NCBI RefSeq assembly: GCF_038397715.1
Contig: NZ_CP151633.1
Coordinates: forward strand, 2,108,001 to 2,172,000
Length of the DNA: 64,000 nt
Reading direction: 5' to 3'
Source of the DNA: Microbacterium sp. LWO14-1.2
GTDB lineage: Bacteria > Actinomycetota > Actinomycetes > Actinomycetales > Microbacteriaceae
Below, piece after piece: positions 1 to 64,000 of the stretch; the stretch's first letter is position 1, and each line of letters begins with the position of its first letter. Made by a program: the position numbers and the translations under genes. The notes beneath the pieces were generated by a model. The model was not told the DNA's origin and did not search any database. It was given only the letters and a program-made list of their open reading frames with translations.

Positions 1-188
1 TCTCCTCGGTCTCCGACGCTGTTGCCAAGGGCAGCAAGGTCTCGATCCCGGGCTGGATCTCGTTCGAGCAGGTCGCGACCGCCGCTCGCACGGGCCGCAA
101 CCCGCAGACCGGTGCCGAGATCAAGATCCCGGCCGGCAAGCGCGTCAAGGTGACCGCCGGTTCCAAGCTCAAGGCTGCCGTCAAGTAA
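1..188 (+). CDS. HU family nucleoid protein, C-terminal part (5' end outside window)
   Basis: The reading frame is open from the left edge to TAA at 186-188 and gives about 61 residues. They match the C-terminal half of bacterial HU/IHF proteins: a W-I-S-F-E-Q segment, then the DNA-binding arm with R-T-G-R-N-P-Q-T-G, then A-G-K-R-V-K-V-T-A-G-S-K-L-K and a basic tail. HU dimers bend and compact DNA with the RNPQTG arm. The N-terminal helical half lies outside the window, so start and full length are unknown. A strong hairpin follows directly. Actinobacterial HU proteins can carry a long Lys/Ala tail, but this one ends right after the HU fold, so it looks like the short form. Confidence 0.88.
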   Translation, partial: SSVSDAVAKGSKVSIPGWISFEQVATAARTGRNPQTGAEIKIPAGKRVKVTAGSKLKAAVK

Positions 189-200
189 GACCGCACCTCT

Positions 201-236
201 CGAAGGCCGCTCCCGATCCGTCGGGGGCGGCCTTCG
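201..236 (+). terminator. Rho-independent-like hairpin after HU
   Basis: A perfect 10-bp inverted repeat (CGAAGGCCGC at 201-210, GCGGCCTTCG at 227-236) is extended inward by CCC/GGG pairs, with a short loop. It begins 12 nt after the HU stop. There is no T-tract, as is common for actinobacterial terminators. Confidence 0.75.
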
Positions 237-272
237 GCGCGTCCTCCTCGGCACGCGGCTTAGGCTGGAGGG

Positions 273-2282
273 GTGAGTTCCCGCGCCGTGTCAGCCCCGA
301 CGAGCCCTGCCTATCGTGCAGTCGGCGTCGGCATCCTGCTCGCGGGCGGACTCGTCGCCGTGGTCGTCGCCCTGATCCTCGGCGGCGGTGCGGCCCCGCT
401 CCTGCTCCAGGACCCCGGACCCTTCGTGCGCTGGGCGATCCCCGTCGTCAAGCTCGTCATGAACATCGCCGCCGCTGCCATGCTCGGCTCGCTCGTGCTC
501 GCCCTCTTCGCGCTGAGGTCGGAGCAGAAGTCCTTCGAGGTCGCGCTCAACACGGCATCCGTCGGCGCAGCCGTCTTCACGGTCTCCGCCGGCATCAGCG
601 CCTTCCTCACCTTCATGGCCGCGTTCAACCCGCAGCTGAGCGCCGAGCGGGAGTTCGGGGCGCAGCTCGGCCGTTTCCTGCTCGAGACCGCGCTCGGCCA
701 GTCGTGGCTGATCACGACGATCATGGGGTCCGTCATCACGGTGCTCGTGTTCGCCTGGCGCAGCTGGCTGCCCACCCTGCTCACGGCCGTGCTGGCCGCG
801 GCATCCTTCCTCCCCCTCGCCACGCAGGGGCACTCCGGCGAGCTGTCCGGTCACAACGTGGCGGTGAACTCGATCCTGCTGCACACGATCGGCGCAGCGG
901 TCTGGCTCGGCGGCCTGCTGCTCGTGATCGTGCTGCGCGGTCGCTCCGACATCGGTACGGCGAAGCTCGTCGCCCGCTACTCGAGCCTCGCGATCGCCGC
1001 GTTCGTGGTCGTCGCCGTCTCGGGACTCGCCCGCTCGGTGGTCGCCCTCGGCGACATCACGCAGCTCATGACGCCGTACGGCGGCATCCTCATCGCCAAG
1101 GTCGTGCTGCTCGTCGGCATGGGGCTGTTCGGGGCCTGGTACCGCATCCGTCTCATCCCGCGCCTCGACGGCGCGCAGGCGGCGCGCTGGTTCTGGATGC
1201 TGGTGCTCGGCGAGATCGCGCTGATGGGCCTCGCGTCCGGTGCCGCCGCGGCGCTCGCGCGCACGCCCCCTCCCACCGGGGAGGAGGCGGCTTTCGTGCA
1301 GACGCCGGCGGAGAACCTCACGCGCTCGCCGCTGCCGCCCGAGTTCACGATCGACCGCTGGTTCACGGCCTGGGACATCGACATCCTCTGGCTCGTCGCG
1401 GCCGGGTTCGGTCTGTTCTTCTACCTCGCCGGCGTCCGCCGCCTGCAGAAGCGCGGCGACCGCTGGCCGATCCACCGCACGGTGTTCTGGGTGCTCGGCG
1501 TGCTCATGCTCGTGTGGGTGACCGGTGGGCCGATCAACGCGTACCAGGAGTACCTCTTCAGCGTGCACATGCTCGGGCACATGATGCTGTCGATGGCGAT
1601 CCCGCTGCTGCTGGTCTCGGGCGCGCCGATCACGCTCGCGCTGCGCGCGATCCACAAGCGCGACGACGGCACCCGCGGCGGTCGCGAGTGGATCATGTGG
1701 GCCGTGCACTCACCGTTCGCGAAGGTGGTCACGCACCCGTTCGTCGCGGCGGCGATCTTCATCGTGTCGCTCTGGGCCTTCTACTTCACCGACCTCGTGC
1801 GCTGGTCGATGTACGAGCACCTCGGTCACGAGTGGATGGTCGCGCACTTCCTCATCTCGGGCTACCTGTTCGTCATGAGCCTCGTCGGGGCCGACCCCGT
1901 GCCGTACCGCCTGCCGTACCCGGGACGTCTCATCACCCTCATCGCCGTCATGGCCATGCACGCGTTCTTCGGCATGGCGATGATGATGCAGGAGGGTCTG
2001 ATGGTCGCCGACTGGTTCGGCTCGATGGGCCGCGACTGGGGCCCCTCCCCGATGGAGGATCAGTACATCGGCGGCGGCATCGCGTGGTCGATCGGAGAGA
2101 TCCCCACGCTGATCCTCGCGATCACCGTGGCGATCCAGTGGAGCCGCAGCGACACCAAGCTGCAGAAGCGCCGCGACCGGCACGCCGACCGCACGGGCGA
2201 TGCCGAGCTCGAGGAGTACAACGCCCGGCTCGCGGAGCTCGCTGACCGCGACCGGCGCGAGGCGGAGCGCGCGGCGCGCTAG
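273..2282 (+). CDS. CopD / CtaG (caa3-type) fusion membrane protein, copper handling and cytochrome oxidase assembly
   Basis: A 669-residue polytopic membrane protein. Roughly residues 20-330 are a CopD-like copper-resistance domain with many hydrophobic helices and a conserved H-T-I-G-A-A-V-W-L-G segment. Residues about 370-640 resemble caa3_CtaG, including a His/Met-rich helix near residue 432 (HMLGHMMLSM). In the family this fused protein is annotated as copper resistance plus cytochrome c oxidase assembly, so copper delivery to the oxidase is the likely role. The C-terminal 40 residues are charged and cytoplasmic. The GTG start has no spaced Shine-Dalgarno; a TAGGCT hexamer at 260-265 ends 7 nt before it, which fits a leaderless mRNA. 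GTG at 288 is an alternative start. It converges on the next gene. Confidence 0.88.
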   Translation: MSSRAVSAPTSPAYRAVGVGILLAGGLVAVVVALILGGGAAPLLLQDPGPFVRWAIPVVKLVMNIAAAAMLGSLVLALFALRSEQKSFEVALNTASVGAAVFTVSAGISAFLTFMAAFNPQLSAEREFGAQLGRFLLETALGQSWLITTIMGSVITVLVFAWRSWLPTLLTAVLAAASFLPLATQGHSGELSGHNVAVNSILLHTIGAAVWLGGLLLVIVLRGRSDIGTAKLVARYSSLAIAAFVVVAVSGLARSVVALGDITQLMTPYGGILIAKVVLLVGMGLFGAWYRIRLIPRLDGAQAARWFWMLVLGEIALMGLASGAAAALARTPPPTGEEAAFVQTPAENLTRSPLPPEFTIDRWFTAWDIDILWLVAAGFGLFFYLAGVRRLQKRGDRWPIHRTVFWVLGVLMLVWVTGGPINAYQEYLFSVHMLGHMMLSMAIPLLLVSGAPITLALRAIHKRDDGTRGGREWIMWAVHSPFAKVVTHPFVAAAIFIVSLWAFYFTDLVRWSMYEHLGHEWMVAHFLISGYLFVMSLVGADPVPYRLPYPGRLITLIAVMAMHAFFGMAMMMQEGLMVADWFGSMGRDWGPSPMEDQYIGGGIAWSIGEIPTLILAITVAIQWSRSDTKLQKRRDRHADRTGDAELEEYNARLAELADRDRREAERAAR

Positions 2283-2307
2283 TCCTGCGGTGCGCTAGTC
2301 CTGCGGT
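2276..2307. repeat. 16-bp tandem duplication carrying both convergent stop codons
   Basis: Two exact copies of GCGCTAGTCCTGCGGT lie at 2276-2291 and 2292-2307. CTAG in copy 1 is the TAG stop of the plus-strand gene; CTAG in copy 2 is the TAG stop of the minus-strand gene. With one copy removed, both genes would end on the same CTAG. Confidence 0.9.
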
Positions 2308-3359
2308 GCGTCGTCCGGAGACCCCACGCGGATCGACGCCGAGCCGTCGGGCAGGATCGTGATGGTGCCGTTGACCTGGAAGGGCACGTCCTCGGATATC
2401 GCCTGCACCTTGCCGTCGAACAGGGAGCGGATCTCGACCTCGACGTGCGCCACGGCATCCGTCGGGGGGATGCTCCAGTGACCGTTGTCGTCGGGGACGA
2501 CCGTCACCTGCGGCTGTGCGGCGATCGACCATTTCGGCAGCGAGGCGATGCGGTTCGACACCTCCAGTCCGAACGGGCAGGCCGTCGGCTGCAGCACCTC
2601 CTGCGTGGTGCACGCGGTCAGGAACTCCTCGACGCGCTGCTGCACGACCGCCGTGAACTCCTCGGTGGGCTCGGTCTGCACGTCGAGAGGCGTGACGGCG
2701 AGCGGGGTGTCGGCGAGCACGCCCACCCCCGTCGACGTCGAGATCGGGGTGTCGACGGTCACGGAGTAGATGCCGGGGGTGAACACGAGCATCGGGAGCG
2801 GGTCGAGCGGCGCGGCATCGGCCGAGATCTGGCGACGGTCGACCTCGAAGCCGTTGATCGAGAACCGGTCGGCACCCCGGAGCGTGAGGTTCACGACGGC
2901 GAGCGGGCTGGTCGTGAAGCGCCAGTTCGGGGTGACCCCGGCCCAGCCGTCCTGGGCGACCGAGAACGTCGTCGTGCCGTCGTGCTCGCCCGCGCGGTAC
3001 GAGACGGTGACGGCGATATGGTCGCCCTCGGGCTTCTCCGACACGATCTCGACCTCCGAGAGCGGCGCGAGCGCGGCCTGACGCAGCATGGCTTCGGATG
3101 CCGTGGCCAGGATGCCCGCCTTCTCCAGCGTCTCGCTGTCGATGGCCACACCGGGCACGCGGAGCGCGTCGGCGGCCTTGCCCTGCGACAGCAGGTCGAG
3201 ATACCGCTCGACGAACGCGGACGGGCCGTAGAACTGCTGATACAGTGTGGCGCCGCCCGCCGCCAGGGCGGCGACGAGCACGAGTCCGACGACGGCGAGG
3301 AGCGCGAGGTCGGCAGCGAGACGGGAGCGCCGGGGCGCCTTCGTCTCGACCTGCTGCAT
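2295..3359 (-). CDS. Membrane-anchored protein of unknown function
   Basis: A 354-residue protein with a basic N-terminus, one transmembrane helix at about residues 18-42 (LALLAVVGLVLVAALAAG core) and a long outside domain. The first part after the anchor (F-V-E-R-Y-L-D-L-L-S-Q-G-K-A-A-D-A-L) looks like the small alpha/beta lipoprotein-like folds seen in actinobacterial surface proteins; the rest is beta-rich. Two cysteines occur near residues 216 and 228 (T-A-C-T-T-Q and P-T-A-C-P-F-G-L) and could form a disulfide outside the cell. I do not recognise a specific family. The ATG follows a TAGACT hexamer by 6 nt on the minus strand (3366-3371), again suggesting a leaderless transcript. Confidence 0.8.
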   Translation of the reverse strand: MQQVETKAPRRSRLAADLALLAVVGLVLVAALAAGGATLYQQFYGPSAFVERYLDLLSQGKAADALRVPGVAIDSETLEKAGILATASEAMLRQAALAPLSEVEIVSEKPEGDHIAVTVSYRAGEHDGTTTFSVAQDGWAGVTPNWRFTTSPLAVVNLTLRGADRFSINGFEVDRRQISADAAPLDPLPMLVFTPGIYSVTVDTPISTSTGVGVLADTPLAVTPLDVQTEPTEEFTAVVQQRVEEFLTACTTQEVLQPTACPFGLEVSNRIASLPKWSIAAQPQVTVVPDDNGHWSIPPTDAVAHVEVEIRSLFDGKVQAISEDVPFQVNGTITILPDGSASIRVGSPDDAPQD

Positions 3360-3543
3360 GGCGCAAGTCTAGGAGGGAGCGCTGGGGGGACGCCGAGCGT
3401 CGCCACGTCGTCGCGCCCGTGTCAGACGGATGCCGCGCGGTGCCGCCACGTACCATGGGGGAGCGTGCGCACGGCATCCGCGCGTGCGTCCCCGCGGCCG
3501 TGATCGCCGCGCTTCCACCCGTCGCCAGCCCTGTGAGAGAGTC

Positions 3544-4941
3544 GTGTCCCTTCCCGCCCTGTCAGAAGAGCAGCAGGAGCTGTTCCGCCTGATCGAGGAC
3601 ACGAGCGAGCACGTCTTCATCACGGGCCGCGCCGGCACGGGAAAGTCCACCCTCCTGCAGCATTTCGCCTGGAACACCAAGAAGCAGATCGCGATCTGCG
3701 CACCGACCGGCGTCGCCGCCCTCAACGTCGAGGGGCAGACGATCCACTCGCTGTTCCGGTTGCCGATCGGTCTGATCGGCGACTCCGACATCGACCAGAA
3801 CGACAACACCCGCCGCATCCTCAACGCGATAGAGACGCTCGTGATCGACGAGATCTCCATGGTGAACGCCGACCTCATGGATGCCATCGACCGCTCGCTC
3901 CGCCAGGCGCGCGGCAAGCGCGGCATCCCGTTCGGCGGGGTGCAGGTCGTCATGTTCGGTGACCCGTACCAGCTGGCGCCGGTCCCGCCGCGCGGCGACG
4001 AGCTGCGCTACGTCAAGGACCACTACCGGTCCTTCTGGTTCTTCGACGCGAAGGTCTGGGCAGGCTTCGACGGCGGCGATGCGGAAGCATCCTCGGGCGA
4101 TGCCCTGTTCGCGGTCGACACCCGCGCCGAGCTGCACGTGCGCGAGCTCGTGCAGATCCACCGGCAGTCCGACGACGGCTTCAAGGCGATGCTGAACGCC
4201 GTGCGCTACGGCCGCGTGACCGCCGAGATCGCCGGGGTGCTCAACGCGCAGGGCGCGCGGACGCCGCCCGAGCCCGAGCCGGGCGAGGTGCCGATGATCA
4301 CCCTGGCGACGCGCAACGACATCGTGAACGGCATCAACAGCCGTCACCTCGCGGCGCTGCCCGGCAAGGAGCAGTCGGCGAAGGCCGAGATCAACGGCGA
4401 GTTCGGCCGCGGGGAGGCGTCGCTGCCCGCCGAGACCGAGCTCAAGCTCAAGGTCGGTGCCCAGGTGATGTTCCTGCGCAACGACACGTCGATGTCGGGG
4501 GAGCCGCCGCGGTGGGTCAACGGCACGATCGGCACGGTCGTGCGCATCCTCGGCGAGACCGTGCGCGTCGAGATCGACGGCGAGGAGGTCGACGTCGAGC
4601 CTGCCGTCTGGGAGCGATTCCGATACTCGTACGAGCCCACCACGAAGAAGCTGACGCGTGACGTGATCGCCGAGTTCACGCAGTTCCCGCTGCGTCTGGC
4701 GTGGGCCGTGACGATCCACAAGTCGCAGGGCAAGACGTACGACCGGGCGATCGTGGATCTCGGATCGGGGGCGTTCGCGCCCGGTCAGACGTACGTCGCG
4801 CTCTCCCGGCTGACCTCGCTTGATGGGCTGTACCTCTCGCGGCCGCTGCGCCCGAGCGACATCCGCGTCGACGAGGACGTGCGGCGCTTCATGCGCGACG
4901 CGTGGATCGCGCGGTCGACCCCGGAGGTCGGGAAGGCCTGA
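3544..4941 (+). CDS. PIF1-like superfamily 1B DNA helicase
   Basis: 465 residues from the GTG at 3544; an open frame continues upstream to 3430 but looks non-coding. Motifs in order: Walker A G-R-A-G-T-G-K-S-T with Lys34, a following C-A-P-T-G-V-A-A motif, Walker B V-I-D-E-I-S-M, motif III G-D-P-Y-Q-L-A-P-V, and C-terminal motifs V/VI A-V-T-I-H-K-S-Q-G-K-T-Y and V-A-L-S-R. This set is typical of PIF1/RecD2-type 5'-3' helicases that use ATP to unwind DNA or remove obstacles. A weak GAGAG precedes the start by a few bases. No partner genes are nearby; a long inverted repeat separates it from the convergent heme oxygenase. Confidence 0.9.
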   Translation: MSLPALSEEQQELFRLIEDTSEHVFITGRAGTGKSTLLQHFAWNTKKQIAICAPTGVAALNVEGQTIHSLFRLPIGLIGDSDIDQNDNTRRILNAIETLVIDEISMVNADLMDAIDRSLRQARGKRGIPFGGVQVVMFGDPYQLAPVPPRGDELRYVKDHYRSFWFFDAKVWAGFDGGDAEASSGDALFAVDTRAELHVRELVQIHRQSDDGFKAMLNAVRYGRVTAEIAGVLNAQGARTPPEPEPGEVPMITLATRNDIVNGINSRHLAALPGKEQSAKAEINGEFGRGEASLPAETELKLKVGAQVMFLRNDTSMSGEPPRWVNGTIGTVVRILGETVRVEIDGEEVDVEPAVWERFRYSYEPTTKKLTRDVIAEFTQFPLRLAWAVTIHKSQGKTYDRAIVDLGSGAFAPGQTYVALSRLTSLDGLYLSRPLRPSDIRVDEDVRRFMRDAWIARSTPEVGKA

Positions 4942-4961
4942 GGCGTCCGAGAGGTCGTGGC

Positions 4962-5055
4962 GCGTTTCGTCTCGTCGCTGCGCTCCTCGCGCAACGACCC
5001 GGACCGCGCCCAACAACCCGAGAGGTCGTCGAGCGAGCGGAGCGAGACGAAACGC
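4962..5055. repeat. Long inverted repeat between convergent genes, probable bidirectional terminator
   Basis: The left arm at about 4962-4999 starts GCGTTTCGTCTCGTCGCTGC and the right arm at 5024-5055 ends GCGAGACGAAACGC. The arms are imperfect complements of about 32-38 bp and enclose about 24 bp. The right-arm words (GAGCGAGCGGAGCGAGACGA) match a dispersed intergenic element I associate with Microbacterium genomes. The position, just after the helicase stop and before the heme oxygenase stop, fits termination of both transcripts. Confidence 0.75.
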
Positions 5056-5066
5056 GGTGACCGACG

Positions 5067-5714
5067 TCAGGCGGCGACGCGCGCCCGGTCGAGATCCTCG
5101 AAGAGCTCGGTGTTGAAGCGGTAGGCGAGCAGGACCTCGTCGATGACGCGCTCGCGCTCCGCGTCATCCCAGGGTGCGGCGTCGAGCTGCTCGCGGTAGA
5201 CGTCCTTGAAGGCGTTCGGGTCGGCGATGTCGTCGAACAGGTAGAAGCCGATCCCGTTGGTCTCGAAGCCGAAGCGGCGCGCCATGACCCGGCCGATGAA
5301 GATGCCGCCCGACAGGTCGCCGAGGTACCGCGTGTAGTGGTGGGCGACGAAGCCGCCGGCCCAGGTCGCACCGACCTGGCGGATGCGCTCGACGTAGCGC
5401 TGGGTGGTGGGCAGCGGGCTGATGCGTTCGCGCCAGTCCTCGCCGAGCAGGAACTCCAGGTCCGCCTCGAGGGCCGGGAGGCGGGTGAGCTTGTCGCTGA
5501 GGAAGACCGAGGCGACGGGGTCCTGACGCATCCGGTCGCCCGCGCCTTCGAGCGCCTCGTAGATGAAGTAGTGCTGCGCGACGAGGGAGATGTAGTCCTC
5601 GCGGGAGCCCTCGCCCTTGAGCAGATCGGACATGAAGCCGGCCCCCTCGCTGCGCGAATGCGAACCGGAGGAGCGCTCACGGAGGGCGGCGGAGAAGGAG
5701 AGGATCTCGGACAT
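5067..5714 (-). CDS. Heme oxygenase (biliverdin-producing, HmuO-like)
   Basis: 215 residues, the usual size for soluble bacterial heme oxygenases. The N-terminus carries L-R-E-R-S-S-G-S-H-S-R-S-E, where the His should be the proximal heme ligand, followed by the conserved Y-F-I-Y-E-A-L-E. The distal helix G-D-L-S-G-G (D-L-S-G-G-I-F-I-G) is present. The enzyme cleaves heme to biliverdin, CO and Fe(II), which frees iron. ATG at 5714 is chosen because it opens the conserved domain and is preceded by GAGGA; the frame extends further upstream without family features. An iron-box-like site lies exactly in the promoter spacer. The next gene upstream is a DUF2470 protein, a domain also linked to heme use. 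Confidence 0.93.
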   Translation of the reverse strand: MSEILSFSAALRERSSGSHSRSEGAGFMSDLLKGEGSREDYISLVAQHYFIYEALEGAGDRMRQDPVASVFLSDKLTRLPALEADLEFLLGEDWRERISPLPTTQRYVERIRQVGATWAGGFVAHHYTRYLGDLSGGIFIGRVMARRFGFETNGIGFYLFDDIADPNAFKDVYREQLDAAPWDDAERERVIDEVLLAYRFNTELFEDLDRARVAA

Positions 5715-5724
5715 GTCCTCAGTG

Positions 5725-5743
5725 TAAGGGTTGCCTAACTTGA
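5725..5743 (-). promoter_or_regulatory. DtxR/IdeR-like iron box in the heme oxygenase promoter
   Basis: The 19-bp sequence TAAGGGTTGCCTAACTTGA agrees at 14 of 19 positions with the DtxR consensus TTAGGTTAGSCTAACCTAA. On the minus strand, TACACT (5721-5726) can serve as -10, and TTCGCT (5744-5749) as a weak -35 with a 17-bp spacer. The site fills that spacer, so an iron-loaded DtxR/IdeR repressor bound here would block transcription. Confidence 0.65.
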
Positions 5744-5783
5744 AGCGAAACCCTCGATGTCGCCCCGCCTGCGCCCACCCCCA

Positions 5784-5868
5784 CGCCGAGCCACCCCCTT
5801 CGCATCGAACCACCCTCTTTCCCACCGCGCCGAAGGGGGTGGCTCGGCGAGAAGGGGGTGGCTCGGCG
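5784..5868. repeat. Inverted repeat with a duplicated right arm
   Basis: CGCCGAGCCACCCCCTTCG (5784-5802) is complemented perfectly by CGAAGGGGGTGGCTCGGCG (5831-5849). An 18-bp copy of the right arm follows in tandem at 5851-5868. The element lies between the DUF2470 stop and the heme oxygenase promoter and may terminate the DUF2470 transcript. Confidence 0.8.
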
Positions 5869-5887
5869 AAACGAAAGGCGGCGCGGG

Positions 5888-6202
5888 TCAGTCGTGGGGC
5901 CGCGGCTCGATGCCGAGCTTCGCGCAGGCGAGGTCGTAGATCGCGACGACCTCGCGCCGCACCGCCGGACGCTCGGTGATGGGGCCGCCCGGCCACGGGA
6001 CGCGCAGCTCGGATGCCGTGCCGCCGCGCGTCACGCTCCACGTGCCGCCGTCGCCGTCGAAGCCGGTCATGGTCGATCCCGTGACCTCGCCCTCCTCGCC
6101 GGTGGAGAACGCCCGGGCGATCAGCATGTTGTCGTCGGTGTGGTCGCCGTTCATGTGACGGAGGACGGCGGCGATGATGTCGGCATCGAAGGTGTGGGGC
6201 AT
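5888..6202 (-). CDS. DUF2470 domain protein, probable heme-related
   Basis: A 104-residue protein consisting almost only of a DUF2470 domain: H-M-N-G-D-H-T-D-D-N near residue 17 and a C-terminal R-R-E-V-V-A-I-Y-D-L-A helix. In larger proteins DUF2470 sits behind the split-barrel domain of HugZ-type heme-degrading or heme-binding proteins, which fits its place beside heme oxygenase. Starts at 6202 and 6208 are both ATG. I prefer 6202 because TAGGGT on the minus strand (6210-6215) ends 7 nt before it, the leaderless spacing seen elsewhere in the window. Whether it binds heme alone cannot be told from sequence. Confidence 0.8.
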   Translation of the reverse strand: MPHTFDADIIAAVLRHMNGDHTDDNMLIARAFSTGEEGEVTGSTMTGFDGDGGTWSVTRGGTASELRVPWPGGPITERPAVRREVVAIYDLACAKLGIEPRPHD

Positions 6203-6288
6203 GATCATCACCCTACGGGCACGCCCGATGCGTACTTTCAGCCTCCGCGTTCTAGACTCGGGAGACACGTCTTCCGGGGGTCCCCTTC

Positions 6289-7572
6289 ATGCAGCTTCTC
6301 TCGTCGCGCAGGTTCCGCGCAGCAGCGGCCGGCGTCGCCATGCTCGGGATCTTCCTCACCGGGTGCACGTCCGAGCCCTCTTTCAGTTACGAGCCGCCGG
6401 CTCAGGTCGACGGCGCTCTGCCCGACGACACGGTCGCGGCGATGCAGGATGCCGTCACGAACGCGCTCACGGCCTCCGGCGCGACCGGTGCGGTCGTCGG
6501 CGTCTGGGTGCCGTGGAGCGGCAAGTGGGTGACCGGCGTCGGGACGCAGGATCCGGGTGCCGGAGCCGAGATCAGCACCGACATGGCGTTCCGCATCGGC
6601 GACGTGACCCGCCTCATGACCTGCGACGTGCTGTACGCGCTCGCCGACGAGGGGACGGTCGACCTCGACGACCTCGTGCCCGACTACGTCTCGGGTGTGC
6701 CCGACATGAAGGATGTCACGCTGGTCGACCTGTGCAACGGCACGAGCGGCATCGGCTCGTCCGAAGCGGTCGCCAAGTCGGCGTGGCTCAACACCCCGGA
6801 GCGCGTGTGGTCGCCCCTGGAGCTGGCCTCCTACGGTCTCGGCGCCGGACGTGTCGCCCCGCACACCACGTACCGCGAGTCGGACGCCGGGTACCTGATC
6901 CTGGGTCTCGCCCTCGAACGGGCTTCCGGTCTCTCCGCCTCCGAGCTCATCGCGCAGTACGTCACCGAGCCGCTGGGGCTCCCGAACACGTCGCTTCCGC
7001 GCGCGACCGCGGCGCCGCCGTCGACGGGCGCGGTCATGGAGGGCCACTACCTGTCGCCCGTCGAGGGCGGGTACAACTGCGCGGCTCCCGTCGACATCAC
7101 GACCATGTCGTCGAGCACCGGGTTCACCGACTCGGGCGTCGTGTCGACCATCGAGGACCTCGGTCGCTACGCCCAGGCCGAGGCGGCCCAGGTACTGCGG
7201 ACCAAGGAGGAGCCGAACCGCTTCGGCGCCCCGCTGCCCGCCTACGAGGGTGCGCCGTCGTGGCAGCAGGCGACCGGCGGCGCGAGCCTCGTCGGCTCCA
7301 TGGTCGGTCAGTACGGCTGGACTCCCGGCTACGCCACGGCCGCGTACTCAGACCCGACCACGGGTTTCACGGTCGCCGTGTCGCTCAACGACTCGACGCA
7401 GGGCGGCACGGTCGCCGCGTACCTCGCGTGGGAGCTCGCCGCCATCGCGTCGAAGGCCCCCGCTGCCTCCGGACAGACGGCGCCCGATTTCGGTCTGCCC
7501 TTCACCGCCGAGCAGTACCACCAGGCGATCGCCGAGACGGCCATCGCCTGCGTCGCCCCCGCCGAGGGCTGA
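6289..7572 (+). CDS. Lipoprotein with serine beta-lactamase (class C-like) fold, catalytic motifs lost
   Basis: 427 residues with a lipoprotein signal (L-T-G-C, Cys26), so it is exported and lipid-anchored. The body follows the beta-lactamase / D-Ala-D-Ala peptidase-like serine hydrolase fold: M-A-F-R-I-G, Y-V-T-E-P-L-G-L-P, and a C-terminal W-T-P-G-Y strand region. The expected nucleophile motif S-x-x-K after F-R-I-G reads D105-V-T-R108, the Y-x-N region reads E-S-D (197-199), and the H/K-T-G region reads Y-G-W-T-P-G (342-347). All three catalytic motifs are therefore changed, and a binding or structural role is more likely than hydrolysis. CorA follows 34 nt downstream. Confidence 0.85.
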   Translation: MQLLSSRRFRAAAAGVAMLGIFLTGCTSEPSFSYEPPAQVDGALPDDTVAAMQDAVTNALTASGATGAVVGVWVPWSGKWVTGVGTQDPGAGAEISTDMAFRIGDVTRLMTCDVLYALADEGTVDLDDLVPDYVSGVPDMKDVTLVDLCNGTSGIGSSEAVAKSAWLNTPERVWSPLELASYGLGAGRVAPHTTYRESDAGYLILGLALERASGLSASELIAQYVTEPLGLPNTSLPRATAAPPSTGAVMEGHYLSPVEGGYNCAAPVDITTMSSSTGFTDSGVVSTIEDLGRYAQAEAAQVLRTKEEPNRFGAPLPAYEGAPSWQQATGGASLVGSMVGQYGWTPGYATAAYSDPTTGFTVAVSLNDSTQGGTVAAYLAWELAAIASKAPAASGQTAPDFGLPFTAEQYHQAIAETAIACVAPAEG

Positions 7573-7606
7573 GCGCACCCGGCACGGCCTGAGCAGGAGG
7601 AGCGCC

Positions 7607-8623
7607 ATGCCGATCATCGACAACGCCATCTATGTCGACGGTGTCCGCACCGAGAACCCCGCGAGCCTCAGCGAGACCTTCGAGCTCATGCACGCGCGCG
7701 GCGGCATGAGCTGGATCGGCCTTTATCGGCCGAGCGCCGATGAGATCCGCGAGGTCGCCGAGGAGTTCGGCATCCATCAGCTCGTGGTGGAGGACGCGCT
7801 CTCGGGCCATCAGCGCTCGAAGCTCGAGCGCTACGGCGACGTGCTGTTCATGGTGCTGCGTTCCGCCCGCTACCTCGATGCGACGGAGGAGGTCGAGTTC
7901 GGCGAGATCCACGTGCTCGTCGGACCGGAGTTCGTCGTCACGATCCGCCACGCCGAATCACCCGACCTCGGCAAGGTGCGGCACCGCCTGGAGGGTGATC
8001 CCGCGCTGCTCACGCAGGGTCCGGAGGCGGTGCTCTACGCCATCCTCGACGAGGTGGTCGACGAGTACGCCCCGGTGCTCGCCGGTCTCGAGAACGACAT
8101 CGACGAGATCGAGAGCCAGCTGTTCGAAGAGGGCGTCGACGCGACCCAGCGCATCTACGAGCTCGGTCGCGAGGTCATCGACTTCCAGCGGGCGACGCAG
8201 CCGCTGTCCGGCATGCTCGACGCCCTGCTTCGCGGATCCGAGAAGTACCACGTCGACGAGGAGCTGCAGCGGTACCTGCGCGATGTGCTCGACCACACGC
8301 TGCGGATCGCCGACCGGGTCACCACGTTCCGCACCGTGCTCGACAACGCGCTCACGGTGGAGTCGACGATCGTCGCCCGCCGCCAGAACGAGGAGATGCG
8401 GCGCATGACCGAGCTGAGCATCCGCCAGAACGACGAGGTCAAGCGCATCTCCGGCTGGGCCGCGATCCTCTTCGCCCCGACGCTCGTCGGCACGGTCTAC
8501 GGCATGAACTTCGACAACATGCCTGAACTGCACTGGGCGTTCGGGTATCCGATGGCGATCGGGCTCATGCTCGCGATGGGCGTGGGCCTCTACGTCGCGT
8601 TCAAGCGCAAGGGCTGGCTCTAG
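7607..8623 (+). CDS. corA: CorA-type divalent metal ion channel (Mg2+/Co2+)
   Basis: 338 residues from the ATG at 7607, with AGGAGG 6 nt upstream. The N-terminal two thirds are the soluble alpha/beta funnel domain with long charged helices. Two C-terminal transmembrane helices follow, and the signature G-M-N lies at the end of the first (V-Y-G-M-N-F near residue 299). The tail ends F-K-R-K-G-W-L, the basic C-terminus usual for CorA. It forms a pentameric channel for Mg2+ and also Co2+ or Ni2+. The frame is open well upstream of 7607, but that part overlaps the lipoprotein gene and lacks family similarity. Confidence 0.92.
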   Translation: MPIIDNAIYVDGVRTENPASLSETFELMHARGGMSWIGLYRPSADEIREVAEEFGIHQLVVEDALSGHQRSKLERYGDVLFMVLRSARYLDATEEVEFGEIHVLVGPEFVVTIRHAESPDLGKVRHRLEGDPALLTQGPEAVLYAILDEVVDEYAPVLAGLENDIDEIESQLFEEGVDATQRIYELGREVIDFQRATQPLSGMLDALLRGSEKYHVDEELQRYLRDVLDHTLRIADRVTTFRTVLDNALTVESTIVARRQNEEMRRMTELSIRQNDEVKRISGWAAILFAPTLVGTVYGMNFDNMPELHWAFGYPMAIGLMLAMGVGLYVAFKRKGWL

Positions 8624-8662
8624 CCGAGCGCTGGCCGCGCCGTCGGTCGGAGAGCACGCGGC

Positions 8663-8893
8663 TCAGCGGTCGACCGGGCGGCCCTCGTCGTCGAGCTCGA
8701 CGCCCGGGCCGGGGCCGGGGCGCACCGCGGCATCCGGAGCGATGTCGATGCGCGTCACGCCGTCGTGCTCGGTGACCTCGATGCGCGGAGCCGCGTCCTC
8801 CTCCGTCGCGTTCGGGGCGGTGGTCAGCTGGTCGTGACGCTTCTCGTCGAAGCTCATGTCGTCGACGCTGCTCGTGTCGTCAGGCGTTGCCAT
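8663..8893 (-). CDS. Small acidic protein of unknown function
   Basis: 76 residues, rich in Asp/Glu/Pro, with no signal peptide or membrane segment; it looks disordered at the N-terminus. The centre has I-E-V-T-E-H-D-G-V-T-R-I-D-I, a possible small beta hairpin. AGGAGG stands about 6 nt before the ATG at 8893. The start overlaps the 3' end of the permease gene by 14 nt, so the two are probably co-translated. I do not recognise a family. Confidence 0.65.
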   Translation of the reverse strand: MATPDDTSSVDDMSFDEKRHDQLTTAPNATEEDAAPRIEVTEHDGVTRIDIAPDAAVRPGPGPGVELDDEGRPVDR

Positions 8894-10289
8894 GGGTGTC
8901 CTCCTGGGTGTCGTGAGGGGTGGTCGGTGAGGCGGATGCGGTGGCGGCTGCTGTCGCCCGGTCGGAGCGGGCGCGTCCCCAGCGGGCGAGGACGAACAGC
9001 ACGACGCCGACGGCGAGCAGGATGGCGCCGAAGAGCCAGACGACGGGACGCTGCTGTGTGAGCAGCAGGATGCAGGACGCGACGCCGAGCACCGGCACGA
9101 ACGTCCAGACGCGGAAGTGGTCGCGCTCGACCCGGTCGCGACGGAGCACCAGCACCGACACGTTGACGCTGAGGAACACGAATAGCAGGAGCAGCACCAC
9201 GGTCTCGGCGAGTGTCGCGAGGTCGCCGACGAGCGTCAGGCCCATCGCGACGAGGGTCGTGGTGAGGATCGCCACCCACGGCGTCCTGCGGTTCGGGAGC
9301 ACCCGCCCGAGGATGCCCGGCAGCAGGCGCTGCTCGGCCATGCCGTAGGTGAGACGGCTCACCATGATCATCGTCAGCAGTGCGCCGTTGGCGACGGCGA
9401 TCAGCGCGATGAGGCTGAACAGCCACGAGGGGATGCTGACGCCGGTGGCCTCGACCACCGCGAGCAGCGGGCCGCTGGACTCCTGCAGCTCGGACGCGGG
9501 GAGTGTGAGGGAGCTCGCGACGCCGACGAGCACGTACACCGCGCCGGCGGTGAACAGCGCCCCGAACAGGGCGCGCGGGTAGGTGCGGCGAGGGTTCTTG
9601 ACCTCTTCGATCATGTTCGCCGAGGTCTCGAACCCGACGAACGAGTAGTACGCGATCACGGCTCCGCCCAGCACTGCGAGCGCGACCGGCGTGCCTTCGG
9701 GGGTCGCGGTGAGTCGCGACGCGTCACCGCCACCGCCTGCGACGAAGATGCCGACCACCGCGATCACGATCACGAGGCCGCTGAGCTCGATCGCCGTCAT
9801 CACGAGGTTCGCGCCCATCGATTCCCGGATGCCGCGGGCGTTGAGGGCGGCGACGACCGCGAGGAAGACGATGGCCACGGGAGTCGCAGGCAGGTCGAAA
9901 AACGTGCCGAAGTAGTCACCGGCGAAGGCGATCGCGAGACCCGCCGCGCTCGTCACGCCCGCGGCGAGCATGCTGAACCCGACGAGGAACGACACGATCG
10001 GACTGCGGAAGGCGCGCTCGGCGAAGACCGACGCCCCGCCGGCACGCGGGTACTTCGTGACCAGCTCGGCGTAGGAACCGGCGGTGAACAGCGCGAGCAG
10101 GAGTGCGAGCAGCAGGGGTGCCCACAGCATCCCGCCGACCTCTTCGGAGAGCACGCCCATGAGCGCGTAGATGCCGGCGCCCAGCACGTCGCCGAGGATG
10201 AAGGCGAACAGCAGCGGTCCGGTGATCGCACGCCGCAGCTTCGTGGGCGTCTCGGCGCCGGCGGGCGCGTCTGCGGTGTCGGATGCCAT
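8880..10289 (-). CDS. APC superfamily amino-acid permease
   Basis: 469 residues from the ATG at 10289, with about 12 hydrophobic helices. The first helix holds the APC substrate-binding signature G-D-V-L-G-A-G-I-Y, and a later loop has S-F-V-G-F-E-T-S-A-N. These are typical of cationic or neutral amino-acid transporters of the AAT/CAT group; the substrate is not clear. A GTG at 10337 would add 16 residues. I favour 10289 since TAGGGT on the minus strand ends 7 nt before it. The small acidic gene downstream overlaps its end. Confidence 0.85.
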   Translation of the reverse strand: MASDTADAPAGAETPTKLRRAITGPLLFAFILGDVLGAGIYALMGVLSEEVGGMLWAPLLLALLLALFTAGSYAELVTKYPRAGGASVFAERAFRSPIVSFLVGFSMLAAGVTSAAGLAIAFAGDYFGTFFDLPATPVAIVFLAVVAALNARGIRESMGANLVMTAIELSGLVIVIAVVGIFVAGGGGDASRLTATPEGTPVALAVLGGAVIAYYSFVGFETSANMIEEVKNPRRTYPRALFGALFTAGAVYVLVGVASSLTLPASELQESSGPLLAVVEATGVSIPSWLFSLIALIAVANGALLTMIMVSRLTYGMAEQRLLPGILGRVLPNRRTPWVAILTTTLVAMGLTLVGDLATLAETVVLLLLFVFLSVNVSVLVLRRDRVERDHFRVWTFVPVLGVASCILLLTQQRPVVWLFGAILLAVGVVLFVLARWGRARSDRATAAATASASPTTPHDTQEDTHGNA

Positions 10290-10439
10290 GCGCTGAACCC
10301 TAGGAACGCGATCGTCGTCGGGCGACGGGGTTGACACGGCGGGGTCCGGTCGGCCACACCCGGTCGGCCGGGCGGCGGACCCGGCGAATCATTCCTCCGG
10401 TGGATGCCGGGCGGCGGCGCTCCTGCGTACCGTGGAGGC

Positions 10440-11129
10440 ATGCTGATCGTCGAAGAGCTCCACATGCTCCTCCTCCGTCCTGACGGCCGGGTCGAATCCT
10501 CGGTGAGCGTCAATCGCCTGTACGGCGAGATCGCCGCCGTGCTCACCGACCTCGCGCTGCGTGGGCGCATCACCCTCACCGAGGAGCGTCATCCCGTCGT
10601 CGAAATCGCGTCGACCGAGCCGACCGGGCACCCGGTGCTCGACACGACGCTCGAGCGGCTGCTGCCGCTGCGCGGCAAGCGTCTGCAGTCGCTCATCGGC
10701 CGTCCCAAGCTCGACCCGCTCGAGGTGGTCGTCGAGTCGCTCGTCGTGCAGGGTGTGCTCGTGCGCGGTGAGCGCGGATTCTTCGGCTGGGGGTCCGTGC
10801 GCACGCCCGAGTCCGACCCGGCGCCCGAGCGCGTGCTGCGCGCCCGCCTCGCCGACGTGATCGCCGGCGACCGCGCCGCCACCAGGGCCGACCTCTCGCT
10901 GCTGTCGATCCTGCAGAACCTGAACGCGGCGCACGCGATCCTCCGGGAGGAGTGCGCCGGTGCCTCGGCTCGCGACCTCAAGAAGCGGATCGAACAGCTG
11001 ACGGCGGACGCGCCGCAGGCCGACGGCACCGCGGTCGGCGACGCGGTGGCGAGCGCCCTCAACGCGGCGATGGCTGCGGCGATGATGGCGGCCATGACTC
11101 CCGCGATCGTCGCGGCCACGGTCACCTGA
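10440..11129 (+). CDS. GPP34 (GOLPH3-like) family protein
   Basis: 229 residues matching the bacterial GPP34 domain: an opening E-E-L-H-M-L-L-L-R-P-D-G-R, an all-helical core with E-I-A-A-V-L-T-D-L-A-L-R-G-R-I, and R-G-K-R-L-Q-S-L-I-G. The eukaryotic member GOLPH3 binds phosphatidylinositol-4-phosphate at the Golgi. Bacterial members are common in Actinobacteria and their role is not established. The last 35 residues are Ala/Met rich and hydrophobic (A-A-M-A-A-A-M-M-A-A-M) and may touch membrane. ATG at 10440 follows TACCGT (10428-10433) by 6 nt, a likely leaderless start. A short tandem repeat covers the stop codon. Confidence 0.82.
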   Translation: MLIVEELHMLLLRPDGRVESSVSVNRLYGEIAAVLTDLALRGRITLTEERHPVVEIASTEPTGHPVLDTTLERLLPLRGKRLQSLIGRPKLDPLEVVVESLVVQGVLVRGERGFFGWGSVRTPESDPAPERVLRARLADVIAGDRAATRADLSLLSILQNLNAAHAILREECAGASARDLKKRIEQLTADAPQADGTAVGDAVASALNAAMAAAMMAAMTPAIVAATVT

Positions 11130-11168
11130 GCACGGTCACCTGAGCCCGGTCACCTGAGCCCGGTCACC
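11118..11168 (+). repeat. 14-bp tandem repeats over the GPP34 stop codon
   Basis: The word GGTCACC recurs at 11120, 11134, 11148 and 11162, an exact 14-bp period, with TGAGC(C) after the first three. The first TGA is the gene's stop codon; later copies lie in the 3' untranslated part. Confidence 0.85.
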
Positions 11169-11182
11169 CGACCTGCCGCCCG

Positions 11183-11917
11183 TCAGACCGTCGGGAGGCG
11201 TCCGATGAGGGGATTGCGGTCGTCGGGGTCGACCACGATCCCGGTCACCGCATCGAGGTCGAGAACGGGGAAGTGCGACGTCGCCCCGATCTTCTCCTCG
11301 CTGCCCAGCACGTAGGTGCGTCGGCTCCGGGCGGCGACGGCTCGTTTCGTCGCGGCGTCGTCGAGACGCCCGGTGGTGAGGCCGTTCTCGGGATCGATGC
11401 CCGTGACACCGAGGAAGAACGCGTCGGAGGAGAGGTGCTGCAGGGCTTCGATCGCCAGCGGTCCGCCTGCTACGAGCGAGTGGCGCGACAGCTCCCCGCC
11501 GATCATCACGACCCGGGCGTCGGTGTGCTCGGCGACCGCCAGTGCGACGGCGGGGCTCGGAGTGATCACGGTCAGGTCGGCGCCGGGCGGCAGCATCTTG
11601 GCCATCGCGAGCGTGGTGGTCCCGGCGTCGAGCACGACGGTGGATGCCGGGGCGATGAGGTCGACCGCGCGGCGGGCCACACGCTCCTTGCTCTCCGTCG
11701 CGAGGCGGAGTCGCGCGTCCACGGGGCGGTCGGCGGCGGGAATCGGGAGTGCTCCGCCGTAGACGCGGACGAGCTCACCGGCCTCGGCCATCTCGCGGAG
11801 GTCGCGACGGATGGAGTCCTCCGACAGCGACAGCTCGCGGGCGACGTCCTTCGCGACGATCCGACCGTCGCGCTGCAGGATCTCGCGGAGATGGGTCCTG
11901 CGCTGGGCGCTCAGCAT
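11183..11917 (-). CDS. DeoR/GlpR family transcriptional regulator
   Basis: 244 residues. The N-terminus is the DeoR winged helix-turn-helix (R-R-T-H-L-R-E-I-L, then L-S-L-S-E-D-S-I-R-R-D-L-R-E-M). The C-terminal DeoRC sugar-phosphate sensor has D-A-G-T-T-T near residue 98 and G-G-E-L near residue 143. Such proteins sense phosphorylated sugars or nucleoside breakdown products and usually repress nearby genes. ATG at 11917 has GAGG 8 nt upstream. The divergent gene at 11982 is the obvious target, and a palindrome sits between the two. Confidence 0.9.
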   Translation of the reverse strand: MLSAQRRTHLREILQRDGRIVAKDVARELSLSEDSIRRDLREMAEAGELVRVYGGALPIPAADRPVDARLRLATESKERVARRAVDLIAPASTVVLDAGTTTLAMAKMLPPGADLTVITPSPAVALAVAEHTDARVVMIGGELSRHSLVAGGPLAIEALQHLSSDAFFLGVTGIDPENGLTTGRLDDAATKRAVAARSRRTYVLGSEEKIGATSHFPVLDLDAVTGIVVDPDDRNPLIGRLPTV

Positions 11918-11944
11918 CCGGATAGCCTCGTTCTTTCATGGAGT

Positions 11945-11958
11945 TGCACGTTTGTGCA
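11945..11958. promoter_or_regulatory. Candidate DeoR operator between divergent genes
   Basis: The palindrome TGCAC-GTTT-GTGCA lies 28 bp from the DeoR start and 24 bp from the start of the rightward gene. TACAGT (11969-11974) ends 7 nt before that gene's ATG, and TTGCAC at 11944-11949 could be its -35, so a bound repressor would cover the promoter. Confidence 0.5.
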
Positions 11959-11981
11959 CGGTTAACGATACAGTGCTCGGC

Positions 11982-12365
11982 ATGAACACACCACTCCTGA
12001 TCCTCATCGCCGGCCCCTACCGCTCCGGAACCGGCGGAGACCCCGCGCTCATTGCACGCAACCTCGAACGGCTCGAGGAGGCGGCTGCGCCGATCCACCG
12101 CCTCGGACACGTGCCGATGATCGGCGAATGGGTGGCCCTCCCCGTGCTGCGCGGACTCTCGGACGGCGCCGCGGGAGACGAGGCAGGAGAAGACGGCGAC
12201 GTCATGTACGAGACGGCCCGCCGCCTGCTGCAGCACTGCGACGCGGTGCTGCGCCTGCCCGGAGCCTCAGCGGGCGCGGACAAGGACGTCGAGATCGCCC
12301 TCCAGCGCGGACTCCCCGTCTACCGCTCGGTCGACGAGATCCCCGCCGCGGTCCGCGCCGTCTGA
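11982..12365 (+). CDS. DUF4406 / nucleoside 2-deoxyribosyltransferase-like protein
   Basis: A 127-residue protein beginning L-I-L-I-A-G-P-Y-R-S-G, then a helix with N-L-E-R-L-E-E, then L-G-H-V-P-M-I-G-E-W, and late G-A-D-K-D-V-E-I-A. This order (G-P-Y/M, P...E, S/A-x-G-x-x-x-E) is that of nucleoside deoxyribosyltransferase-like folds, including DUF4406. The family cleaves or exchanges N-glycosidic bonds of deoxynucleosides; activity of this short version is unproven. It is divergent from a DeoR-family regulator, a combination that fits nucleoside or sugar metabolism. The transcript looks leaderless. Confidence 0.72.
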   Translation: MNTPLLILIAGPYRSGTGGDPALIARNLERLEEAAAPIHRLGHVPMIGEWVALPVLRGLSDGAAGDEAGEDGDVMYETARRLLQHCDAVLRLPGASAGADKDVEIALQRGLPVYRSVDEIPAAVRAV

Positions 12366-12386
12366 CGGCATGGGCGGCACGACCGA

Positions 12387-13289
12387 TCACGCCGGGAACG
12401 TCACTCCGGTGAGCTCCTCGGCGGCCGTCCAGAGGGCGGCGCCGACCTCCCGCGAGCGCACCTCGTCCGACGCGCGGACGCGGCGCGGAGCGCCGCGGAA
12501 CTCCAGCAGTCCGCCCGGCCCCCAGTAGTCGCCGCCGGTGGCGTCCGGCGAGGCCGCGGCGTGCACGATCGGCGCGGCACCGGCATCCTTCCCCTGCACC
12601 ACCCCGCGGGTGAGGGAGGCGAGTCGCCTGGTCGACGGCCGGACGGGGGCGAGGCCGTCGCGCTCCGGGGTGAGCGGGTCGACCGCATAGCCGGGGTGCG
12701 CGCAGAGCGCCGAGCGCGCCGTGCCGCGCCACCGTCGATCGAGCTCGAACGCGAGGGCCATGAGCGCGGCCTTCGAGCGCCCGTACTGCCGCAGCGAGCT
12801 GCCGGTCCACGGGGCGTCGAGCGTGTCGGGGGAGATGCGCGCGAACCGGTGTGCGATCGAGCCGACGGCGACGACCCTGGCATCCGGAGCGAGAGCGGGT
12901 GCGAGCCGGGCGAGCAGAGCGAAATGGCCGAGCGCGTTCGTCCCGATCATGAGGTCGTGCCCGTCGGCGGTGCGCTCGCCGCGGTCAGCCGCCTTCACCC
13001 CCGCGTTGCAGATCACGCCGTGCAGAGGCTCGTCCACGCTCGCCGCCGCAGCGGCGATGCCGGTCAGCGCACCGAGATCGAGGGAGAGGATGCCGACGTC
13101 GGCGCCCTCGACGTGCGTGCGGATCGACCGCTCAGCCACGGTCGCGCGGTCGACCGAGCGGCATCCGAGCACGACCCGCGCGCCGCGGGCGGCGAGCAGC
13201 TCGGCGCACCAGTATCCGATGCCGGCGTTCGCCCCGGTGACGAGGAACGTTCGGCCGGCCAGGTCGCGGGTCCGCGGGGTCGGGGTCAT
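12387..13289 (-). CDS. Short-chain dehydrogenase/reductase (SDR)
   Basis: 300 residues with the classical SDR signatures: cofactor motif T-G-A-N-A-G-I-G near residue 18, C-R-S after strand 2 (suggesting NADP(H) preference), N-A-G near 96, and Y-G-R-S-K with the catalytic Tyr and Lys near 169-173. The sequence resembles retinol dehydrogenase / WW-oxidoreductase-like SDRs. The C-terminus W-T-A-A-E-E-L-T-G matches that group. Substrate unknown. ATG at 13289 follows TAGGTT (minus strand, 13296-13301) by 6 nt; a GTG one codon upstream is possible. It is divergent from the DUF1684 gene, with about 56 bp between. Confidence 0.85.
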   Translation of the reverse strand: MTPTPRTRDLAGRTFLVTGANAGIGYWCAELLAARGARVVLGCRSVDRATVAERSIRTHVEGADVGILSLDLGALTGIAAAAASVDEPLHGVICNAGVKAADRGERTADGHDLMIGTNALGHFALLARLAPALAPDARVVAVGSIAHRFARISPDTLDAPWTGSSLRQYGRSKAALMALAFELDRRWRGTARSALCAHPGYAVDPLTPERDGLAPVRPSTRRLASLTRGVVQGKDAGAAPIVHAAASPDATGGDYWGPGGLLEFRGAPRRVRASDEVRSREVGAALWTAAEELTGVTFPA

Positions 13290-13345
13290 CACACCAACCT
13301 ACGGTGCCCGGCCCCGGGTGGCGCTGCCTCCCGTAGCCTGGGCGC

Positions 13346-13978
13346 ATGACCACGCAGAGTGCACGAACGGCCCTCGAGGTCGCCGACTGGCGGCGCCGCG
13401 TCTTCGCGCTGTACGCCGCGATCCGTGAGGCCGATTCGCCCGAGGAGGCCCACGAACTGTGGCGCATCGAGCGCGATGAGCTGCTGCTGCGGCATCCGGC
13501 CACTCCGCTCCTGGCCGAAGACCGGGTGCTCTTCGAGGGCGTGCCGATCGCCTCGTACGACCCGGAGTGGCGCTTCGAGCTGCCCATCCAGCCCGCGGAG
13601 CCCGGCGGTTTCGAGTTCGCGACGGGCACCGACGGCGTGGTGCCGTTCGAGCGCGTCGGCCTCGTCGAGATCCCCGGCGTGGGCAGCCTCGACGTCTGGC
13701 GGCTGACGACCTACGGGGGCGGCCTGTTCGTACCGGTGCGCGACGCGCTCGCCGGCACGCCGGGCGGCACGTACGGCGGCGGACGCTACCTGCTCGACAC
13801 CATCAAGGGCGCCGACCTCGGATCGGATGCCGAGCGCGGCACCGTCGTGCTGGACTTCAACTTCGCCTATAACCCGTCGTGCGCCTACGACCCGGCGTGG
13901 GCGTGTCCGCTCGCGCAGCCGGGCAATGTGCTGCCGGTGGCCGTGCCGGTCGGCGAGCTCTACGCGGGGGCCGCCTGA
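13346..13978 (+). CDS. DUF1684 domain protein
   Basis: 210 residues. The C-terminal signature D-F-N-F-A-Y-N-P-S-C-A-Y-D-P is diagnostic for DUF1684 and is followed by the family's C-P-L-A-Q-P-G-N. The N-terminal W-R-R-R-V-F-A-L-Y helix is also typical. No catalytic function is established for the family; the conserved Asn/Cys/Tyr cluster suggests a binding or enzymatic pocket. No signal peptide. TAGCCT at 13334-13339 ends 6 nt before the ATG and no Shine-Dalgarno is present, so the transcript is probably leaderless. Confidence 0.88.
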   Translation: MTTQSARTALEVADWRRRVFALYAAIREADSPEEAHELWRIERDELLLRHPATPLLAEDRVLFEGVPIASYDPEWRFELPIQPAEPGGFEFATGTDGVVPFERVGLVEIPGVGSLDVWRLTTYGGGLFVPVRDALAGTPGGTYGGGRYLLDTIKGADLGSDAERGTVVLDFNFAYNPSCAYDPAWACPLAQPGNVLPVAVPVGELYAGAA

Positions 13979-13990
13979 CCGCCGGGTGGG

Positions 13991-15406
13991 TCAGGACAGC
14001 GACTCCGCCACCGCGCGCCAGCGCCCCGAGAACTCCGCGGCTCTGTCGTCCGACCACTGCGGCTCGTACGTCTGCGAGGGCGACCACAACACGATCGCCT
14101 CGTCGAGCGTGAGCGAGGGGTCCGCCGCGCAGCGGGCGAGCGCGGCAGCGCCGAGAGGTGTCGCATGCTGCGACGGATACACGTCGACGGGGACGCGCAT
14201 GAGATCGGCGACCGCCTGCATGAGCACCCGGCTGCGGGTCAGCCCGCCGTCGACCCGCAGCCGCTGGAGCGGGGAGCCGAGGTCTGCCGACATCGCGCGG
14301 GCCAGCTCGGCCACCTGCGCTGCGATGCCCTCCAGCACCGCGCGCACCAGATGCTCGCTGCCCGTGGACAGGGTCATGCCGGTGAACGTCGCCGTCGCGT
14401 CCGGACGCCACCAGGGAGCGGCGAGTCCCGCGAGGGCCGGCACACACAGCACGCCGTCCGCGTCGTCGGCGGCGACCCGGTCGAGATCGGCGGCCGTGTC
14501 GATGAACGTGAGCTTCTCGAGCCAGCGCACCGCGGACGCCGCCGTGTACACCTGGCCGTCGAGGCAGTAGCTCGTCTGCCCGCCCTGCTGCCACGCCACC
14601 GACGACGAGAGCCCGGCGGTGGAGCGCACGGCCTCCGTACCGGTGTTCGCGAGCAGGAACGCGCCGGTGCCGAACGTGCACTTGGCCTCACCGGGCTGCA
14701 GGCAGCGTTGCGCGACGAGCGCCGCCTGCTGGTCGACGATCAGCCCGCCGACCGCAGCGGAGCCGCCGAAGGCGGTCGTCGTGCCCGCGACGTCGTCGGA
14801 CGCGAGGATGCGGGGGAGTCGCTCGTCGGCGAGTCCGAACAGGTCGAGCAGCTCGGGGTCCCAGGCGGCGCTGTCGAGGTCGACCGCCAGGGAGCGGCTG
14901 GCGGTCGAGGCGTCGGTGACGAACTCGCCCGTGAGGCGGTGCAGCAGCCAGCTGTCAGAGGTCGTCACGACGCCCTCGCGGGTGAGAGTGCGCCGGATCC
15001 ACGCCTGCTTGGGTGCCGAGAAGTATGGGTCGAGCACGAGTCCGGTACGGCGGGCGATGTCTTCCGCGTGGTCGCGCAGCTCGGCGCAGACCGATTCGGC
15101 GCGGCGGTCCTGCCACACGATCATGGGCGACAGCGCGGCGCCGGTATCGGGATCCCACGCGAGCACGGTCTCGCCCTGGTTCGCGAGGGTGACGATGTCG
15201 ACCTCGGCGCCCGCCTCGGCGACCGCGGTGCGTCCGGCGCGGAGCACCGAGTCGAGCAGCGCCTCGGGGTCCTGCTCGACTCCGCCGCCCGAGAGGTACG
15301 TCGGCCGCACGGCGACTTCGCTCAGGGCGAGGATCTCCCCGGACTCGTCGACGACGACCGCCTTGGTGCCCGACGTGCCCTGGTCGATCGCGAGCACGGT
15401 GGTCAT
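13991..15406 (-). CDS. FGGY-family carbohydrate kinase (glycerol kinase-like)
   Basis: 471 residues with the FGGY two-domain ATPase fold. The N-terminal phosphate motif is A-I-D-Q-G-T-S-G-T-K, followed by A-N-Q-G-E-T-V-L-A-W-D and I-V-W-Q-D-R-R (the glycerol kinase-type W-Q-D-x-R). The C-terminal half has G-T-G-A-F-L-L and the late L-R-V-D-G-G-L-T. It should phosphorylate a polyol or sugar; glycerol is the closest guess from the W-Q-D-R-R motif. The ATG overlaps the stop of the FAD oxidoreductase gene by 4 nt (ATGA), so it is the last gene of the permease-oxidoreductase-kinase operon. Confidence 0.88.
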   Translation of the reverse strand: MTTVLAIDQGTSGTKAVVVDESGEILALSEVAVRPTYLSGGGVEQDPEALLDSVLRAGRTAVAEAGAEVDIVTLANQGETVLAWDPDTGAALSPMIVWQDRRAESVCAELRDHAEDIARRTGLVLDPYFSAPKQAWIRRTLTREGVVTTSDSWLLHRLTGEFVTDASTASRSLAVDLDSAAWDPELLDLFGLADERLPRILASDDVAGTTTAFGGSAAVGGLIVDQQAALVAQRCLQPGEAKCTFGTGAFLLANTGTEAVRSTAGLSSSVAWQQGGQTSYCLDGQVYTAASAVRWLEKLTFIDTAADLDRVAADDADGVLCVPALAGLAAPWWRPDATATFTGMTLSTGSEHLVRAVLEGIAAQVAELARAMSADLGSPLQRLRVDGGLTRSRVLMQAVADLMRVPVDVYPSQHATPLGAAALARCAADPSLTLDEAIVLWSPSQTYEPQWSDDRAAEFSGRWRAVAESLS

Positions 15407-16587
15407 GACGGCTGATCCTCGCCCGCGACGGCACCCGGCAGCACGCCGCGGTGCTCGGCCGTGCGACGCCACCACGGCGTGCTCGCGGCCGGAACCGGCG
15501 CCGCGGGCGTGGGCGGCTGCAGCGGACCGACCTCGATGCCGACCGCGGGGAGCAGCTCCGCCACGTGATCGGCGATGCCGAGTGACGCGGTGAGACCCGT
15601 CGAGCGGATGGCCGCGACGTTGATCAGGCGGGCATCCTTCTCCGACGACCCGATCACGTAGTTGCTCCCTCGGCCGGCAGGGCGGAGCCCCGCGTAGCTC
15701 GCGATCGGCTCGAGGCCGTCCAGCGCGGGGAACTGCGCGACGGCCTTGGCGAGGATCTCCTCCCGTGCCTCCCGGCGCACCGTCCAGTCGTCCTTGTCGT
15801 CGAGGTCGACCGCGGTCGGACCAGCGATCACCTTGCCGTCGAGCGTGGGGAAGACGAGCACGCCCTTCGTGCGCTTCGTCGGCACCGGCAGGATGATGCG
15901 GTCGAGCGTCGCGCCGCCCGGCAGCTCGAACACGAAGAACTCGCCCTTGCGCGGGTAGATCTCGAACGAGTCGTCGCCGATGAGCCGGGCCACGTCGTCG
16001 GCGTGCAGCCCGGCGGCATTGACGACCGCGGCGGCTCGGATGGTCCGGCCGTCGGCCGTCTCGACCACGATGGCCTCCTCGCCCGGCGTGAGCGCGGAGA
16101 CGCGTGCGCCCAGCTCCACCCGTGCCCCGGCGGCGACAGCCGACGCCGCGAGCGCCGACGTGAACGCGACGGGGTCGCTGACGGACTCGCCCGGTACCAG
16201 CAGGGCGCCGTCCGACTCGCGGATCTCGACCTCCACGCCGTTCGCGGCGGCGCCGGCCGCGAGCGCCGCGACCGTCTCGGCATCCTCGTCCGTGTGCGGC
16301 ACGAGCTCGGCGCCGCAGTGGATGACGGGCACTCCGAGCGCGTCGAGGATGGCCGGACGGATGCGGGCGGCGCGCAGGATCAGCTCGGTCTCGAGTTCAC
16401 CCGGGGTCGAGTCGAATCCGGTGTGCAGCACGCCGGAGTTCGTGCCGCTCGCCGCGAGACCGAGCGCGCTCTCGGCTTCGAGGAGCACGGCATCCACTCC
16501 GCGGTGCGCGAGCGTGTAGAGCAGGGCCGACCCCACGATTCCTCCGCCGATGACGACGACGGGGAGGGCGGGAGAGGGGGAGTTCAT
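15403..16587 (-). CDS. FAD-dependent oxidoreductase of the DAO / glycerol-3-phosphate dehydrogenase-like group
   Basis: 394 residues. An N-terminal dinucleotide-binding motif V-V-I-G-G-G-I-V-G-S is followed by T-N-S-G-V-L-H-T-G-F, as in the GlpA/LhgO group where this loop holds FAD. A central Y-P-R-K-G-E-F-F-V-F and a late G-L-R-P-A-G motif complete the pattern. Likely substrates are a phosphorylated polyol made by the adjacent kinase, or a 2-hydroxy acid. The last 35 residues are Pro/Ala rich and look like an added tail. It sits between the permease and the kinase with a 4-nt overlap to the kinase. Confidence 0.85.
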   Translation of the reverse strand: MNSPSPALPVVVIGGGIVGSALLYTLAHRGVDAVLLEAESALGLAASGTNSGVLHTGFDSTPGELETELILRAARIRPAILDALGVPVIHCGAELVPHTDEDAETVAALAAGAAANGVEVEIRESDGALLVPGESVSDPVAFTSALAASAVAAGARVELGARVSALTPGEEAIVVETADGRTIRAAAVVNAAGLHADDVARLIGDDSFEIYPRKGEFFVFELPGGATLDRIILPVPTKRTKGVLVFPTLDGKVIAGPTAVDLDDKDDWTVRREAREEILAKAVAQFPALDGLEPIASYAGLRPAGRGSNYVIGSSEKDARLINVAAIRSTGLTASLGIADHVAELLPAVGIEVGPLQPPTPAAPVPAASTPWWRRTAEHRGVLPGAVAGEDQPS

Positions 16588-16628
16588 GATGGTTCCACTT
16601 TCGCTGATTTCTCTGGAGGAGGGGCGTC

Positions 16629-18122
16629 TCACCGGGAGGCGGACGCGGTGTCGTCGTCGAACGTGCGGTCGACGTCGGCCATATCGGGCATGGTGAGACC
16701 GCGGCGTCCGCGTGTCGCGAGCAGGTAGACGAGGTACGCGATGCCGATCACGAGCATGATGCCGACGTACAGTCGCGGCTGCTCGAACGAGACGTCGCGG
16801 AAGATGAGCAGTTCGTACACGAGCCAGACGCTCGCGAGGATCAGCACCGGCACCTCCCACCGGCCTAGCGAGAACCCGGCGCTCGCGGGGAGCGAGCGGC
16901 GCTTCACGATGTACAGCAGCACGGTGCCCGCGTAGATGATCGCCGGCAGCAGGGTCGCCGCCGAGAACAGGATGAAGAGCGCATCGCTCGTGCCGCTGAA
17001 GATCGCGAGGATCGCCTGCGTGATGACGAGGTAGCCGAGCGTCGCCGCCACCGGGGTGTGCCGGGTGCGGCTGACGCGGCGGAGCAGCTGCCAGGCGGGG
17101 AAGCGCTCGTCGCGCGACATCGCCCAGATCAGGCGGGTGCCGCTGAGGGTGATGACGAGGCCGCACGAGAAGATCGAGATGACGACGAGCACGAGCAGGA
17201 TCTTCCCGACCACGGGGCCCAGCACCGAGGTGATGACGGTGGCCACCGGGGTCGCCGACTCGGCGAGCTTCGCGGTGTCGCCCGCGAGTGCGGTCACGGC
17301 GATGAGGAACAGCATCCCCAGCACACCGAGGGCGACGACGGCCTGCACCATGGCACGGGGGATCACGCGCTCCGGGTTCTTCGTCTCCTCGGCGAGGTTC
17401 GCGGCCGACTCGAAGCCGACGATCGTGAACGCGCCGAGCAGGAACGCGAGCGGGAACGGGCCGGCCTCGGTGAGTCCGCCGAAGTCCCAGTACCCCGCCT
17501 CGGCGACGGGTGCCGTGGCGAACAGCTGCGTGAAGTCGAGGCGCCCGAGCGCCGCACCGACGGCGAACAGCAGCACGGTGATGCCGATCATCCCGATGAT
17601 CTGCACGGTCACGGCGACCTCGTTGACGCGGTTGGTGACCTTGGTGCTCAGGGCCACGAGGATCGCCTGCAGCAGCATCACGAGGGCCGTGATGACCCAG
17701 CAGTTGGCGGGGCTCGGGGCGTAGCCGAACAGCTCGGGCAGGATCGTCGCGGCGATCGTGTAGTCGACCGCGACCACCACGACGACGAGGAACGCGAACG
17801 AGATCCACCCGGTGAGCCAGCCGAGGATCGGGTTGGCCAGGCGCGACACCCACTGGTAGGCGTAGCCGCTGATCGGGATGCGGGCGGCGAGCGCGCCGAA
17901 GATGAGCGCGACCATGGTCTGACCGACGACGGCGATGGGCCAGGCCCAGATGCCGCGCGGTCCGCTGCTGTTCAGCACGGCCCCGTAGGTCGTGAAGATG
18001 CCGGTCGCGATCGAGACGAACCCGAAGGCGACGGCGAAGGATGCGTAGAGCCCGAGCTCCCGCTTCATGCGGGTGCCGGTCGGGGCGGCGGACGGGGCGA
18101 TGGGAGCTTCGGGTGTTTCCAT
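16629..18122 (-). CDS. APC superfamily permease (amino acid or amine)
   Basis: 497 residues, about 12 transmembrane helices. The pattern near the N-terminus (A-F-G-F-V-S-I-A-T-G-I) and F-T-I-V-G-F-E-S-A-A-N-L-A-E-E in the middle place it in the APC group close to yeast-GABA/choline-type (ACT) permeases. The start at 18122 is taken because the frame upstream of it lies in the intergenic operator region; AAGG stands upstream. It is the first gene of the operon and is divergent from GntR, whose operator overlaps the region. Substrate could be an amine or amino alcohol that feeds the oxidoreductase and kinase. Confidence 0.85.
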   Translation of the reverse strand: METPEAPIAPSAAPTGTRMKRELGLYASFAVAFGFVSIATGIFTTYGAVLNSSGPRGIWAWPIAVVGQTMVALIFGALAARIPISGYAYQWVSRLANPILGWLTGWISFAFLVVVVVAVDYTIAATILPELFGYAPSPANCWVITALVMLLQAILVALSTKVTNRVNEVAVTVQIIGMIGITVLLFAVGAALGRLDFTQLFATAPVAEAGYWDFGGLTEAGPFPLAFLLGAFTIVGFESAANLAEETKNPERVIPRAMVQAVVALGVLGMLFLIAVTALAGDTAKLAESATPVATVITSVLGPVVGKILLVLVVISIFSCGLVITLSGTRLIWAMSRDERFPAWQLLRRVSRTRHTPVAATLGYLVITQAILAIFSGTSDALFILFSAATLLPAIIYAGTVLLYIVKRRSLPASAGFSLGRWEVPVLILASVWLVYELLIFRDVSFEQPRLYVGIMLVIGIAYLVYLLATRGRRGLTMPDMADVDRTFDDDTASASR

Positions 18123-18156
18123 GACTCGACCTTCATTCGACGGCGGTGGATACAGC

Positions 18157-18168
18157 TGGTCTATACCA
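18157..18168. promoter_or_regulatory. GntR/HutC-type operator
   Basis: TGGTCTATACCA contains GTCTATAC, an exact match to the HutC-subfamily core GTMTAKAC. It lies 35 bp from the permease start and 34 bp from the GntR start, so it can control both divergent genes. Confidence 0.65.
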
Positions 18169-18201
18169 AGGCACGGTAGAGCGAGCACGAGTAGCGTGTC
18201 A

Positions 18202-18951
18202 ATGGTGGGCATGCGCGAGACGGAAGAATTCACACGGACGAAATCTGGCGAGCCCGCCTACGTGCGCATCGCCGGCGAGCTGCGCACCCGCATCGACGAC
18301 GGTGAGCTCACCCCCGGCACGCCCCTGCCGGCGGAACGAGACCTGAGCGTCGAGCTCGGCGTGAGCCGCATGACCCTCCGCCGTGCGCTCGGGGTGCTCG
18401 AGAACGAGGGGCGAGTGCACCGCGACGCGACCCGCGGCACCTTCGTGTCGGAACCCCGCGTGCGCCTGCGGCTCGGCTCGTTCTCGCAGGAGATCGCCCG
18501 CGCGGGCGGCAACCCGGGAGCCGAGCTCCTCTGGGCCGAGGAGCGACCGGCCGACGAGACCGTCGCGGCGGGGCTCGGCATCCCTGCCGGCTCACTCGTC
18601 TACGCGCTTCGGCGCCTGCGGCGCTCGAACGACGAGCCCCTCGCCGTGGAGACGACCTACTACCGCGCCGACCTCGTGCCCGGCCTGCTCGACGGCGACC
18701 TCGCAGGGTCGCTGTGGGACGAGCTGCGCGGGCGGTTCGGCCTCGCCATCGCCCGCACCTCGGCGGAGCTCGAGGTGGTCGTGCTGGATGCCGACGATGC
18801 ACGCCGCCTGGGCACCCGCCGCGCCGCGGGCGGACTGCAGCTGACGCGACGGACGTTCCTCGCCGACGGCGACTGCCTGGAGTTCGCGGTCGACGTCTAC
18901 CGCGCCGACCGGGTCTCGCTCATCATCGACCGGGCGGTCGACGCGGAGTGA
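18202..18951 (+). CDS. GntR family regulator, HutC subfamily (UTRA domain)
   Basis: 249 residues from the ATG at 18202 (ATG at 18211 also possible). The N-terminal winged helix runs A-Y-V-R-I-A-G-E-L-R ... L-G-V-S-R-M-T-L-R-R-A-L; the C-terminal half is a UTRA ligand domain (L-R-R-S-N-D-E-P-L-A-V-E-T-T-Y, a hallmark). It should bind the operator between itself and the permease and be released by an intermediate of the pathway. The HAD gene starts within its stop codon (GTGA), so the two are co-transcribed. Confidence 0.9.
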   Translation: MVGMRETEEFTRTKSGEPAYVRIAGELRTRIDDGELTPGTPLPAERDLSVELGVSRMTLRRALGVLENEGRVHRDATRGTFVSEPRVRLRLGSFSQEIARAGGNPGAELLWAEERPADETVAAGLGIPAGSLVYALRRLRRSNDEPLAVETTYYRADLVPGLLDGDLAGSLWDELRGRFGLAIARTSAELEVVVLDADDARRLGTRRAAGGLQLTRRTFLADGDCLEFAVDVYRADRVSLIIDRAVDAE

Positions 18952-19589
18952 CCACGGTCTTCGACCTCGACGGTGTGCTCAGCCGCGCCGACACCATGGC
19001 CACGCTCGTGTTCGCGCGGCTGCGGTCGCGCCCGTGGCTCGTGCTGCCGGTCGCGGCTCTCGCGGTGACCGCCGCGCTCGCTCCGGCGGCGGGGTCGCTG
19101 CGCCCGCGGTGCAACCGCGTCATCGTGCACGTCGTCCTCTCCGGCGTGTCGGAGGCCGCCTACGCGCGGCTCGCTGTCCGCACCGCGCAGGGGCTCGCCG
19201 CACGCCCCGACAACGTGCGGCCCGAGGTGCTGACCGCGCTGCGCCGGGCATGGGCCGACGGCTCGGGCGTCGTGACGACCGCGACCGAGCACGCGCTCGC
19301 CGCGGCGTACCTCGACGCCCTCGGCGTCGGCGGGATGCCGCTGCTCGCGTCGCGCTTCCGCTTCTCCGCCCGGGGTCCGCGCTTCGCGGACCACAACGTG
19401 GGCGAGCGCAAGGTCGAGACCCTGGAGGCGATGCGCCCCGGCGCGATCGCGGATACGCTCTACACGGATTCCGCGAGCGATCTGCCGCTCGCCCGACGCA
19501 GCCGTCGGACCGTGCTGGTCGACGCCGGACCGCGCTCGACGCGGGAGTTCTCGCGTCACGGCATCCCGTTCGAGGCGCTCGGCGGGTGA
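18948..19589 (+). CDS. HAD superfamily phosphatase (HAD-IB-like)
   Basis: 213 residues from a GTG that overlaps the GntR stop by 4 nt. Motif I is V-F-D-L-D-G-V-L-S; motif II is probably V-V-T-T-A-T-E; Lys of motif III lies in G-E-R-K-V-E; motif IV is T-D-S-A-S-D-L-P. The order and the helical cap after motif I match the phosphoserine-phosphatase-like IB group. It should dephosphorylate a small phosphorylated metabolite, perhaps one from the neighbouring kinase operon; that link is inference. Confidence 0.82.
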   Translation: MTTVFDLDGVLSRADTMATLVFARLRSRPWLVLPVAALAVTAALAPAAGSLRPRCNRVIVHVVLSGVSEAAYARLAVRTAQGLAARPDNVRPEVLTALRRAWADGSGVVTTATEHALAAAYLDALGVGGMPLLASRFRFSARGPRFADHNVGERKVETLEAMRPGAIADTLYTDSASDLPLARRSRRTVLVDAGPRSTREFSRHGIPFEALGG

Positions 19590-19630
19590 CCTCGCCGGTG
19601 TCGGGACGGCGGGTGTGGCACGACCGGTGC

Positions 19631-19644
19631 AGTATACGTATTCC
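19631..19644 (+). promoter_or_regulatory. Upstream LacI-type operator, importer promoter
   Basis: AGTATACGTATTCC matches 10 of 14 positions of the palindrome TGCATACGTATGCA deduced from the sites in this locus. It is 55 bp (centre to centre) from the second site at 19686. Confidence 0.55.
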
Positions 19645-19685
19645 AACTGTCGAGAAAGCCCGAATATAGGCTTCCCTAAGTCGAC

Positions 19686-19699
19686 TGCATACGTATACC
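19686..19699 (+). promoter_or_regulatory. Promoter-proximal LacI-type operator, importer promoter
   Basis: TGCATACGTATACC matches TGCATACGTATGCA at 12 of 14 positions. It overlaps TACCAT (19696-19701), which ends 7 nt before the binding-protein ATG and is the probable -10 of a leaderless transcript. Confidence 0.65.
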
Positions 19700-19708
19700 A
19701 TCAGCGAC

Positions 19709-21016
19709 ATGGGACACACACAGCACCGAGCACTGCCGGTACTCGCACTCGTCGCCGTGGGCATCGTCGCCCTCGCCGGCTGTGGCGCGGGTTCCCGCAC
19801 CGACAATGAGAACTCGACGAAGGTGACGTGCGACTACACGGCACCCGAAGGCAAGACGACGGTCAACGTCCTCGCCTACAACTCCTCCGCGATCGACCCG
19901 TTCACCGACACGATGGTGTCGAGCTGCTCGACCGACGACGTGACGCTGAAGCACGACCCGATCGACTTCGGCGGCCAGGTGACCAAGACCACCGCGACCC
20001 TCGCGGGCGACACGGGCACCTACGACATCATCGAGACGTACGGCTTCGTCATCCCCGGATTCGGCGAGGAGGAGAAGCTCGTCCCCCTCAACGATCTGTG
20101 GGACAAGTACGCCGACGACTACGGCCTCGGCGACATCAGCCAGTCGATGGTCGAGGGCATGTCGTACGACGGCGACATCTACGCGGTGCCGATGCAGGCG
20201 CAGATGTTCGTCATGGCGTACCGCACCGACATCTTCGACGACCTCGGCCTCGAGGTCCCGACCACGTTCGACGAGATGATCGACGCGGCCGAGGCGATCA
20301 AGGGCGCCGGGCTCATGGACTACCCGATCGCCCTGCCGTGGCTCGCCACGGCCGACGTCACCACCGGCTTCCAGGGTGCGATGAACTCGCTCGGTGCCGA
20401 CTTCGTCACCGCAGACGGCGAGGTCACGCTCGACACCCCCGAGGCCAAGCAGGCCGTCGAGGCGATGCTCGCGCTCAAGCCGTACATGGACCCGCAGGTC
20501 ACCACGTTCGACCAGCCCAAGGTGCAGCAGCAGATGTTCAACGGCACCGCGGCGATGTCGATCATGTTCTCGGGTCGCATGTTCGACCTGACGCTCGACT
20601 CCAACTCCAAGTTCGCCGACTCGTTCGGGTTCGCCGGGGCGCCGAAGGTCACCTCCGACGCGGAGTACTCGTACAACCGCCTCTCGATCGACGGCTGGTC
20701 GATCCCGTTCAACACCAAGCTCGACCACGACATGCTGTTCCAGATGATGGCCTCCGCCGTCAGCGAAGACGCGTCGAAGGCCTCCGTCCCCGCGGCCTAC
20801 CCTGCCCGTGAGGGAATGGTGACGGAGAAGAACTCCCCGTACGGTGCGGCGGCCAACGACTCGATCGCCAGCGCCATGCCCCCGATCGTCTCGCCGATCG
20901 CGGCCGACATCACCAACGAGATCCGGCCGATCCTGGTCTCGATCCTGAACGGCCAGATCGCGGTCGACGAAGGACTCGCCCAGATGCAGGCCGCCGGCGA
21001 GAAGATCGCCGGCTGA
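19709..21016 (+). CDS. ABC importer solute-binding lipoprotein (family 1, sugar type)
   Basis: 435 residues with a lipoprotein signal (V-A-L-A-G-C) and the extracellular solute-binding family 1 pattern: G-T-Y-D-I-I-E-T-Y-G, Y-D-G-D-I-Y-A-V-P-M-Q-A, and P-T-T-F-D-E-M-I-D-A-A. It captures a carbohydrate-like ligand outside the membrane and hands it to the two permeases that follow. Two CATACGTATG-type operators precede it, tying it to the LacI gene at 26598. An unusually stable hairpin separates it from the permeases, probably to keep binding-protein mRNA in excess. Ligand unknown. Confidence 0.9.
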   Translation: MGHTQHRALPVLALVAVGIVALAGCGAGSRTDNENSTKVTCDYTAPEGKTTVNVLAYNSSAIDPFTDTMVSSCSTDDVTLKHDPIDFGGQVTKTTATLAGDTGTYDIIETYGFVIPGFGEEEKLVPLNDLWDKYADDYGLGDISQSMVEGMSYDGDIYAVPMQAQMFVMAYRTDIFDDLGLEVPTTFDEMIDAAEAIKGAGLMDYPIALPWLATADVTTGFQGAMNSLGADFVTADGEVTLDTPEAKQAVEAMLALKPYMDPQVTTFDQPKVQQQMFNGTAAMSIMFSGRMFDLTLDSNSKFADSFGFAGAPKVTSDAEYSYNRLSIDGWSIPFNTKLDHDMLFQMMASAVSEDASKASVPAAYPAREGMVTEKNSPYGAAANDSIASAMPPIVSPIAADITNEIRPILVSILNGQIAVDEGLAQMQAAGEKIAG

Positions 21017-21034
21017 CCGACGCACCGACGTCAT

Positions 21035-21068
21035 GACTGTGGCCTGAGCGCGAGTTCAGGCCACAGTC
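21035..21068 (+). terminator. Stable intercistronic hairpin between binding protein and permease
   Basis: A perfect 13-bp inverted repeat, GACTGTGGCCTGA (21035-21047) and TCAGGCCACAGTC (21056-21068), with an 8-nt loop. It lies 18 nt after the binding-protein stop and ends 19 nt before the permease start, with the permease GGGAGG just after. Partial termination or 3'-end protection would give more binding protein than permease. Confidence 0.75.
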
Positions 21069-21087
21069 CGTCCAAGGGAGGACGCTT

Positions 21088-21960
21088 ATGAAGGCACGCG
21101 AGTTCTGGCTGCTCTTCTTCCCGAGTCTGCTGGTGATGGGGGCGCTCCTCGTGCTCCCGCTGGTGCGCACCGTGCAGTGGAGCTTCGAACAGGTCCGCTA
21201 CGGCTCACCGGGCACCTTCATCGGGCTCGAGAACTTCACCGACGCCCTGACCGATCCGCGCTTCCACAAGGCGGTCGTGTTCACGGTGGTCGTGACGATC
21301 ATCACCACCGCCATCCTGCTGGTCTTCGGCTACATCATCGCCACCGGCATCAACCGCATCACCACCTCGCGCCCCCTGGTGCTCGGCATCATGCTCGTCT
21401 CGTACGTGCTGCCGAACCTCGTGGGCGCCGTCGCGTTCTCGTGGCTCTTCGACGACAACTTCGGCGGAGTCGTCAACCGGCTCATCGGCTTCTTCGGCGG
21501 CACCCAGGTGCTGTGGTTCACCGACCAGGTGCCCAACGCGATCCTGGTCATCGCGAACACGGTCTGGCACATGCTGCCGTTCGCGATGCTCATCATCCTC
21601 GCCGGGCTGCAGGGCGTGCCGAACGAGCTGAAGGAGGCCGCGAAGATCGACGGGGCCAACGCGTTCCAGACGCACATCAGCGTGATCATCCCGACGATCC
21701 GCGGCGTGCTCGGGTTCGTGACCCTGATCACGATCATGGACGTGCTGCGCATGTTCGACAACCTGATCCCGCTGTCGCCGCAGGCGCAGAACATCGGCAA
21801 CGAGTCGATCATGCTCTACGTCTACTCGGTGGCGTTCGCCGACGGCGCCGAGAACCTCGGCCTCGGCAGCGCGATCAACGTGCTCACCATCCTCCTGATC
21901 CTCATCATGCTGATCCCGTTCATCCGGGGCATCTTCAAGGAAGCGAAGGCCGAACGATGA
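21088..21960 (+). CDS. ABC sugar importer permease, MalF-like
   Basis: 290 residues, six predicted transmembrane helices. The cytoplasmic EAA loop is present as E-A-A-K-I-D-G-A-N; this is the docking site for the ABC ATPase. GGGAGG precedes the ATG by 7 nt. The stop overlaps the start of the second permease (ATGA). No ATPase gene is in the locus, so a shared ATPase must serve it. Confidence 0.92.
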   Translation: MKAREFWLLFFPSLLVMGALLVLPLVRTVQWSFEQVRYGSPGTFIGLENFTDALTDPRFHKAVVFTVVVTIITTAILLVFGYIIATGINRITTSRPLVLGIMLVSYVLPNLVGAVAFSWLFDDNFGGVVNRLIGFFGGTQVLWFTDQVPNAILVIANTVWHMLPFAMLIILAGLQGVPNELKEAAKIDGANAFQTHISVIIPTIRGVLGFVTLITIMDVLRMFDNLIPLSPQAQNIGNESIMLYVYSVAFADGAENLGLGSAINVLTILLILIMLIPFIRGIFKEAKAER

Positions 21961-22853
21961 GTCTCACCTCCGCAGAGCTCTCGACGAGAGCCATCGTCAC
22001 CCGCGGCGCGCCGAAGCGGCGCCGCCGCGGCGGCCCCCACCGCCCGCCCGTCATCACGGGGCTGCTGCTCGGCATCCTCTGCGTGGTCGTGCTGAGCCCG
22101 TTCATCTGGATGACGCTGTCGGTGACCAAGCCCACCGACGTCGCGTTCTCGAACCCGCCGGTGCTCTGGGACTACCAGCCCACGCTGCAGGCGTTCGTCG
22201 ACCTGTGGGAGACGACGTACTTCGCGGACTACCTCGTCAACACGCTCGTCGTCGCGGTGGTCTCGACCGTGATCGCGCTCGTGATCGGCATCCCCGCGGC
22301 GTACGCGCTGTCGCGCTTCCCGAGCTACGTGTCGGCGCTGCTGCTCGTGCTCGCGCTGATCTTCCGGGCGCTGCCGCGCTTCTCGGTCGTGCTGCCGATG
22401 TACGACATCAGCCGCGCGCTCGGCATCTACGACACGACGTTCGCGCTCGCGATCGCCCTCGTCGCGATCAACCAGCCGTTCACGATCTGGCTGCTGCGCA
22501 ACTTCTTCGCCGAGATCCCGCGGGAGCTCGACGAAGCGGCGATGATCGACGGCTGCACCCGGATCGGGATGCTGCGGCGCGTCATGATCCCGTTGATGGG
22601 GCCGGGCATCCTCACCGCCGGCATCTTCGTGTTCCTGTTCGCGTTCCAGGAGTACCTCACGGCGCTCGTGCTCACCGACACGTCGTCGAAGACGGTTCCG
22701 GTGTTCATCGCGACGCAGCTCGGACAGACCCTGCCGATGCTGCAACAGGCGGGAGCCGCATCGATGCTGCTGACCATCCCGGTGTTCGTGATCGCGTTCA
22801 TCGCGCAGAAGTACCTCGTCGCCGGTCTCAGCGACGGCGCCGTGAAGGGCTGA
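21957..22853 (+). CDS. ABC sugar importer permease, MalG-like
   Basis: 298 residues, six transmembrane helices, with a basic N-terminus (K-R-R-R-R-G-G). The EAA loop reads L-D-E-A-A-M-I-D-G-C-T. It forms the membrane heterodimer with the preceding permease, to which it is translationally coupled by a 4-nt overlap. The hydrolase gene starts 2 nt after its stop, so all four plus-strand genes form one operon. Confidence 0.92.
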   Translation: MSLTSAELSTRAIVTRGAPKRRRRGGPHRPPVITGLLLGILCVVVLSPFIWMTLSVTKPTDVAFSNPPVLWDYQPTLQAFVDLWETTYFADYLVNTLVVAVVSTVIALVIGIPAAYALSRFPSYVSALLLVLALIFRALPRFSVVLPMYDISRALGIYDTTFALAIALVAINQPFTIWLLRNFFAEIPRELDEAAMIDGCTRIGMLRRVMIPLMGPGILTAGIFVFLFAFQEYLTALVLTDTSSKTVPVFIATQLGQTLPMLQQAGAASMLLTIPVFVIAFIAQKYLVAGLSDGAVKG

Positions 22854-22854
22854 C

Positions 22855-23580
22855 GTGTCGGCATCCGTCCCGCCGCTGACGCTGCTCGCCGGCATGAACT
22901 GCACGGCCGACCTGTGGGCGGACGCCGGCTTCGACACGGAGGGTGGAGGGGTGATCCGGCCGACGCTGGATCGCCCCTCGCTCCGCGCGCAGGTCGAGGC
23001 GCTGCTGGCGGATCTGCCCGCGCAGTCGGTGATCGTCGGGCACTCGCTCGGCGGGATCGTGGGCATGGCGCTCGCCCTCGCCGCTCCGCACCGCGTGGCG
23101 GGGCTCTGCCTCGTGTCGACGAACGCGAAGGCGCCGACCGGGGCACAGCGCGCGGGCTGGACGGAGTGGATCCGCCGCCTCGACGACGGCGACGACGCCC
23201 GATCGCTGCAGCAGAGCATCCTCGAACCGCTCCTCGGCGAACGCCTGGCCGCGGAGCGCCCCGACCTCGTGGAACGCGCCCTGAGCATGGGCGACGACAC
23301 CGGCGACGACCTGCTGCGCACGCAGCTCGAGCTGCAGCTGACCCGCGTCGACCTGCTGTCGCGGCTGTCATCGCTGCGAATGCCGACGCTCGTCGTGTCC
23401 GGACTCGACGACGTCATCTGCCCGCCTCGGTTCCACACCGAGATCGTGGCGGAGATCGACGGTGCGCGGTTGGTGTCACTCGACGCCGGTCACCTGCTGC
23501 CGCTCGAACGGCCGCGCGAGTTCGGCGATCTCGTGCGCTCATGGTGCGCGCAGCGGGTTCGGCCGGCAGCCGTGGCGTGA
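22855..23580 (+). CDS. Alpha/beta-hydrolase
   Basis: 241 residues from GTG at 22855. The nucleophile elbow is G-H-S-L-G-G (near residue 62-67), the acid is in V-S-G-L-D-D, and the catalytic His is in D-A-G-H-L-L-P-L-E, the layout of MhpC/BioH-like carboxylesterases. It is the last gene of the importer operon, so it probably acts early on the imported compound, for example by opening an ester or lactone; this is inference. Confidence 0.85.
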   Translation: MSASVPPLTLLAGMNCTADLWADAGFDTEGGGVIRPTLDRPSLRAQVEALLADLPAQSVIVGHSLGGIVGMALALAAPHRVAGLCLVSTNAKAPTGAQRAGWTEWIRRLDDGDDARSLQQSILEPLLGERLAAERPDLVERALSMGDDTGDDLLRTQLELQLTRVDLLSRLSSLRMPTLVVSGLDDVICPPRFHTEIVAEIDGARLVSLDAGHLLPLERPREFGDLVRSWCAQRVRPAAVA

Positions 23581-23598
23581 GCGGGCGACGCACGCACT

Positions 23599-23665
23599 GC
23601 AGGAGATCTCACGCAACGAAGGACGGATGCCGCGATCGCGTCCTTCGTCACGCGAGATCTCCTGC
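23599..23665. terminator. Long inverted repeat, bidirectional terminator
   Basis: Arms of 27 bp (23599-23625 and 23639-23665; left arm starts GCAGGAGATCTCACGCAACG) pair with only three mismatches and enclose 13 bp. It lies between the stop codons of the convergent hydrolase and aldolase genes. Confidence 0.8.
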
Positions 23666-23671
23666 GCAAGC

Positions 23672-24415
23672 TCAGCGCGTCGGAGCGGCCAGATCGCGCA
23701 GGTGCGTCATGAGCGACGACGCGAGGTTGTAGACGACGAGGTCGGCGCCGTGCGCGAACGCCGCAGTCGCGGCATCCTTCGTCCCCACGATGTCCATGCG
23801 CAGGGCAGCGGAGCGCGCGAGCGCCCCGTTCACGACCGCGACGGCCTCAGACACCGGCAGGTCGTCCGCTCCGGATGCCGCGGCGAGGTCGGCCGGGCCG
23901 ATCATGATGCCGTCAAGGCGCGGCGTCGACGCGATGGCCTCGACGTTCGCGACGCCGCGCGGCGATTCGATCATGCCGAGCACCAGGGTGTTCTCGAGCC
24001 ACCAGTCCCGGTGCGCGGCCGCCGCGACCTCGCCGAAGCGCCCGGCACGGCTGTAGGTCGCGAAGCCGCGCGAGCCGACGGGCGGATAGAGGGAGGCGTC
24101 GACGAGGTCGGCTGCGTCCTCGGCCGTGTCGAGGTGCGGGGCGAGGATGCCCTGCGCGCCCTGATCGAGCACCCGCAGCACGAGGCCGCGGTCCTTCTCG
24201 CCGACCCGCACGACGACGGGCACGTCGTGCACCGCCGCCAGCGCGATGTGGTGACGCAGCGCGACGATGTCGGCCGGTCCGTGTTCGCAGTCGATCAGCA
24301 CGAAGTCGAAGCCGGCGACGGCCAGCATCTCGACGGTCTCCTCGGCCGGCATGCGCAGCAGAGCGCCGATGAGCTTCTCACCGGCGCTCGCGCGCTGCCG
24401 CAGCGAGGCGGTCAC
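23672..24415 (-). CDS. HpcH/HpaI family aldolase
   Basis: 247 residues from a GTG overlapping the SDR stop (GTGA). Family motifs: F-V-L-I-D-C-E-H-G with the catalytic His, a central V-R-V-G-E-K-D-R, G-M-I-E-S-P-R-G (metal-binding Glu) and G-P-A-D-L-A (metal-binding Asp). These are class II metal-dependent aldolases that cleave 4-hydroxy-2-oxo acids to pyruvate and an aldehyde. In this locus it probably splits the end product of the dehydrogenase steps. Third and last gene of the HisD-SDR-aldolase operon. Confidence 0.9.
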   Translation of the reverse strand: MTASLRQRASAGEKLIGALLRMPAEETVEMLAVAGFDFVLIDCEHGPADIVALRHHIALAAVHDVPVVVRVGEKDRGLVLRVLDQGAQGILAPHLDTAEDAADLVDASLYPPVGSRGFATYSRAGRFGEVAAAAHRDWWLENTLVLGMIESPRGVANVEAIASTPRLDGIMIGPADLAAASGADDLPVSEAVAVVNGALARSAALRMDIVGTKDAATAAFAHGADLVVYNLASSLMTHLRDLAAPTR

Positions 24416-25170
24416 GCGACCATCCCCGCCGAGAGATCGACGTCGGCGCCGCACATGCCGGGCATCGCGAGCATCGCGACGACGGCTGCGCCGACCTCCT
24501 CCTCTGTCACCATGCGGCCCAGCGCGGCCCGCGACACGAATGCCTGCTCGGCGTCGTCGACGCTCGTGCCGGACCGCTCGGCCTCGAGGCGGAAGTTGCG
24601 CGCCATGCGCGGCCCCTGCACGGGACCAGGCGACAGCGAGTTCACCCGCACACCGGCCGGCCCGACCTCGAACGCGAGGGTCGAGGTGAGCCCGATGACG
24701 GCCATCTTCGAGGCGCAGTACGGAGTGCGGTGGGCGAGCGGGCGCTTGCCCGACACGGATGCCACGTTGATGACGTCGCCGTCACCGCGCTCGACCATGC
24801 CCGGGAGCAGCGCCTTGCACAGCAGGAACGTGCCGCGCACGTTGACCGCGAACACCTCGTCCCAGTCGTCGACCTCGATGTCGGTGAGCGCCGCCACCGG
24901 GCCGGGGATGCCGGCGTTGTTGACGAGGATCGACACCTCGGTGCCCTCCAGCGCGCTGCGCAGGGCGTCGACGGAGGCCGGGTCCGCGACGTCGCACGCG
25001 ACAGCGCGGGACCTCGGACCGAGTTCGGCGACCACGGCGTCCAGCTTGGCGGTGTCGCGGCCGACCACGACGACCGAGGCTCCGACGGTGTGCAGGGCGC
25101 GGGCGATCGCCGCCCCGAGTCCGCTGCCGCCGCCGGTGACCACGGCCGTGCGGCCGGTGAGATCGGTCAT
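24412..25170 (-). CDS. SDR-family dehydrogenase
   Basis: 252 residues. Cofactor motif T-G-G-G-S-G-L-G near residue 12; C-D-V-A-D; N-N-A-G near 86; catalytic Tyr and Lys in Y-C-A-S-K near 150-154; S-P-G-P-V in the substrate loop. This is a classical SDR acting on a hydroxyl or keto group of a small metabolite, NAD or NADP dependent. It overlaps the HisD-like gene upstream and the aldolase downstream by 4 nt each, so the three proteins are made together. Confidence 0.9.
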   Translation of the reverse strand: MTDLTGRTAVVTGGGSGLGAAIARALHTVGASVVVVGRDTAKLDAVVAELGPRSRAVACDVADPASVDALRSALEGTEVSILVNNAGIPGPVAALTDIEVDDWDEVFAVNVRGTFLLCKALLPGMVERGDGDVINVASVSGKRPLAHRTPYCASKMAVIGLTSTLAFEVGPAGVRVNSLSPGPVQGPRMARNFRLEAERSGTSVDDAEQAFVSRAALGRMVTEEEVGAAVVAMLAMPGMCGADVDLSAGMVA

Positions 25171-26498
25171 CGGGCGTCCGCGCCGATCGCGGCGTGGCTC
25201 TCGTCGATCCAGTCGAACTGCGTGCCCGCGTGACGCCACGCGCGCGCGTCGCCCGAACGGGCGTGACCCTCGAACAGCTCGACGCGGGCTGCGCGTCCGC
25301 ACACGGCGCCGAGCTCGGCGGACGACTCGGTGTTCTGCACCTCCTGATACGTGACGGTGCGCAGGTACTTGCCGACCCAGAGGCCGCCGGTGTAGCGGGC
25401 GGCGCCAAGCGTCGGCAGCACGTGGTTCGTGCCGATCACCTTGTCGCCGTACGACACGCAGGTGTTCTCACCCAGGAACAGGGCGCCGTAGTCGTGCATC
25501 CTCGTCAGCGCCTCGCGCGGGTTCTCGGTGAAGATCTGCACGTGCTCGAACGCGAAGTCGTCGGCGATGCGGTACGCCTCGTCGAGGTCGTCGGCGACGA
25601 TAACCTGGCCCCAGTCGCGCCAGGCGGGTCCGGCGTAGTCGCGCGTCGGCATGCCGGGAAGGATCCGGTCGATCCAGTCGATGACCTCCTCGGCCAGCTG
25701 CTGCGAGGTGGTGACCAGCACGGCGGGGGAGTCGGGGCCGTGCTCGGCCTGCGACAGCAGGTCGACCGCGGTGAAGAAGGGGTCGGCGTGCTCGTCGGCG
25801 ACGATGAGGATCTCGGTCGGGCCGGCGAACAGGTCGATGCCGACCTCGCCGAACAGCTGGCGCTTGGCCTCGGCGACGTAGGCGTTGCCGGGGCCGGCGA
25901 TCATGTTGACCGGCTCGATCGTGTCGGTGCCGACGGCCATGGCTGCCACGGCCTGCACTCCGCCGAGGATGTAGATCTCGTCGGCGCCGGCGAGCTTCAT
26001 GGCGGCGACCGTGGCGGCGGGGATCTCGCCGCGGATCGGCGGGGTGCACGCGACGACGCGGGGTACCCCGGCGACCTTGGCCGTGATGATGGTCATGTGC
26101 GCGGAGGCCGTGAGGGGGTACTTGCCTCCGGGGATGTACGCGCCGGCCGCCTGCACCGGCACGTGCTTCTGGCCGAGGAAGACCCCGGGCAGCGTCTCGA
26201 CCTCGATGTCGACGAGGGAGTCGCGCTGGGCCTGGGCGAAGCGACGGACCTGCGCCTGCACGAACTCGATGTCGGCGATGACCTGGTCGTCGAGCGTGCC
26301 CATGATCTGCGCGATCTCGTCGTCGGAGAGCCGGTACGACTCCGGGCTCCAGTTGTCGAACTGCTCGGCGTAGCGTCGGACGGCCGCGTCGCCGTTCTCG
26401 CGGATGTCGCCGATGATCGCCCTCACCCGCTCCGCGACGTCCTGCTGAGCGGTGTCCGCGAACGTCTTCGTCGGCGCGGTCTTCAGATGCAGGGGCAT
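25167..26498 (-). CDS. HisD-family NAD-dependent dehydrogenase, catabolic paralogue 1
   Basis: 443 residues. It keeps the HisD metal and catalytic pattern: Q-A-E-H-G (near 249-253), F-E-H-V-Q-I with the Glu-His pair (near 316), G-D-K-V-I-G-T-N-H (near 350-357) and a final E-G-H-A-R-S (near 420). True HisD makes histidine from histidinol by two NAD oxidations; related enzymes such as HpsN oxidise sulfopropanediol. No his gene is nearby and the operon is catabolic, so another terminal alcohol is likely. ATG at 26498 is preferred over 26513 because AAAGGAAGG lies just before it. The promoter carries two operator-like sites. Confidence 0.88.
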   Translation of the reverse strand: MPLHLKTAPTKTFADTAQQDVAERVRAIIGDIRENGDAAVRRYAEQFDNWSPESYRLSDDEIAQIMGTLDDQVIADIEFVQAQVRRFAQAQRDSLVDIEVETLPGVFLGQKHVPVQAAGAYIPGGKYPLTASAHMTIITAKVAGVPRVVACTPPIRGEIPAATVAAMKLAGADEIYILGGVQAVAAMAVGTDTIEPVNMIAGPGNAYVAEAKRQLFGEVGIDLFAGPTEILIVADEHADPFFTAVDLLSQAEHGPDSPAVLVTTSQQLAEEVIDWIDRILPGMPTRDYAGPAWRDWGQVIVADDLDEAYRIADDFAFEHVQIFTENPREALTRMHDYGALFLGENTCVSYGDKVIGTNHVLPTLGAARYTGGLWVGKYLRTVTYQEVQNTESSAELGAVCGRAARVELFEGHARSGDARAWRHAGTQFDWIDESHAAIGADAR

Positions 26499-26514
26499 GG
26501 CCCTTCCTTTCATT

Positions 26515-26526
26515 GCATACGTATGT
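26515..26526. promoter_or_regulatory. LacI-type operator at the hisD-like transcription start
   Basis: GCATACGTATGT holds the perfect palindrome CATACGTATG (26516-26525), the best site of the set. It lies at the expected transcription start, 17 bp upstream of the HisD-like ATG. Confidence 0.7.
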
Positions 26527-26530
26527 GCTG

Positions 26531-26560
26531 ATTATGACCGCGTATGCATTCCGGCGTCAA
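26531..26560 (-). promoter_or_regulatory. Promoter of the hisD-like / SDR / aldolase operon with second operator
   Basis: On the minus strand TTGACG (26555-26560) and CATAAT (26531-26536) are spaced by 18 bp, a good -35/-10 pair. A weaker operator copy at 26535-26548 (10 of 14 matches, half-site CGTATGCA) lies in the spacer and also close to the divergent LacI promoter. Confidence 0.65.
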
Positions 26561-26597
26561 GGGCGGTAGAATCCGGTGACCGAGGGGGAGGCCTGAC

Positions 26598-27599
26598 ATG
26601 GTCGTCACGAGCCGGGATGTAGCCCGTCTGGCAGGGGTGTCGCAGCCGACGGTGTCGCGCGCGCTCCGTGACGACGCCCGAGTGTCCGAGGCGACCAAGC
26701 TCCGGGTGCGCGAGGCGGCCCAGCTGCTCGGCTATGTGCCGAGCGAGGCCGGCCGGGCTCTCTCGTCCGGCCGCACCAGGCGCATCGGCCTGCTGCTCAC
26801 CGACCTCGACAACCAGTTCTACTCGCACATCATCGCGCCCGTGCATCGCGAGCTCGAGGCCCTCGGCTACCAGCTGATGCTGCACACCGAGTCGGCCGAC
26901 AACGACACGGTCGTCGAGCGTCTGCTCGCGAACGGCCTCGACGGCGTCATCCTCGCCACCACGACCGTCGACTCCGTGGCTCCGCTGCGCCTGCGCGACC
27001 GGGGTCTGCCCTTCGTGTACTTCAACCGCACCGGGTCTTTCGTCGATGCGGACGCGGCGGTCGTGAACTCCGTGCCCGGCTATCGCGAGGCGGTCCGAGC
27101 GGCCGTCGCCCTCGGGCACCGGCGCATCGGCGCGGTGCTCGGGCCGAGCAACACGAGCACGGGGCAGGGGCGCGAGGCGTCGCTCCGCGATGCCCTGACC
27201 GCCGAGGGGCTGCAGCTCGACGAGCGCGACGTGCGTCGCACCCCCTACGGTGCGACCGAGGGAGAGGCCGCCGCGGCCGAGCTGCTCGCCGGGTCGGACC
27301 GCCCCACGGTGCTCTTCTGCGGCAACGACGTCGTCGCATACGGCGCGCTCAACGCCGCGCACCGTGCCGGCTTGCGCGTGCCGGAGGACCTCTCGGTCAT
27401 CGGCTTCGACGACCTCCCCGAGGCGGCATGGCCCATCATCGACCTCGCCACGGTCGGCTATGACATCGTCGGCATGGCGCGCGCGGCGGCCGACCTCGTC
27501 GTGCGGCGCATCGAGGATCCGAGCGCCGAGATCCGGACGTCCGGGTTCGCGTCGACCTTCATCGCGCGTCGCACGCTGGCGCCCGCGCCGACGCGCTGA
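26598..27599 (+). CDS. LacI family transcriptional regulator
   Basis: 333 residues. The DNA-binding head is T-S-R-D-V-A-R-L-A-G-V-S-Q-P-T-V-S-R-A-L, followed by the hinge helix region S-E-A-G-R-A-L-S-S-G and a periplasmic-binding-protein-like sensor domain (V-I-G-F-D-D-L-P near the end). GGGGGAGG precedes the ATG; TAGAAT at 26567-26572 is the likely -10. Operator-like CATACGTATG sites stand before the importer, the HisD-like operon and the NTF2-like gene, so this protein is the best candidate for their repressor and for its own control. Confidence 0.92.
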   Translation: MVVTSRDVARLAGVSQPTVSRALRDDARVSEATKLRVREAAQLLGYVPSEAGRALSSGRTRRIGLLLTDLDNQFYSHIIAPVHRELEALGYQLMLHTESADNDTVVERLLANGLDGVILATTTVDSVAPLRLRDRGLPFVYFNRTGSFVDADAAVVNSVPGYREAVRAAVALGHRRIGAVLGPSNTSTGQGREASLRDALTAEGLQLDERDVRRTPYGATEGEAAAAELLAGSDRPTVLFCGNDVVAYGALNAAHRAGLRVPEDLSVIGFDDLPEAAWPIIDLATVGYDIVGMARAAADLVVRRIEDPSAEIRTSGFASTFIARRTLAPAPTR

Positions 27600-27723
27600 C
27601 TCCGCGGGTCTCTCCGCTCCTGCGGCAGCTCCTCCCTCGTGCGCTGGAGTGTCGGCCGCGGCATCCGTTCCGGCCCCGATCGACGGTTCTCGGGGAATGA
27701 CCACGTGTGCGCTGGAACCTCTC

Positions 27724-27752
27724 TTGCGCTGTGTTGTGCATACGCATACACT
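27724..27752 (+). promoter_or_regulatory. Promoter with embedded operator, NTF2-like gene
   Basis: TTGCGC (27724-27729) and TACACT (27747-27752) are spaced exactly 17 bp. The operator copy TGCATACGCATACA (27737-27750, 12 of 14 matches) fills the spacer and the first bases of the -10. The leader to the GTG start is about 60 nt. Confidence 0.7.
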
Positions 27753-27816
27753 GACCACAACGAGGCGTGCGATCACCGATGAACCGCAGCGTCGTATCTC
27801 GAAGGAGTGGAAAAGC

Positions 27817-28797
27817 GTGTCTCTCGACCCGGTCGCCTACCTGCCGTACAAAGACCCCGACGACTTCATCCGCGAGGTCACCGACCTCATCTGGGTCGAT
27901 CGGTCGATCAGCTACATCCGTGAGAACTACGAGCCCGACTCGATCGTGCACGGCGCCCTCGGCACCTCCACGACTCGTCAGGAGGTCATCGAGGGGTCGC
28001 TCATGCGCATCTCGGCGACGCCCGACCGCACAGGTCAGGCCGAGGACGTCATCTGGGAGGCCCGCGGCGACGACGCGTTCCTCAGCTCCCACCTCGTGCT
28101 GTCGGGAGACCTGCACTCGCCGTACGTGAGCCGCACGATCGCGAACTGCCTCTACCGCCGCGGCCGCATGGTCGAGGAGTGGGTCGTGCGCGACACGCTC
28201 GCCGGGGCGCTGCGCCGCGGCGACGACCTCGACGAGCTGGCGCGGGCGCAGGCGTTCCGCGGCTTCTCCGGCTCCTGGACCGAGCCCGCCCCCGCCGACC
28301 CCATCGCGAAGGGCGACTCGGGCGTCCGCCCCGACGAGCACCGCGCCGAGGTCGAGACGGTCATCGACATGATCCAGACCGTGTGGAACGACCGTGACCT
28401 GCAGAAGGTCGAGAAGTACTTCGACCGCGACCTCACGCTCAACACGGTCGGCGACCGCACGATCATCCGCCCGGAGGGCTACCGCCGCGCGCTGCTACGC
28501 CTGCTCGAGTCGTTCCCCGGCGGGCAGTTCGAGATCCGCGACATCCAGACCAACTACGACGTGCGCTACGCGGGCCTCCGCGTCGCCGTCGTCTGGAAGT
28601 TCGTGGGCGACTACAACGGCGTGCCGAACTACGGTCCGCTCACCGGCAAGCCGATCGACCTGATCGGCATCTCGCAGTTCACCTTCCACAACGGCGCCAT
28701 CGTCAAGGAGGTGCGCCTGTGGGACGACATCGCACTCCGTGCGCAGATCGCAGGGTCGCGCGGCGACGAGCCGGTGCCCTTCGCCAACATCTACTGA
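27817..28797 (+). CDS. Double NTF2-like (SnoaL-type) protein
   Basis: 326 residues starting at GTG 27817, with GAAGGAG about 10 nt upstream. Two similar NTF2-like alpha+beta cone domains: residues about 10-150 (I-R-E-V-T-D-L-I-W-V-D-R-S-I) and about 180-320 (V-I-D-M-I-Q-T-V-W-N-D-R-D). Both carry the W-x-D-R/R-D helix and later R-x-E-G/E-G patterns of SnoaL-like cyclases and isomerases. Such domains bind or isomerise small hydrophobic or cyclic molecules; a specific reaction cannot be named. It is followed after 31 nt by the bicupin gene, so both share the LacI-controlled promoter. Confidence 0.8.
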   Translation: MSLDPVAYLPYKDPDDFIREVTDLIWVDRSISYIRENYEPDSIVHGALGTSTTRQEVIEGSLMRISATPDRTGQAEDVIWEARGDDAFLSSHLVLSGDLHSPYVSRTIANCLYRRGRMVEEWVVRDTLAGALRRGDDLDELARAQAFRGFSGSWTEPAPADPIAKGDSGVRPDEHRAEVETVIDMIQTVWNDRDLQKVEKYFDRDLTLNTVGDRTIIRPEGYRRALLRLLESFPGGQFEIRDIQTNYDVRYAGLRVAVVWKFVGDYNGVPNYGPLTGKPIDLIGISQFTFHNGAIVKEVRLWDDIALRAQIAGSRGDEPVPFANIY

Positions 28798-28828
28798 TCA
28801 TCGACTGATCGACAAGGGAGAAGAAGAC

Positions 28829-29998
28829 ATGAGCACCGTCATCGAGGGCACGACGGACGTCGTCGTCGACACCGAGGAGATCCAGCGACGGACCATCCGC
28901 CGTTCGGACTGGGTGCCGTGCAACTCGGCGTTCATCGACTGCCGCACCCCGGGGTCCGACCGCAAGGAGAACTACTCCTTCATCGGCGCCGGCGTCTCGC
29001 AGAACGCGAGCCAGTACGTGAACCTCGAGGTGAACCACGGGTTCAACACGGGCGCCGCCGGGATGCCGAACGGCATCTCGAACAACCTGCACCTGCACTT
29101 CACGGCCGAGGTGTTCATCAACCTCGGCGGCGAGTTCCGGCTGCGGTGGGGCGTCGACGGCAAGCAGGGCGAGTACATCAGCCACGACGGCGACATCGTC
29201 ACGATCCCCACCTGGATCTTCCGCGGCTTCACCAACGAGGGACCGGACGACGGCATCCTCTACACGGTGCTCGGCCGAGACGACAACGGCGGCATCATCT
29301 GGGGGCCGTCGGTGCTCCGCGAGGCGGAGTCGTACGGACTGCACCTCACGGCCGACAACAAGCTGATCGACACCGTCGCGGGCGACGTGCTGCCCGACGA
29401 CGTGGCGCTCATCAAGCCGATGAAGCAGCACTACATCGACGAGCTCACCGAGTACTCGGTGGAGGACATGCGCTCGCGCGTCATCCAGCCCGGCGACCGG
29501 AAGTACTCGGCTGCGGCGCTGCTGTGCGCGGCGGTCGACGGCGGCCGCGTCGAGCTCGCCACCGCGATCGGCTACGGCATGAGCGAGAACCGCCGCCAGG
29601 TGCCGAACGTGCACGAGCCCCACTCGTTCAACCTCGCGTGGGTCAAGGCCGAGCCCGGTCAGGGCGTGCTGCGTCACCGTCACGACAAGACGCAGGCGCT
29701 GCTGTTCAAGACCGGACGCTGGGAGGTCACCCTCAACGGCGACCCGTCGACGACGGTCACACTCGGAGCCGGCGGCACGTTCTCGGTGCCCGAGGGCGCC
29801 TGGCGTTCGTACGTCTGCGTCGAGGGCGACGAGACCGGCTCCGGCACGGTGCTCGTCATCAACGGCGGCGACGACCGCGTCTACCTCGAGTGGGCCCCCG
29901 AGGTCGTCGAGGCCGCGGCTGCCGCCGACTGGACGATCGACCCCAACGGCTACCTCGCGCCACTCGGCGTGATGGTCACGGCCACGGAAGACGACTGA
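28829..29998 (+). CDS. Bicupin protein of unknown function
   Basis: 389 residues; GGGAGAAG precedes the ATG at 28829. Two cupin barrels: the first has N-L-H-L-H-F-T-A-E-V-F (near 88-98), the second V-L-R-H-R-H-D-K-T-Q-A-L-L-F (near 277-290). The H-x-H...E/Q pattern in each suggests a metal site, though the first barrel has H-x-H with Glu at a non-standard place. Relatives of this architecture include dioxygenases and sugar-acid isomerases; the reaction is not known. It is the second gene of the operon with the NTF2-like protein. Confidence 0.8.
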   Translation: MSTVIEGTTDVVVDTEEIQRRTIRRSDWVPCNSAFIDCRTPGSDRKENYSFIGAGVSQNASQYVNLEVNHGFNTGAAGMPNGISNNLHLHFTAEVFINLGGEFRLRWGVDGKQGEYISHDGDIVTIPTWIFRGFTNEGPDDGILYTVLGRDDNGGIIWGPSVLREAESYGLHLTADNKLIDTVAGDVLPDDVALIKPMKQHYIDELTEYSVEDMRSRVIQPGDRKYSAAALLCAAVDGGRVELATAIGYGMSENRRQVPNVHEPHSFNLAWVKAEPGQGVLRHRHDKTQALLFKTGRWEVTLNGDPSTTVTLGAGGTFSVPEGAWRSYVCVEGDETGSGTVLVINGGDDRVYLEWAPEVVEAAAAADWTIDPNGYLAPLGVMVTATEDD

Positions 29999-30012
29999 GC
30001 CGACACCTCTCA

Positions 30013-30052
30013 CGACGGGGCGCGGGGGGCGATGGCTCCTCGCGCCCCGTCG
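30013..30052. terminator. Bidirectional hairpin between bicupin and LysR genes
   Basis: Perfect 12-bp arms CGACGGGGCGCG (30013-30024) and CGCGCCCCGTCG (30041-30052) with a 16-nt loop lie between convergent stop codons. Confidence 0.8.
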
Positions 30053-30061
30053 CGTCTGCGG

Positions 30062-30988
30062 TCACTGCAGCGGCGTGCGCCCCGCGTGCTCGGGGAGGCG
30101 TTCGCGCAGCATCCGCTCGGCGAGCTCCGCGAGCTTGCGCGTCGCCGGCGACAGCAGCACCCCCTCGCGCTGCACGAGCGCGATCGTGTCGTGCATGGGC
30201 TCCGCGAACGGGAAGGTGCGGATGCCGGGAGGGAAGCCCTCGGACTCGGCGATCGACCGCGACACGATCGTGTCGGCCGTGCCGGCGGCGACGAGGCTCA
30301 GGGCGGTCTCGACGTGCTCGACCTCGACCGACGGCTCGATCGTGAGGCCCTGCAGGCGGGCGCGCTCCAGCAGCTGTCTGCGTGTCGGGTCGTCCCATCC
30401 GGCGAAGGCGTCGTACAGCACGAGCTTCGCCTCGGCGACCTCGGAGATCGTCACCGGTCCGCCGTCGAGAGGCCTGGTCGAGGACACGTAGAGCACCTCG
30501 TCGCGGAAGAGCGGCTTGACCTCGAGGCCGTCCTCGTCGATCGGCAGCACGAGCAGGCCGGCCTCGAGCTCCCCGCGCGCGATCGACCGCGCGACGTGCG
30601 CGGAGTTGATGCCCACCAGCCGCAGACGCACGTTCGGATGCCGGTGGTGGAACGTCTCGGCGAGATCGGCGAGGGCGTAGTACGCCGCGTTGCGCAGCAC
30701 GCCGAAGGTGCAGATGCCGCGGTCGAGCGAAGCGAGAGAGTGGATCGTGTCGATGCCGTTCTGCACGGCGCTGACGGCCTGCGCGGCGTGCGGGCGCAGC
30801 TCCTGCGCGGCGGCCGTCGGCACCAGACGGCGGCTGCCGCGCACGAAGAGCGTCGCGTCGAGCTCGCGCTCGAGGCGGGCGACGAGCTCCGACACGGAGG
30901 CCTGCGTCATGCCCAGACTCGCCGCCGCTGCGGTGAACGAGCCGTGTTCGAGAGCCGCGAGGAAGGCGGTGAGCTGCGTGATGGTCAC
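30062..30988 (-). CDS. LysR family transcriptional regulator
   Basis: 308 residues from the GTG at 30988 (an ATG at 31012 would add 8). The N-terminal helix-turn-helix is the LysR type: L-T-A-F-L-A-A-L-E-H-G-S-F-T-A-A-A-A-S and Q-A-S-V-S-E-L-V-A-R-L-E. The rest is the two-lobed substrate-binding fold. It is divergent from the second HisD-like gene at 31066, its probable target; LysR proteins usually activate such a neighbour when an intermediate of the pathway is present. Confidence 0.9.
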   Translation of the reverse strand: MTITQLTAFLAALEHGSFTAAAASLGMTQASVSELVARLERELDATLFVRGSRRLVPTAAAQELRPHAAQAVSAVQNGIDTIHSLASLDRGICTFGVLRNAAYYALADLAETFHHRHPNVRLRLVGINSAHVARSIARGELEAGLLVLPIDEDGLEVKPLFRDEVLYVSSTRPLDGGPVTISEVAEAKLVLYDAFAGWDDPTRRQLLERARLQGLTIEPSVEVEHVETALSLVAAGTADTIVSRSIAESEGFPPGIRTFPFAEPMHDTIALVQREGVLLSPATRKLAELAERMLRERLPEHAGRTPLQ

Positions 30989-31030
30989 AGGCCAATGGTA
31001 AACCCGATGCATCAGTACGGATCATCAGGC

Positions 31031-31059
31031 TTGTCGGATGGATGCCGCCGATCTAGCCT
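31031..31059 (+). promoter_or_regulatory. Promoter of the second hisD-like gene, leaderless
   Basis: TTGTCG (31031-31036) and TAGCCT (31054-31059) have the ideal 17-bp spacing, and the ATG begins 7 bases after the -10. No Shine-Dalgarno precedes the ATG. The region is shared with the divergent LysR gene. Confidence 0.65.
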
Positions 31060-31065
31060 TCCTGC

Positions 31066-32382
31066 ATGCGTTACTCTCCTGCAGTCCTCGCGCGTCATGA
31101 CGGCGCCTTCCACCACCTCAAGACCCCGCTGATCGACGCCCCGGCCGCGCAGCGCGACCCCGCCGTGATCGAGACCGTGACGACGATGCTCGCCGACATC
31201 CGGGACCGCGGCATGGACGCCGTGCTCGACTACGCGAGGAAGCTCGACAACTACCAGGGCGCTGCCATCGAGCTCACGCCCGAGCAGATCGCGAGCAGCG
31301 GCGAGCGACTCGATCCCGCCCTGCGTGAGGCGATCGAGCTCGGCGCCGCGCGCACCCAGGCCTTCGCCCGCGAGCAGCGCTCGCACCTCGCCGACTTCGA
31401 GACCGAGCTGGTGCCCGGCCTCGTGACCGGTGCCAAGTACATCCCCGTCTCCCGCGTCGGCGCCTATCTGCCGGCCGGACGCTTCCCGCTCACGGCGAGC
31501 GCGTTCATGACCGTGGGCGTCGCGAAGGCCGCGGGCGTGCCGACCGTGATCGCCTGCACGCCCCCGCAGCCCGACGGCGGAGCCAACGACGCCGTCGTGT
31601 ACGCCGCGCACCTCTCCGGCGTCGACCGCGTCTTCGTGATCGGCGGAGTGCAGGCGCTCGCCGCCATGGCCTACGGCCTGCTGGGCGAGCTGCCCGTCGA
31701 CATGCTGGTCGGCGCGGGCAACGCCTTCGTCGCCGAGGCGAAGCGTCAGCTCTTCGGCACGGTCGCGATCGATCTGCTCGCCGGCCCCAGCGAGGTCGCG
31801 GTCATCTCCGACGAGACGGCCGATCCCGAGCTCGTCGCCGCCGATCTGCTCGGTCAGGCCGAGCACGGCCCCAACTCGCCGGCTGCGCTCATCACCACGT
31901 CGGAGGAGCACGGTCGCGCCGTGATCGCCGAGATCGATCGACAGCTCGAGACCCTCGCGACCGCGGAGATCGCCGGCGCGGCCTGGCGCGACTACGGCGT
32001 GGTGACCGTCGCGAAGGACCGCGAGACCGCCGCGGCCCTCATGGACGACCTCGCCCCCGAGCACCTCGAGATCCTCACGGCCGACGATGACTGGTACCAC
32101 GAGAACCTCCGCAACTACGGGTCGATCTTCCTCGGTCCGTGGAGCACGGTCGCCTACTCCGACAAGGGCATGGCGGGCACGAACCACGTGCTCCCGACGG
32201 CCGGCGGCGCCAAGCACAGCGCCGGGCTCTCGGTGTCGCGCTTCCTCAAGCCGCTCACGTACCAGCGCATCAGCCGTGAGGCGACGCCCGCGCTCGCAGA
32301 CGCCGTGCAGGTGATCTCCGACTCGGAGGGCATGGCCGCGCACAGCGCGACCGCCACGCTGCGCACGGCTCGCCTCGGCTGA
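31066..32382 (+). CDS. HisD-family NAD-dependent dehydrogenase, catabolic paralogue 2
   Basis: 438 residues. HisD residues are kept: Q-A-E-H-G (near 264-268), P-E-H-L-E-I (near 330-335), S-D-K-G-M-A-G-T-N-H (near 365-374) and a final A-A-H-S-A (near 424). It is clearly diverged from the paralogue at 25167 and has its own LysR regulator. With no histidine genes nearby, a catabolic four-electron or two-electron alcohol oxidation is more likely than histidine synthesis, but a housekeeping HisD role cannot be fully excluded without seeing the rest of the genome. A strong hairpin and a repeat array follow. Confidence 0.88.
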   Translation: MRYSPAVLARHDGAFHHLKTPLIDAPAAQRDPAVIETVTTMLADIRDRGMDAVLDYARKLDNYQGAAIELTPEQIASSGERLDPALREAIELGAARTQAFAREQRSHLADFETELVPGLVTGAKYIPVSRVGAYLPAGRFPLTASAFMTVGVAKAAGVPTVIACTPPQPDGGANDAVVYAAHLSGVDRVFVIGGVQALAAMAYGLLGELPVDMLVGAGNAFVAEAKRQLFGTVAIDLLAGPSEVAVISDETADPELVAADLLGQAEHGPNSPAALITTSEEHGRAVIAEIDRQLETLATAEIAGAAWRDYGVVTVAKDRETAAALMDDLAPEHLEILTADDDWYHENLRNYGSIFLGPWSTVAYSDKGMAGTNHVLPTAGGAKHSAGLSVSRFLKPLTYQRISREATPALADAVQVISDSEGMAAHSATATLRTARLG

Positions 32383-32415
32383 CGGCCGCGCGCACGGAGA
32401 CTCCGGTTTCGCGTC

Positions 32416-32453
32416 GAGACCCCGGGTTGTGGACGACCACAGCCCGGGGTCTC
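32416..32453 (+). terminator. Strong hairpin after hisD-like 2
   Basis: Arms of 17 bp (GAGACCCCGGGTTGTGG at 32416-32432; CCACAGCCCGGGGTCTC at 32437-32453) pair with one mismatch around an ACGA loop, 33 nt after the stop codon. Confidence 0.8.
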
Positions 32454-32537
32454 TGCGACGAACCGGCGTCTTTGCGATGAACCGGGGTCTCTGAGATGAA
32501 CCGGGGTCTCTGCGATGAACCGGGGTCTCGGCGATCA
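32446..32537 (+). repeat. 19-bp tandem repeat array
   Basis: Units start at 32446, 32465, 32484, 32503 and 32522 (last one partial). The commonest unit is GGGGTCTCTGCGATGAACC; copies differ at one to three positions. Unit 1 is the right arm of the preceding hairpin, so the array probably grew from it by slippage. It fills the gap before the DoxX-like gene. Confidence 0.9.
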
Positions 32538-32628
32538 GGGCGGGAGAACCGGAGGACCCGACGAGGTGGGGGAGGGATGGGAGTCGAGCCCTCCGGGGCG
32601 GAGGGGGATGAGGTGTGTCGGCGTCGGA

Positions 32629-33183
32629 TCAGGTGAGCCAGGGGTGGCGGCGCACGAGCGGGAGCGACGCCCAGCGGGTGCCGAACCCCGCGATCCGGCC
32701 GGCGCCCAGCGCGGCGAGGAGCCAGCCGAGCAGGATGTAGACGAGGTGCTCGTCGACGAGGGGGTTGTTGGCGAGCGGCAGCGCGCTGAGGTAGATGCCG
32801 CCCATGACGAAGGTGGCGCCGAGTGCGGCGAGGTGCACACAGACGCCCGTCACCAGGGCGATGCCGACCGCGCCGAGGCCCAGCATGAACAGCACGTCGA
32901 CGACCGGGTTGCCGGCCATGGCGCGGAAGACGCCCGACAGGGCGCCCTCGGTGTGGCCGAGGTATCCGGCGCTCGGCGACTGTCCGGCCAGCACCGACCC
33001 GTCGGGCGGAGTCGCGACGCCGAGGCCGAACAGCTTGTCGATGAACGCCCAGAGGTAGACGAAGCCGAGGGCGATGCGGGTGAGCGGGAGCAGGAGGCGG
33101 GTGCCCCGGCTCGTGACGGCGGGGGTCGACGACGCGGCGTCCGCCGGGGCGGCCGATCGACGGGTGGATGCTGAGGCTGACAT
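32629..33183 (-). CDS. DoxX-like membrane protein
   Basis: 184 residues with about four transmembrane helices after a polar N-terminal 25 residues. L-T-R-I-A-L-G-F-V-Y-L-W-A-F-I-D-K-L-F-G-L is the DoxX / thiosulfate:quinone oxidoreductase-like start, and the last helices carry D-E-H-L-V-Y. DoxX-like proteins are linked to redox stress. It follows the anti-sigma factor in the same direction after 35 bp and may belong to that sigma regulon; GGAGAA precedes the ATG. Confidence 0.8.
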   Translation of the reverse strand: MSASASTRRSAAPADAASSTPAVTSRGTRLLLPLTRIALGFVYLWAFIDKLFGLGVATPPDGSVLAGQSPSAGYLGHTEGALSGVFRAMAGNPVVDVLFMLGLGAVGIALVTGVCVHLAALGATFVMGGIYLSALPLANNPLVDEHLVYILLGWLLAALGAGRIAGFGTRWASLPLVRRHPWLT

Positions 33184-33218
33184 GGTTCTCCGGTCTGGTG
33201 TGGGGATGAGGGAAAGGG

Positions 33219-33875
33219 TCAGAGGTCGGCGGCGGCGAGCAGCCTGCCCGAGATCGCCGAGGACAGTTCGACGCGCACGATCTCGTCGAGGGACAGGGCG
33301 GTGGTCGCCGTGAGGCCGGCGGTCGGTCGTCCGTCGCCGATCCAGGTGCCGACCACGCGGCGGACGCCGTGGGCGTCGACTGCCACGAGCTCGTAGCGGT
33401 GCCCGGCCGCGACATCGGCGGGATACGAGCAGTCCCAGGCGAGTCGCGTCCCCCACTCCTCGGAGGTCAGCGACACATCGGCGCGCACGCCGCTCGAGCC
33501 GACCGGGCGGAGGTCGACCGGCACCGCTGCGGCCTCCACGGAAGTCGTCGAGAGCATCGTGACGACGGCGCTCCCGGCGACACCGGCGAGCAGGGCCGTC
33601 GCTGCCGCCACGGCGACGAGGAGCGCACTGCGGCGACGGCGGCTGCGACGGGCGGCTGTCGCGAGGGCGGCCAGCGGCGCCGGTTCGACCGGAGCGGCGT
33701 CCGGCTCGTCGCCGAGCAGCGCGAGGAGCGCGGGCAGCGGCTCGAGCTGGGCCACGACCCGCCAGCACGCCGAGCACGTGGCGAGATGAGCCTCGTACTC
33801 GCGGTCCTCTGGATCGCTGAGCGCGCAGAGCACGTAGGCGGCGTCCCAGTGGGCGTAGTGGTGGTCGGGGATCAT
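33219..33875 (-). CDS. Zinc-type transmembrane anti-sigma factor
   Basis: 218 residues. The cytoplasmic N-terminus has the anti-sigma zinc motif H30-x3-C34-x2-C37 (H-L-A-T-C-S-A-C). One transmembrane helix lies at about 82-105 after a run of arginines; the C-terminal domain is outside and resembles the RskA-like C-terminal region. It should hold the ECF sigma factor encoded just upstream at the membrane until a signal releases it. Its ATG overlaps the sigma stop (ATGA), the usual pair arrangement. Confidence 0.88.
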   Translation of the reverse strand: MIPDHHYAHWDAAYVLCALSDPEDREYEAHLATCSACWRVVAQLEPLPALLALLGDEPDAAPVEPAPLAALATAARRSRRRRSALLVAVAAATALLAGVAGSAVVTMLSTTSVEAAAVPVDLRPVGSSGVRADVSLTSEEWGTRLAWDCSYPADVAAGHRYELVAVDAHGVRRVVGTWIGDGRPTAGLTATTALSLDEIVRVELSSAISGRLLAAADL

Positions 33876-34393
33876 GACAGCATCCCTCTCTCTCGGAGCG
33901 CGGCGCGCAGGGCGCGCATCCCGTAGTGCAGGCGCGACTTCACGGTGCCGACGGGGATGCCGAAGTCTGCGGCGAGCTGCGCGACGCTGCGTCCGCCGTG
34001 GTACGCGCCGCGGATCACGGCGCGGTGGTCGGCGGGGAGCGTCGACAGCGCCTCGGAGACCATCCAGCGGTCGAAGATGCGATCGGTCTCGTCGTCGCCG
34101 ATGGACTCGGGCAGCGCGTCGACGGGGATCTCGCGGCGGTGGCGCGCGCTGCGCAGGTCGTCGGTGACGAGGTTGCGGGCGACGCGGCAGAGCCACGCGC
34201 GGATGACCGGCTCGGGCCTGGTGAGGATCTCGGGGCGCTGCCACGCCCGGAGCAGCGTCTCCTGGACGACATCGTCGGCGGCCGCCGCGTCGTAGGCCAG
34301 CCCGATCACGAAGCCACGCAGCATGCCGGCATAACGGTGGTGGATGCTTCGGAGGAGTTCGTCGGCGTCTGTCGACGAATTCCCCGTATCCAT
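33872..34393 (-). CDS. ECF RNA polymerase sigma factor
   Basis: 173 residues from the ATG at 34393, chosen because GAGGAG stands 7 nt upstream; an ATG at 34435 would add 14 residues without family features. Region 2 is R-Y-A-G-M-L-R-G-F ... A-A-A-D-D-V-V-Q-E-T; region 4 is L-A-A-D-F-G-I-P-V-G-T-V-K-S-R-L-H-Y. It should redirect RNA polymerase to a small stress regulon that likely includes its own operon and the DoxX-like gene. Confidence 0.92.
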   Translation of the reverse strand: MDTGNSSTDADELLRSIHHRYAGMLRGFVIGLAYDAAAADDVVQETLLRAWQRPEILTRPEPVIRAWLCRVARNLVTDDLRSARHRREIPVDALPESIGDDETDRIFDRWMVSEALSTLPADHRAVIRGAYHGGRSVAQLAADFGIPVGTVKSRLHYGMRALRAALRERGMLS

Positions 34394-34508
34394 GCGCTGC
34401 TCCTCGCGCGGAAGGTCGTGACCGGTCCGCGTCATCCTGTCGGTTCGAGGGCGTGGGACGCACTCTCTCCGAAGAGACGGGGACCGGAGACGAAAGGTTC
34501 AGATCACA

Positions 34509-36299
34509 TCACGGTCGCGACACCTCGACCGACAGCTCCCAACCGGCCGGTCCGGGCGCAGCGTCCCGGATCATCACGAGCTGCCCGTCGCTCGACCGGT
34601 CGAGCGACCGCGCGAGCGGGTTCACCAGCGCCGTCTCGATCGCGGTGCCGATGCCGCGGCCCCCGAACGGGAGCTTGGTGAGCGCGTACTCCTCGATCGC
34701 GCGACGAGCGTCGTCGTGCAGCCGGATCGAGGCGCCGAGCCGCGCAGCGACGGTCTCCGACACGGTGTCGATGTACTTCTCGACGAGACGACGCCCGACC
34801 TCGGGGCTGATCGGGTCGAACACGATGATGTTGTCGCCCATGCGGCTCAGCAGCTCCGGCCGCTGCAGCTCGTCGGTGAAATGGGTGCGGATCTGCGCGA
34901 GCACCCTGGCCGCGGCATCCTCTGCGGCGACGCCCTCCCCCCGTGCGACCGCCATGTCGTGCAGCGCCTCGCTCGCGCCGATGTTGGACGTGAAGATGAT
35001 GACGGACTCGCTGAAGTACACCGTGTCGCCGCTGCCGTCGGTGAGCCTGCCGTCATCGAGGATCTGCAGGAACTTGTCGAGGATGCGGGGATGCGCCTTC
35101 TCGATCTCGTCGAAGAGGAGCACCGCGAACGGCCGCTCCCTGACCGCGTTCGTCAGCTCGCCGCCCTCGCGGTGGCCGATGTATCCGGGCGGCGCGCCGA
35201 TCAGACGGGCCTCGCTGTGCTCCGCCGAGAACTCGCTCATGTCGAAGCGGACGTACGCGTCCTCCGCCCCGAACAGCACCTCCGCGAGGGCCTTCGCGAG
35301 CTCGGTCTTGCCCACGCCGGTGGGGCCGGCGAAGAAGAGGATGCCCTGCGGCCGTGCCCGCGCGCCGCCCTGGTGCGCGCCGGTGAGCCCGAGGGCCGAG
35401 CGCAGCAGGATGTCGAGGGCCTGCGAGACCGCGCGCGGCTGGCCGAGCACCCGGCGTCCGAGGATCCCGTCGGCGCCGCGGATGCGGTCGAGCAGCGCCG
35501 GGTCCTGCCACGGGCTGTCGACGACCCCGGCGAGGTGGCTGCGGACCGCCTCGGTGATGCGGTCGCCGTCGAGGCCCTGATCGCGGGCGAGGGTGGCGAT
35601 GTTGCGCATCGCACGCAGGGTGAGGCCCTGCGTGCTCTCGGCGAACGCGGCGGCGGCCTGCTCGGCGTGCCCGTCGGATCCCTCCAGCAGGCGCTCCGCG
35701 GCCGCGCGGCGGGCGCTGAGGGAGGGGAGGGGCAGCCGCAGCGTCCTGGTGCTGTCGGAGTGGCGCAGCCAGTCGGGCGCATCGGCCTCGGCATCCGCCA
35801 TCCAGACCACGGTGTTGCCCGCGGGCACCGCGCGGCGTCCGCCGGGCACGCGCCGCGCGTCCTGCGTCGCGAGACGTCGACTGGCGAGCAGCAGGCGGCG
35901 GGCCTCGACGTTGTCGTGGTCGCTCCAGATCGCCGACCCCGATTCGACGATCAGCGCCACCCGTCGCCCGGTGTCGGCCGTCGACCGCAGCAGCAGATCG
36001 GCGAGCTTGGCGACGGCGCCCACCGTGGCGCGGTTCAGGTGCGAATCGGGGAAGAACTCGTCGCTCGTCACCCCGGGGGCCGCGTGATCGAGCCAGATGC
36101 CCTCCAGCGCGTCGAAGCGGTAGACGAGGTCGGCGTCGTTCGCGACGAGGCACTCGCGCACGAGGTCGGCGGTCGAGACGAAGCCGGTGCCGTCGAGAGC
36201 CGGATGCACGTCGTGCAGGTTCCCGGTGAGCACGTACTGCGCCGTCACGGGCAGGGTGAGGTCGAGCTCCTGCAGCCAGGCGGGTGCGCCGGACGGCAT
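34509..36299 (-). CDS. ClpB D2-type AAA+ ATPase with a degenerate N-terminal AAA domain
   Basis: 596 residues from the ATG at 36299 (GGGAGG 4 nt upstream). The C-terminal half is a full Hsp100 D2 module: Walker A G-P-T-G-V-G-K-T near 325, pore loop G-Y-I-G-H, Walker B L-L-F-D-E-I-E-K-A, sensor 1 T-S-N-I-G-A, arginine finger R-P-E-L-L-S-R-M-G and a D2-small lid. The N-terminal 290 residues look like an AAA domain that lost Walker A and B (V-A-L-I-V-E-S-G-S-A-I-W; later R-L-P-L-P-S-L-S-A-R-R). ClpB and ClpC normally have two active AAA rings and a Clp-N domain. A remodelling role is likely, the client unknown. It follows the ROK gene by 14 nt. Confidence 0.8.
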   Translation of the reverse strand: MPSGAPAWLQELDLTLPVTAQYVLTGNLHDVHPALDGTGFVSTADLVRECLVANDADLVYRFDALEGIWLDHAAPGVTSDEFFPDSHLNRATVGAVAKLADLLLRSTADTGRRVALIVESGSAIWSDHDNVEARRLLLASRRLATQDARRVPGGRRAVPAGNTVVWMADAEADAPDWLRHSDSTRTLRLPLPSLSARRAAAERLLEGSDGHAEQAAAAFAESTQGLTLRAMRNIATLARDQGLDGDRITEAVRSHLAGVVDSPWQDPALLDRIRGADGILGRRVLGQPRAVSQALDILLRSALGLTGAHQGGARARPQGILFFAGPTGVGKTELAKALAEVLFGAEDAYVRFDMSEFSAEHSEARLIGAPPGYIGHREGGELTNAVRERPFAVLLFDEIEKAHPRILDKFLQILDDGRLTDGSGDTVYFSESVIIFTSNIGASEALHDMAVARGEGVAAEDAAARVLAQIRTHFTDELQRPELLSRMGDNIIVFDPISPEVGRRLVEKYIDTVSETVAARLGASIRLHDDARRAIEEYALTKLPFGGRGIGTAIETALVNPLARSLDRSSDGQLVMIRDAAPGPAGWELSVEVSRP

Positions 36300-36313
36300 C
36301 CCTGCCTCCCGCA

Positions 36314-37483
36314 TCATCGCGACGACCTCGCCGCGACGTCGGGGATGCCCGCCTCTTCGAGAGCGAGACGGTGCGCCTCGATGCTCGCGCCGAGGAGCGG
36401 CGTCGACGTGCTGACGACGAACCGCGGCGGGTCGATGCTGAGCGCGGCGATGCGCTGCCCCAGGGCCTCCGCGAACGCCGGGTAGACGCTGAGGGGACCG
36501 CCGAACGCGATCGCCGAGGGGTTGATCACCATGGTCAGGTTCGCGACGGCGAAGGCGAGGACCTCGGATGCCGCGACCGCGGCGTCGCCGAGGGGGTCGG
36601 GCGCCAGGATCGCGTCGGCCTTGGCGAGGTCGAGGCCGTAGACGCCGGGGGAACCGAGGCCGAGCAGTGCCAGCCGCTCCGTGACGTCGAGGCGTCCGTC
36701 CGCCCCCTCCCACACGTAGCCGATCTCTCCCGAGAGACCGCGGTGGCCGTGGAAGAGCCGGCCGTTCAGCAGCAGTCCGGCGCCGATGCCCTGCCCGAAG
36801 TAGACGTACGCGAAGTCGTCGCTGCCCCGCAGCTCGCCCTCGTGGTACTCGCCGATCGTGGCCCAGTTCACGTCGTTGTCGACGACGACGCGGGCCGCGT
36901 CTGAGAGGTCGAACTCGGTCGTCGGGTGGATGTCGGCGGCGGGGAACACCGACTTCGGCAGCACGAGCGGTGTGCCGGAGTGCGCGTCGACGGGATCGGC
37001 GATCGACACCGCGACGGCGAGCAGCGGCGCGGGGAACGCGGCGGCGGCCTCGGCGATGAGGCGGTTCGTCTCGGCGACGATGTGCTGCGGCGGGTGCTCC
37101 TGCGTGAGAGGGCTCTCGAGCGCGACGCGCACCGTGCCGCTGAGGTCTCTCGCCTGCACGGCGATCGACTCGTTGCCGATGACCACGGCGAGGGACCGGC
37201 CGTAGTCCTCGTTCAGGGCGTAGAGGGTCGCGACACCGCCGCGTCGTCCCTCGCGCACGCCGACGTCGTGGATGACGCCCCGCTCGCTCAGCCGGGCGGC
37301 GGCCGCGGACACGGCGGGCTTCGACAACCCTGTGGTCTCGGCGATCTCGGCGCGCGACAGCGGTGCCTCGGCCGCCTCGATCACGGCGAGCACGTGCTGA
37401 TCGGTGATCGAGGCGAGCACCTCGGGACGCGGGGCCGTCAGCCCCGAAACCCGTATACCGGTATTGCCGCTTGACTCCGCCAC
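36314..37483 (-). CDS. ROK family transcriptional regulator
   Basis: 389 residues from GTG 37483 with AGGAGA 7 nt upstream. N-terminal winged helix with A-E-I-A-E-T-T-G-L-S-K-P-A-V-S; then the ROK sugar-kinase-like fold with a D-N-D-V-N-W and G-Q-G-I-G-A-G-L-L-L-N-G segment. The ROK zinc cluster C-x-C is absent from the usual place. NagC/XylR-type proteins of this family repress sugar genes and are released by sugars. A dyad site and promoter lie directly upstream, shared with the oxygenase gene at 37567. Confidence 0.88.
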   Translation of the reverse strand: MAESSGNTGIRVSGLTAPRPEVLASITDQHVLAVIEAAEAPLSRAEIAETTGLSKPAVSAAAARLSERGVIHDVGVREGRRGGVATLYALNEDYGRSLAVVIGNESIAVQARDLSGTVRVALESPLTQEHPPQHIVAETNRLIAEAAAAFPAPLLAVAVSIADPVDAHSGTPLVLPKSVFPAADIHPTTEFDLSDAARVVVDNDVNWATIGEYHEGELRGSDDFAYVYFGQGIGAGLLLNGRLFHGHRGLSGEIGYVWEGADGRLDVTERLALLGLGSPGVYGLDLAKADAILAPDPLGDAAVAASEVLAFAVANLTMVINPSAIAFGGPLSVYPAFAEALGQRIAALSIDPPRFVVSTSTPLLGASIEAHRLALEEAGIPDVAARSSR

Positions 37484-37499
37484 CGACCGTCTCCTATGG

Positions 37500-37535
37500 T
37501 TGCCCTCACGATTCAGTAATCGTAGCTTACCGAAT
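37500..37535 (+). promoter_or_regulatory. Promoter and ROK operator before the DUF1479 oxygenase
   Basis: TTGCCC (37500-37505) and TAGCTT (37523-37528) are spaced exactly 17 bp. The dyad ATTCAGTAA (37511-37519) / TTACCGAAT (37527-37535), one mismatch and a 7-bp centre, covers the -10. A bound ROK protein would block this promoter and sit close to its own. Confidence 0.7.
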
Positions 37536-37566
37536 CCACCACGACCACCGCTAAGGAGAGTTTTCC

Positions 37567-38868
37567 ATGACTGAGCAGACGAGCTGGGCGACCCCACCGG
37601 AAGACTTCCCGGCCGCCATCCGCGCCGTCAAGACCAAGCTTCGCGAGCAGATCGGCGACGTCGCCGGCCTCTTCCGCCGCATCGAAGCGGCGATCGAACC
37701 GCGAGTGGTCGAGATCGAGCGCGCGAGGGAGAACGGCGAGGAGGTCTGGCCGGTCGTCCACTACTCCGACATCGAGGCCGGCACCGTCCCGCAGGAGACG
37801 ATCGACCTCATCCACCGCCGCGGCTGCGCCGTCGTCCGCGGCCAGGTGCCGTCCGAGCAGGCCGTCGAGTGGGATCGCTCGCTCGTCGAGTACGTCGACA
37901 GCAACGACTTCATGGCGAAGTACCGCGGCCCCGGCGACGACTTCTTCGGCAACCTCGACGCGTCGAAGCCCGAGATCTTCCCGATCTACTGGTCGACCGC
38001 GCAGATGGAGGCACGGCAGCACGAGCACACCGCGCAGGTGCAGAGCTTCCTGAACCGCATGTGGAAGAGCGAGTCCCGCGGCGTCACGTGGTTCGACCCC
38101 GACCAGGACTCGATGTACCCCGACCGCATCCGCCGCCGCCCGCCGGGGACCACCTCGGGCGGACTCGGCGCGCACACCGACTCCGGCTCGGTCGAGCGCT
38201 GGCTGACGCCCGCGTACCAGCAGGTGTTCGAGTCGATCTTCCAGGGCGACTTCGAGTCGTACGACCCGTGGGACGCCGCGTTCCGCACCGAGGTTGACGA
38301 GTACCCGTCCTCGACCATGTGCAGCGTCTTCCGCAGCTTCCAGGGCTGGCTCGCGATGTCCGAGATGCGCCACGACCAGGGTGTGCTCTGGGTCGTGCCG
38401 ATCCCCGAGGCGATGGCCTACATCCTCGTCAGGGCGCTGCTCGACGACGTGCCCGACGACGAACTGGCCGGCGCCGAGCAGGGGAAGGCCCTCGCGATCA
38501 GCGAGCGCTGGCACCCTCTGCTCATGCGGGCACGCGCCGGCATCCCGACCGTGCAGCCCGGCGACTCGGTCTGGTGGCACTCCGACGTCATCCACGGCGT
38601 CGCCGCCGTCGAGAAGCAGGAGGGCTGGGGCAACGTGATCTACATCCCTGCCGCCCCGATGTGCGCCAAGAACGCCGCCTACGCGAAGGACGTCGCCGAG
38701 CGGTTCCGCCGAGGCGAGAGCCCCGCCGACTTCCCCAAGGAGGACTACGAGGTCGACTGGGAGAACCGGTTCCGCGAGGACCAGCTCAACCAGATCGGCG
38801 CCCGCGGCCTCGGCATCACGCGCAAGGCCCGCGTCGTGGAGCGCGCCGCCGCGCTGCCTCGACCCTGA
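37567..38868 (+). CDS. DUF1479 (YbiU-like) putative Fe(II)/2-oxoglutarate dioxygenase
   Basis: 433 residues, close to the usual YbiU length. The facial-triad pattern is G-A-H-T-D (His203, Asp205) and W-W-H-S-D-V-I-H-G (His338 or His343), with a downstream Arg. E. coli YbiU and its relatives are assigned to the 2-oxoglutarate oxygenases by fold; substrate not known. Here it leads the ROK-controlled operon with a sugar importer and a beta-mannosidase, so a carbohydrate or glycoside target is plausible. AAGGAGAG precedes the ATG. Confidence 0.85.
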   Translation: MTEQTSWATPPEDFPAAIRAVKTKLREQIGDVAGLFRRIEAAIEPRVVEIERARENGEEVWPVVHYSDIEAGTVPQETIDLIHRRGCAVVRGQVPSEQAVEWDRSLVEYVDSNDFMAKYRGPGDDFFGNLDASKPEIFPIYWSTAQMEARQHEHTAQVQSFLNRMWKSESRGVTWFDPDQDSMYPDRIRRRPPGTTSGGLGAHTDSGSVERWLTPAYQQVFESIFQGDFESYDPWDAAFRTEVDEYPSSTMCSVFRSFQGWLAMSEMRHDQGVLWVVPIPEAMAYILVRALLDDVPDDELAGAEQGKALAISERWHPLLMRARAGIPTVQPGDSVWWHSDVIHGVAAVEKQEGWGNVIYIPAAPMCAKNAAYAKDVAERFRRGESPADFPKEDYEVDWENRFREDQLNQIGARGLGITRKARVVERAAALPRP

Positions 38869-38921
38869 TCCCACCCGACCACACCCGACATCACCGCTCG
38901 ATCACCGCTCAAGGAAGAGTC

Positions 38922-40211
38922 ATGAACGACACACGTCTGTACCGCACGGCCGCCGCCGTGACCGCCACCGCCCTCGCCGCCGTCGCCCTCTCGGGCTGCG
39001 GCGCCAACACCACCGGCACCGGTGGGGGCGGAGGCGCCGACACCCTGGAGGTCACCTCGTGGTGGACCTCCGGCTCCGAGGCCGAGGCGCTGCAGGTGCT
39101 CTTCGACGCCGTCGAGGATGCCGACGGCGAACTGACCGTCGAGAACGCGGCCGTCTCGGGCGGGGGCGGGGCGAACGCCAAGCAGGCGCTCGCCGCGCGT
39201 CTGCAGGCGAACGATCCGCCGGACTCGTGGCAGCTGCACCCCGACGGCGAGCTGAAGAGCTACGTCGAGGGCGGCCAGGTCGCCGACATCAGCGCCCTCT
39301 GGGAGAAGCACGGGTGGGCCGACGACCTGCCGGCCGATGTCGCCGAGGCGCAGGCCGTGGACGGCAAGTACTACACCGTGCCGGTGGGCGTGCACCGCGG
39401 CAACGTGCTGTGGACGAACCCGGCCGTGCTCGAAGAGGCGGGCGTGACGCTCGACGACACGACCACGATCGACGGCTTCCTCGACGACATGCAGAAGATC
39501 GCGGACTCGGGCACGACCGCGATCTGCCTGGGCGACAAGGACGTGTTCGCCTCCGCGCAGCTGCTGGAGTCGTTCATCATGGCGCGCACCGGCGGCGACG
39601 GCTGGAAGGAGCTGTTCACGAACGACGCGCCCTTCGACTCCGACGAGGTGCGGCAGGCGGTCGAGGACTACAAGACCGCCCTCTCGCTCGCGAACGACGA
39701 CCACTCGGCCCTCACCTGGGACGAGGCCGCGAAGAAGGTCGCCGCGGGCGACTGCGCGGTGAACCTCATGGGCGACTGGGCGTACGGCGAGCTCGTGAAC
39801 GGCGGGTTCGAGCCGGGCAGCGACTTCGGGTGGGCGTCGTTCCCCGAGTCGGCGGACATCTTCGACTACGTGGGCGACGGCTTCTCGATCCCCGCGTCGA
39901 ACGTCCCGAACGCCGAGGCCGCCGACCTGTGGCTCGAGACGCTCATGGACCCGGAGGTGCAGACCGCGTTCGCCGCCAAGAAGGGCACGATCCCGGCGCT
40001 CACCACGGCCGACACGTCGAGTCTCTCGGAGTACCAGCAGGCCACAGCCGAGACCTTCGCCTCGGCATCCGTCGTGTCGAGCCTCGCCCACGGGCAGGTC
40101 ACGACCGCCGAGTTCTCGCGGATCTTCGCGGATGCCGTCTCGGCCTTCAACGGCGACCAGAACGTCGACGCCTTCCTGGCGACGATGGTCGCGGCACAGG
40201 GCGGCCTCTAG
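38922..40211 (+). CDS. ABC importer solute-binding lipoprotein (family 1)
   Basis: 429 residues with a lipoprotein signal ending V-A-L-S-G-C. Family 1 features: L-E-V-T-S-W-W-T-S-G-S-E, W-Q-L-H-P-D-G-E-L, and Y-Y-T-V-P-V-G-V-H-R-G-N. This W-W-T-S-G pattern is common in binding proteins for oligosaccharides and for mono-sugars of the glucose/mannose type. AAGGAAG lies before the ATG. Together with the mannosidase 2.4 kb downstream, mannosides are a reasonable guess for the ligand. Two permeases follow at once. Confidence 0.92.
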   Translation: MNDTRLYRTAAAVTATALAAVALSGCGANTTGTGGGGGADTLEVTSWWTSGSEAEALQVLFDAVEDADGELTVENAAVSGGGGANAKQALAARLQANDPPDSWQLHPDGELKSYVEGGQVADISALWEKHGWADDLPADVAEAQAVDGKYYTVPVGVHRGNVLWTNPAVLEEAGVTLDDTTTIDGFLDDMQKIADSGTTAICLGDKDVFASAQLLESFIMARTGGDGWKELFTNDAPFDSDEVRQAVEDYKTALSLANDDHSALTWDEAAKKVAAGDCAVNLMGDWAYGELVNGGFEPGSDFGWASFPESADIFDYVGDGFSIPASNVPNAEAADLWLETLMDPEVQTAFAAKKGTIPALTTADTSSLSEYQQATAETFASASVVSSLAHGQVTTAEFSRIFADAVSAFNGDQNVDAFLATMVAAQGGL

Positions 40212-40215
40212 GCCG

Positions 40216-41280
40216 ATGGTCGACCTGCGCTCCGCCGCCGACACGGCCCGCTCCGGCGGCCGTGTCGGCGGTGCCGGACCCGTCGTGTCCGCACCGTCCT
40301 CTCCGCCGTCGTCGCCCGCGCGCCGCGCTCGGCGTCGCCGCCTCGGCGCCGGAACCCAGCGCAGGGCGGCCCTCGCCTTCGCGCCGACCATGCTCGTCAG
40401 CCTCGTCTTCGTCTACGTCTTCATCGGCACGACGGTCTACATCTCGCTGTCGAACTGGCGCATCGGCACCTCGCGCGACCTCACGCTGCGTGAGCCCCTC
40501 GGCAGCACCTACGCCGAGCTCGTGCTGGAGCAGCGGTTCCAGGCCGGCATCCGCAATCTCGTCGTCTTCACGGTCTGCTTCCTGCTGCTCTCGGTGCTCG
40601 GCGGCCTCATCTGGGCGCTGCTCATCCACCACGTGGTCGCCGCTCGCGGACTGTTCCGCACCGTGTTCCTGCTGCCGTACGCCCTGTCGTTCATCGTCAC
40701 AGGCGTCGCGTGGCGGTGGATCTTCGCGCCGGAGACCGGCGTCAACCAGATCCTCGAGTTCTTCGGCGTGCAGGATCCACCCGGGTGGATGACCGACACC
40801 ACCATCCTCGGCGCGCTCAACCAGCCGACCGGCGAGGACTGGCTCAAGGTGCAGCTGGGCGTCCCCGTCGCGATGCTCCCCATCATCTTCGCCGCGGGCT
40901 GGCAGCTGCTCGGCTTCGCGATGGCGATGTACCTCGCCGGTCTCGCCGCGATCCCCGAGGAGCAGCTGGAGGCGGCATCCGTCGACGGCGCGAGCGCCTG
41001 GCAGCGCATCCGGCACATCACGCTGCCCCAGCTCTGGCCCGCGACCGTCACGTGCTTCGTGCTGCTGCTGCACGTCGCGCTGAAGATCTTCGACCTCGTC
41101 GTCTCGATGTCGGGGTCGGGTCCCGGGTTCGTGACCGATGTGCCGGGCATCTACATCTACAACTACCTCGCGAGCCGCTACGACAAGGCCTCGGCCATGT
41201 CGATCGTGCTGCTCGTGCTCACGCTCTGCGTGATCGTGCCCTACCTGATCCGGGGCTACCGCAAGGAACGGAGGTCGTGA
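40216..41280 (+). CDS. ABC sugar importer permease, MalF-like
   Basis: 354 residues from ATG 40216, 4 nt after the binding-protein stop. The first 50 residues are Ser/Ala/Arg rich and cytoplasmic, longer than usual. Six transmembrane helices follow; the EAA loop reads E-A-A-S-V-D-G-A-S. A good ribosome site is absent, so translation is probably coupled to the gene upstream. Confidence 0.9.
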   Translation: MVDLRSAADTARSGGRVGGAGPVVSAPSSPPSSPARRARRRRLGAGTQRRAALAFAPTMLVSLVFVYVFIGTTVYISLSNWRIGTSRDLTLREPLGSTYAELVLEQRFQAGIRNLVVFTVCFLLLSVLGGLIWALLIHHVVAARGLFRTVFLLPYALSFIVTGVAWRWIFAPETGVNQILEFFGVQDPPGWMTDTTILGALNQPTGEDWLKVQLGVPVAMLPIIFAAGWQLLGFAMAMYLAGLAAIPEEQLEAASVDGASAWQRIRHITLPQLWPATVTCFVLLLHVALKIFDLVVSMSGSGPGFVTDVPGIYIYNYLASRYDKASAMSIVLLVLTLCVIVPYLIRGYRKERRS

Positions 41281-41281
41281 C

Positions 41282-42196
41282 ATGGCCGTCATGACGACCG
41301 ACGAGACGGCCACCCGGCTCGTCACCCTGCCCGCGCGCACGCGCCGCCGCGCCGTCGCCGACGACGGCCGGCAGCGCAGCCGTCTGCCCCGCACCGTGGG
41401 GGAGTGGGTGGTGTTCGCCCTGTGCGTCGCCGGCCTGCTGACGATGCTCGTGCCCGTGTACGTCATCATCGCGACCGCGCTGGCCGGGTCGACGGGCGCA
41501 CCGTCCTTCTTCCTCGCCTTCCCCGACCAGCCGAGCTTCGAGGCCTTCGCCGGCGCCTGGGAGAAGCTGCACGGATCGCTGCTGAACTCGCTGCAGATCA
41601 CGATCCCCGCCGCCGTGCTGTCGTGCCTCATCGGATCGTTCAACGGGTTCATCCTGTCGAAGTTCCCGTTCCGCTACTCGGGGGCGCTGTTCACGATCCT
41701 GCTGGTGGGCATGTTCATCCCCTTCCAGTCGGTCATCATCCCGCTGTTCCAGTTCCTCAGCGCCGTGCAGCTGCAGGGCACGATCGTCGGCCTCATCGTC
41801 GTGCACGTGATCTACGGGCTGCCGATCACGACGCTGATCTTCCGCAACTACTACGAGGGCATCCCGAGCGCGCTCGTCGAGGCGGCCGCGGTCGACGGCG
41901 CGGGCATCTGGCGCACCTACACGAGGGTGTTCCTGCCGCTGTCGGTGCCGGGATTCGTCGTCGCGGGAATCTTCCAGGTGACGAACATCTGGAACGACTT
42001 CCTGTTCGCCTTCATCCTGTCGTCGCCGTCGGTGTGGCCGGCGACCGTCACTCTGAACAACATGATCGGCACGACGACCGTCGATTACTCGGAGCTGATG
42101 GCCGGTGCCGTGCTCGTCGCGGCGCCGACCGTGCTGCTCTACCTCGTGCTCGGGCGGTACTTCGTTCGAGGACTGACCGCCGGCTCCGTGAAGTAG
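41282..42196 (+). CDS. ABC sugar importer permease, MalG-like
   Basis: 304 residues, GGAGG 6 nt before the ATG and 1 nt after the previous stop. Six transmembrane helices; EAA loop L-V-E-A-A-A-V-D-G-A-G. It pairs with the preceding permease. It ends the importer part of the operon; the small acidic gene behind it runs the other way. Confidence 0.92.
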   Translation: MAVMTTDETATRLVTLPARTRRRAVADDGRQRSRLPRTVGEWVVFALCVAGLLTMLVPVYVIIATALAGSTGAPSFFLAFPDQPSFEAFAGAWEKLHGSLLNSLQITIPAAVLSCLIGSFNGFILSKFPFRYSGALFTILLVGMFIPFQSVIIPLFQFLSAVQLQGTIVGLIVVHVIYGLPITTLIFRNYYEGIPSALVEAAAVDGAGIWRTYTRVFLPLSVPGFVVAGIFQVTNIWNDFLFAFILSSPSVWPATVTLNNMIGTTTVDYSELMAGAVLVAAPTVLLYLVLGRYFVRGLTAGSVK

Positions 42197-42218
42197 CCGG
42201 CGGCCGGTCCTCGGCCGG

Positions 42219-42425
42219 TCAGCCGCCCGACGGGTTCTCGACGGGCTTGCCCTCGTCGTCGGTCGTCTGCTCGTCGAGCGTCTCGCGGACGTCGTCGGAG
42301 TCGTCAGGTCCGTCGGTCTCGCCGGTGTACCTCTTGTCGCCGGAGTCGTCCGGCGCGCCGCCCGACGCCGTGTCGGCCTCCTCGCCGGAACCGGGAGTGC
42401 CCTGCGTGTTCGACGGGTCGCTCAT
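42219..42425 (-). CDS. Small acidic protein of unknown function
   Basis: 68 residues, about a third Asp/Glu, without hydrophobic segments; likely disordered (G-S-G-E-E-A-D-T-A-S-G-G). AGGAGG stands 6 nt before the ATG. A similar size and character is seen in the gene at 8663, but no sequence relation is evident. No family recognised. Confidence 0.6.
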   Translation of the reverse strand: MSDPSNTQGTPGSGEEADTASGGAPDDSGDKRYTGETDGPDDSDDVRETLDEQTTDDEGKPVENPSGG

Positions 42426-42625
42426 ATCGTCCTCCTCTGCTCGTGTTCGGTCGTGTGCGACGACCCTAGGTCGGCCCCTCCCGCACCGGTCAGGGGGTTG
42501 ACCGGCGTGGCCATCGGGTTCATGCTCTGCGCCAGCGTTGACTGGATGCTGCAGATGTGCGCCGACGCGGTCTCCTCGGCGGCGCCCGACGCTTCCCCCG
42601 AGCCGTGACCGATGAAAGGCACCCT

Positions 42626-45091
42626 GTGACCGTCACCCGACGACCCCTGCACGACGGATGGACTGCGATCGCCGCGAGGGGGACCGTTCCGCCGGCTGTC
42701 GCCGACGCCGGTGCGATCCCGGCGCAGGTGCCGGGCAGCATCCACACCGACCTGCTCGCGGCCGGTGTCATCCCCGACCCGTACCTCGACGAGAACGAGA
42801 AGACTCTGTCGTGGATCGGCCTCGCCGACTGGACCTACCGCACCACGATCGACGGGGTGGACCCGGATGCCGACGAGCGGCACGACCTCGTGTTCGACGG
42901 CATCGACACGGTCGCGTCGATCCGCCTGAACGGCGTCGAGATCGCGAGCGTGCAGAACATGCACCGCCCGCACCGCATCGACGTCACGTCGGCGCTGCGC
43001 GCGGGGGAGAACGAGCTGGAGGTGGCGTTCCGGTCGCCGATCCGCGCGGCGGATGCCGCCAGCCTCGCGCTCGGCGCCCGCCCGCACGCCAACCACCACC
43101 CGTACAACTCGCTGCGCAAGATGGCGTGCAGCTTCGGGTGGGACTGGGGCATCGACACCACGACCTCCGGCATCTGGCGCCCCGTCGCCATCGAGAGCTG
43201 GTCGGGTGCACGGCTCGGGGACGCACTGATCGCGGGCGACGTGGCGGAGGGCGTGCCGCGGGTGCGGGCCACGGCATCCGTCGTCGGGGCCCCCGATGGT
43301 CTGCGTGCGCGGCTCGTCGTCGCGGGGGCGGAGTTCGAGGCCGAGGTGCGCGACGGCGCGGTGCTGGTCGAGGGCGACGTGCCGTCGGCCGAGCTCTGGT
43401 GGCCGCGCGGCCACGGCGCGCAGCCGCTGTACGACGCGCGGCTCGAGCTGCTGCGCGACGGTGAGGCGATCGACGAGCACGAGCGGCGGGTCGGGTTCCG
43501 CTCGGTCGAGGCGCGATTGGACGAGGACGAGCAGGGCGTCGGCTTCGCCATCGTCGTGAACGACCGGGTCATCGAGATCCGCGGGGCGAACTGGATCCCT
43601 GACGACGCGTTCCCGCACCGCGTCGACCGGGCACGGTACGCCGAGCGGCTCGCGCAGGCGGAGTTCGCGGGCCTCAACCTCATCCGCGTCTGGGGCGGCG
43701 GCATCTACGAATCCGACGACTTCTACGCCGAGTGCGACGAGCGCGGCCTGCTGACCTGGCAGGACTTCCTGTTCGCGTGCGCGGCGTACTCGGAGGACGA
43801 GCCGCTGTGGACCGAGGTCGACCTCGAGGCGCGAGCGGCAGTCGTCCGCCTCGCCTCTCATCCGTCGCTCGTCATCCTCAACGGCAACAACGAGAACATC
43901 TGGGGCCGACAGGAGTGGCGCTGGGAGGGACGTCTCGACGGTCGCACCTGGGGCGCCGGGTACTACTACGAGCTGCTGCCGGCTATCGTCGGCGAGCTCG
44001 CCCCGCACGTGCCCTACACGCCCGGCAGCCCGTTCAGCCCCGACCGCGACGACCGGCAGAACGCCGCGGAGCGCGGCACCATGCACGTGTGGGACACCTG
44101 GAACCAGAAGGACTGGACGCACTACCGCGACCACCGTCCGCGATTCGTCGCGGAGTTCGGGTGGCAGGGGCCGCCCACGTGGAGCACCCTCACCAGGGCT
44201 GTCGGCGACGACCCGCTCACCCCCGAGTCGCCCGGCATGATCGTTCACCAGAAGGCGATCACGGGCAACGACAAGCTCACCGACGGCCTCGTGCCGCACC
44301 TGCCGCTGCCCAACGACATGGACGACTGGCACTGGGCGATGTCGCTCAACCAGGCGGTGGCCGTGCGCACCGCGATCGAGTGGTGGCGCTCGCTCGCCCC
44401 GTACAACACGGGTACCGTCACCTGGCAGCTCAACGACTGCTGGCCCGTGACCTCGTGGGCCGCCGTCGACGGAGACGGGCGCCGCAAGCCGCTGCTCTTC
44501 GCCCTGCGGGCGGCGAACGCTCCGCGCCTGGCCACGATCCAGCCCGGCGCCGAGGGGCTGACCCTCACCGCGACGAACGACACCGACGAGGACTGGCGCG
44601 CCGAGTTCGCGATCACCCGCCGGTCGTTCGAGGGTGCGCCGCTCGCCGAGCAGACGTGGTCGGTCGTCGTGCCGGCGCGCGGCATCGAGCGGGTCGCCCT
44701 CGCCGCCGACGTCGCTGCAGCGCAGGACGCCGCCGGTGAGATGATCCGCGCGACCGCGGCCCGCGGGAGCGCCGACGCCGACGCGACCGCCGACTGGTTC
44801 TTCGCGGAGCCGCGCGACTCGTCGCTGCCCGCCGCGTCGACCGAGGTCGCAGCGCAGCGGACGGATGACGGCTGGGCCGTCGACGTCACGGCGGGGACGC
44901 TCGTGCGCGATCTCACGCTGCTCGTCGACCGCATCGATCCTGCGGCCGAGGCGGACGAGGCGCTCGTCACGCTGCTGCCGGGCGAGACCGCCCGGTTCAC
45001 CGTGCGGGGAGCGACGGATGCCGACGCCGCGGCGTTCTCGGACCGGCTGGTGCTGAGGTCGACGAACGACCTGATCCGACGGGATTCCTGA
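42626..45091 (+). CDS. GH2 beta-mannosidase
   Basis: 821 residues from GTG 42626 with AAAGG 8 nt upstream. Domain order is that of GH2 beta-mannosidases: jelly roll (P-G-S-I-H-T-D-L near 35), C-S-F-G-W-D-W-G near 170, immunoglobulin-like domain, TIM barrel with G-A-N-W-I-P, V-W-G-G-G-I-Y and N-G-N-N-E-N (acid/base Glu near 422) and nucleophile E-F-G-W-Q-G near 511. It removes terminal beta-mannosyl groups. No signal peptide, so it works in the cytoplasm on imported manno-oligosaccharides, matching the importer upstream. Confidence 0.93.
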   Translation: MTVTRRPLHDGWTAIAARGTVPPAVADAGAIPAQVPGSIHTDLLAAGVIPDPYLDENEKTLSWIGLADWTYRTTIDGVDPDADERHDLVFDGIDTVASIRLNGVEIASVQNMHRPHRIDVTSALRAGENELEVAFRSPIRAADAASLALGARPHANHHPYNSLRKMACSFGWDWGIDTTTSGIWRPVAIESWSGARLGDALIAGDVAEGVPRVRATASVVGAPDGLRARLVVAGAEFEAEVRDGAVLVEGDVPSAELWWPRGHGAQPLYDARLELLRDGEAIDEHERRVGFRSVEARLDEDEQGVGFAIVVNDRVIEIRGANWIPDDAFPHRVDRARYAERLAQAEFAGLNLIRVWGGGIYESDDFYAECDERGLLTWQDFLFACAAYSEDEPLWTEVDLEARAAVVRLASHPSLVILNGNNENIWGRQEWRWEGRLDGRTWGAGYYYELLPAIVGELAPHVPYTPGSPFSPDRDDRQNAAERGTMHVWDTWNQKDWTHYRDHRPRFVAEFGWQGPPTWSTLTRAVGDDPLTPESPGMIVHQKAITGNDKLTDGLVPHLPLPNDMDDWHWAMSLNQAVAVRTAIEWWRSLAPYNTGTVTWQLNDCWPVTSWAAVDGDGRRKPLLFALRAANAPRLATIQPGAEGLTLTATNDTDEDWRAEFAITRRSFEGAPLAEQTWSVVVPARGIERVALAADVAAAQDAAGEMIRATAARGSADADATADWFFAEPRDSSLPAASTEVAAQRTDDGWAVDVTAGTLVRDLTLLVDRIDPAAEADEALVTLLPGETARFTVRGATDADAAAFSDRLVLRSTNDLIRRDS

Positions 45092-45100
45092 CCGTGGGGA

Positions 45101-45140
45101 GGGTCCGGTCGATGGCGGATGAGCGCTGTCGGCCGGACCC
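45101..45140 (+). terminator. Possible terminator after beta-mannosidase
   Basis: GGGTCCGG (45101-45108) and CCGGACCC (45133-45140) are perfect 8-bp complements, 9 nt after the mannosidase stop. The 24-nt loop is long, so this is less certain than other hairpins here. Confidence 0.45.
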
Positions 45141-45162
45141 GGCCCGGCGGTAGAATGGGGTC

Positions 45163-45336
45163 ATGCCTCCCCGTCCGATGCCCGCTGCGGTGCGCGCTCC
45201 GCGCCTGCTGGCATCGGCGACCCCGATGGCCGCCGGCGAGAAGGTCGTCATGCACCCGGGGACCAACGGATGGACCAGCGTCTGGGGCACGCTGTCGCAT
45301 GGAGAGATCGCGGGCTGCCCGCCGCCACGCAGCTGA
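45163..45336 (+). CDS. 57-residue leaderless ORF upstream of nhaA
   Basis: A short frame from ATG 45163 to TGA 45336. TAGAAT at 45151-45156, a perfect actinobacterial -10, ends 6 nt before the ATG, and no Shine-Dalgarno is present. The protein starts M-P-P-R-P-M-P-A-A-V-R-A-P-R and ends C-P-P-P-R-S, with W-T-S-V-W-G in between. No family recognised and it might be a translated leader for nhaA, which follows after 71 nt. It is supported by promoter position more than by sequence. Confidence 0.4.
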   Translation: MPPRPMPAAVRAPRLLASATPMAAGEKVVMHPGTNGWTSVWGTLSHGEIAGCPPPRS

Positions 45337-45407
45337 CGCACCGCCGACCCCGGTGGGTGGTGCGCTCATGCCCGTGTCGCCCGTTCCCACCGTGAGGTAG
45401 GTCATCC

Positions 45408-46658
45408 ATGTCCTCGTCGTCCATCTTCCGCGTCGCGCCCCATGAGCTGTGGCGTGGCGTGCGCTCCACCGTCCGCAGCGACGTCACCGCAGGAGTGCTG
45501 CTCCTGGCCGCGACCGTCGCCGCCCTGATCCTCGCCAACAGCCCCGCGTCGGGCTGGTACGCCGCGATCCGCGACTTCACGTTCGGCATCCCCGAGCTGC
45601 ATCTGGAGCTGTCGGTCGGCGCGTGGGCGGCCGACGGTCTGCTCGCGATCTTCTTCTTCGTCGTCGGACTCGAACTGAAGGAGGAGTTCGTCGCGGGGCG
45701 CCTCCGCGATCCGCGGGCTGCCGCGCTCCCCATCGCCGCCGCCGCGGGCGGCGTCGTCGCTCCGGCGCTGATCTTCCTGCTCTTCACCGCCGGAGACGCG
45801 GACGCCGCATCCGGCTGGGCGATCCCGACCGCGACCGACATCGCCTTCGCGGTGGCCGTGATCGCAGTGGTCGGGCGCTTCCTTCCGCCCGCGCTCCGGG
45901 TGTTCCTGCTCACTCTCGCGATCGTCGACGACCTCATCGCGATCACGATCATCGCCACCGTCTACACCGACACGATCAGCCTGCCGTGGCTCGCACTCGC
46001 ACTGCTGCCGCTCGCCGGATTCGCCGTCGCCGCGCAGCGGGGCGTGCGCGCGTGGTGGATCCTGCTGCCGCTCGCCCTCGCCACCTGGGCGCTCATCCAC
46101 GCCTCGGGCGTGCACGCCACCGTGGCCGGTGTGCTGCTCGGGTTCACGGTGCCGGTGCTGCCCACCCGTCGCGCGCGCGTGCGCATCGACCGCGGCGAGC
46201 CCGAGCCGGTCTGGGAGGGGCTGGCCCCGCACTGGGCGGACCGGTGGGGCGTCGTCGCCACGGTGTTCGCGGTCCCGGTCTTCGCGTTCTTCTCCGCCGG
46301 TGTCGCGATCGGTGGGGCGGAGGGGCTGCGCTCGGCGTTCAGCGATCCGCTGACCCTCGGGATCGTCGTGGGTCTCGTGGCGGGCAAGCCCCTCGGCATC
46401 CTCGTGACGACCTTCGTGCTGACGCGCCTTCCCGGGTTGCGGCTCGATCCGTCCCTGCGCTGGTTCGACCTCACCGGCATGTCGTTCGTCGCCGGCATCG
46501 GCTTCACGGTGTCGCTGCTCGTGGGCGAGCTGGCATACGGCAGCGCGTCGGTCGCCGACGAGCACGTGAAGATCGGCGTGCTCACGGGCTCGCTCGTCGC
46601 GGCCGTGCTCGGCGGAGCGCTGCTCGCGATCAGCGACCGGCGGGCTCGGCGATCGTGA
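45408..46658 (+). CDS. nhaA: Na+/H+ antiporter NhaA
   Basis: 416 residues, about 12 transmembrane helices. NhaA signatures: F-F-V-V-G-L-E-L-K-E-E near 80, A-T-D-I-A-F-A with the discontinuous-helix Asp near 146, and V-D-D-L-I-A-I with the tandem Asp pair near 172, which bind Na+ and H+. It extrudes sodium in exchange for protons and protects against salt and alkali. GAGGTAGG precedes the ATG. Its last 29 nt overlap the 3' end of the convergent recQ gene. Confidence 0.95.
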   Translation: MSSSSIFRVAPHELWRGVRSTVRSDVTAGVLLLAATVAALILANSPASGWYAAIRDFTFGIPELHLELSVGAWAADGLLAIFFFVVGLELKEEFVAGRLRDPRAAALPIAAAAGGVVAPALIFLLFTAGDADAASGWAIPTATDIAFAVAVIAVVGRFLPPALRVFLLTLAIVDDLIAITIIATVYTDTISLPWLALALLPLAGFAVAAQRGVRAWWILLPLALATWALIHASGVHATVAGVLLGFTVPVLPTRRARVRIDRGEPEPVWEGLAPHWADRWGVVATVFAVPVFAFFSAGVAIGGAEGLRSAFSDPLTLGIVVGLVAGKPLGILVTTFVLTRLPGLRLDPSLRWFDLTGMSFVAGIGFTVSLLVGELAYGSASVADEHVKIGVLTGSLVAAVLGGALLAISDRRARRS

Positions 46659-48282
46659 GCGCGCCGTTGTCGATCGCGGTGAACGACAGCACCTTGTAGC
46701 CCTCCGACGCGAAGTACACCGTCGCTCGATCGGCCTCCACACCCGTCACGGTGCCCGTGCCCCAGTCCCGGTGACGGACGCTCTGGTCGACGGCGACAGG
46801 GGCGTCGGCGATCGCGACCCCGTCATCGTCCGCGGCCGAGGCGTCGCGCTGCTCGCAGCGGTCGCAGTTGTCGCACCAGGCGGGGCCGTCGATCCCGAAG
46901 TACTCGAGCAGCACCCGGCGACGGCACTGCGTCGTCTCGGCGTACGCGCGCATCATCGCGAGACGGGAGTCGGCGATCCGCTCGCGTGACTCCAGCGTCT
47001 CCCGCACGGCCTTCGCCGCCTGCGCCGCCGTGACCGGGCGGACCAGGCGCACCCCGTCGGTGGTGTCGACGAGGCCCGCGTCGACCAGGTCGTTCACGAG
47101 ACGGGTGACCGTGCGCGTGGGCCTGCCGACGGCATCCGCCAGCGCGCGCAGGTGTGCGCCGGGCGTCGCGACGATCGCGGAGCGCACCGCGCGGATGTCG
47201 GCCGTGCGCACCGACCGCCTCGTGAAGAAGCGCCGCAGCCCGAGGTCTTCCGGCCGGTAGTGCAGGGCGGTGGTCGCCGGCTCTCCGTCGCGACCGGCGC
47301 GTCCGACCTCCTGGTAGTACGCGTCCAACGATTCCGTGACCGTGGCGTGCAGCACGAAGCGCACGTCTGCCCTGTCGATGCCCATCCCGAACGCGGAGGT
47401 CGCGACGACGACGTCGAGGGTGCCGTCGCGCCAGCGATCCTGCACATCGCGCCGCTCCGCGGCCTGGAGTCCCGCGTGGTAAGCGGCGACGCGGCGGTCG
47501 TCGGAGGCGATCTCGTCGGCGTAGCTCTCGGCCTCCTTCCGGGTCGCGACGTACACGATGCCCGGCGCGGTCCACGTGCGAGCCTCCTGCACGACCGCGG
47601 CCTTCTTCTCGGCGTCGCTCTCGTGCCGGTGCACGACGAGACGGATCTCCGGACGGTCGACGCCGTGCACCTGCACGTCGACGTCGGTCATCGACAGCTT
47701 CTCGATGATCTCGGCGCGGACCGGTTCGGAGGCCGTCGCGGTCATCGCGAGCACGGGCGGGTCGCCGAGTTCGCGGCGCACATCGCCGAGCCGTGCGTAG
47801 TCGGGGCGGAAGTCGTGCCCCCACGACGACACGCAGTGCGCCTCGTCGACGACGAACAGCGAGACGCCCGCCGCAGCCAGGCGTGCCACCGTCTCCTCCT
47901 TCGCCAGCTGCTCGGGGGCGAGCAGCACGTACACCGGGCCGCCCTGATCGATGAGCTCCCAGGCGCGAGCGGTGTCGGCGGCGGAGGTCGAGCCGTTGAG
48001 CGCGACGGCCGGCGGGGCGGCCGGCGCCTCGCGGATCGAGGCGAGCTGGTCGGCCTGCAGCGCCACGAGCGGCGAGATGACGAGCACGACACCGCCGCGC
48101 TGCGCGCCGGCGACCTGGTACACCGCCGACTTGCCGCCGCCGGTGGCCAGCACGAGCAGCGTGTCGCGCCCCGCGGCCGCCGAGGTGATGGCCTCGCGCT
48201 GCCCGGGCAGCAGCTCGTGCCACCCGAATCCGTCGCGGGCGATGTCGTCGACGGAAGCGGGGGACGTGCGAGAAGAGCTCAT
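46630..48282 (-). CDS. recQ: RecQ-like ATP-dependent DNA helicase
   Basis: 550 residues. Helicase motifs: Walker A A-T-G-G-G-K-S-A, D-E-A-H-C near residue 148, M-T-A-T-A, F-G-M-G-I-D-R and Q-E-V-G-R-A-G-R-D-G-E. A RecQ zinc-binding C-x2-C-x2-C pattern (W-C-D-N-C-D-R-C) follows, but no HRDC domain. It unwinds DNA 3'-5' in recombination repair. ATG at 48282 is chosen: TACCGT ends 7 nt before it, and codons between 48330 and 48282 look non-coding (many A/T third positions). An ATG at 48330 touches the preceding stop codon. Confidence 0.9.
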   Translation of the reverse strand: MSSSRTSPASVDDIARDGFGWHELLPGQREAITSAAAGRDTLLVLATGGGKSAVYQVAGAQRGGVVLVISPLVALQADQLASIREAPAAPPAVALNGSTSAADTARAWELIDQGGPVYVLLAPEQLAKEETVARLAAAGVSLFVVDEAHCVSSWGHDFRPDYARLGDVRRELGDPPVLAMTATASEPVRAEIIEKLSMTDVDVQVHGVDRPEIRLVVHRHESDAEKKAAVVQEARTWTAPGIVYVATRKEAESYADEIASDDRRVAAYHAGLQAAERRDVQDRWRDGTLDVVVATSAFGMGIDRADVRFVLHATVTESLDAYYQEVGRAGRDGEPATTALHYRPEDLGLRRFFTRRSVRTADIRAVRSAIVATPGAHLRALADAVGRPTRTVTRLVNDLVDAGLVDTTDGVRLVRPVTAAQAAKAVRETLESRERIADSRLAMMRAYAETTQCRRRVLLEYFGIDGPAWCDNCDRCEQRDASAADDDGVAIADAPVAVDQSVRHRDWGTGTVTGVEADRATVYFASEGYKVLSFTAIDNGALTIAEPAGR

Positions 48283-48330
48283 GTCAGCGACGGTATCCCC
48301 GCGATCCGGAAGGTGCGCGAGGGTTGACAT

Positions 48331-49398
48331 CTAGAACGCGTACCGGATGCGGCACGAGGGCAGGTGGCGCGCGACGAGCCGGGTGAAGGTCTCGACGTGC
48401 GCGCGTTTGAGGTCGGCGCGGTATCGCACGTTGACGGCGCCGTTCTGCGACACCTTGGCCTCCTGGGTCGCCGGCGTCCACAGCAGGTCCTCGGCCTTCG
48501 GATGCCAGCCGAGGTTGACCTCGTGCAGTCGTTCGTTGTGGGTGAGGAAGATGACCTCGGCCGCCAGCTGCCGTTTCGCCGCGGGCGACAGCACGTCGTC
48601 GAGGTGCACGAGCAGCTCGGTCCACTCCTCGACCCAGGTGGGCGTGACGATGATCGGCGAGAAGTTGAGGTGCACCTCGTAGCCGGCCTCGACGAAGTCG
48701 TCGATCGCGGTGATGCGCTCGGCGATCGGCGACGTGCGGATGTCGGTGACCTTCGCGACGGATGCCGGCATGAGCGAGAAGCGGATGCGGGTGCGGCCGA
48801 GCGGATCCCAGTCGAGCATGTCGCGGTTGACGAACTTGGTCGCGAACGACGCCTTCGCGGTGGGGAGCATGCGGAACAGGTCGCAGACGTCGCGCACGTT
48901 CTCGCTGATCATCGCGTCGACCGAGCAGTCGCTGTTCTCGCCGATGTCGTACACCCACGCCTCGGGGTCGCACTGGTTCGGCTCGGTCTTCGGCCCCTGC
49001 TTGCTGACGTGCCGGGCGAGGTGCGCCGTGATGCGGTCGATGTTGGTGAACACCGTGACCGGGTTGCTGTAGCCCTTGCGGCGCGGCACGTAGCAGTAGG
49101 CGCAGGCCATGGCGCAGCCGTTCGCGAGCGACGGGGCGATGAAGTCGGCCGAGCGGCCGTTGACCCGTGTCGCGACGCTCTTCTTCTCGCCGAGCACGAG
49201 CGCCTCGGTCTTGATGCGCACCCAGCGCGCCACGTTGCGCTCGTCACCGTGCACCTCGGGGATCTGCCAGTGCGACGCGACCGGCACGATCGCCGCGTCG
49301 GGCCACCGGGCGATGATCTCCTGCCCGCGGGGCGAGCGCGCGGCATCCGGCTCCGCATAGATCCGCCTGACGTCGAGCAGGGGAGAGGGCGCACGCAT
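48331..49398 (-). CDS. Spore photoproduct lyase family radical SAM protein
   Basis: 355 residues with the C-A-M-A-C-A-Y-C cluster-binding motif (Cys96, 100, 103; C-x3-C-x2-C) and flanks S-L-A-N-G and P-R-R-K-G-Y as in the SPL family. A later C-D-P-E-A-W-V and L-M-P-A-S fit the family. Classical SPL repairs the spore photoproduct in Bacillus; homologues occur in many non-sporing actinobacteria with unproven DNA or RNA repair roles. Lying next to recQ hints at DNA repair, but gene order alone is weak evidence. Confidence 0.85.
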   Translation of the reverse strand: MRAPSPLLDVRRIYAEPDAARSPRGQEIIARWPDAAIVPVASHWQIPEVHGDERNVARWVRIKTEALVLGEKKSVATRVNGRSADFIAPSLANGCAMACAYCYVPRRKGYSNPVTVFTNIDRITAHLARHVSKQGPKTEPNQCDPEAWVYDIGENSDCSVDAMISENVRDVCDLFRMLPTAKASFATKFVNRDMLDWDPLGRTRIRFSLMPASVAKVTDIRTSPIAERITAIDDFVEAGYEVHLNFSPIIVTPTWVEEWTELLVHLDDVLSPAAKRQLAAEVIFLTHNERLHEVNLGWHPKAEDLLWTPATQEAKVSQNGAVNVRYRADLKRAHVETFTRLVARHLPSCRIRYAF

Positions 49399-49477
49399 GC
49401 CTCCTGTCTACTCCCGGGCACCGACATCGCGGGTCCGTCCGCGCGGCATCCGTGCCGCGGACTGGCAGGGTGGAGGG

Positions 49478-50464
49478 GTGACGAGCGGATCGGACAGGCC
49501 AGAGGTGATCGTCGAGCACGTGACCTCGCCGTCGGCGACCACGCGCGTCACCCGGGTGACGACGACCGCGGCGGCGGGTCGGGAGCCCTTCGTGCTGGTC
49601 GCGGGCATCGGCGTCGCGGCGAGCTACTTCGAGTTCCTCGCACCGACGCTCGCGCAGCGGGGCGACGTGTACGCCCTCGACCTCGCCGGATTCGCCGGCG
49701 TCGCGAAACCCCGCGAACGCACGCCGTCGATCTCCTTCTTCGCCGACCAGGTCGAGGCGGTCCTCGACCACTACGGACTGTCGACGCCGGTTCTCATCGG
49801 CCACTCGATGGGGTCGCAGATCGTCACCGAGGTGCTGACGCGCAGGCCCGACCTGCGTCACGCCGTGCTCGTGAGCCCCGTCGTCGACGAGCACGAGGCC
49901 ACCGTCTTCCGCCAGGCGGTGCGATTCCTGCAGTCGTCGCTGCGCGAGTCGCTGCACCTGGCCATGATCGCCGTCTCGGCGTACATCCTCTGCGGCCCCG
50001 TGTACTTCCTCCGGGTGCTGCCGCACATGCTCCGCTACCGGATCACGGATGCCGTCGGCGGACTCTCGACGCGGATGCTGTTCATCCGCGGTGAGCACGA
50101 TGCGACCTCGTCGCGGCGCTTCCACTCGCGACTGATCGCCGCCTGCCCGTCGGCGTCCCGCTGGGAGATCGAGGGGGCGGCGCACTCGATCATCAACGCG
50201 CACGCCGTGGGGGTCGCGAAGCTCACGATGCGGCATCTGGACGACGACCTGCCTGCGCGGGGCCGGATGTCGGACGAGGAGGCGCTGACGCCCCCGCCCG
50301 TCCGTACCGATCTCGCGATGATCGTCGGCGCCGTCGCGGCTCGGGTGCGCGAGTGGGTGAGCGCGCTGCGCGGCGACGAGGCGGGCGTCGCCGATGCCAA
50401 GGAGGACCACGCGCAGATCCTCTGGCGCGCGTACCGGTCGGGCGCGCGGCACGCCAGGGACTGA
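49478..50464 (+). CDS. Alpha/beta-hydrolase
   Basis: 328 residues from GTG 49478. Nucleophile elbow G-H-S-M-G-S near 106-111, acid in R-G-E-H-D near 212, and catalytic His in G-A-A-H-S-I-I near 236-242. The C-terminal 80 residues form an extra helical tail after the fold. Substrate unknown. CAGGGT (49466-49471) ends 6 nt before the GTG, a plausible leaderless start. Its stop is 1 nt from the stop of the convergent ECF sigma gene. Confidence 0.82.
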   Translation: MTSGSDRPEVIVEHVTSPSATTRVTRVTTTAAAGREPFVLVAGIGVAASYFEFLAPTLAQRGDVYALDLAGFAGVAKPRERTPSISFFADQVEAVLDHYGLSTPVLIGHSMGSQIVTEVLTRRPDLRHAVLVSPVVDEHEATVFRQAVRFLQSSLRESLHLAMIAVSAYILCGPVYFLRVLPHMLRYRITDAVGGLSTRMLFIRGEHDATSSRRFHSRLIAACPSASRWEIEGAAHSIINAHAVGVAKLTMRHLDDDLPARGRMSDEEALTPPPVRTDLAMIVGAVAARVREWVSALRGDEAGVADAKEDHAQILWRAYRSGARHARD

Positions 50465-50465
50465 C

Positions 50466-51047
50466 TCAGGCGGGCTCGGGGGTCCTGGTGGCGGCGGTCT
50501 CGGGCCGGGCCCGCTGGGAGTGGTCGTGGAGTCCGGAGAGCCCGGCGCGGGTGTGCGACCGTACCGCTGCGAGCGTCTGCGCCGTGCGGGCGGCGATCTG
50601 GAACTGCGTCAGCCCGGCGTAGTACGCGAGCGCGATGCACTGCGACTGCTCGGGCGGGAGGCTGCGCATCGCCTCGCTGAGCCGGTCGGCGTAGGACTCC
50701 TCGTCGGCGGCTCCGCCCTCTGCCTCTGCCTCCGCCTCGACCGACCGCAGATGGGCGACGGCGTACCGATGCGCGATGCCGCACAGCCACACCGCGATGG
50801 TGTCGCGGGAGGCGTCGAAATCGGCGGCGTGCTGCCAGGCGTGCAGGTAGGTCTCCTGCAGCACCTCCTCGGCCGCGGTCCGGTCGCGGACGACGCCGAG
50901 GATCAGGCCGAACACCTGCGCGGAGGTGAGGTCGTACACCTGCGCGAGGGCGGCCTGTCCGCCTGCGGCTGCCTCGGCCATCAGCCGGCGCTCCGCACCC
51001 CGCGCAGCATCCTCACCGGAGGAGGAGAGCGGGGTGGGAGCGTCCAT
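50466..51047 (-). CDS. ECF-like sigma factor without adjacent anti-sigma gene
   Basis: 193 residues. Region 2: A-Q-V-Y-D-L-T-S-A-Q-V-F-G-L-I-L-G-V-V-R-D-R-T-A (ends A-E-E-V-L-Q-E-T-Y-L-H-A-W). Region 4: L-P-P-E-Q-S-Q-C-I-A-L-A-Y-Y, then T-Q-F-Q-I-A and a diverged helix-turn-helix end (V-R-S-H-T-R-A-G). An acidic linker (E-A-E-A-E-A-E-G-G-A-A-D-E-E) separates the regions. The next gene in the same direction is on the other side of the stop, so no partner is encoded here; regulation must differ from the pair at 33.2-34.4 kb. Confidence 0.82.
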   Translation of the reverse strand: MDAPTPLSSSGEDAARGAERRLMAEAAAGGQAALAQVYDLTSAQVFGLILGVVRDRTAAEEVLQETYLHAWQHAADFDASRDTIAVWLCGIAHRYAVAHLRSVEAEAEAEGGAADEESYADRLSEAMRSLPPEQSQCIALAYYAGLTQFQIAARTAQTLAAVRSHTRAGLSGLHDHSQRARPETAATRTPEPA

Positions 51048-51201
51048 GACCTGATCGTCGCACGCGGCAGGAAGTGGCGCGCGTGCTTGAAACGGGCGGG
51101 GAAAGGTGGTAGCCGCCGCCCGACGTCACCGCCGCCAGTATCCGTTGGCCGCCGCCACCGTCTGGAAGTTGGTGGCGACGACCTGGTGGATGCCGGAGCG
51201 A

Positions 51202-51747
51202 TCAGCGCGCGCGGCGGAGCGGGACGGTGGGGAAGTCGATCGGGACGTCTAGGGCGATGTTCACGTAGTTCGTGAAGAGGTTGAGCGCGACCTGGCCGAT
51301 GGTCTCGACGATCTGCTCGTCGGTCCAGCCCTGGTCGCGGACCGCCTGTACGTCGGCCGGAGACAGCTGGCCCCGGTCGTTCACGAGCGCGAGCGCGAAC
51401 GCGAGGAGCGCAGCGGTCTTCGGATCGTCCGACTCGCCGTGCTGTGCGGCGGCGAGGGCGTCGCGCGTGAGTCCCGCCCTCTTCCCGAGCGCGGTGTGCG
51501 CGGCCAGGCAGTACTCGCACGAGTTGCGATCGGCGACCGCGACGGCGATCTGCTCGCCGAGGGCCGCACCGAGGGTCCCGCCGCCGAAAGCGCCGAAGGA
51601 GCCCCACATGCTCGCGAGTGCGGCGGGCGAGTTGGCCACCGCGCGGAACATCGCCGGCACGGTGCCGAAGGCGCCCGAGATCTCGTCGAGGTGCTCCCTG
51701 ACGGTGCCGGTGGTGTCGTTGCGGTCGATGAGAGGGACGTTGGCCAT
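51202..51747 (-). CDS. AhpD-like carboxymuconolactone decarboxylase family protein
   Basis: 181 residues, all helical, with the AhpD-type redox pair C-E-Y-C followed by L-A-A-H (about 77-84). Proteins with this motif act as alkylhydroperoxidase-like peroxidases or reductants. AAGGAG precedes the ATG. It is divergent from an AraC regulator whose promoter region holds a dyad. The pair is common in actinobacteria and may respond to oxidants or aromatic compounds. Confidence 0.88.
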   Translation of the reverse strand: MANVPLIDRNDTTGTVREHLDEISGAFGTVPAMFRAVANSPAALASMWGSFGAFGGGTLGAALGEQIAVAVADRNSCEYCLAAHTALGKRAGLTRDALAAAQHGESDDPKTAALLAFALALVNDRGQLSPADVQAVRDQGWTDEQIVETIGQVALNLFTNYVNIALDVPIDFPTVPLRRAR

Positions 51748-51837
51748 GGTTCTACTCCTTGATCGGGCCACCCTCACGCGGGTGGCGATGACTCCATCCT
51801 TCCGATCGACCGTGGACGATACGCACCATTCCGTCTT

Positions 51838-51856
51838 GACTAATTGACAGATAGTC
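51838..51856. promoter_or_regulatory. Dyad site in the AraC / AhpD divergent region
   Basis: GACTA (51838-51842) and TAGTC (51852-51856) form an inverted repeat with a 9-bp centre. TTGACT (51836-51841) may be the -35 of the AraC gene, with GATGAT at 51859-51864 as -10, 6 nt before its ATG. The AraC protein may bind here. Confidence 0.45.
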
Positions 51857-51870
51857 CAGATGATGAGCCC

Positions 51871-52722
51871 ATGCCCTCCGTCGATCGCCTCTCGCCCCTG
51901 CTCGCGCGATTCCGGGTGCGCACCCGCCTCTTCCACAGCGGGCCGTTGTGCGGAGTCACCGCGTTCCCCGCCGAGGCCGGGCGCGGATTCCTGCACGTCC
52001 TGCGGGAGGGGGAGATGGAGATGGAGGTCAGGCGGCCAGACGGCTCCTCAGACCGGATCGCCGTGACCGAGCCGAGTCTGCTGTTCTTCCCCCGGCCGAC
52101 CGAGCACGTCTTCGTCGGCGCGCCGACCGAGGAGTCGGACTTCGCGTGCGCCACCGTCGAGCTCGATGGCGGCGCACAGCATCCGCTCGTGCGCGCGCTG
52201 CCGTCGGTCGTCGTCCTGCCCCTCGCCGAGGTCGCGACGCTGCGACCGGCGCTCGACCTGCTCTTCGCGGAGGTCGACGATGCACGCTGCGGGCACCCGA
52301 TCCTCATCGACCGGCTGTTCGAGGTCGTGCTCATCCAGCTGCTGCGGTGGATGCTCGACAACCCCCAGCGGCTCGCGCTGCCGCCCGGACTGCTCTCCGG
52401 GCTCTCCGACGAGCGGTTGGCACTCGCGCTGTCCGCCGTGCACGAGGCACCGGGCGAGCCGTGGACGCTGCACGCTCTCGCCCGCACCGCGGCCATGTCG
52501 AGGAGCGCTTTCGCCGCCCGCTTCAAAGACGTGGTGGGCACCACGCCCGCCGACTACCTCACGGAATGGCGACTCACGATCGCGCAGGAGCAGCTGCGCG
52601 CCGGCACGCCGGTCGGCACGATCGCGGCGGAGCTCGGCTACGCCAGCGCCTCGGCGTTCTCCCGCGCGTTCTCCCAGCGACTCGGATGCAGTCCGAGGGC
52701 GTGGCTCGCGCTCGCCGCCTGA
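51871..52722 (+). CDS. AraC family transcriptional regulator
   Basis: 283 residues from ATG 51871. The N-terminal cupin domain (F-H-S-G-P-L-C-G-V ... F-P-R-P-T-E-H) senses a ligand; the C-terminal double helix-turn-helix reads T-L-H-A-L-A-R-T-A-A-M-S-R-S-A-F and V-G-T-I-A-A-E-L-G-Y-A-S-A-S-A-F-S-R-A-F. It belongs to the cupin_6 AraC group, often found beside small redox genes. Probable target: the AhpD-like gene divergent from it. Confidence 0.9.
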   Translation: MPSVDRLSPLLARFRVRTRLFHSGPLCGVTAFPAEAGRGFLHVLREGEMEMEVRRPDGSSDRIAVTEPSLLFFPRPTEHVFVGAPTEESDFACATVELDGGAQHPLVRALPSVVVLPLAEVATLRPALDLLFAEVDDARCGHPILIDRLFEVVLIQLLRWMLDNPQRLALPPGLLSGLSDERLALALSAVHEAPGEPWTLHALARTAAMSRSAFAARFKDVVGTTPADYLTEWRLTIAQEQLRAGTPVGTIAAELGYASASAFSRAFSQRLGCSPRAWLALAA

Positions 52723-52756
52723 CGCGCCAGGGGAGACGCCCCCGGCATCCGCGCTA

Positions 52757-52770
52757 ATAATGCGTATTAT
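52757..52770. promoter_or_regulatory. LacI-type dyad before the second LacI gene
   Basis: ATAAT-GCGT-ATTAT has perfect 5-bp arms and a CG centre as usual for LacI-family operators. It is 69 bp upstream of the LacI ATG, with TTGACC at 52775-52780 just behind it. Confidence 0.5.
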
Positions 52771-52838
52771 CACGTTGACCACCTCGGTCCTCTATCGCCA
52801 GAGTGAGGGAATACCCCGCAGGCGATCAAGGAGGATCG

Positions 52839-53945
52839 ATGCCGCACCACCGCTCGACGCAGGCCGATGTCGCCGCTCTCGCCGGCGTCAGCCAGGCGAC
52901 CGTCAGCATCGTGCTGAGCGGGCACACGCCGAAGGGCGTACGCATCTCGGAGGCCACGCGCAATCGGGTGCTCGAGGCGCTCCGCATCACGGGGTACTCG
53001 GCCAACCCGGTGGCGCAGCGCCTCGCCGGCGGCAAGAACCAGTTGCTCGGCGTCTTCACCTACGAGAAGACGTTCCCGCGCGGAGGCCGTGACTTCTACG
53101 GCGCCTTCCTGAACGGCATCGAGGAGGCGGCCGAGCAGCTCGGCGTCGACATGCTGCTGTTCACCTCCGCGCGGGTGGTCGACGGACGACGCCGGCTCGC
53201 GGGCGACGGGTGGCAGCGGCTGGGCATCGCCGACGGATGCCTGCTGCTCGGGCAGCAGGAGGACCGCGAAGAGCTACAGCACCTGCTCGACACGAACTAC
53301 CCGTTCGTGTTCATCGGCAAGCGCGAGACCGACAAGCACCTGCTCCCGTACGTCGGCGCCGACTACGTCACGGCCACCGCGCGGCAGGTCGATCGGCTCG
53401 TCGCTCTCGGACACACCCAGATCGCCTATGCGGGCGCGCGCAGCGACGACCAGTCGACGCGCGACCGCGTCGACGGCTACCGCGACGCGATGAAGGCCAA
53501 GGGGCTCACGCCCCGCTTCCTCGACCTGCGCGACGGCGCCCGCGGCACCGACGAGATCGTCGAGCGCGGCATCACGGCCCTGCTGCTCGCCCCCGAGAAC
53601 GACCCGGACGAGATCGCCGACGCGCTCGAGGCGAGGGGGCTCGCCGTTCCGCGCGATCTGTCGGTCGTGCTGCTCGGTCAGCCGCACCTGCCGCTGCGCC
53701 GCGGGCGCCGGTGGTCGGGTTTCTCCGTCCCTCGCGAGGAGATGGGCGCCCGCGCCCTCGTGCTGCTCTCGCGGATCGTGCATCAGGATGCCGAGCCGAC
53801 CCGCCGCTCCTCGGTCCGCCCCTCCGCCGCCCTGCGGCTCACGGACGCCGACTACCACCAGATCATCGACTGCCCTGACGTCGAGGGTGACACCGTCGCG
53901 CTGGCCCCCTCCCTCACCCGACCCTTCGAAAGGAACCCTTCGTGA
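52839..53945 (+). CDS. LacI family transcriptional regulator
   Basis: 368 residues from ATG 52839, AAGGAGG 5 nt upstream. Head: T-Q-A-D-V-A-A-L-A-G-V-S-Q-A-T-V-S-I-V-L-S (written by residue; the hinge follows with Q-R-L-A-G-G-K). The sensor domain carries R-G-G-R-D-F-Y-G and is longer than average at its C-terminus. It should control the FAD oxidoreductase and ABC importer genes behind it, which are fused to its operon by a 4-nt overlap, so the regulator and its targets are made together. Confidence 0.9.
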   Translation: MPHHRSTQADVAALAGVSQATVSIVLSGHTPKGVRISEATRNRVLEALRITGYSANPVAQRLAGGKNQLLGVFTYEKTFPRGGRDFYGAFLNGIEEAAEQLGVDMLLFTSARVVDGRRRLAGDGWQRLGIADGCLLLGQQEDREELQHLLDTNYPFVFIGKRETDKHLLPYVGADYVTATARQVDRLVALGHTQIAYAGARSDDQSTRDRVDGYRDAMKAKGLTPRFLDLRDGARGTDEIVERGITALLLAPENDPDEIADALEARGLAVPRDLSVVLLGQPHLPLRRGRRWSGFSVPREEMGARALVLLSRIVHQDAEPTRRSSVRPSAALRLTDADYHQIIDCPDVEGDTVALAPSLTRPFERNPS

Positions 53946-55567
53946 CAACGCGAGAACTGACCACCGACATCCTCGTCGTGGGCGCCGGACTCGGCGGCGT
54001 GGCCGCCGCCCTCGCCGCCGCCGACCGAGGTGCCCACGTGATCCTCACCGAGGAGTACCCGTGGATCGGCGGCCAGCTCACCTCGCAGGCGGTGCCGCCC
54101 GACGAGCACCCCTGGGTGGAGGAGTTCGGCATCACCGCCCGCTACCGGCAGCTGCGCGACGGCATCCGCGAGGTCTACCGTCGCCGCTATCCGCTGACGG
54201 ATGCCGCGAAGGGCCGCGCCGACCTCAACCCCGGTGCGGGCTGGGTGTCGAAGCTGTGCCACGAGCCGCGGATCGCCGTCGGCGTGCTGGAGGAGATGCT
54301 CGCCCCGCACCGGTCGACGGGCCGCATCCGCCTGCTGGAACGCGTGCGTCCCGTCGCGGCCGACGTCGACGGAGACCGCATCACCCGCGTCACGCTGCAG
54401 TCGGAGGTCGACGGCGAGACCGTCTCGGTCACCGCGCAGTACGTGCTCGACGCGACCGAGACCGGCGAGCTGCTGCCGCTGTCGGGCACCGAGTACGTGA
54501 CCGGCTTCGAGTCGCGCACCGAGACCGGCGAGCCCAGCGCCCCCGACGAGGCCCAGCCCGACAACGTGCAGGCGCTCAGCGTGTGCTTCGCGATCGAGCA
54601 CGTCGACGGCGACCACACGATCGAGCGTCCGGCCGACTACGACTTCTGGCGCGACTACCTGCCCGAGGCCTGGCAGGGCAGCCGGATGCTGTCGTGGGAG
54701 GCCCCGAACCCCCGCACCCTCGAGATGGGCACGCGTGCGTTCGACCCCAACCCGGGCGATGACGTCGCCGAGGTGGACGCCGACCAGTCGCGCAATGCGG
54801 GCGACGCGAACCTGTGGACGTTCCGCCGCATCGCCGCGCGCGACCAGTTCGAGCAGGGCTTCTACGAGAGCGACATCTGCCTCGTGAACTGGCCCAGCAT
54901 CGACTACTTCCTCGCCCCGGTGCTCGATGTGTCGCGCGACGCGGAGCTCGAGCACTACCGGCGGGCGCGGCAGCTGTCGCTGTCGATGATGTACTGGATG
55001 CAGACCGAGGCCCCGCGCGCCGACGGGGGCACCGGATACCCGGGCCTGCGGCTGCGCCCCGATGTGATGGGGTCCGACGACGGGCTCGCCCAGGCCCCGT
55101 ACCACCGCGAATCCCGCCGGATCCGCGCGCTCACCACGGTCACCGAGAACGATGTGTCGTACGACGTGCGCGGCGACGAGGGCGCGACCAGGTACGAGGA
55201 GTCCGTCGGCGTCGGCATGTACCGCATCGATCTGCACCCCTCCACGGGCGGCGACACCTACATCGACGTGGCCTCCACGCCCTTCGAGATCCCGCTCGGC
55301 GCGCTCATCCCGCAGCGCACCGCCAACCTGCTCGCCGCGAACAAGAACATCGGCACGACGCACATCACGAACGGCTGCTACCGGCTGCACCCCGTGGAGT
55401 GGAACGTCGGCGAGGCGGCCGGCCACCTCGCCGCCTACTGCGCCGCGACGGACACCACTCCGCACGAGGTGCACGGCGACGCCGGCATCCGCTCCGACTA
55501 CCAGCGCGAGCTGGAGGCCGCCGGCGTCGAGCTGCACTGGCCGGAGGGCCGCGTCTACGCCTACTGA
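53942..55567 (+). CDS. FAD-dependent oxidoreductase (FAD_oxidored type)
   Basis: 541 residues from GTG 53942, GAAAGGAA 8 nt upstream. The N-terminal Rossmann motif is V-V-G-A-G-L-G-G-V-A with E-E-Y-P-W-I-G-G-Q after strand 2; the late N-I-G-T-T-H-I-T-N-G region closes the FAD site. The family is common in carbohydrate loci of Actinobacteria and Bacteroidetes, but few members are characterised. It is soluble, so its substrate is cytoplasmic, perhaps the imported sugar or its lactone. Binding protein follows after 52 nt. Confidence 0.85.
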   Translation: MTTRELTTDILVVGAGLGGVAAALAAADRGAHVILTEEYPWIGGQLTSQAVPPDEHPWVEEFGITARYRQLRDGIREVYRRRYPLTDAAKGRADLNPGAGWVSKLCHEPRIAVGVLEEMLAPHRSTGRIRLLERVRPVAADVDGDRITRVTLQSEVDGETVSVTAQYVLDATETGELLPLSGTEYVTGFESRTETGEPSAPDEAQPDNVQALSVCFAIEHVDGDHTIERPADYDFWRDYLPEAWQGSRMLSWEAPNPRTLEMGTRAFDPNPGDDVAEVDADQSRNAGDANLWTFRRIAARDQFEQGFYESDICLVNWPSIDYFLAPVLDVSRDAELEHYRRARQLSLSMMYWMQTEAPRADGGTGYPGLRLRPDVMGSDDGLAQAPYHRESRRIRALTTVTENDVSYDVRGDEGATRYEESVGVGMYRIDLHPSTGGDTYIDVASTPFEIPLGALIPQRTANLLAANKNIGTTHITNGCYRLHPVEWNVGEAAGHLAAYCAATDTTPHEVHGDAGIRSDYQRELEAAGVELHWPEGRVYAY

Positions 55568-55619
55568 CCACCCCACCCACTACCCACCCGAATCACAGCA
55601 CAGCAAGGAGAAGACAACC

Positions 55620-56927
55620 ATGAGCACATCCGCATCGCGTCGTCGGCGTCTGCCGCTGACGGCCGGGGCCGGCATCGCCGCCGTCGCCCTCGTGCTCGCC
55701 GGATGCAGCGGGAGCCCCGAGGGCACCGCCACCCCCGACGAGCCCGTCGAGCTCCGCATGACGGTCTGGACGGCCGACGAGACGCAGCTCGGCCTGTTCC
55801 AGGAGATCGCCGACGAGTACGTCGCCGAGAACCCGGAGCTGGTCTCGAAGGTCACCTTCGAGCCGATCCCGTTCGACGACTACACGACGACGCTCACGAC
55901 CCAGCTCGCGGGAGGCAACGCCCCCGACCTCGGCTGGATCCTCGAGAGCTACGCCCCGGAGTTCGTCTCGTCGGGTGCCCTCTACGACATCACCGGCACG
56001 CTGCAGGACCACGAGGGGTACGAGTACGACGACCTGCTCGACTCCTCGCTCGCGCTCTGGCAGCAGGACGACAAGCTCTTCGCGTACCCGTTCTCGAACA
56101 GTCCGTTCGCCGTGTTCGTGAACACCGACCAGATCGCCGCGGCCGGTCAGCCGAACCCGGCCGACCTCGTGGCCTCGGGCGACTGGACGTTCGATGCGGC
56201 CCGCGACATCTCCGCCGCCTCCGCCGCGACCTCGGGCAAGCAGGGTCTCGTCGTGCGGGACTTCGACTACAAGGTGTGGGAGAACCTCGCCACCATCTGG
56301 TCGTCGTTCGGTGCCTCGCCGTGGAGCGAGGACGGCGCCAGCTGCACGCTGACCGACCCCGAGATGGTCGACGCGATGACGTGGATCCACGACGCGATCT
56401 TCGTCGACGGCGCGATGCCCGAGCCCGGAGTCACCGCCGACTTCTTCGCCGGGGACGCCGCGATGACGATCACGCAGATCAGCCGCGCGTCGGCCCTCGA
56501 CGACTCGTTCGGCTGGGACGTCGTGCCGCTGCCCGACGGCCCGGAGGGGCGCCAGAACGTGATCGGACAGGCCGGCATCGGCGTGTTCGCGAACGCCGAG
56601 AACCCCGGCGTGGCCGCCGATTTCCTCGCCTTCTTCACGGAGCCGGAGAACGCCGAGAAGCTCGCCGCGTACTTCCCGCCGCCCCGCGAGTCGCTGCTGA
56701 ACGCCGAAACCCTCGCCGCCGGCAACCCGCGCCTCACCGAGGAGCAGCTGCAGGCCGTGGTCGTCGACGGGATCCAGGATGCCGTCACGAAGCCGGCTCA
56801 CCCGAACTTCGCCAAGATCCAGGACACGGTGCGTGCGCAGCTCGACGCCCTGTGGACCGCGGACGCCGACGTGGAGTCCGTGCTCGGCAGCACCTGCGAG
56901 ACGATCGCTCCGCTTCTGGAGGGCTGA
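55620..56927 (+). CDS. ABC importer solute-binding lipoprotein (family 1)
   Basis: 435 residues; signal and lipobox V-L-A-G-C with Cys29. Family 1 features: L-R-M-T-V-W-T-A-D-E-T, A-P-D-L-G-W-I-L and V-F-V-N-T-D-Q-I-A-A-A-G. AAGGAG precedes the ATG. It is the ligand binder of the third importer in this window; the surface protein at the end of the locus suggests the ligand is a released oligosaccharide. Confidence 0.92.
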   Translation: MSTSASRRRRLPLTAGAGIAAVALVLAGCSGSPEGTATPDEPVELRMTVWTADETQLGLFQEIADEYVAENPELVSKVTFEPIPFDDYTTTLTTQLAGGNAPDLGWILESYAPEFVSSGALYDITGTLQDHEGYEYDDLLDSSLALWQQDDKLFAYPFSNSPFAVFVNTDQIAAAGQPNPADLVASGDWTFDAARDISAASAATSGKQGLVVRDFDYKVWENLATIWSSFGASPWSEDGASCTLTDPEMVDAMTWIHDAIFVDGAMPEPGVTADFFAGDAAMTITQISRASALDDSFGWDVVPLPDGPEGRQNVIGQAGIGVFANAENPGVAADFLAFFTEPENAEKLAAYFPPPRESLLNAETLAAGNPRLTEEQLQAVVVDGIQDAVTKPAHPNFAKIQDTVRAQLDALWTADADVESVLGSTCETIAPLLEG

Positions 56928-56931
56928 TCGC

Positions 56932-57882
56932 ATGACATCCTCCGCCGTCCTCGCGGCGGCCGACACCGCGGAGCGGAAGGGGCGGCCCGCACGCCCCCGC
57001 CGCTCCGCGGCGACGCGGCAGGACTGGATCGTCGGGTACACGATGGTCGCCCCCGTGGTGCTCGGCGCCGTCGCCTTCGTCATCGTCCCGCTCGTCGCCG
57101 TGCTCTGGTTCTCGCTGCACGACTGGAACGTGCTCGCCAACACCTTCGTGTTCTCGGGAATCGACAACTACGAGCGGATGCTGGCCGACCCCGGACTCAG
57201 GGACTCGCTGCTCGCGAGCCTGTGGTTCTCGATCGGGCTGGTCGTGCTCAACGTCACGCTCGCCCTCTTCCTCGCGGTGCTTCTCAACCAGAAGCTGCCG
57301 GGGACGACGACCTTCCGCACGTTCTTCTTCTCGCCGGTCGTCGTCTCACTCGTCGCGTGGACCATCGTCTGGAGCTTCCTGCTGCAGTCCGACGGCGGCA
57401 TCAACGGCTTCCTCGCCACCGTGGGAATCGAGGGGCCGAACTGGCTGCGCAACGACGTCACGGCGATGCTCGCCGTGATCGTGGTGCAGGTGTTCAAAAA
57501 CGTCGGCCTCAACCTGATCCTCTTCCTGGCCGCGCTCCAGGGCGTGCCGGAGGAGATCGGGGAGGCCGCACGGATCGACGGGGCCGGCGCCTGGCGTCGC
57601 TTCCGCTCGATCACGCTGCCGATGATCAGCCCGACCATCCTGCTCGTGATGATCCTCACCATCGTCGGCTCGCTCGAGGTGTTCGCGCAGATCGCGGTCC
57701 TCACCGGAGGCGGGCCGGGCAACTCCACGACCGTGCTCGTGTACTACCTGTACCAGCAGGCGTTCCGCTTCAACGACTTCGGCTACGCGAGCGCCATCGC
57801 CGTGCTGATGTTCCTCATCGTGCTCGTGCTGACGCTCGTGCAATGGCAGACCAGGAAGAGGTGGGTCTTCAATGAGAACTGA
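56932..57882 (+). CDS. ABC sugar importer permease, MalF-like
   Basis: 316 residues from ATG 56932, GGAGGG 9 nt upstream, 4 nt after the binding-protein stop. Six transmembrane helices; EAA loop I-G-E-A-A-R-I-D-G-A-G. The last 11 nt overlap the next permease gene. No ATPase in the locus. Confidence 0.92.
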   Translation: MTSSAVLAAADTAERKGRPARPRRSAATRQDWIVGYTMVAPVVLGAVAFVIVPLVAVLWFSLHDWNVLANTFVFSGIDNYERMLADPGLRDSLLASLWFSIGLVVLNVTLALFLAVLLNQKLPGTTTFRTFFFSPVVVSLVAWTIVWSFLLQSDGGINGFLATVGIEGPNWLRNDVTAMLAVIVVQVFKNVGLNLILFLAALQGVPEEIGEAARIDGAGAWRRFRSITLPMISPTILLVMILTIVGSLEVFAQIAVLTGGGPGNSTTVLVYYLYQQAFRFNDFGYASAIAVLMFLIVLVLTLVQWQTRKRWVFNEN

Positions 57883-58801
57883 CGTCATCGACCGGCCGGA
57901 GTCCCTCAGCACCCGTGCCGTCACGACCGGATCCCCGGAGCGTCGCGAGCGGCCGGGTGCCGCCACCCGCCGCCGGCGCTGGTTCGCGGGAGGCCTCATC
58001 GCGCTGATGGCCGTGCTCAGCATCCCCTTCGTCTTCCCGACGCTGTGGATGATCACGAGCAGCTTCAAGCCGATGAGCGAGATCCTTCAGAAGGTCCCGA
58101 CCCTGTGGCCGGCCAACCCGTCGGCAGACGCGTACGGCGAGGTGTTCCGCCTGCAGCCGTTCGCGCAGCAGTACTGGAACAGCCTCTACATCGCCGCGCT
58201 CGTCACGGTGGGCACGATGCTCGTCGCCGCCATGGCCGGGTACGCGTTCGCCCGCATCCGCTTCCCCGGCGCGAACGCGCTCTTCCTCGTGGTGCTCGTG
58301 GGGCTGCTGGTGCCCAGTGAGGTGACGATCGTCCCGCTGTTCCGCTTCGTGAACTCCCTGGGGCTGATCAACACGCACTGGCCGCTGATCGTCATCCCCG
58401 TGCTCGGGGCGCCGGCGGTGCTCGCGGTGTTCATCATGCGCCAGTTCTTCCTCGGGCTGCCGACGGAGCTGGAGGAGGCCGGGCGCATGGACGGCCTCGG
58501 CCGCTGGGGCATCTTCTGGCGCATCGCGTTCCCGTTGGCTCGACCCGCGCTCGCCGCGGTCGCGATCTTCACGTTCCTGAAGTCGTGGAACCTGTACCTC
58601 GAGCCGATCGTGTACCTGTCGAGCAAGGACATGTTCACGCTGCCGCAGGCGCTGACGCAGTACGTCGACGCCTACGGCGGGCCGATGTGGAACGTGCAGC
58701 TCGCCGCCACGACGCTCACGGTCGTGCCCGTACTGGTCGTCTTCCTGTTCGCGCAGAAGCAGTTCGTGCAGGGACTCGCCCACACCGGTCTGAAGGGCTG
58801 A
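57872..58801 (+). CDS. ABC sugar importer permease, MalG-like
   Basis: 309 residues, overlapping the previous gene by 11 nt, with AAGAGGTGGG upstream. Six transmembrane helices; the EAA loop is L-E-E-A-G-R-M-D-G-L-G, where the second Ala is Gly, an accepted change in MalG-type permeases. About 100 nt follow before the surface protein gene. Confidence 0.92.
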   Translation: MRTDVIDRPESLSTRAVTTGSPERRERPGAATRRRRWFAGGLIALMAVLSIPFVFPTLWMITSSFKPMSEILQKVPTLWPANPSADAYGEVFRLQPFAQQYWNSLYIAALVTVGTMLVAAMAGYAFARIRFPGANALFLVVLVGLLVPSEVTIVPLFRFVNSLGLINTHWPLIVIPVLGAPAVLAVFIMRQFFLGLPTELEEAGRMDGLGRWGIFWRIAFPLARPALAAVAIFTFLKSWNLYLEPIVYLSSKDMFTLPQALTQYVDAYGGPMWNVQLAATTLTVVPVLVVFLFAQKQFVQGLAHTGLKG

Positions 58802-58901
58802 CCCGGAGCGCCCTCACTCGCGTCACGCCCGGTTCCGACCGAGCGCTGTTCGTCGCGCCCTCGCCGGGGCATCCATCGCAGGATCCACCGAAGGAGAAGC
58901 A

Positions 58902-60896
58902 ATGAGAACGACAGCCAGACGTGCGCAGCGACGCGCACTGTCGCTCGCCGCCGTCGCCGTCGCCGCGGTCATGGCGGCGGGAGGCGCCCTGCCCGCGCAG
59001 GCGGCACCCGTCGGATCGGGAAGCGGAGTCGCCGCGGAGGTGGCGCCCCCACCCGCCGATTGGCCGGTCTTCGGCTACCAGGGGATCATCACCGACAAGT
59101 TCGACATGATCTACAACCCGACCGACGAGTACATCTTCCCCAGCGTCTTCCACGCCGGGGAGCACTTCGCGGACCCGCTCGGCGAGTGGTACCTCTACCT
59201 CGCGCCGCACGACGACCCCGGCGGGATCGTGCTGATGTACGCCGACAGCCTCGAGGGTCCGTGGACCGAGTATGCCGCGGGGCCCGTCATCACGAACGAC
59301 TGGCCGCCGCACTACGGACCGGTGCCGCATGTGTCCAGCCCCGACGCGTTCTGGAACGCTGACGAGGGCAAGATGTTCCTCTACTTCCACGGCAACAACT
59401 CGGTGACGCGCTTCGCGACGAGCGACGACGGGGTGACGTTCGAGTACGGCGACATCGCCGTCACGAACGCGATGGGCGACGTGCCGGGCACGCGCAGGAT
59501 CACCGAAAGCTCGTACGCGCGGGTCTTCGACCACCCCGATCCCGACTCGCCGTACAACTACGCGATGTTCTACATGGCCAACGACGACACCCCGATCGCG
59601 GGCGGTCTCACCGGCATCCGTCGCATCCGGCTCGCGGAGTCCGTCGACGGGCGCACCTGGGTCGTCGACCCCGTGCCGGTCGTCGAGCCGGGCGAGGAGG
59701 AGGGGGCGAACGTCTCCGGACCCAACCTCTGGGAGCACGACGGCCAGCTCTACGTGCTGTACCACGCGTCGAGCGGCAAGTCCTATGCGCGCACGATCGA
59801 CCCGACGCTGCGCGACGTGGGGAAGACCCCGATCCTGCTGCACGAGTCCAGCGGACTCGGCACCGACACCGGCCGGGTGGCATCGCCGGAGGTCGTGACC
59901 GACGGCGGCGAGACGTATCTGTTCTATGAATCCGGAGACCGCCTCGGCGGCACGATCGCCTGGGCGAAGGCCGGGGCGGAGACGGTCATCGAACCCCCGT
60001 TCGGCGGGTTCGCCGAGGATGCCGCGAACCCGCTGTTCGCCACCTGTGCCGCCCCGGGGTCCGACGAGTTCGACGGCGCGCTGGGCGACCAGTGGGATCG
60101 CACGGTGCGGGCGGATGCTGCGCGGCACACCGTCTCCGACGGCGCGCTGATCGTGCCGACCTACACGGGAGGGGTGTCGGCGGCACCGCTGCTGCAGCAG
60201 AAGCTGCCCGCCGGGGCGTGGCAGGTGACGACGAAGGTCGGCCTGACCCCGACGCAGAACTTCCAGCAGGCCGGTCTGCTGCTCTACGCCAGCGACACGA
60301 ACTATCTGAAGTTCGACCTCGGCAAGGCGACGCCTGGTCGGGTCGTCGAACTGGTGGGGGCGGGCTCCCCGGCCTTCACCAGTCAGCAGCGCACCGACGT
60401 CGGCGAGGTCTGGCTGCGGCTGACCAGCGACGGCCGCGAGATCGAGGCGTCTGTCTCGTACGACGGCTCGACGTTCGAGGCGTTCGGGAACCGGGTGCGA
60501 CTGGAGACGTCTCCCGGCGTCCCGCGGTACACCCACGTCGGGCCGTTCGCCTTCCGGGGTGCCACCGCTGCGGCGGAGCTCCCCGCGACGTTCGACTGGT
60601 TCCGCTTCTCGCCCACGCCCGAGGCGTACGCGGCATGCATCGACGCCGGCACGGACCCCGGCACGGACCCCGGCCCCGGCACGGACCCCGGGGCCGGATC
60701 GGGCGGCGCCGACCCGTCCGCGGGAACGGATGCCGCGGGTGCCGCAGGATCCGGAGCGGTCGCCGCCGCTCCCCGTCCGCGGGCGGGAGCGCTCGCCGCC
60801 ACCGGAGCCGACCCCGTGCCGTTCGTGCTCGCCGGAGCGCTGCTGCTCGGCGTCGGGGGCGCGCTCGTGCTGCGACGAAGGCAACGGCTCGGCTGA
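58902..60896 (+). CDS. Sortase-anchored surface protein: beta-propeller (GH43/62-like) plus concanavalin-like domain
   Basis: 664 residues. Signal peptide about 1-34 (cleavage near A-Q-A-A). Residues about 50-360 show the repeats of a five-bladed glycosidase-type propeller (F-P-S-V-F-H, S-S-P-D-A-F-W, G-P-N-L-W-E-H-D-G-Q-L). About 375-580 resemble a laminin-G/DUF1349-like sugar-binding sandwich. A G-T-D-P-G linker leads to L-A-A-T-G (631-635), a hydrophobic stretch and R-R-R-Q-R. L-A-x-T-G is the motif of class E sortases. It probably binds or cuts a polysaccharide at the wall for import by the transporter before it. Catalytic acids are not certain. Confidence 0.83.
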   Translation: MRTTARRAQRRALSLAAVAVAAVMAAGGALPAQAAPVGSGSGVAAEVAPPPADWPVFGYQGIITDKFDMIYNPTDEYIFPSVFHAGEHFADPLGEWYLYLAPHDDPGGIVLMYADSLEGPWTEYAAGPVITNDWPPHYGPVPHVSSPDAFWNADEGKMFLYFHGNNSVTRFATSDDGVTFEYGDIAVTNAMGDVPGTRRITESSYARVFDHPDPDSPYNYAMFYMANDDTPIAGGLTGIRRIRLAESVDGRTWVVDPVPVVEPGEEEGANVSGPNLWEHDGQLYVLYHASSGKSYARTIDPTLRDVGKTPILLHESSGLGTDTGRVASPEVVTDGGETYLFYESGDRLGGTIAWAKAGAETVIEPPFGGFAEDAANPLFATCAAPGSDEFDGALGDQWDRTVRADAARHTVSDGALIVPTYTGGVSAAPLLQQKLPAGAWQVTTKVGLTPTQNFQQAGLLLYASDTNYLKFDLGKATPGRVVELVGAGSPAFTSQQRTDVGEVWLRLTSDGREIEASVSYDGSTFEAFGNRVRLETSPGVPRYTHVGPFAFRGATAAAELPATFDWFRFSPTPEAYAACIDAGTDPGTDPGPGTDPGAGSGGADPSAGTDAAGAAGSGAVAAAPRPRAGALAATGADPVPFVLAGALLLGVGGALVLRRRQRLG

Positions 60897-60945
60897 TCCC
60901 CCGTCGGCTGATCCCCCTCGGCTGATCTCCGTCGGTTGATCTCCG
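60889..60945 (+). repeat. 14-15-bp tandem repeats over the surface-protein stop codon
   Basis: TCGGCTGATC-type units start at 60889, 60904, 60918 and 60932 (steps 15, 14, 14). The TGA in unit 1 is the stop codon. A 13-bp hairpin comes right after. Confidence 0.85.
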
Positions 60946-60950
60946 GCGAC

Positions 60951-60983
60951 GCGCCGGGAGGCGTCTGCTACGCCTCCCGGCGC
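60951..60983. terminator. Bidirectional terminator hairpin
   Basis: GCGCCGGGAGGCG (60951-60963) and CGCCTCCCGGCGC (60971-60983) are perfect 13-bp complements with a 7-nt loop. The right arm lies inside the last codons and stop of the BLUF gene, so it can end both convergent transcripts. Confidence 0.85.
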
Positions 60984-61420
60984 TGATCCGCGTCGCGCAC
61001 CCGGAACCACATGGTGAGCTCCATGAGCGCCCGTCCGATCATGTCGTGGTCGCCCATCCTGAGGTCGTCGAACGAGTCGCGGTATCCCTCCGCCGGTGTC
61101 GCGTCGAGGGCGGAGAGCGACTCGTAGCCCATGGTCCAGTGCGCGAAGCGGCGCTCGTGCAGCGGCTCCTTGAGGAGGATGCGCACGTCGCGGTGCCGGC
61201 GATCCTGCACGATGCGCCCCATCAGGTGCTCGACCTCGTCACGGTCGCCCTCGAGGATCTGCACGAACTCGCCGTCGCGGTGCAGGAGCAGTCCTGTGAT
61301 GCCGCGCGAGCGGTTGCCCGCCCTGCTGCTCTCCAGCAGCTCGCTGAGCTCTTCCTCGGTGAAGGGCTGCGCTGCGGAACTGGTGTAGACGAGCGAGAGC
61401 ATCGGGTGGTCCTGGTCCAT
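60968..61420 (-). CDS. BLUF-domain blue-light photoreceptor
   Basis: 150 residues. All key BLUF residues are present: Tyr12 (L-V-Y-T-S), Asn36 (G-N-R-S-R-G-I-T-G), Gln54 (E-F-V-Q-I-L-E-G), then W-T-M-G-Y with Trp95 and Met97. The fold binds FAD and signals when light shifts the Gln hydrogen bonds. There is no output domain, so it should act on a separate partner, not evident here. ATG 61420 follows TAGCCT on the minus strand by 6 nt; ATG 61402 is possible but less likely. Confidence 0.92.
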   Translation of the reverse strand: MDQDHPMLSLVYTSSAAQPFTEEELSELLESSRAGNRSRGITGLLLHRDGEFVQILEGDRDEVEHLMGRIVQDRRHRDVRILLKEPLHERRFAHWTMGYESLSALDATPAEGYRDSFDDLRMGDHDMIGRALMELTMWFRVRDADQRREA

Positions 61421-61578
61421 GTGGTCAGGCTAGCGAAACACTCCCGTCCACGACGCACGCCGGGGCGTCCTCGTCGCGATCCGCCGGGTCACTCGTCGAC
61501 CAGCCACGCCGGCGCGGCTTCTCCCTCGCCCGCATCCGCCTCTTCCTGACGCTCGGGACCCGCACTGCGCTGCTGCAG

Positions 61579-61833
61579 GTGCGGAGTCGCTCCCGTGGCA
61601 TCACGCCGTCGTTCATCTGGGGGAGCGCCATCGCCGCCTCGCCGGTCGGCCCCGCCATCTGGGGCCGCTACCTTCCCGCCGCGCTCGCCTCCGGGGAGCA
61701 CCGCCCCTATCCGCAAGCCCGTGTCGCCGGACGCGGCCTTGCGGCGGTCCAGCACGCGATCGACACTCTCCGCGACGGAGTCTCGGCGCAGAAGCTCGTC
61801 ATCTCGCTGGACGACGCGCAGCGGGGATCCTGA
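61579..61833 (+). pseudogene. Remnant of a zinc-type (MDR) alcohol dehydrogenase, C-terminal end
   Basis: An 84-codon frame. Its second half, H-R-P-Y-P, then R-G-L-A-A-V-Q-H-A-I-D, then G-V-S-A-Q-K-L-V-I-S-L, matches the very end of medium-chain dehydrogenases and quinone reductases (V-x-G-L-x-x-V-x-x-A-x...G-x-x-x-x-K-x-V). The cofactor and catalytic domains are missing and the sequence upstream does not continue the family. It is probably a truncated gene. No promoter is seen. Confidence 0.5.
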
Positions 61834-62040
61834 TCGATCACCGGGGAGGAGCCGACCTGCGGCGGGCTCATGTGGTGTCACTTTCATAGCTATTCCGGAC
61901 TACTGATCCTCTTTGGTCTCCTTGTTCGGACCGAAGCTCATGCGGATCTTGCGAGTCGCGCAGTCGGGCGTTCCACGGCTACTTCAGACAACGGGAGCAG
62001 AGAAGTCCCTGTTCGGGGACGGGCGTGAATAACTGTTGTG
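61834..62040. other. Intergenic stretch of lower GC, no gene seen
   Basis: Between the dehydrogenase remnant and the ketopantoate reductase-like gene. It holds AT-richer text (for example TCACTTTCATAGC) and one weak hairpin at 62005-62020, but no tRNA, repeat or convincing ORF. Confidence 0.5.
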
Positions 62041-62991
62041 TCAATGCTCCGTTGATTCGTTTCGCTTCGTCAACGACAGCCGGCGTTCGAAGATCCGTAG
62101 CCGTGCGACGGCTGTATCGGTGATGGGCGTCTCGATTCGGTGGTTCTGCGCCAGTAGTGATATGCCGCCCAGAATCGTCTCGGCTTCCGTATGTCGACCG
62201 GCGACGACGTCGCGATACAGGGATGTCGTGAAGGAAGAGCCGGCTTCGGTGAGCGTTGACAATACCCGCGACAGTGCTTGAGGGCGTGGCGCGTGCCCCT
62301 CGGCGTGAAGCACTGATGAGACCTCTGACACGATCTGCTCGGTGATGGCCGGACCGCCGGGAACGTCGACCACCTCCCCGATGGGCGCACCGAGCAACGT
62401 CGTGACCGCTCCTCCTGCGGCCATGAATAACCACTTCTCCCACATGTCCTGAACGATGGTGGTCGAGGTGGATACGTTAATCGCGGTCCGTTCGAACATG
62501 GTCGCGATTCGAGCGACCCGGTCCGACATGCGTCCGTCGAGCTCACCGAACGCTGCCGAGCCTCCGGGGGCAAGCAGGGTGATTTCGCCGGAGGAGTTCA
62601 GCTCAGAGGCAATGGTGGCGACGCCGCCGAGAACATGCCGGATCCCGAACTGGTTCGCGATGGTCTCGATGTGCCCGACTCCGTTGAGGAACGGAAGGAT
62701 GGCCGTCGCATCCGAAACGGCAGCTTCAATGTCATCGAGAGCGTTGTTCAGTGCTCTCGCTTTCACCGCGAGGAGGATCAGATCCCATCCGGGACCGAGA
62801 CGATCCGCGGTCACGGTCTCGACTCTGTCGGTCATGCGATGCCCGGTCGACGAGACCGTGACCATGCCTCGCCTGGAGAGTTCCTGTGCTTGCTGAGGTC
62901 GGACGAGGAATTCGACATCGACTCCCTCACGCGCCAAGGAGCCGCCGAAGTATCCGCCGACTGCTCCTGCACCGACAACGAGAACGCGCAT
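62041..62991 (-). CDS. Ketopantoate reductase (PanE/ApbA) family protein
   Basis: 316 residues from ATG 62991. The N-terminal cofactor motif is V-V-G-A-G-A-V-G-G-Y-F-G, followed by F-L-V-R-P and later A-V-K-A-R-A-L. The C-terminal helical half carries N-V-S-T-S-T and K-W-L-F-M-A-A-G, with E-A-G-S-S-F-T-T-S-L-Y-R-D; in PanE this region is K-x-x-x-N and S-S-M-x-x-D. The expected Lys (K-W) is there, and T-T-S-L replaces S-S-M, so the substrate may differ from ketopantoate. It begins 1 nt after the EamA stop and is coupled to it. Codons are more AT-rich than in the genes to the left. Confidence 0.85.
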   Translation of the reverse strand: MRVLVVGAGAVGGYFGGSLAREGVDVEFLVRPQQAQELSRRGMVTVSSTGHRMTDRVETVTADRLGPGWDLILLAVKARALNNALDDIEAAVSDATAILPFLNGVGHIETIANQFGIRHVLGGVATIASELNSSGEITLLAPGGSAAFGELDGRMSDRVARIATMFERTAINVSTSTTIVQDMWEKWLFMAAGGAVTTLLGAPIGEVVDVPGGPAITEQIVSEVSSVLHAEGHAPRPQALSRVLSTLTEAGSSFTTSLYRDVVAGRHTEAETILGGISLLAQNHRIETPITDTAVARLRIFERRLSLTKRNESTEH

Positions 62992-62992
62992 G

Positions 62993-63916
62993 CTAGCGAC
63001 GATCTTTCTGAATCGCGTCGGCGGGGAGACTCTGCCGACCTTCGGCTCGTCTTGCGAGCATCCGAGGGAGCTGGGAGATGGTGACGACCCCGATGATGAC
63101 GACGATGCCGCCAAGTAGTTCAGGGAGGATCGGAAGCTCACCGAGCCAGAGCCAGGCGATGAGCACGGCAACGGGTGGCACGAGATACAGGAGGGAGGTC
63201 GAGACGGCCACGGGCATCCGGGCGACGGCGTACGCCCACAGGACGAAACCGGCCGCGGAAGGGAGCAACCCCAAGTAGATCGCCGCGAGCCAGGCGGCGG
63301 TGTCGGCGTTCAACAGGCCATCGAGGTCGAACGGGACGAAGGGGATGGTCATTACGGTGCCTGCGATCATGGCGTAGCAGGCGACCTCGATACTCGAGTA
63401 GCGCTTCAGCAGCGGGCGCTGAAGCGGGTGATAGATGCCCTGCACGACCATCGCCGCGACCACGATCCAGACGGCTGCGGACAGGGAGACTCCCGCACGT
63501 GCGAGGCAGACCAGCGCTACTCCCGCGAGCGCGATGACGCTGCCCACCACCGTCACGACCGAAACTCGCTCGGAGAAGAGCACGCGGGCAACCATGACCG
63601 AGACAAGCGGTGCCGCCGCGACGATGATGCTTGTCGTGCCCGCAGGAACGTACAGCTCGCCCCAGTTCAGCAGCAGCTGGTACACGGCCATCCCGAAAAA
63701 TCCGCATGCCGCGATCCAGCCGAGGTCCTCCCGCCGCGGCATGCGCGCCCGCACCGCAACCGCCATGACGAGCAGGGCCAGCGAGGCTACGGCCAGCCGA
63801 ACGAACGACAGACCGACGACGCCCAACGCGGGTGCCGCGACACGGATCGCAGGGAATGCCGAGGCCCACAACGCGACCACGAGAAGGCCGGCGAGGAGCG
63901 GGCGATTGATCTTCAT
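62993..63916 (-). CDS. EamA/DMT family transporter
   Basis: 307 residues, ten hydrophobic helices in two EamA repeats (L-W-A-S-A-F-P-A-I-R and, in the second half, G-L-L-P-S-A-A-G-F-V-L-W). Members export amino acids or other small metabolites. A divergent gene starts at the right edge 82 bp away, perhaps its regulator. PanE-like enzyme and exporter together suggest a detoxifying or export step, but the substrate is unknown. Confidence 0.88.
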   Translation of the reverse strand: MKINRPLLAGLLVVALWASAFPAIRVAAPALGVVGLSFVRLAVASLALLVMAVAVRARMPRREDLGWIAACGFFGMAVYQLLLNWGELYVPAGTTSIIVAAAPLVSVMVARVLFSERVSVVTVVGSVIALAGVALVCLARAGVSLSAAVWIVVAAMVVQGIYHPLQRPLLKRYSSIEVACYAMIAGTVMTIPFVPFDLDGLLNADTAAWLAAIYLGLLPSAAGFVLWAYAVARMPVAVSTSLLYLVPPVAVLIAWLWLGELPILPELLGGIVVIIGVVTISQLPRMLARRAEGRQSLPADAIQKDRR

Positions 63917-63986
63917 AGTGTAAGAGTGTCAACATTGAAAGATAAGCACCAGTTACGGTGGCTGACTATATTCCTAAGCAGAGCTT

Positions 63987-64000
63987 AAGGAGAATGCATG
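63987..64000 (+). other. Start of a divergent gene at the window edge
   Basis: AAGGAG (63987-63992) stands 5 nt before ATG at 63998-64000; an ATG at 63994 is also possible but too close. The gene points right and its body is outside the window. Confidence 0.5.

Follow-up and report, generated by a model that had tools for sequence, protein, structure and literature searches.

Two HisD-fold dehydrogenases, apparently neither histidinol nor sulfopropanediol dehydrogenases, in a putative LacI-controlled catabolic locus of Microbacterium

We describe in Microbacterium sp. LWO14-1.2 what is likely a catabolic locus controlled by a LacI-family regulator, in which HisD-fold dehydrogenases of a third type would oxidise a primary alcohol to an acid before an aldolase cut. 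The locus lies in a window of 64,000 nucleotides, the whole stretch of DNA that was analysed. Its gene content, the residues retained by the two dehydrogenases and their placement outside histidinol dehydrogenases, its synteny across families and a palindrome shared by several of its units come directly from computation.

Gene content and organization of the locus

The open reading frames, opened by sequence, all lie where an earlier note on this DNA had placed them, and together with Pfam matches they bear out its list of an importer, a hydrolase, an HpcH protein, a short-chain dehydrogenase (SDR), two HisD-like enzymes, a bicupin and LacI and LysR regulators (Table 1). The genes for HisD1, the SDR and the HpcH protein are joined by 4-base overlaps, and therefore look like one operon. 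A GntR/permease/FAD-oxidoreductase unit upstream, found in three of 18 sister loci (L004, L009 and L029), was excluded from the core gene set.

Table 1. Features of the locus (positions in the window)
Feature	Position	Strand	Remarks
Palindrome-like site, weaker copy, before importer	19632..19644		GYATACGYAT match; before SBP in most sister loci
Palindrome site before importer, CTGCATACGTATACCA	19685..19700		before SBP in 16/18 sister loci
Solute-binding lipoprotein (ABC; SBP)	19709..21016	+	PF01547; LAGC lipobox, residue 22
ABC permease, first	21088..21960	+	PF00528
ABC permease, second	21957..22853	+	PF00528
Alpha/beta-hydrolase	22855..23580	+	PF00561; GHSLGG nucleophile motif
Inverted repeat, 27-nt	23599..23665		between converging hydrolase and HpcH genes
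HpcH/HpaI-type aldolase	23672..24415	-	PF03328
Short-chain dehydrogenase (SDR)	24412..25170	-	PF00106; SDR motifs
HisD1, HisD-fold dehydrogenase	25167..26498	-	PF00815; motif GKYPL
Palindrome site between HisD1 and LacI, TTGCATACGTATGTGC	26513..26528		18/18 sister loci
LacI-family regulator	26598..27599	+	PF00356/PF13377
Palindrome site before NTF2-cupin, GTGCATACGCATACAC	27736..27751		18/18 sister loci
NTF2/SnoaL-like protein, probably two lobes	27817..28797	+	PF07366, second half only
Bicupin	28829..29998	+	PF07883, two stretches; bicupin fold matches
LysR-family regulator, divergent from HisD2	30062..31012	-	PF00126/PF03466
HisD2, HisD-fold dehydrogenase	31066..32382	+	PF00815; motif GRFPL

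By E-value, the best solved relative of the solute-binding protein is a sorbitol-labelled binding protein, a weak match, and the hydrolase resembles enol-lactonases below the cut-off. The HpcH protein scores 105.8 bits against PF03328 (cut-off 25) and carries DCEHG at 42, R70, E149 and GPADL at 173, residues whose roles we take to be those in HpaI. Its nearest solved relatives are aldolases of the HpaI/YfaU/GarL type, and no named function (HpaI, GarL, RhmA) is reached at the NCBIfam cut-off (best 133.5 against 368.8 bits).

Concerning the protein that had been called a double NTF2-like protein, Pfam recognizes the second half (residues 181-311) but not the first, and it is an AF2 model of low confidence (pLDDT 52.7) that makes two lobes probable. 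This model resembles SnoaL-like cyclases and hydroxylases, which are weak guides with a model this poor. The bicupin model has a mean pLDDT of 66.5 (38.6-43.7 for the other four models) and matches, at nearly tied Z, quercetinase, YlbA, KduI, oxalate decarboxylase, salicylate/gentisate-type enzymes and seed storage proteins; since these bicupins have many functions, the model gives none. The PDB holds no sequence relative of the bicupin below E 0.001.

A palindrome shared by three transcription units

With up to a single mismatch, the palindrome TGCATACGYATRC occurs at three sites genome-wide, all inside the locus (control 0), and is common to three transcription units, those of the importer, of HisD1/LacI and of NTF2-cupin. 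No such site was found before HisD2 within the window. Elsewhere in the same genome there are two further 13/16 sites and five matches to GYATACGYAT, the latter extending to at most 11/16 letters. The LacI regulator would bind this palindrome, and the units that bear it would be co-regulated.

A small number of distant LacI-HisD loci carry similar palindromes, and not all of these loci have the cupin set. Those of Geobacillus (L048) and Roseomonas marmotae (L056) are among the best palindromes, yet these loci are without the cupin set, so that the palindrome is a better marker of LacI paired with HisD than of the complete gene set. In AT-richer loci, 12/16 letters are often matched by chance (a rough block shuffle gives 0 to 1.6 such matches per locus), and the comparison across phyla was therefore limited to matches of at least 14 letters.

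Distribution and gene company

The locus is syntenic in 18 loci of Microbacterium and Plantibacter, all of which have the nine core genes, and it is likewise syntenic in a genome of another family (G569), which also has the gene set. Importer and enzymes form a conserved unit whose three transcription units have the palindrome in common; HisD2 is absent from one sister locus (L016).

HisD, SDR, hydrolase, aldolase and cupin also occur together on plasmids of K. michiganensis, Pantoea, Ruegeria, Roseibium, S. medicae and Roseomonas OT10. The trio of bicupin, HpcH and hydrolase alternatively accompanies tetronate-kinase genes: in the OtnK/OtnC (3-oxo-tetronate) loci of Ensifer, Thioclava and Vibrio it stands beside annotated OtnK/aldolase genes, whereas in the window's locus HisD and the SDR occupy the place of kinase and aldolase. 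The proteins of the window's locus include neither a DUF1537-type kinase (OtnK) nor a class-II aldolase family; both are present in L070 and annotated in L072 and L073.

The two HisD-like enzymes

HisD1 and HisD2 match PF00815 with 468 and 438 bits, and both contain the Q-A-E-H-G, E-H and T-N-H residues that had been noted in them (QAEHG, EH and TNHVLP), as well as DK; Zn and catalytic residues are retained in both. In the alignment, equivalents of Glu318, His319, Asp352 and His359 are present in all 84 rows and that of His411 in 82, the remaining two being gaps. Position 353 (HpsN numbering) is Tyr in 13/13 HisD rows and Lys in 71/71 non-HisD rows, HisD1 and HisD2 included. In the tree, HisD1 falls within a clade of 45 rows and HisD2 within one of 12 rows, each with support 100/100 and each apart from HisD. 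Thinning removed 12 of the 18 sister loci and 19 of 29 further HisD loci (L078-L106) from this tree, which also omits two rows that duplicated genes of the window and the S. medicae HisD, a 330-residue ORF.

The diagnostic motif of HpsN, the R-DHPS 3-dehydrogenase of Cupriavidus pinatubonensis and relatives (PDB 8v35, 8wwe), is given in a passage of one paper as G-R-Y-A/S-H ending in His126 (PMC11382572). HisD1 and HisD2 have GKYPL and GRFPL in place of GRYAH/GRYSH, and position 126 is Leu in both and Leu or Met in all 57 rows of their two clades. Both thus have the Lys353 of HpsN without its diagnostic His126, and under the published motif they are neither HisD nor HpsN. The comparison with HpsN suggested by the earlier note holds for Lys353 and fails at the motif, and its view that these HisD-family members work outside histidine synthesis agrees with tree and residues. 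The outcome that would have contradicted the note, a firm grouping with histidine-synthesis HisD in a genome lacking any further hisD, was not observed, since neither protein groups there and another PF00815 gene is present.

Alternative explanations

An ordinary histidinol dehydrogenase function for HisD1, HisD2 or both, as additional copies serving histidine synthesis, would fit their PF00815 fold, their catalytic Glu-His pair and their scores above the NCBIfam hisD cut-off (453 and 436 against 244 bits), but their placement in the tree and the Lys at 353 speak against it, as does the lack of his genes among the locus proteins in Pfam, which the earlier note had also remarked. Moreover, a third PF00815 gene lies at 3,333,726 of this one-contig genome, near an ORF read by eye as nrdR-like, and this copy clusters with ten HisDs from other genera of the same family (100/100); a hisI-type PF01502 gene lies at 3,743,399. 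We regard this explanation as extremely improbable, although some histidinol side activity is possible, since weak activity of this kind is recorded for an HpsN in an excerpt of PMC11131964. Catabolism of sulfopropanediol (DHPS), with HisD1 or HisD2 in the role of HpsN and the neighbouring SDR in that of HpsO, is supported by several likenesses: sulfopropanediol 3-dehydrogenases are the closest solved relatives of both proteins, which share their fold, Zn and catalytic residues and Lys353; an SDR neighbour, a LacI regulator and a transporter are common to both contexts; the order LacI, HisD, SDR, MFS in K. michiganensis resembles LacI, hpsN, hpsO, MFS in C. pinatubonensis; and JGI names many homologues sulfopropanediol 3-dehydrogenase. 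We nevertheless consider it very unlikely, given the lack of His126, an identity of 46-49% to two HpsN rows, separate clades, with HisD2 joining HpsN only weakly (91/88, long branches), and locus proteins that include the adjacent SDR but no hpsP-type alcohol dehydrogenase and no sulfolyase family.

Two further explanations concern the substrate. In catabolism of aromatic or plant-phenolic compounds, HisD and SDR would act on a side chain (e.g. arylglycerol), and hydrolase, cupin and aldolase on a ring-fission product. HisD1-clade enzymes with an SDR do lie beside an FAD-monooxygenase, a fumarylacetoacetate hydrolase, VOC proteins and, in Hymenobacter, pca genes (similar company was seen by eye in Streptomyces and Actinospica), and the folds to which the cupin is similar include those of quercetinase and gentisate-type dioxygenases; but no oxygenase of these kinds is in the window's locus, its importer and regulator are of sugar types, the aromatic-type HisD1 loci are without the cupin, and those of K84 and Hymenobacter have no palindrome site of at least 12/16 letters, which makes this origin quite unlikely. 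A nitrogen-bearing substrate (amide, ureide or nucleobase-like), of which the polyol part would be only one piece, is likewise quite unlikely: a CN-hydrolase gene is present in 13 of the 18 sister loci and in Jatrophihabitans, an amidase in Pantoea and S. medicae, and a CN-hydrolase adjoins a PF02133 permease in two separate places, the locus of G257 and 590 kb in the present genome, but genes of this sort are missing from the window's locus and from L004, L005, L009, L016 and L029, and the annotation of K. michiganensis, Ensifer, Thioclava and Vibrio shows none close to the cupin.

A putative pathway

We favour oxidation of a primary alcohol by third-type HisD-fold enzymes. The families and their context point to an alcohol or sugar-like substrate and an aldolase cut late in the pathway; we infer the following substrate, products and sequence of reactions. 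The ABC importer would bring in a sugar-sized compound, polyhydroxylated or sugar-acid-like. HisD1 (with the SDR) and HisD2, as NAD- and Zn-dependent dehydrogenases, would convert a primary alcohol to a carboxylate in two steps, on substrates also bearing a vicinal hydroxyl or amine that chelates Zn and a group bound by Lys353, probably an anion. Opening of a lactone or ester may fall to the alpha/beta-hydrolase, and isomerisation or hydration to the cupin, possibly helped by the NTF2-like protein. A retro-aldol cleavage by the HpcH aldolase would release pyruvate or a related compound together with a short hydroxy-aldehyde or hydroxy-acid. Some observations weigh against this scheme: HisD1-clade enzymes are found in other gene company, with the cupin in only two (L050 and L052) of 16 plasmid loci opened via HisD1 matches; L117 has no HpcH match; and the absence of HisD2 from L016, of a palindrome before HisD2, of the cupin set from some of the loci with the best palindromes and of a single function for the cupin model counts likewise.

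In the LumW-LumY-LumX tail of lumichrome breakdown, in a pathway started by Microbacterium maritypicum, pyruvate results from the successive steps of a hydrolase, a cupin hydratase and a retro-aldolase, according to portions of PMC12746152. The likeness is one of enzyme types in series, and the upstream chemistry differs; we considered this riboflavin/lumichrome route, and it serves here only as an example of a hydrolase, a cupin and an aldolase acting in that order. A flavonoid/isoflavone pathway, prompted by HisD1-clade neighbours in Hymenobacter and Emticicia, was set aside; those plasmid loci have no match to the window's cupin, and the word 'dehydrogenase' is absent from the main text, as available, of a paper on an isoflavone cluster (PMC11069340).

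As the earlier note had supposed, no description of a pathway with this gene set was found in the open-access literature searched. It is possible, though we put it forward tentatively, that this is an undescribed pathway for the degradation of a natural compound, which has spread between Actinomycetota and Alpha- and Gammaproteobacteria along with a LacI regulator and its operator, with a third-type HisD-fold dehydrogenase for the two-step conversion of alcohol to acid, and ending in pyruvate and a four-carbon sugar acid that the host would either oxidise (HisD/SDR) or phosphorylate (OtnK/OtnC).

Implications

HisD-fold enzymes of the putative third type are widespread and carry database names such as 'histidinol dehydrogenase' or 'sulfopropanediol 3-dehydrogenase'. 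Such names can mislead both calls of histidine synthesis and counts of sulfonate (DHPS) degraders, and the Lys353/His126 pair offers a simple way to sort HisD, HpsN and the third type. With the palindrome, and with OtnK as an alternative partner, the range of substrates narrows to candidates suited to screening on a laboratory Microbacterium.

Organization of the locus

The host genome is a single contig of 3.78 Mb, on which the window corresponds to G000:C1:2108001-2172000, and the nearest named proteins come from Microbacterium. The earlier note had listed the genes and families of a catabolic locus at 19.7-32.4 kb, and this list is borne out by open reading frames and family profiles. On the plus strand, the importer genes (the lipoprotein SBP and the ABC permeases P1 and P2) and a hydrolase gene head toward the minus-strand genes for HisD1, a short-chain dehydrogenase (SDR) and an HpcH/HpaI-type aldolase (HpcH), which overlap by 4 bases at each junction; a 27-nt inverted repeat separates the converging ends. 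HisD1 is divergent from LacI, NTF2 and the bicupin, and HisD2 from LysR.

Location of the main features and of neighbouring or related elements (window coordinates unless a contig or locus is named)
Feature	Location	Strand	Remarks
SBP	19709-21016	+	Solute-binding lipoprotein
Perfect 13-nt inverted repeat	21035-21068		Between SBP and first permease; may limit read-through
HisD1	25167-26498	-	PF00815
HisD2	31066-32382	+	PF00815
38-nt register repeat, four times, 19-base spacing	32444-32538		3' of HisD2; overlaps a 35-nt inverted repeat
Second sugar-type ABC importer (by eye)	37567-42196		After a PF07350 protein gene, beyond a ROK-like gene
Genes for FGGY kinase, FAD oxidoreductase, amino-acid-permease-like protein, GntR	13991-18951		Permease/oxidoreductase/GntR portion adjoins the locus in 3/18 sister loci
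CN-hydrolase gene next to PF02133 permease gene	G000:C1 ~589,000-591,500 (L113:8040-10476)		Same genome, outside the window
Jatrophihabitans hydrolase	L020:6447-7703		~180 additional N-terminal residues, no Pfam match; by eye, resembles a decayed HpcH domain

HisD1 and HisD2 in the HisD family

The host genome contains three PF00815 genes. In a family tree of 84 rows, many of which are Microbacterium near-copies, making row counts non-independent, the third copy clusters with ten histidinol dehydrogenases (HisD) from other genera within its family (100/100). HisD1 belongs to a 45-row clade (100/100) that also spans Alpha- and Gammaproteobacteria, Bacilli and Bacteroidota, and HisD2 to a 12-row actinobacterial clade (100/100), which joins two rows of the R-DHPS 3-dehydrogenase HpsN weakly (91/88) and on long branches. 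Sequence identity of either protein is 46-49% with the two HpsN rows, compared with 34-37% for HisD from E. coli and from the host genome.

Residue roles in HpsN (Lys353, His126, Zn and catalytic positions) were taken from PMC11382572, where Lys353 is the sulfonate contact. Glu318, His319, Asp352 and His359 are present in all 84 rows. Lys353 is found throughout the HisD1 clade (45/45), the HisD2 clade (12/12), the deep rows (12/12) and HpsN (2/2), and is Tyr in all 13 HisD rows. His126 occurs in the two HpsN rows only, its place being taken by Leu or Met in every row of the HisD1 and HisD2 clades (45/45 and 12/12); position 131 is His in 44 of the 45 HisD1-clade rows. By these sequence criteria HisD1 and HisD2 are neither HisD nor HpsN, and Lys353 would point to an anionic or strongly polar group on their substrate. 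PMC11131964 describes an HpsN with weak histidinol activity and a HisD with DHPS activity, which cautions against fixing specificity from sequence alone.

A shared palindromic site

A palindrome is common to the intergenic regions 5' of SBP, HisD1/LacI and NTF2, and is likely bound by LacI; no copy was found in the LysR-HisD2 gap. The window contains five matches to the motif GYATACGYAT, at four places, where 0.05 would be expected (at least five in 0/100 shuffles); the genome as a whole has ten, these five included. With at most one mismatch, TGCATACGYATRC occurs three times in the genome, always in the locus (reversed control, 0); two mismatches give eight matches in the window against 1.43 expected, a number reached by 1/100 shuffles. 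With three mismatches, two of the four genomic sites of TTGCATACGTATGCAA lie in the window.

Among the 18 sister loci of Microbacterium and Plantibacter, the site precedes NTF2 and HisD1/LacI in all and SBP in 16, the stretch stopping short of the SBP start in the other two. Sites matching 14-16 of the 16 letters of TTGCATACGTATGCAA were present in 8 of 38 distant loci scanned: Ruegeria (2), Pantoea (2), S. medicae (4), Geobacillus (2), Roseomonas marmotae (16/16), Salmonella (1, centre TTCGAA), Kineococcus (1, a variant) and genome G008 (1). No site of at least 12/16 letters was found in 18 of the 38, including K84, Hymenobacter, R. etli, Thalassospira, R. bangladeshense, the CpHpsN locus, Vibrio, R. 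wittichii and five Streptomyces/Actinospica loci. The site is more closely tied to LacI-HisD than to the full set, because five site-bearing loci (Geobacillus, Roseomonas marmotae, Salmonella, Kineococcus, G008) have no cupin match in the stretch.

Distribution in Actinobacteria and on plasmids

Searching genome contigs with HisD1 gave 26 loci, including the 18 sister loci. All 18 carry P1, P2, hydrolase, HpcH, SDR, HisD1, LacI, NTF2 and cupin; SBP and LysR are each present in 17 and HisD2 in 16. Gene absences in L006 and L015 fall at contig ends, and the Plantibacter locus L016 has no LysR or HisD2 within its stretch. Thirteen of the 18 also carry a carbon-nitrogen hydrolase gene, which the window's locus lacks. 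In seven of the eight remaining loci an SDR lies within ~3 kb of HisD1, and only the Jatrophihabitans locus L020 has the fuller set. Genome G569, from another family, holds together NTF2, LacI, HisD1, SDR, HpcH, hydrolase, P2, P1, SBP and HisD2; there HisD2 is the first gene before the importer, and a 12-of-16 palindrome lies across its start codon. HisD1-type matches (E <= 1e-120) occur in 16 of 396 actinobacterial genomes, and bicupin matches (E <= 1e-25) in three, the window's own included, all among those 16 and with the bicupin within ~4 kb of HisD1. HisD2-type matches (E <= 1e-110) occur in 6/296 genomes of the class.

HisD1 matched 381 plasmid records, true HisD-like ones included, and two of 16 such loci inspected contain the bicupin (K. 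michiganensis and Ruegeria, the Ruegeria match covering about half of the query). The bicupin matched 52 plasmid records, ten of which, picked for variety and two first found via HisD, were inspected. A hydrolase is nearby in all ten, an HpcH-type aldolase in seven and an RraA-type aldolase in three. HisD is nearby in six (4/8 of those not found via HisD): K. michiganensis, Ruegeria, Roseibium, Pantoea (two HisDs), Roseomonas OT10 (across the record start) and S. medicae (tblastn only). In three of the ten (Ensifer, Thioclava and Vibrio) the bicupin is instead near annotated tetronate-kinase-type OtnK with an aldolase, and R. wittichii has neither HisD nor OtnK. The nearest repeat of the Microbacterium set is in Pantoea, with two HisDs, two NTF2/SnoaL proteins, LacI, MFS, SDR, hydrolase, HpcH, cupin and amidase. 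Other gene company counts against one function for the HisD1 clade: K84, Emticicia and Hymenobacter have FAD-monooxygenase-type and fumarylacetoacetate-hydrolase genes, with related ones, around the clade's gene, and R. etli, Thalassospira and R. bangladeshense have a ThDP-type enzyme gene there.

Substrate hints and proposed pathway

The enzyme families are individually known; we found no description of this gene set, or of the third HisD type formed by HisD1 and HisD2, in the open-access literature searched. Two hints on the substrate are hard to reconcile. The OtnK pairing hints at a four-carbon acid as product. The amide-cleaving gene of many relatives, together with the CN-hydrolase/PF02133 permease pair at 590 kb, hints at nitrogen in the natural substrate or a relative of it; the 590-kb CN-hydrolase is 59% identical to that of locus L007, of the kind found inside sister loci, and genome G257 has such a pair inside its own locus.

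In the proposed pathway, HisD1 and HisD2 would carry out an HpsN/HisD-type reaction (alcohol to aldehyde to acid, with two NAD+ and Zn) on a non-sulfonated substrate, and the SDR would oxidise or epimerise a secondary hydroxyl, a role like that of HpsO, which works on DHPS next to HpsN. The hydrolase would be a lactonase, the cupin an isomerase or hydratase, and HpcH a retro-aldolase, an order with precedent in LumW, LumY and LumX as described in PMC12746152.
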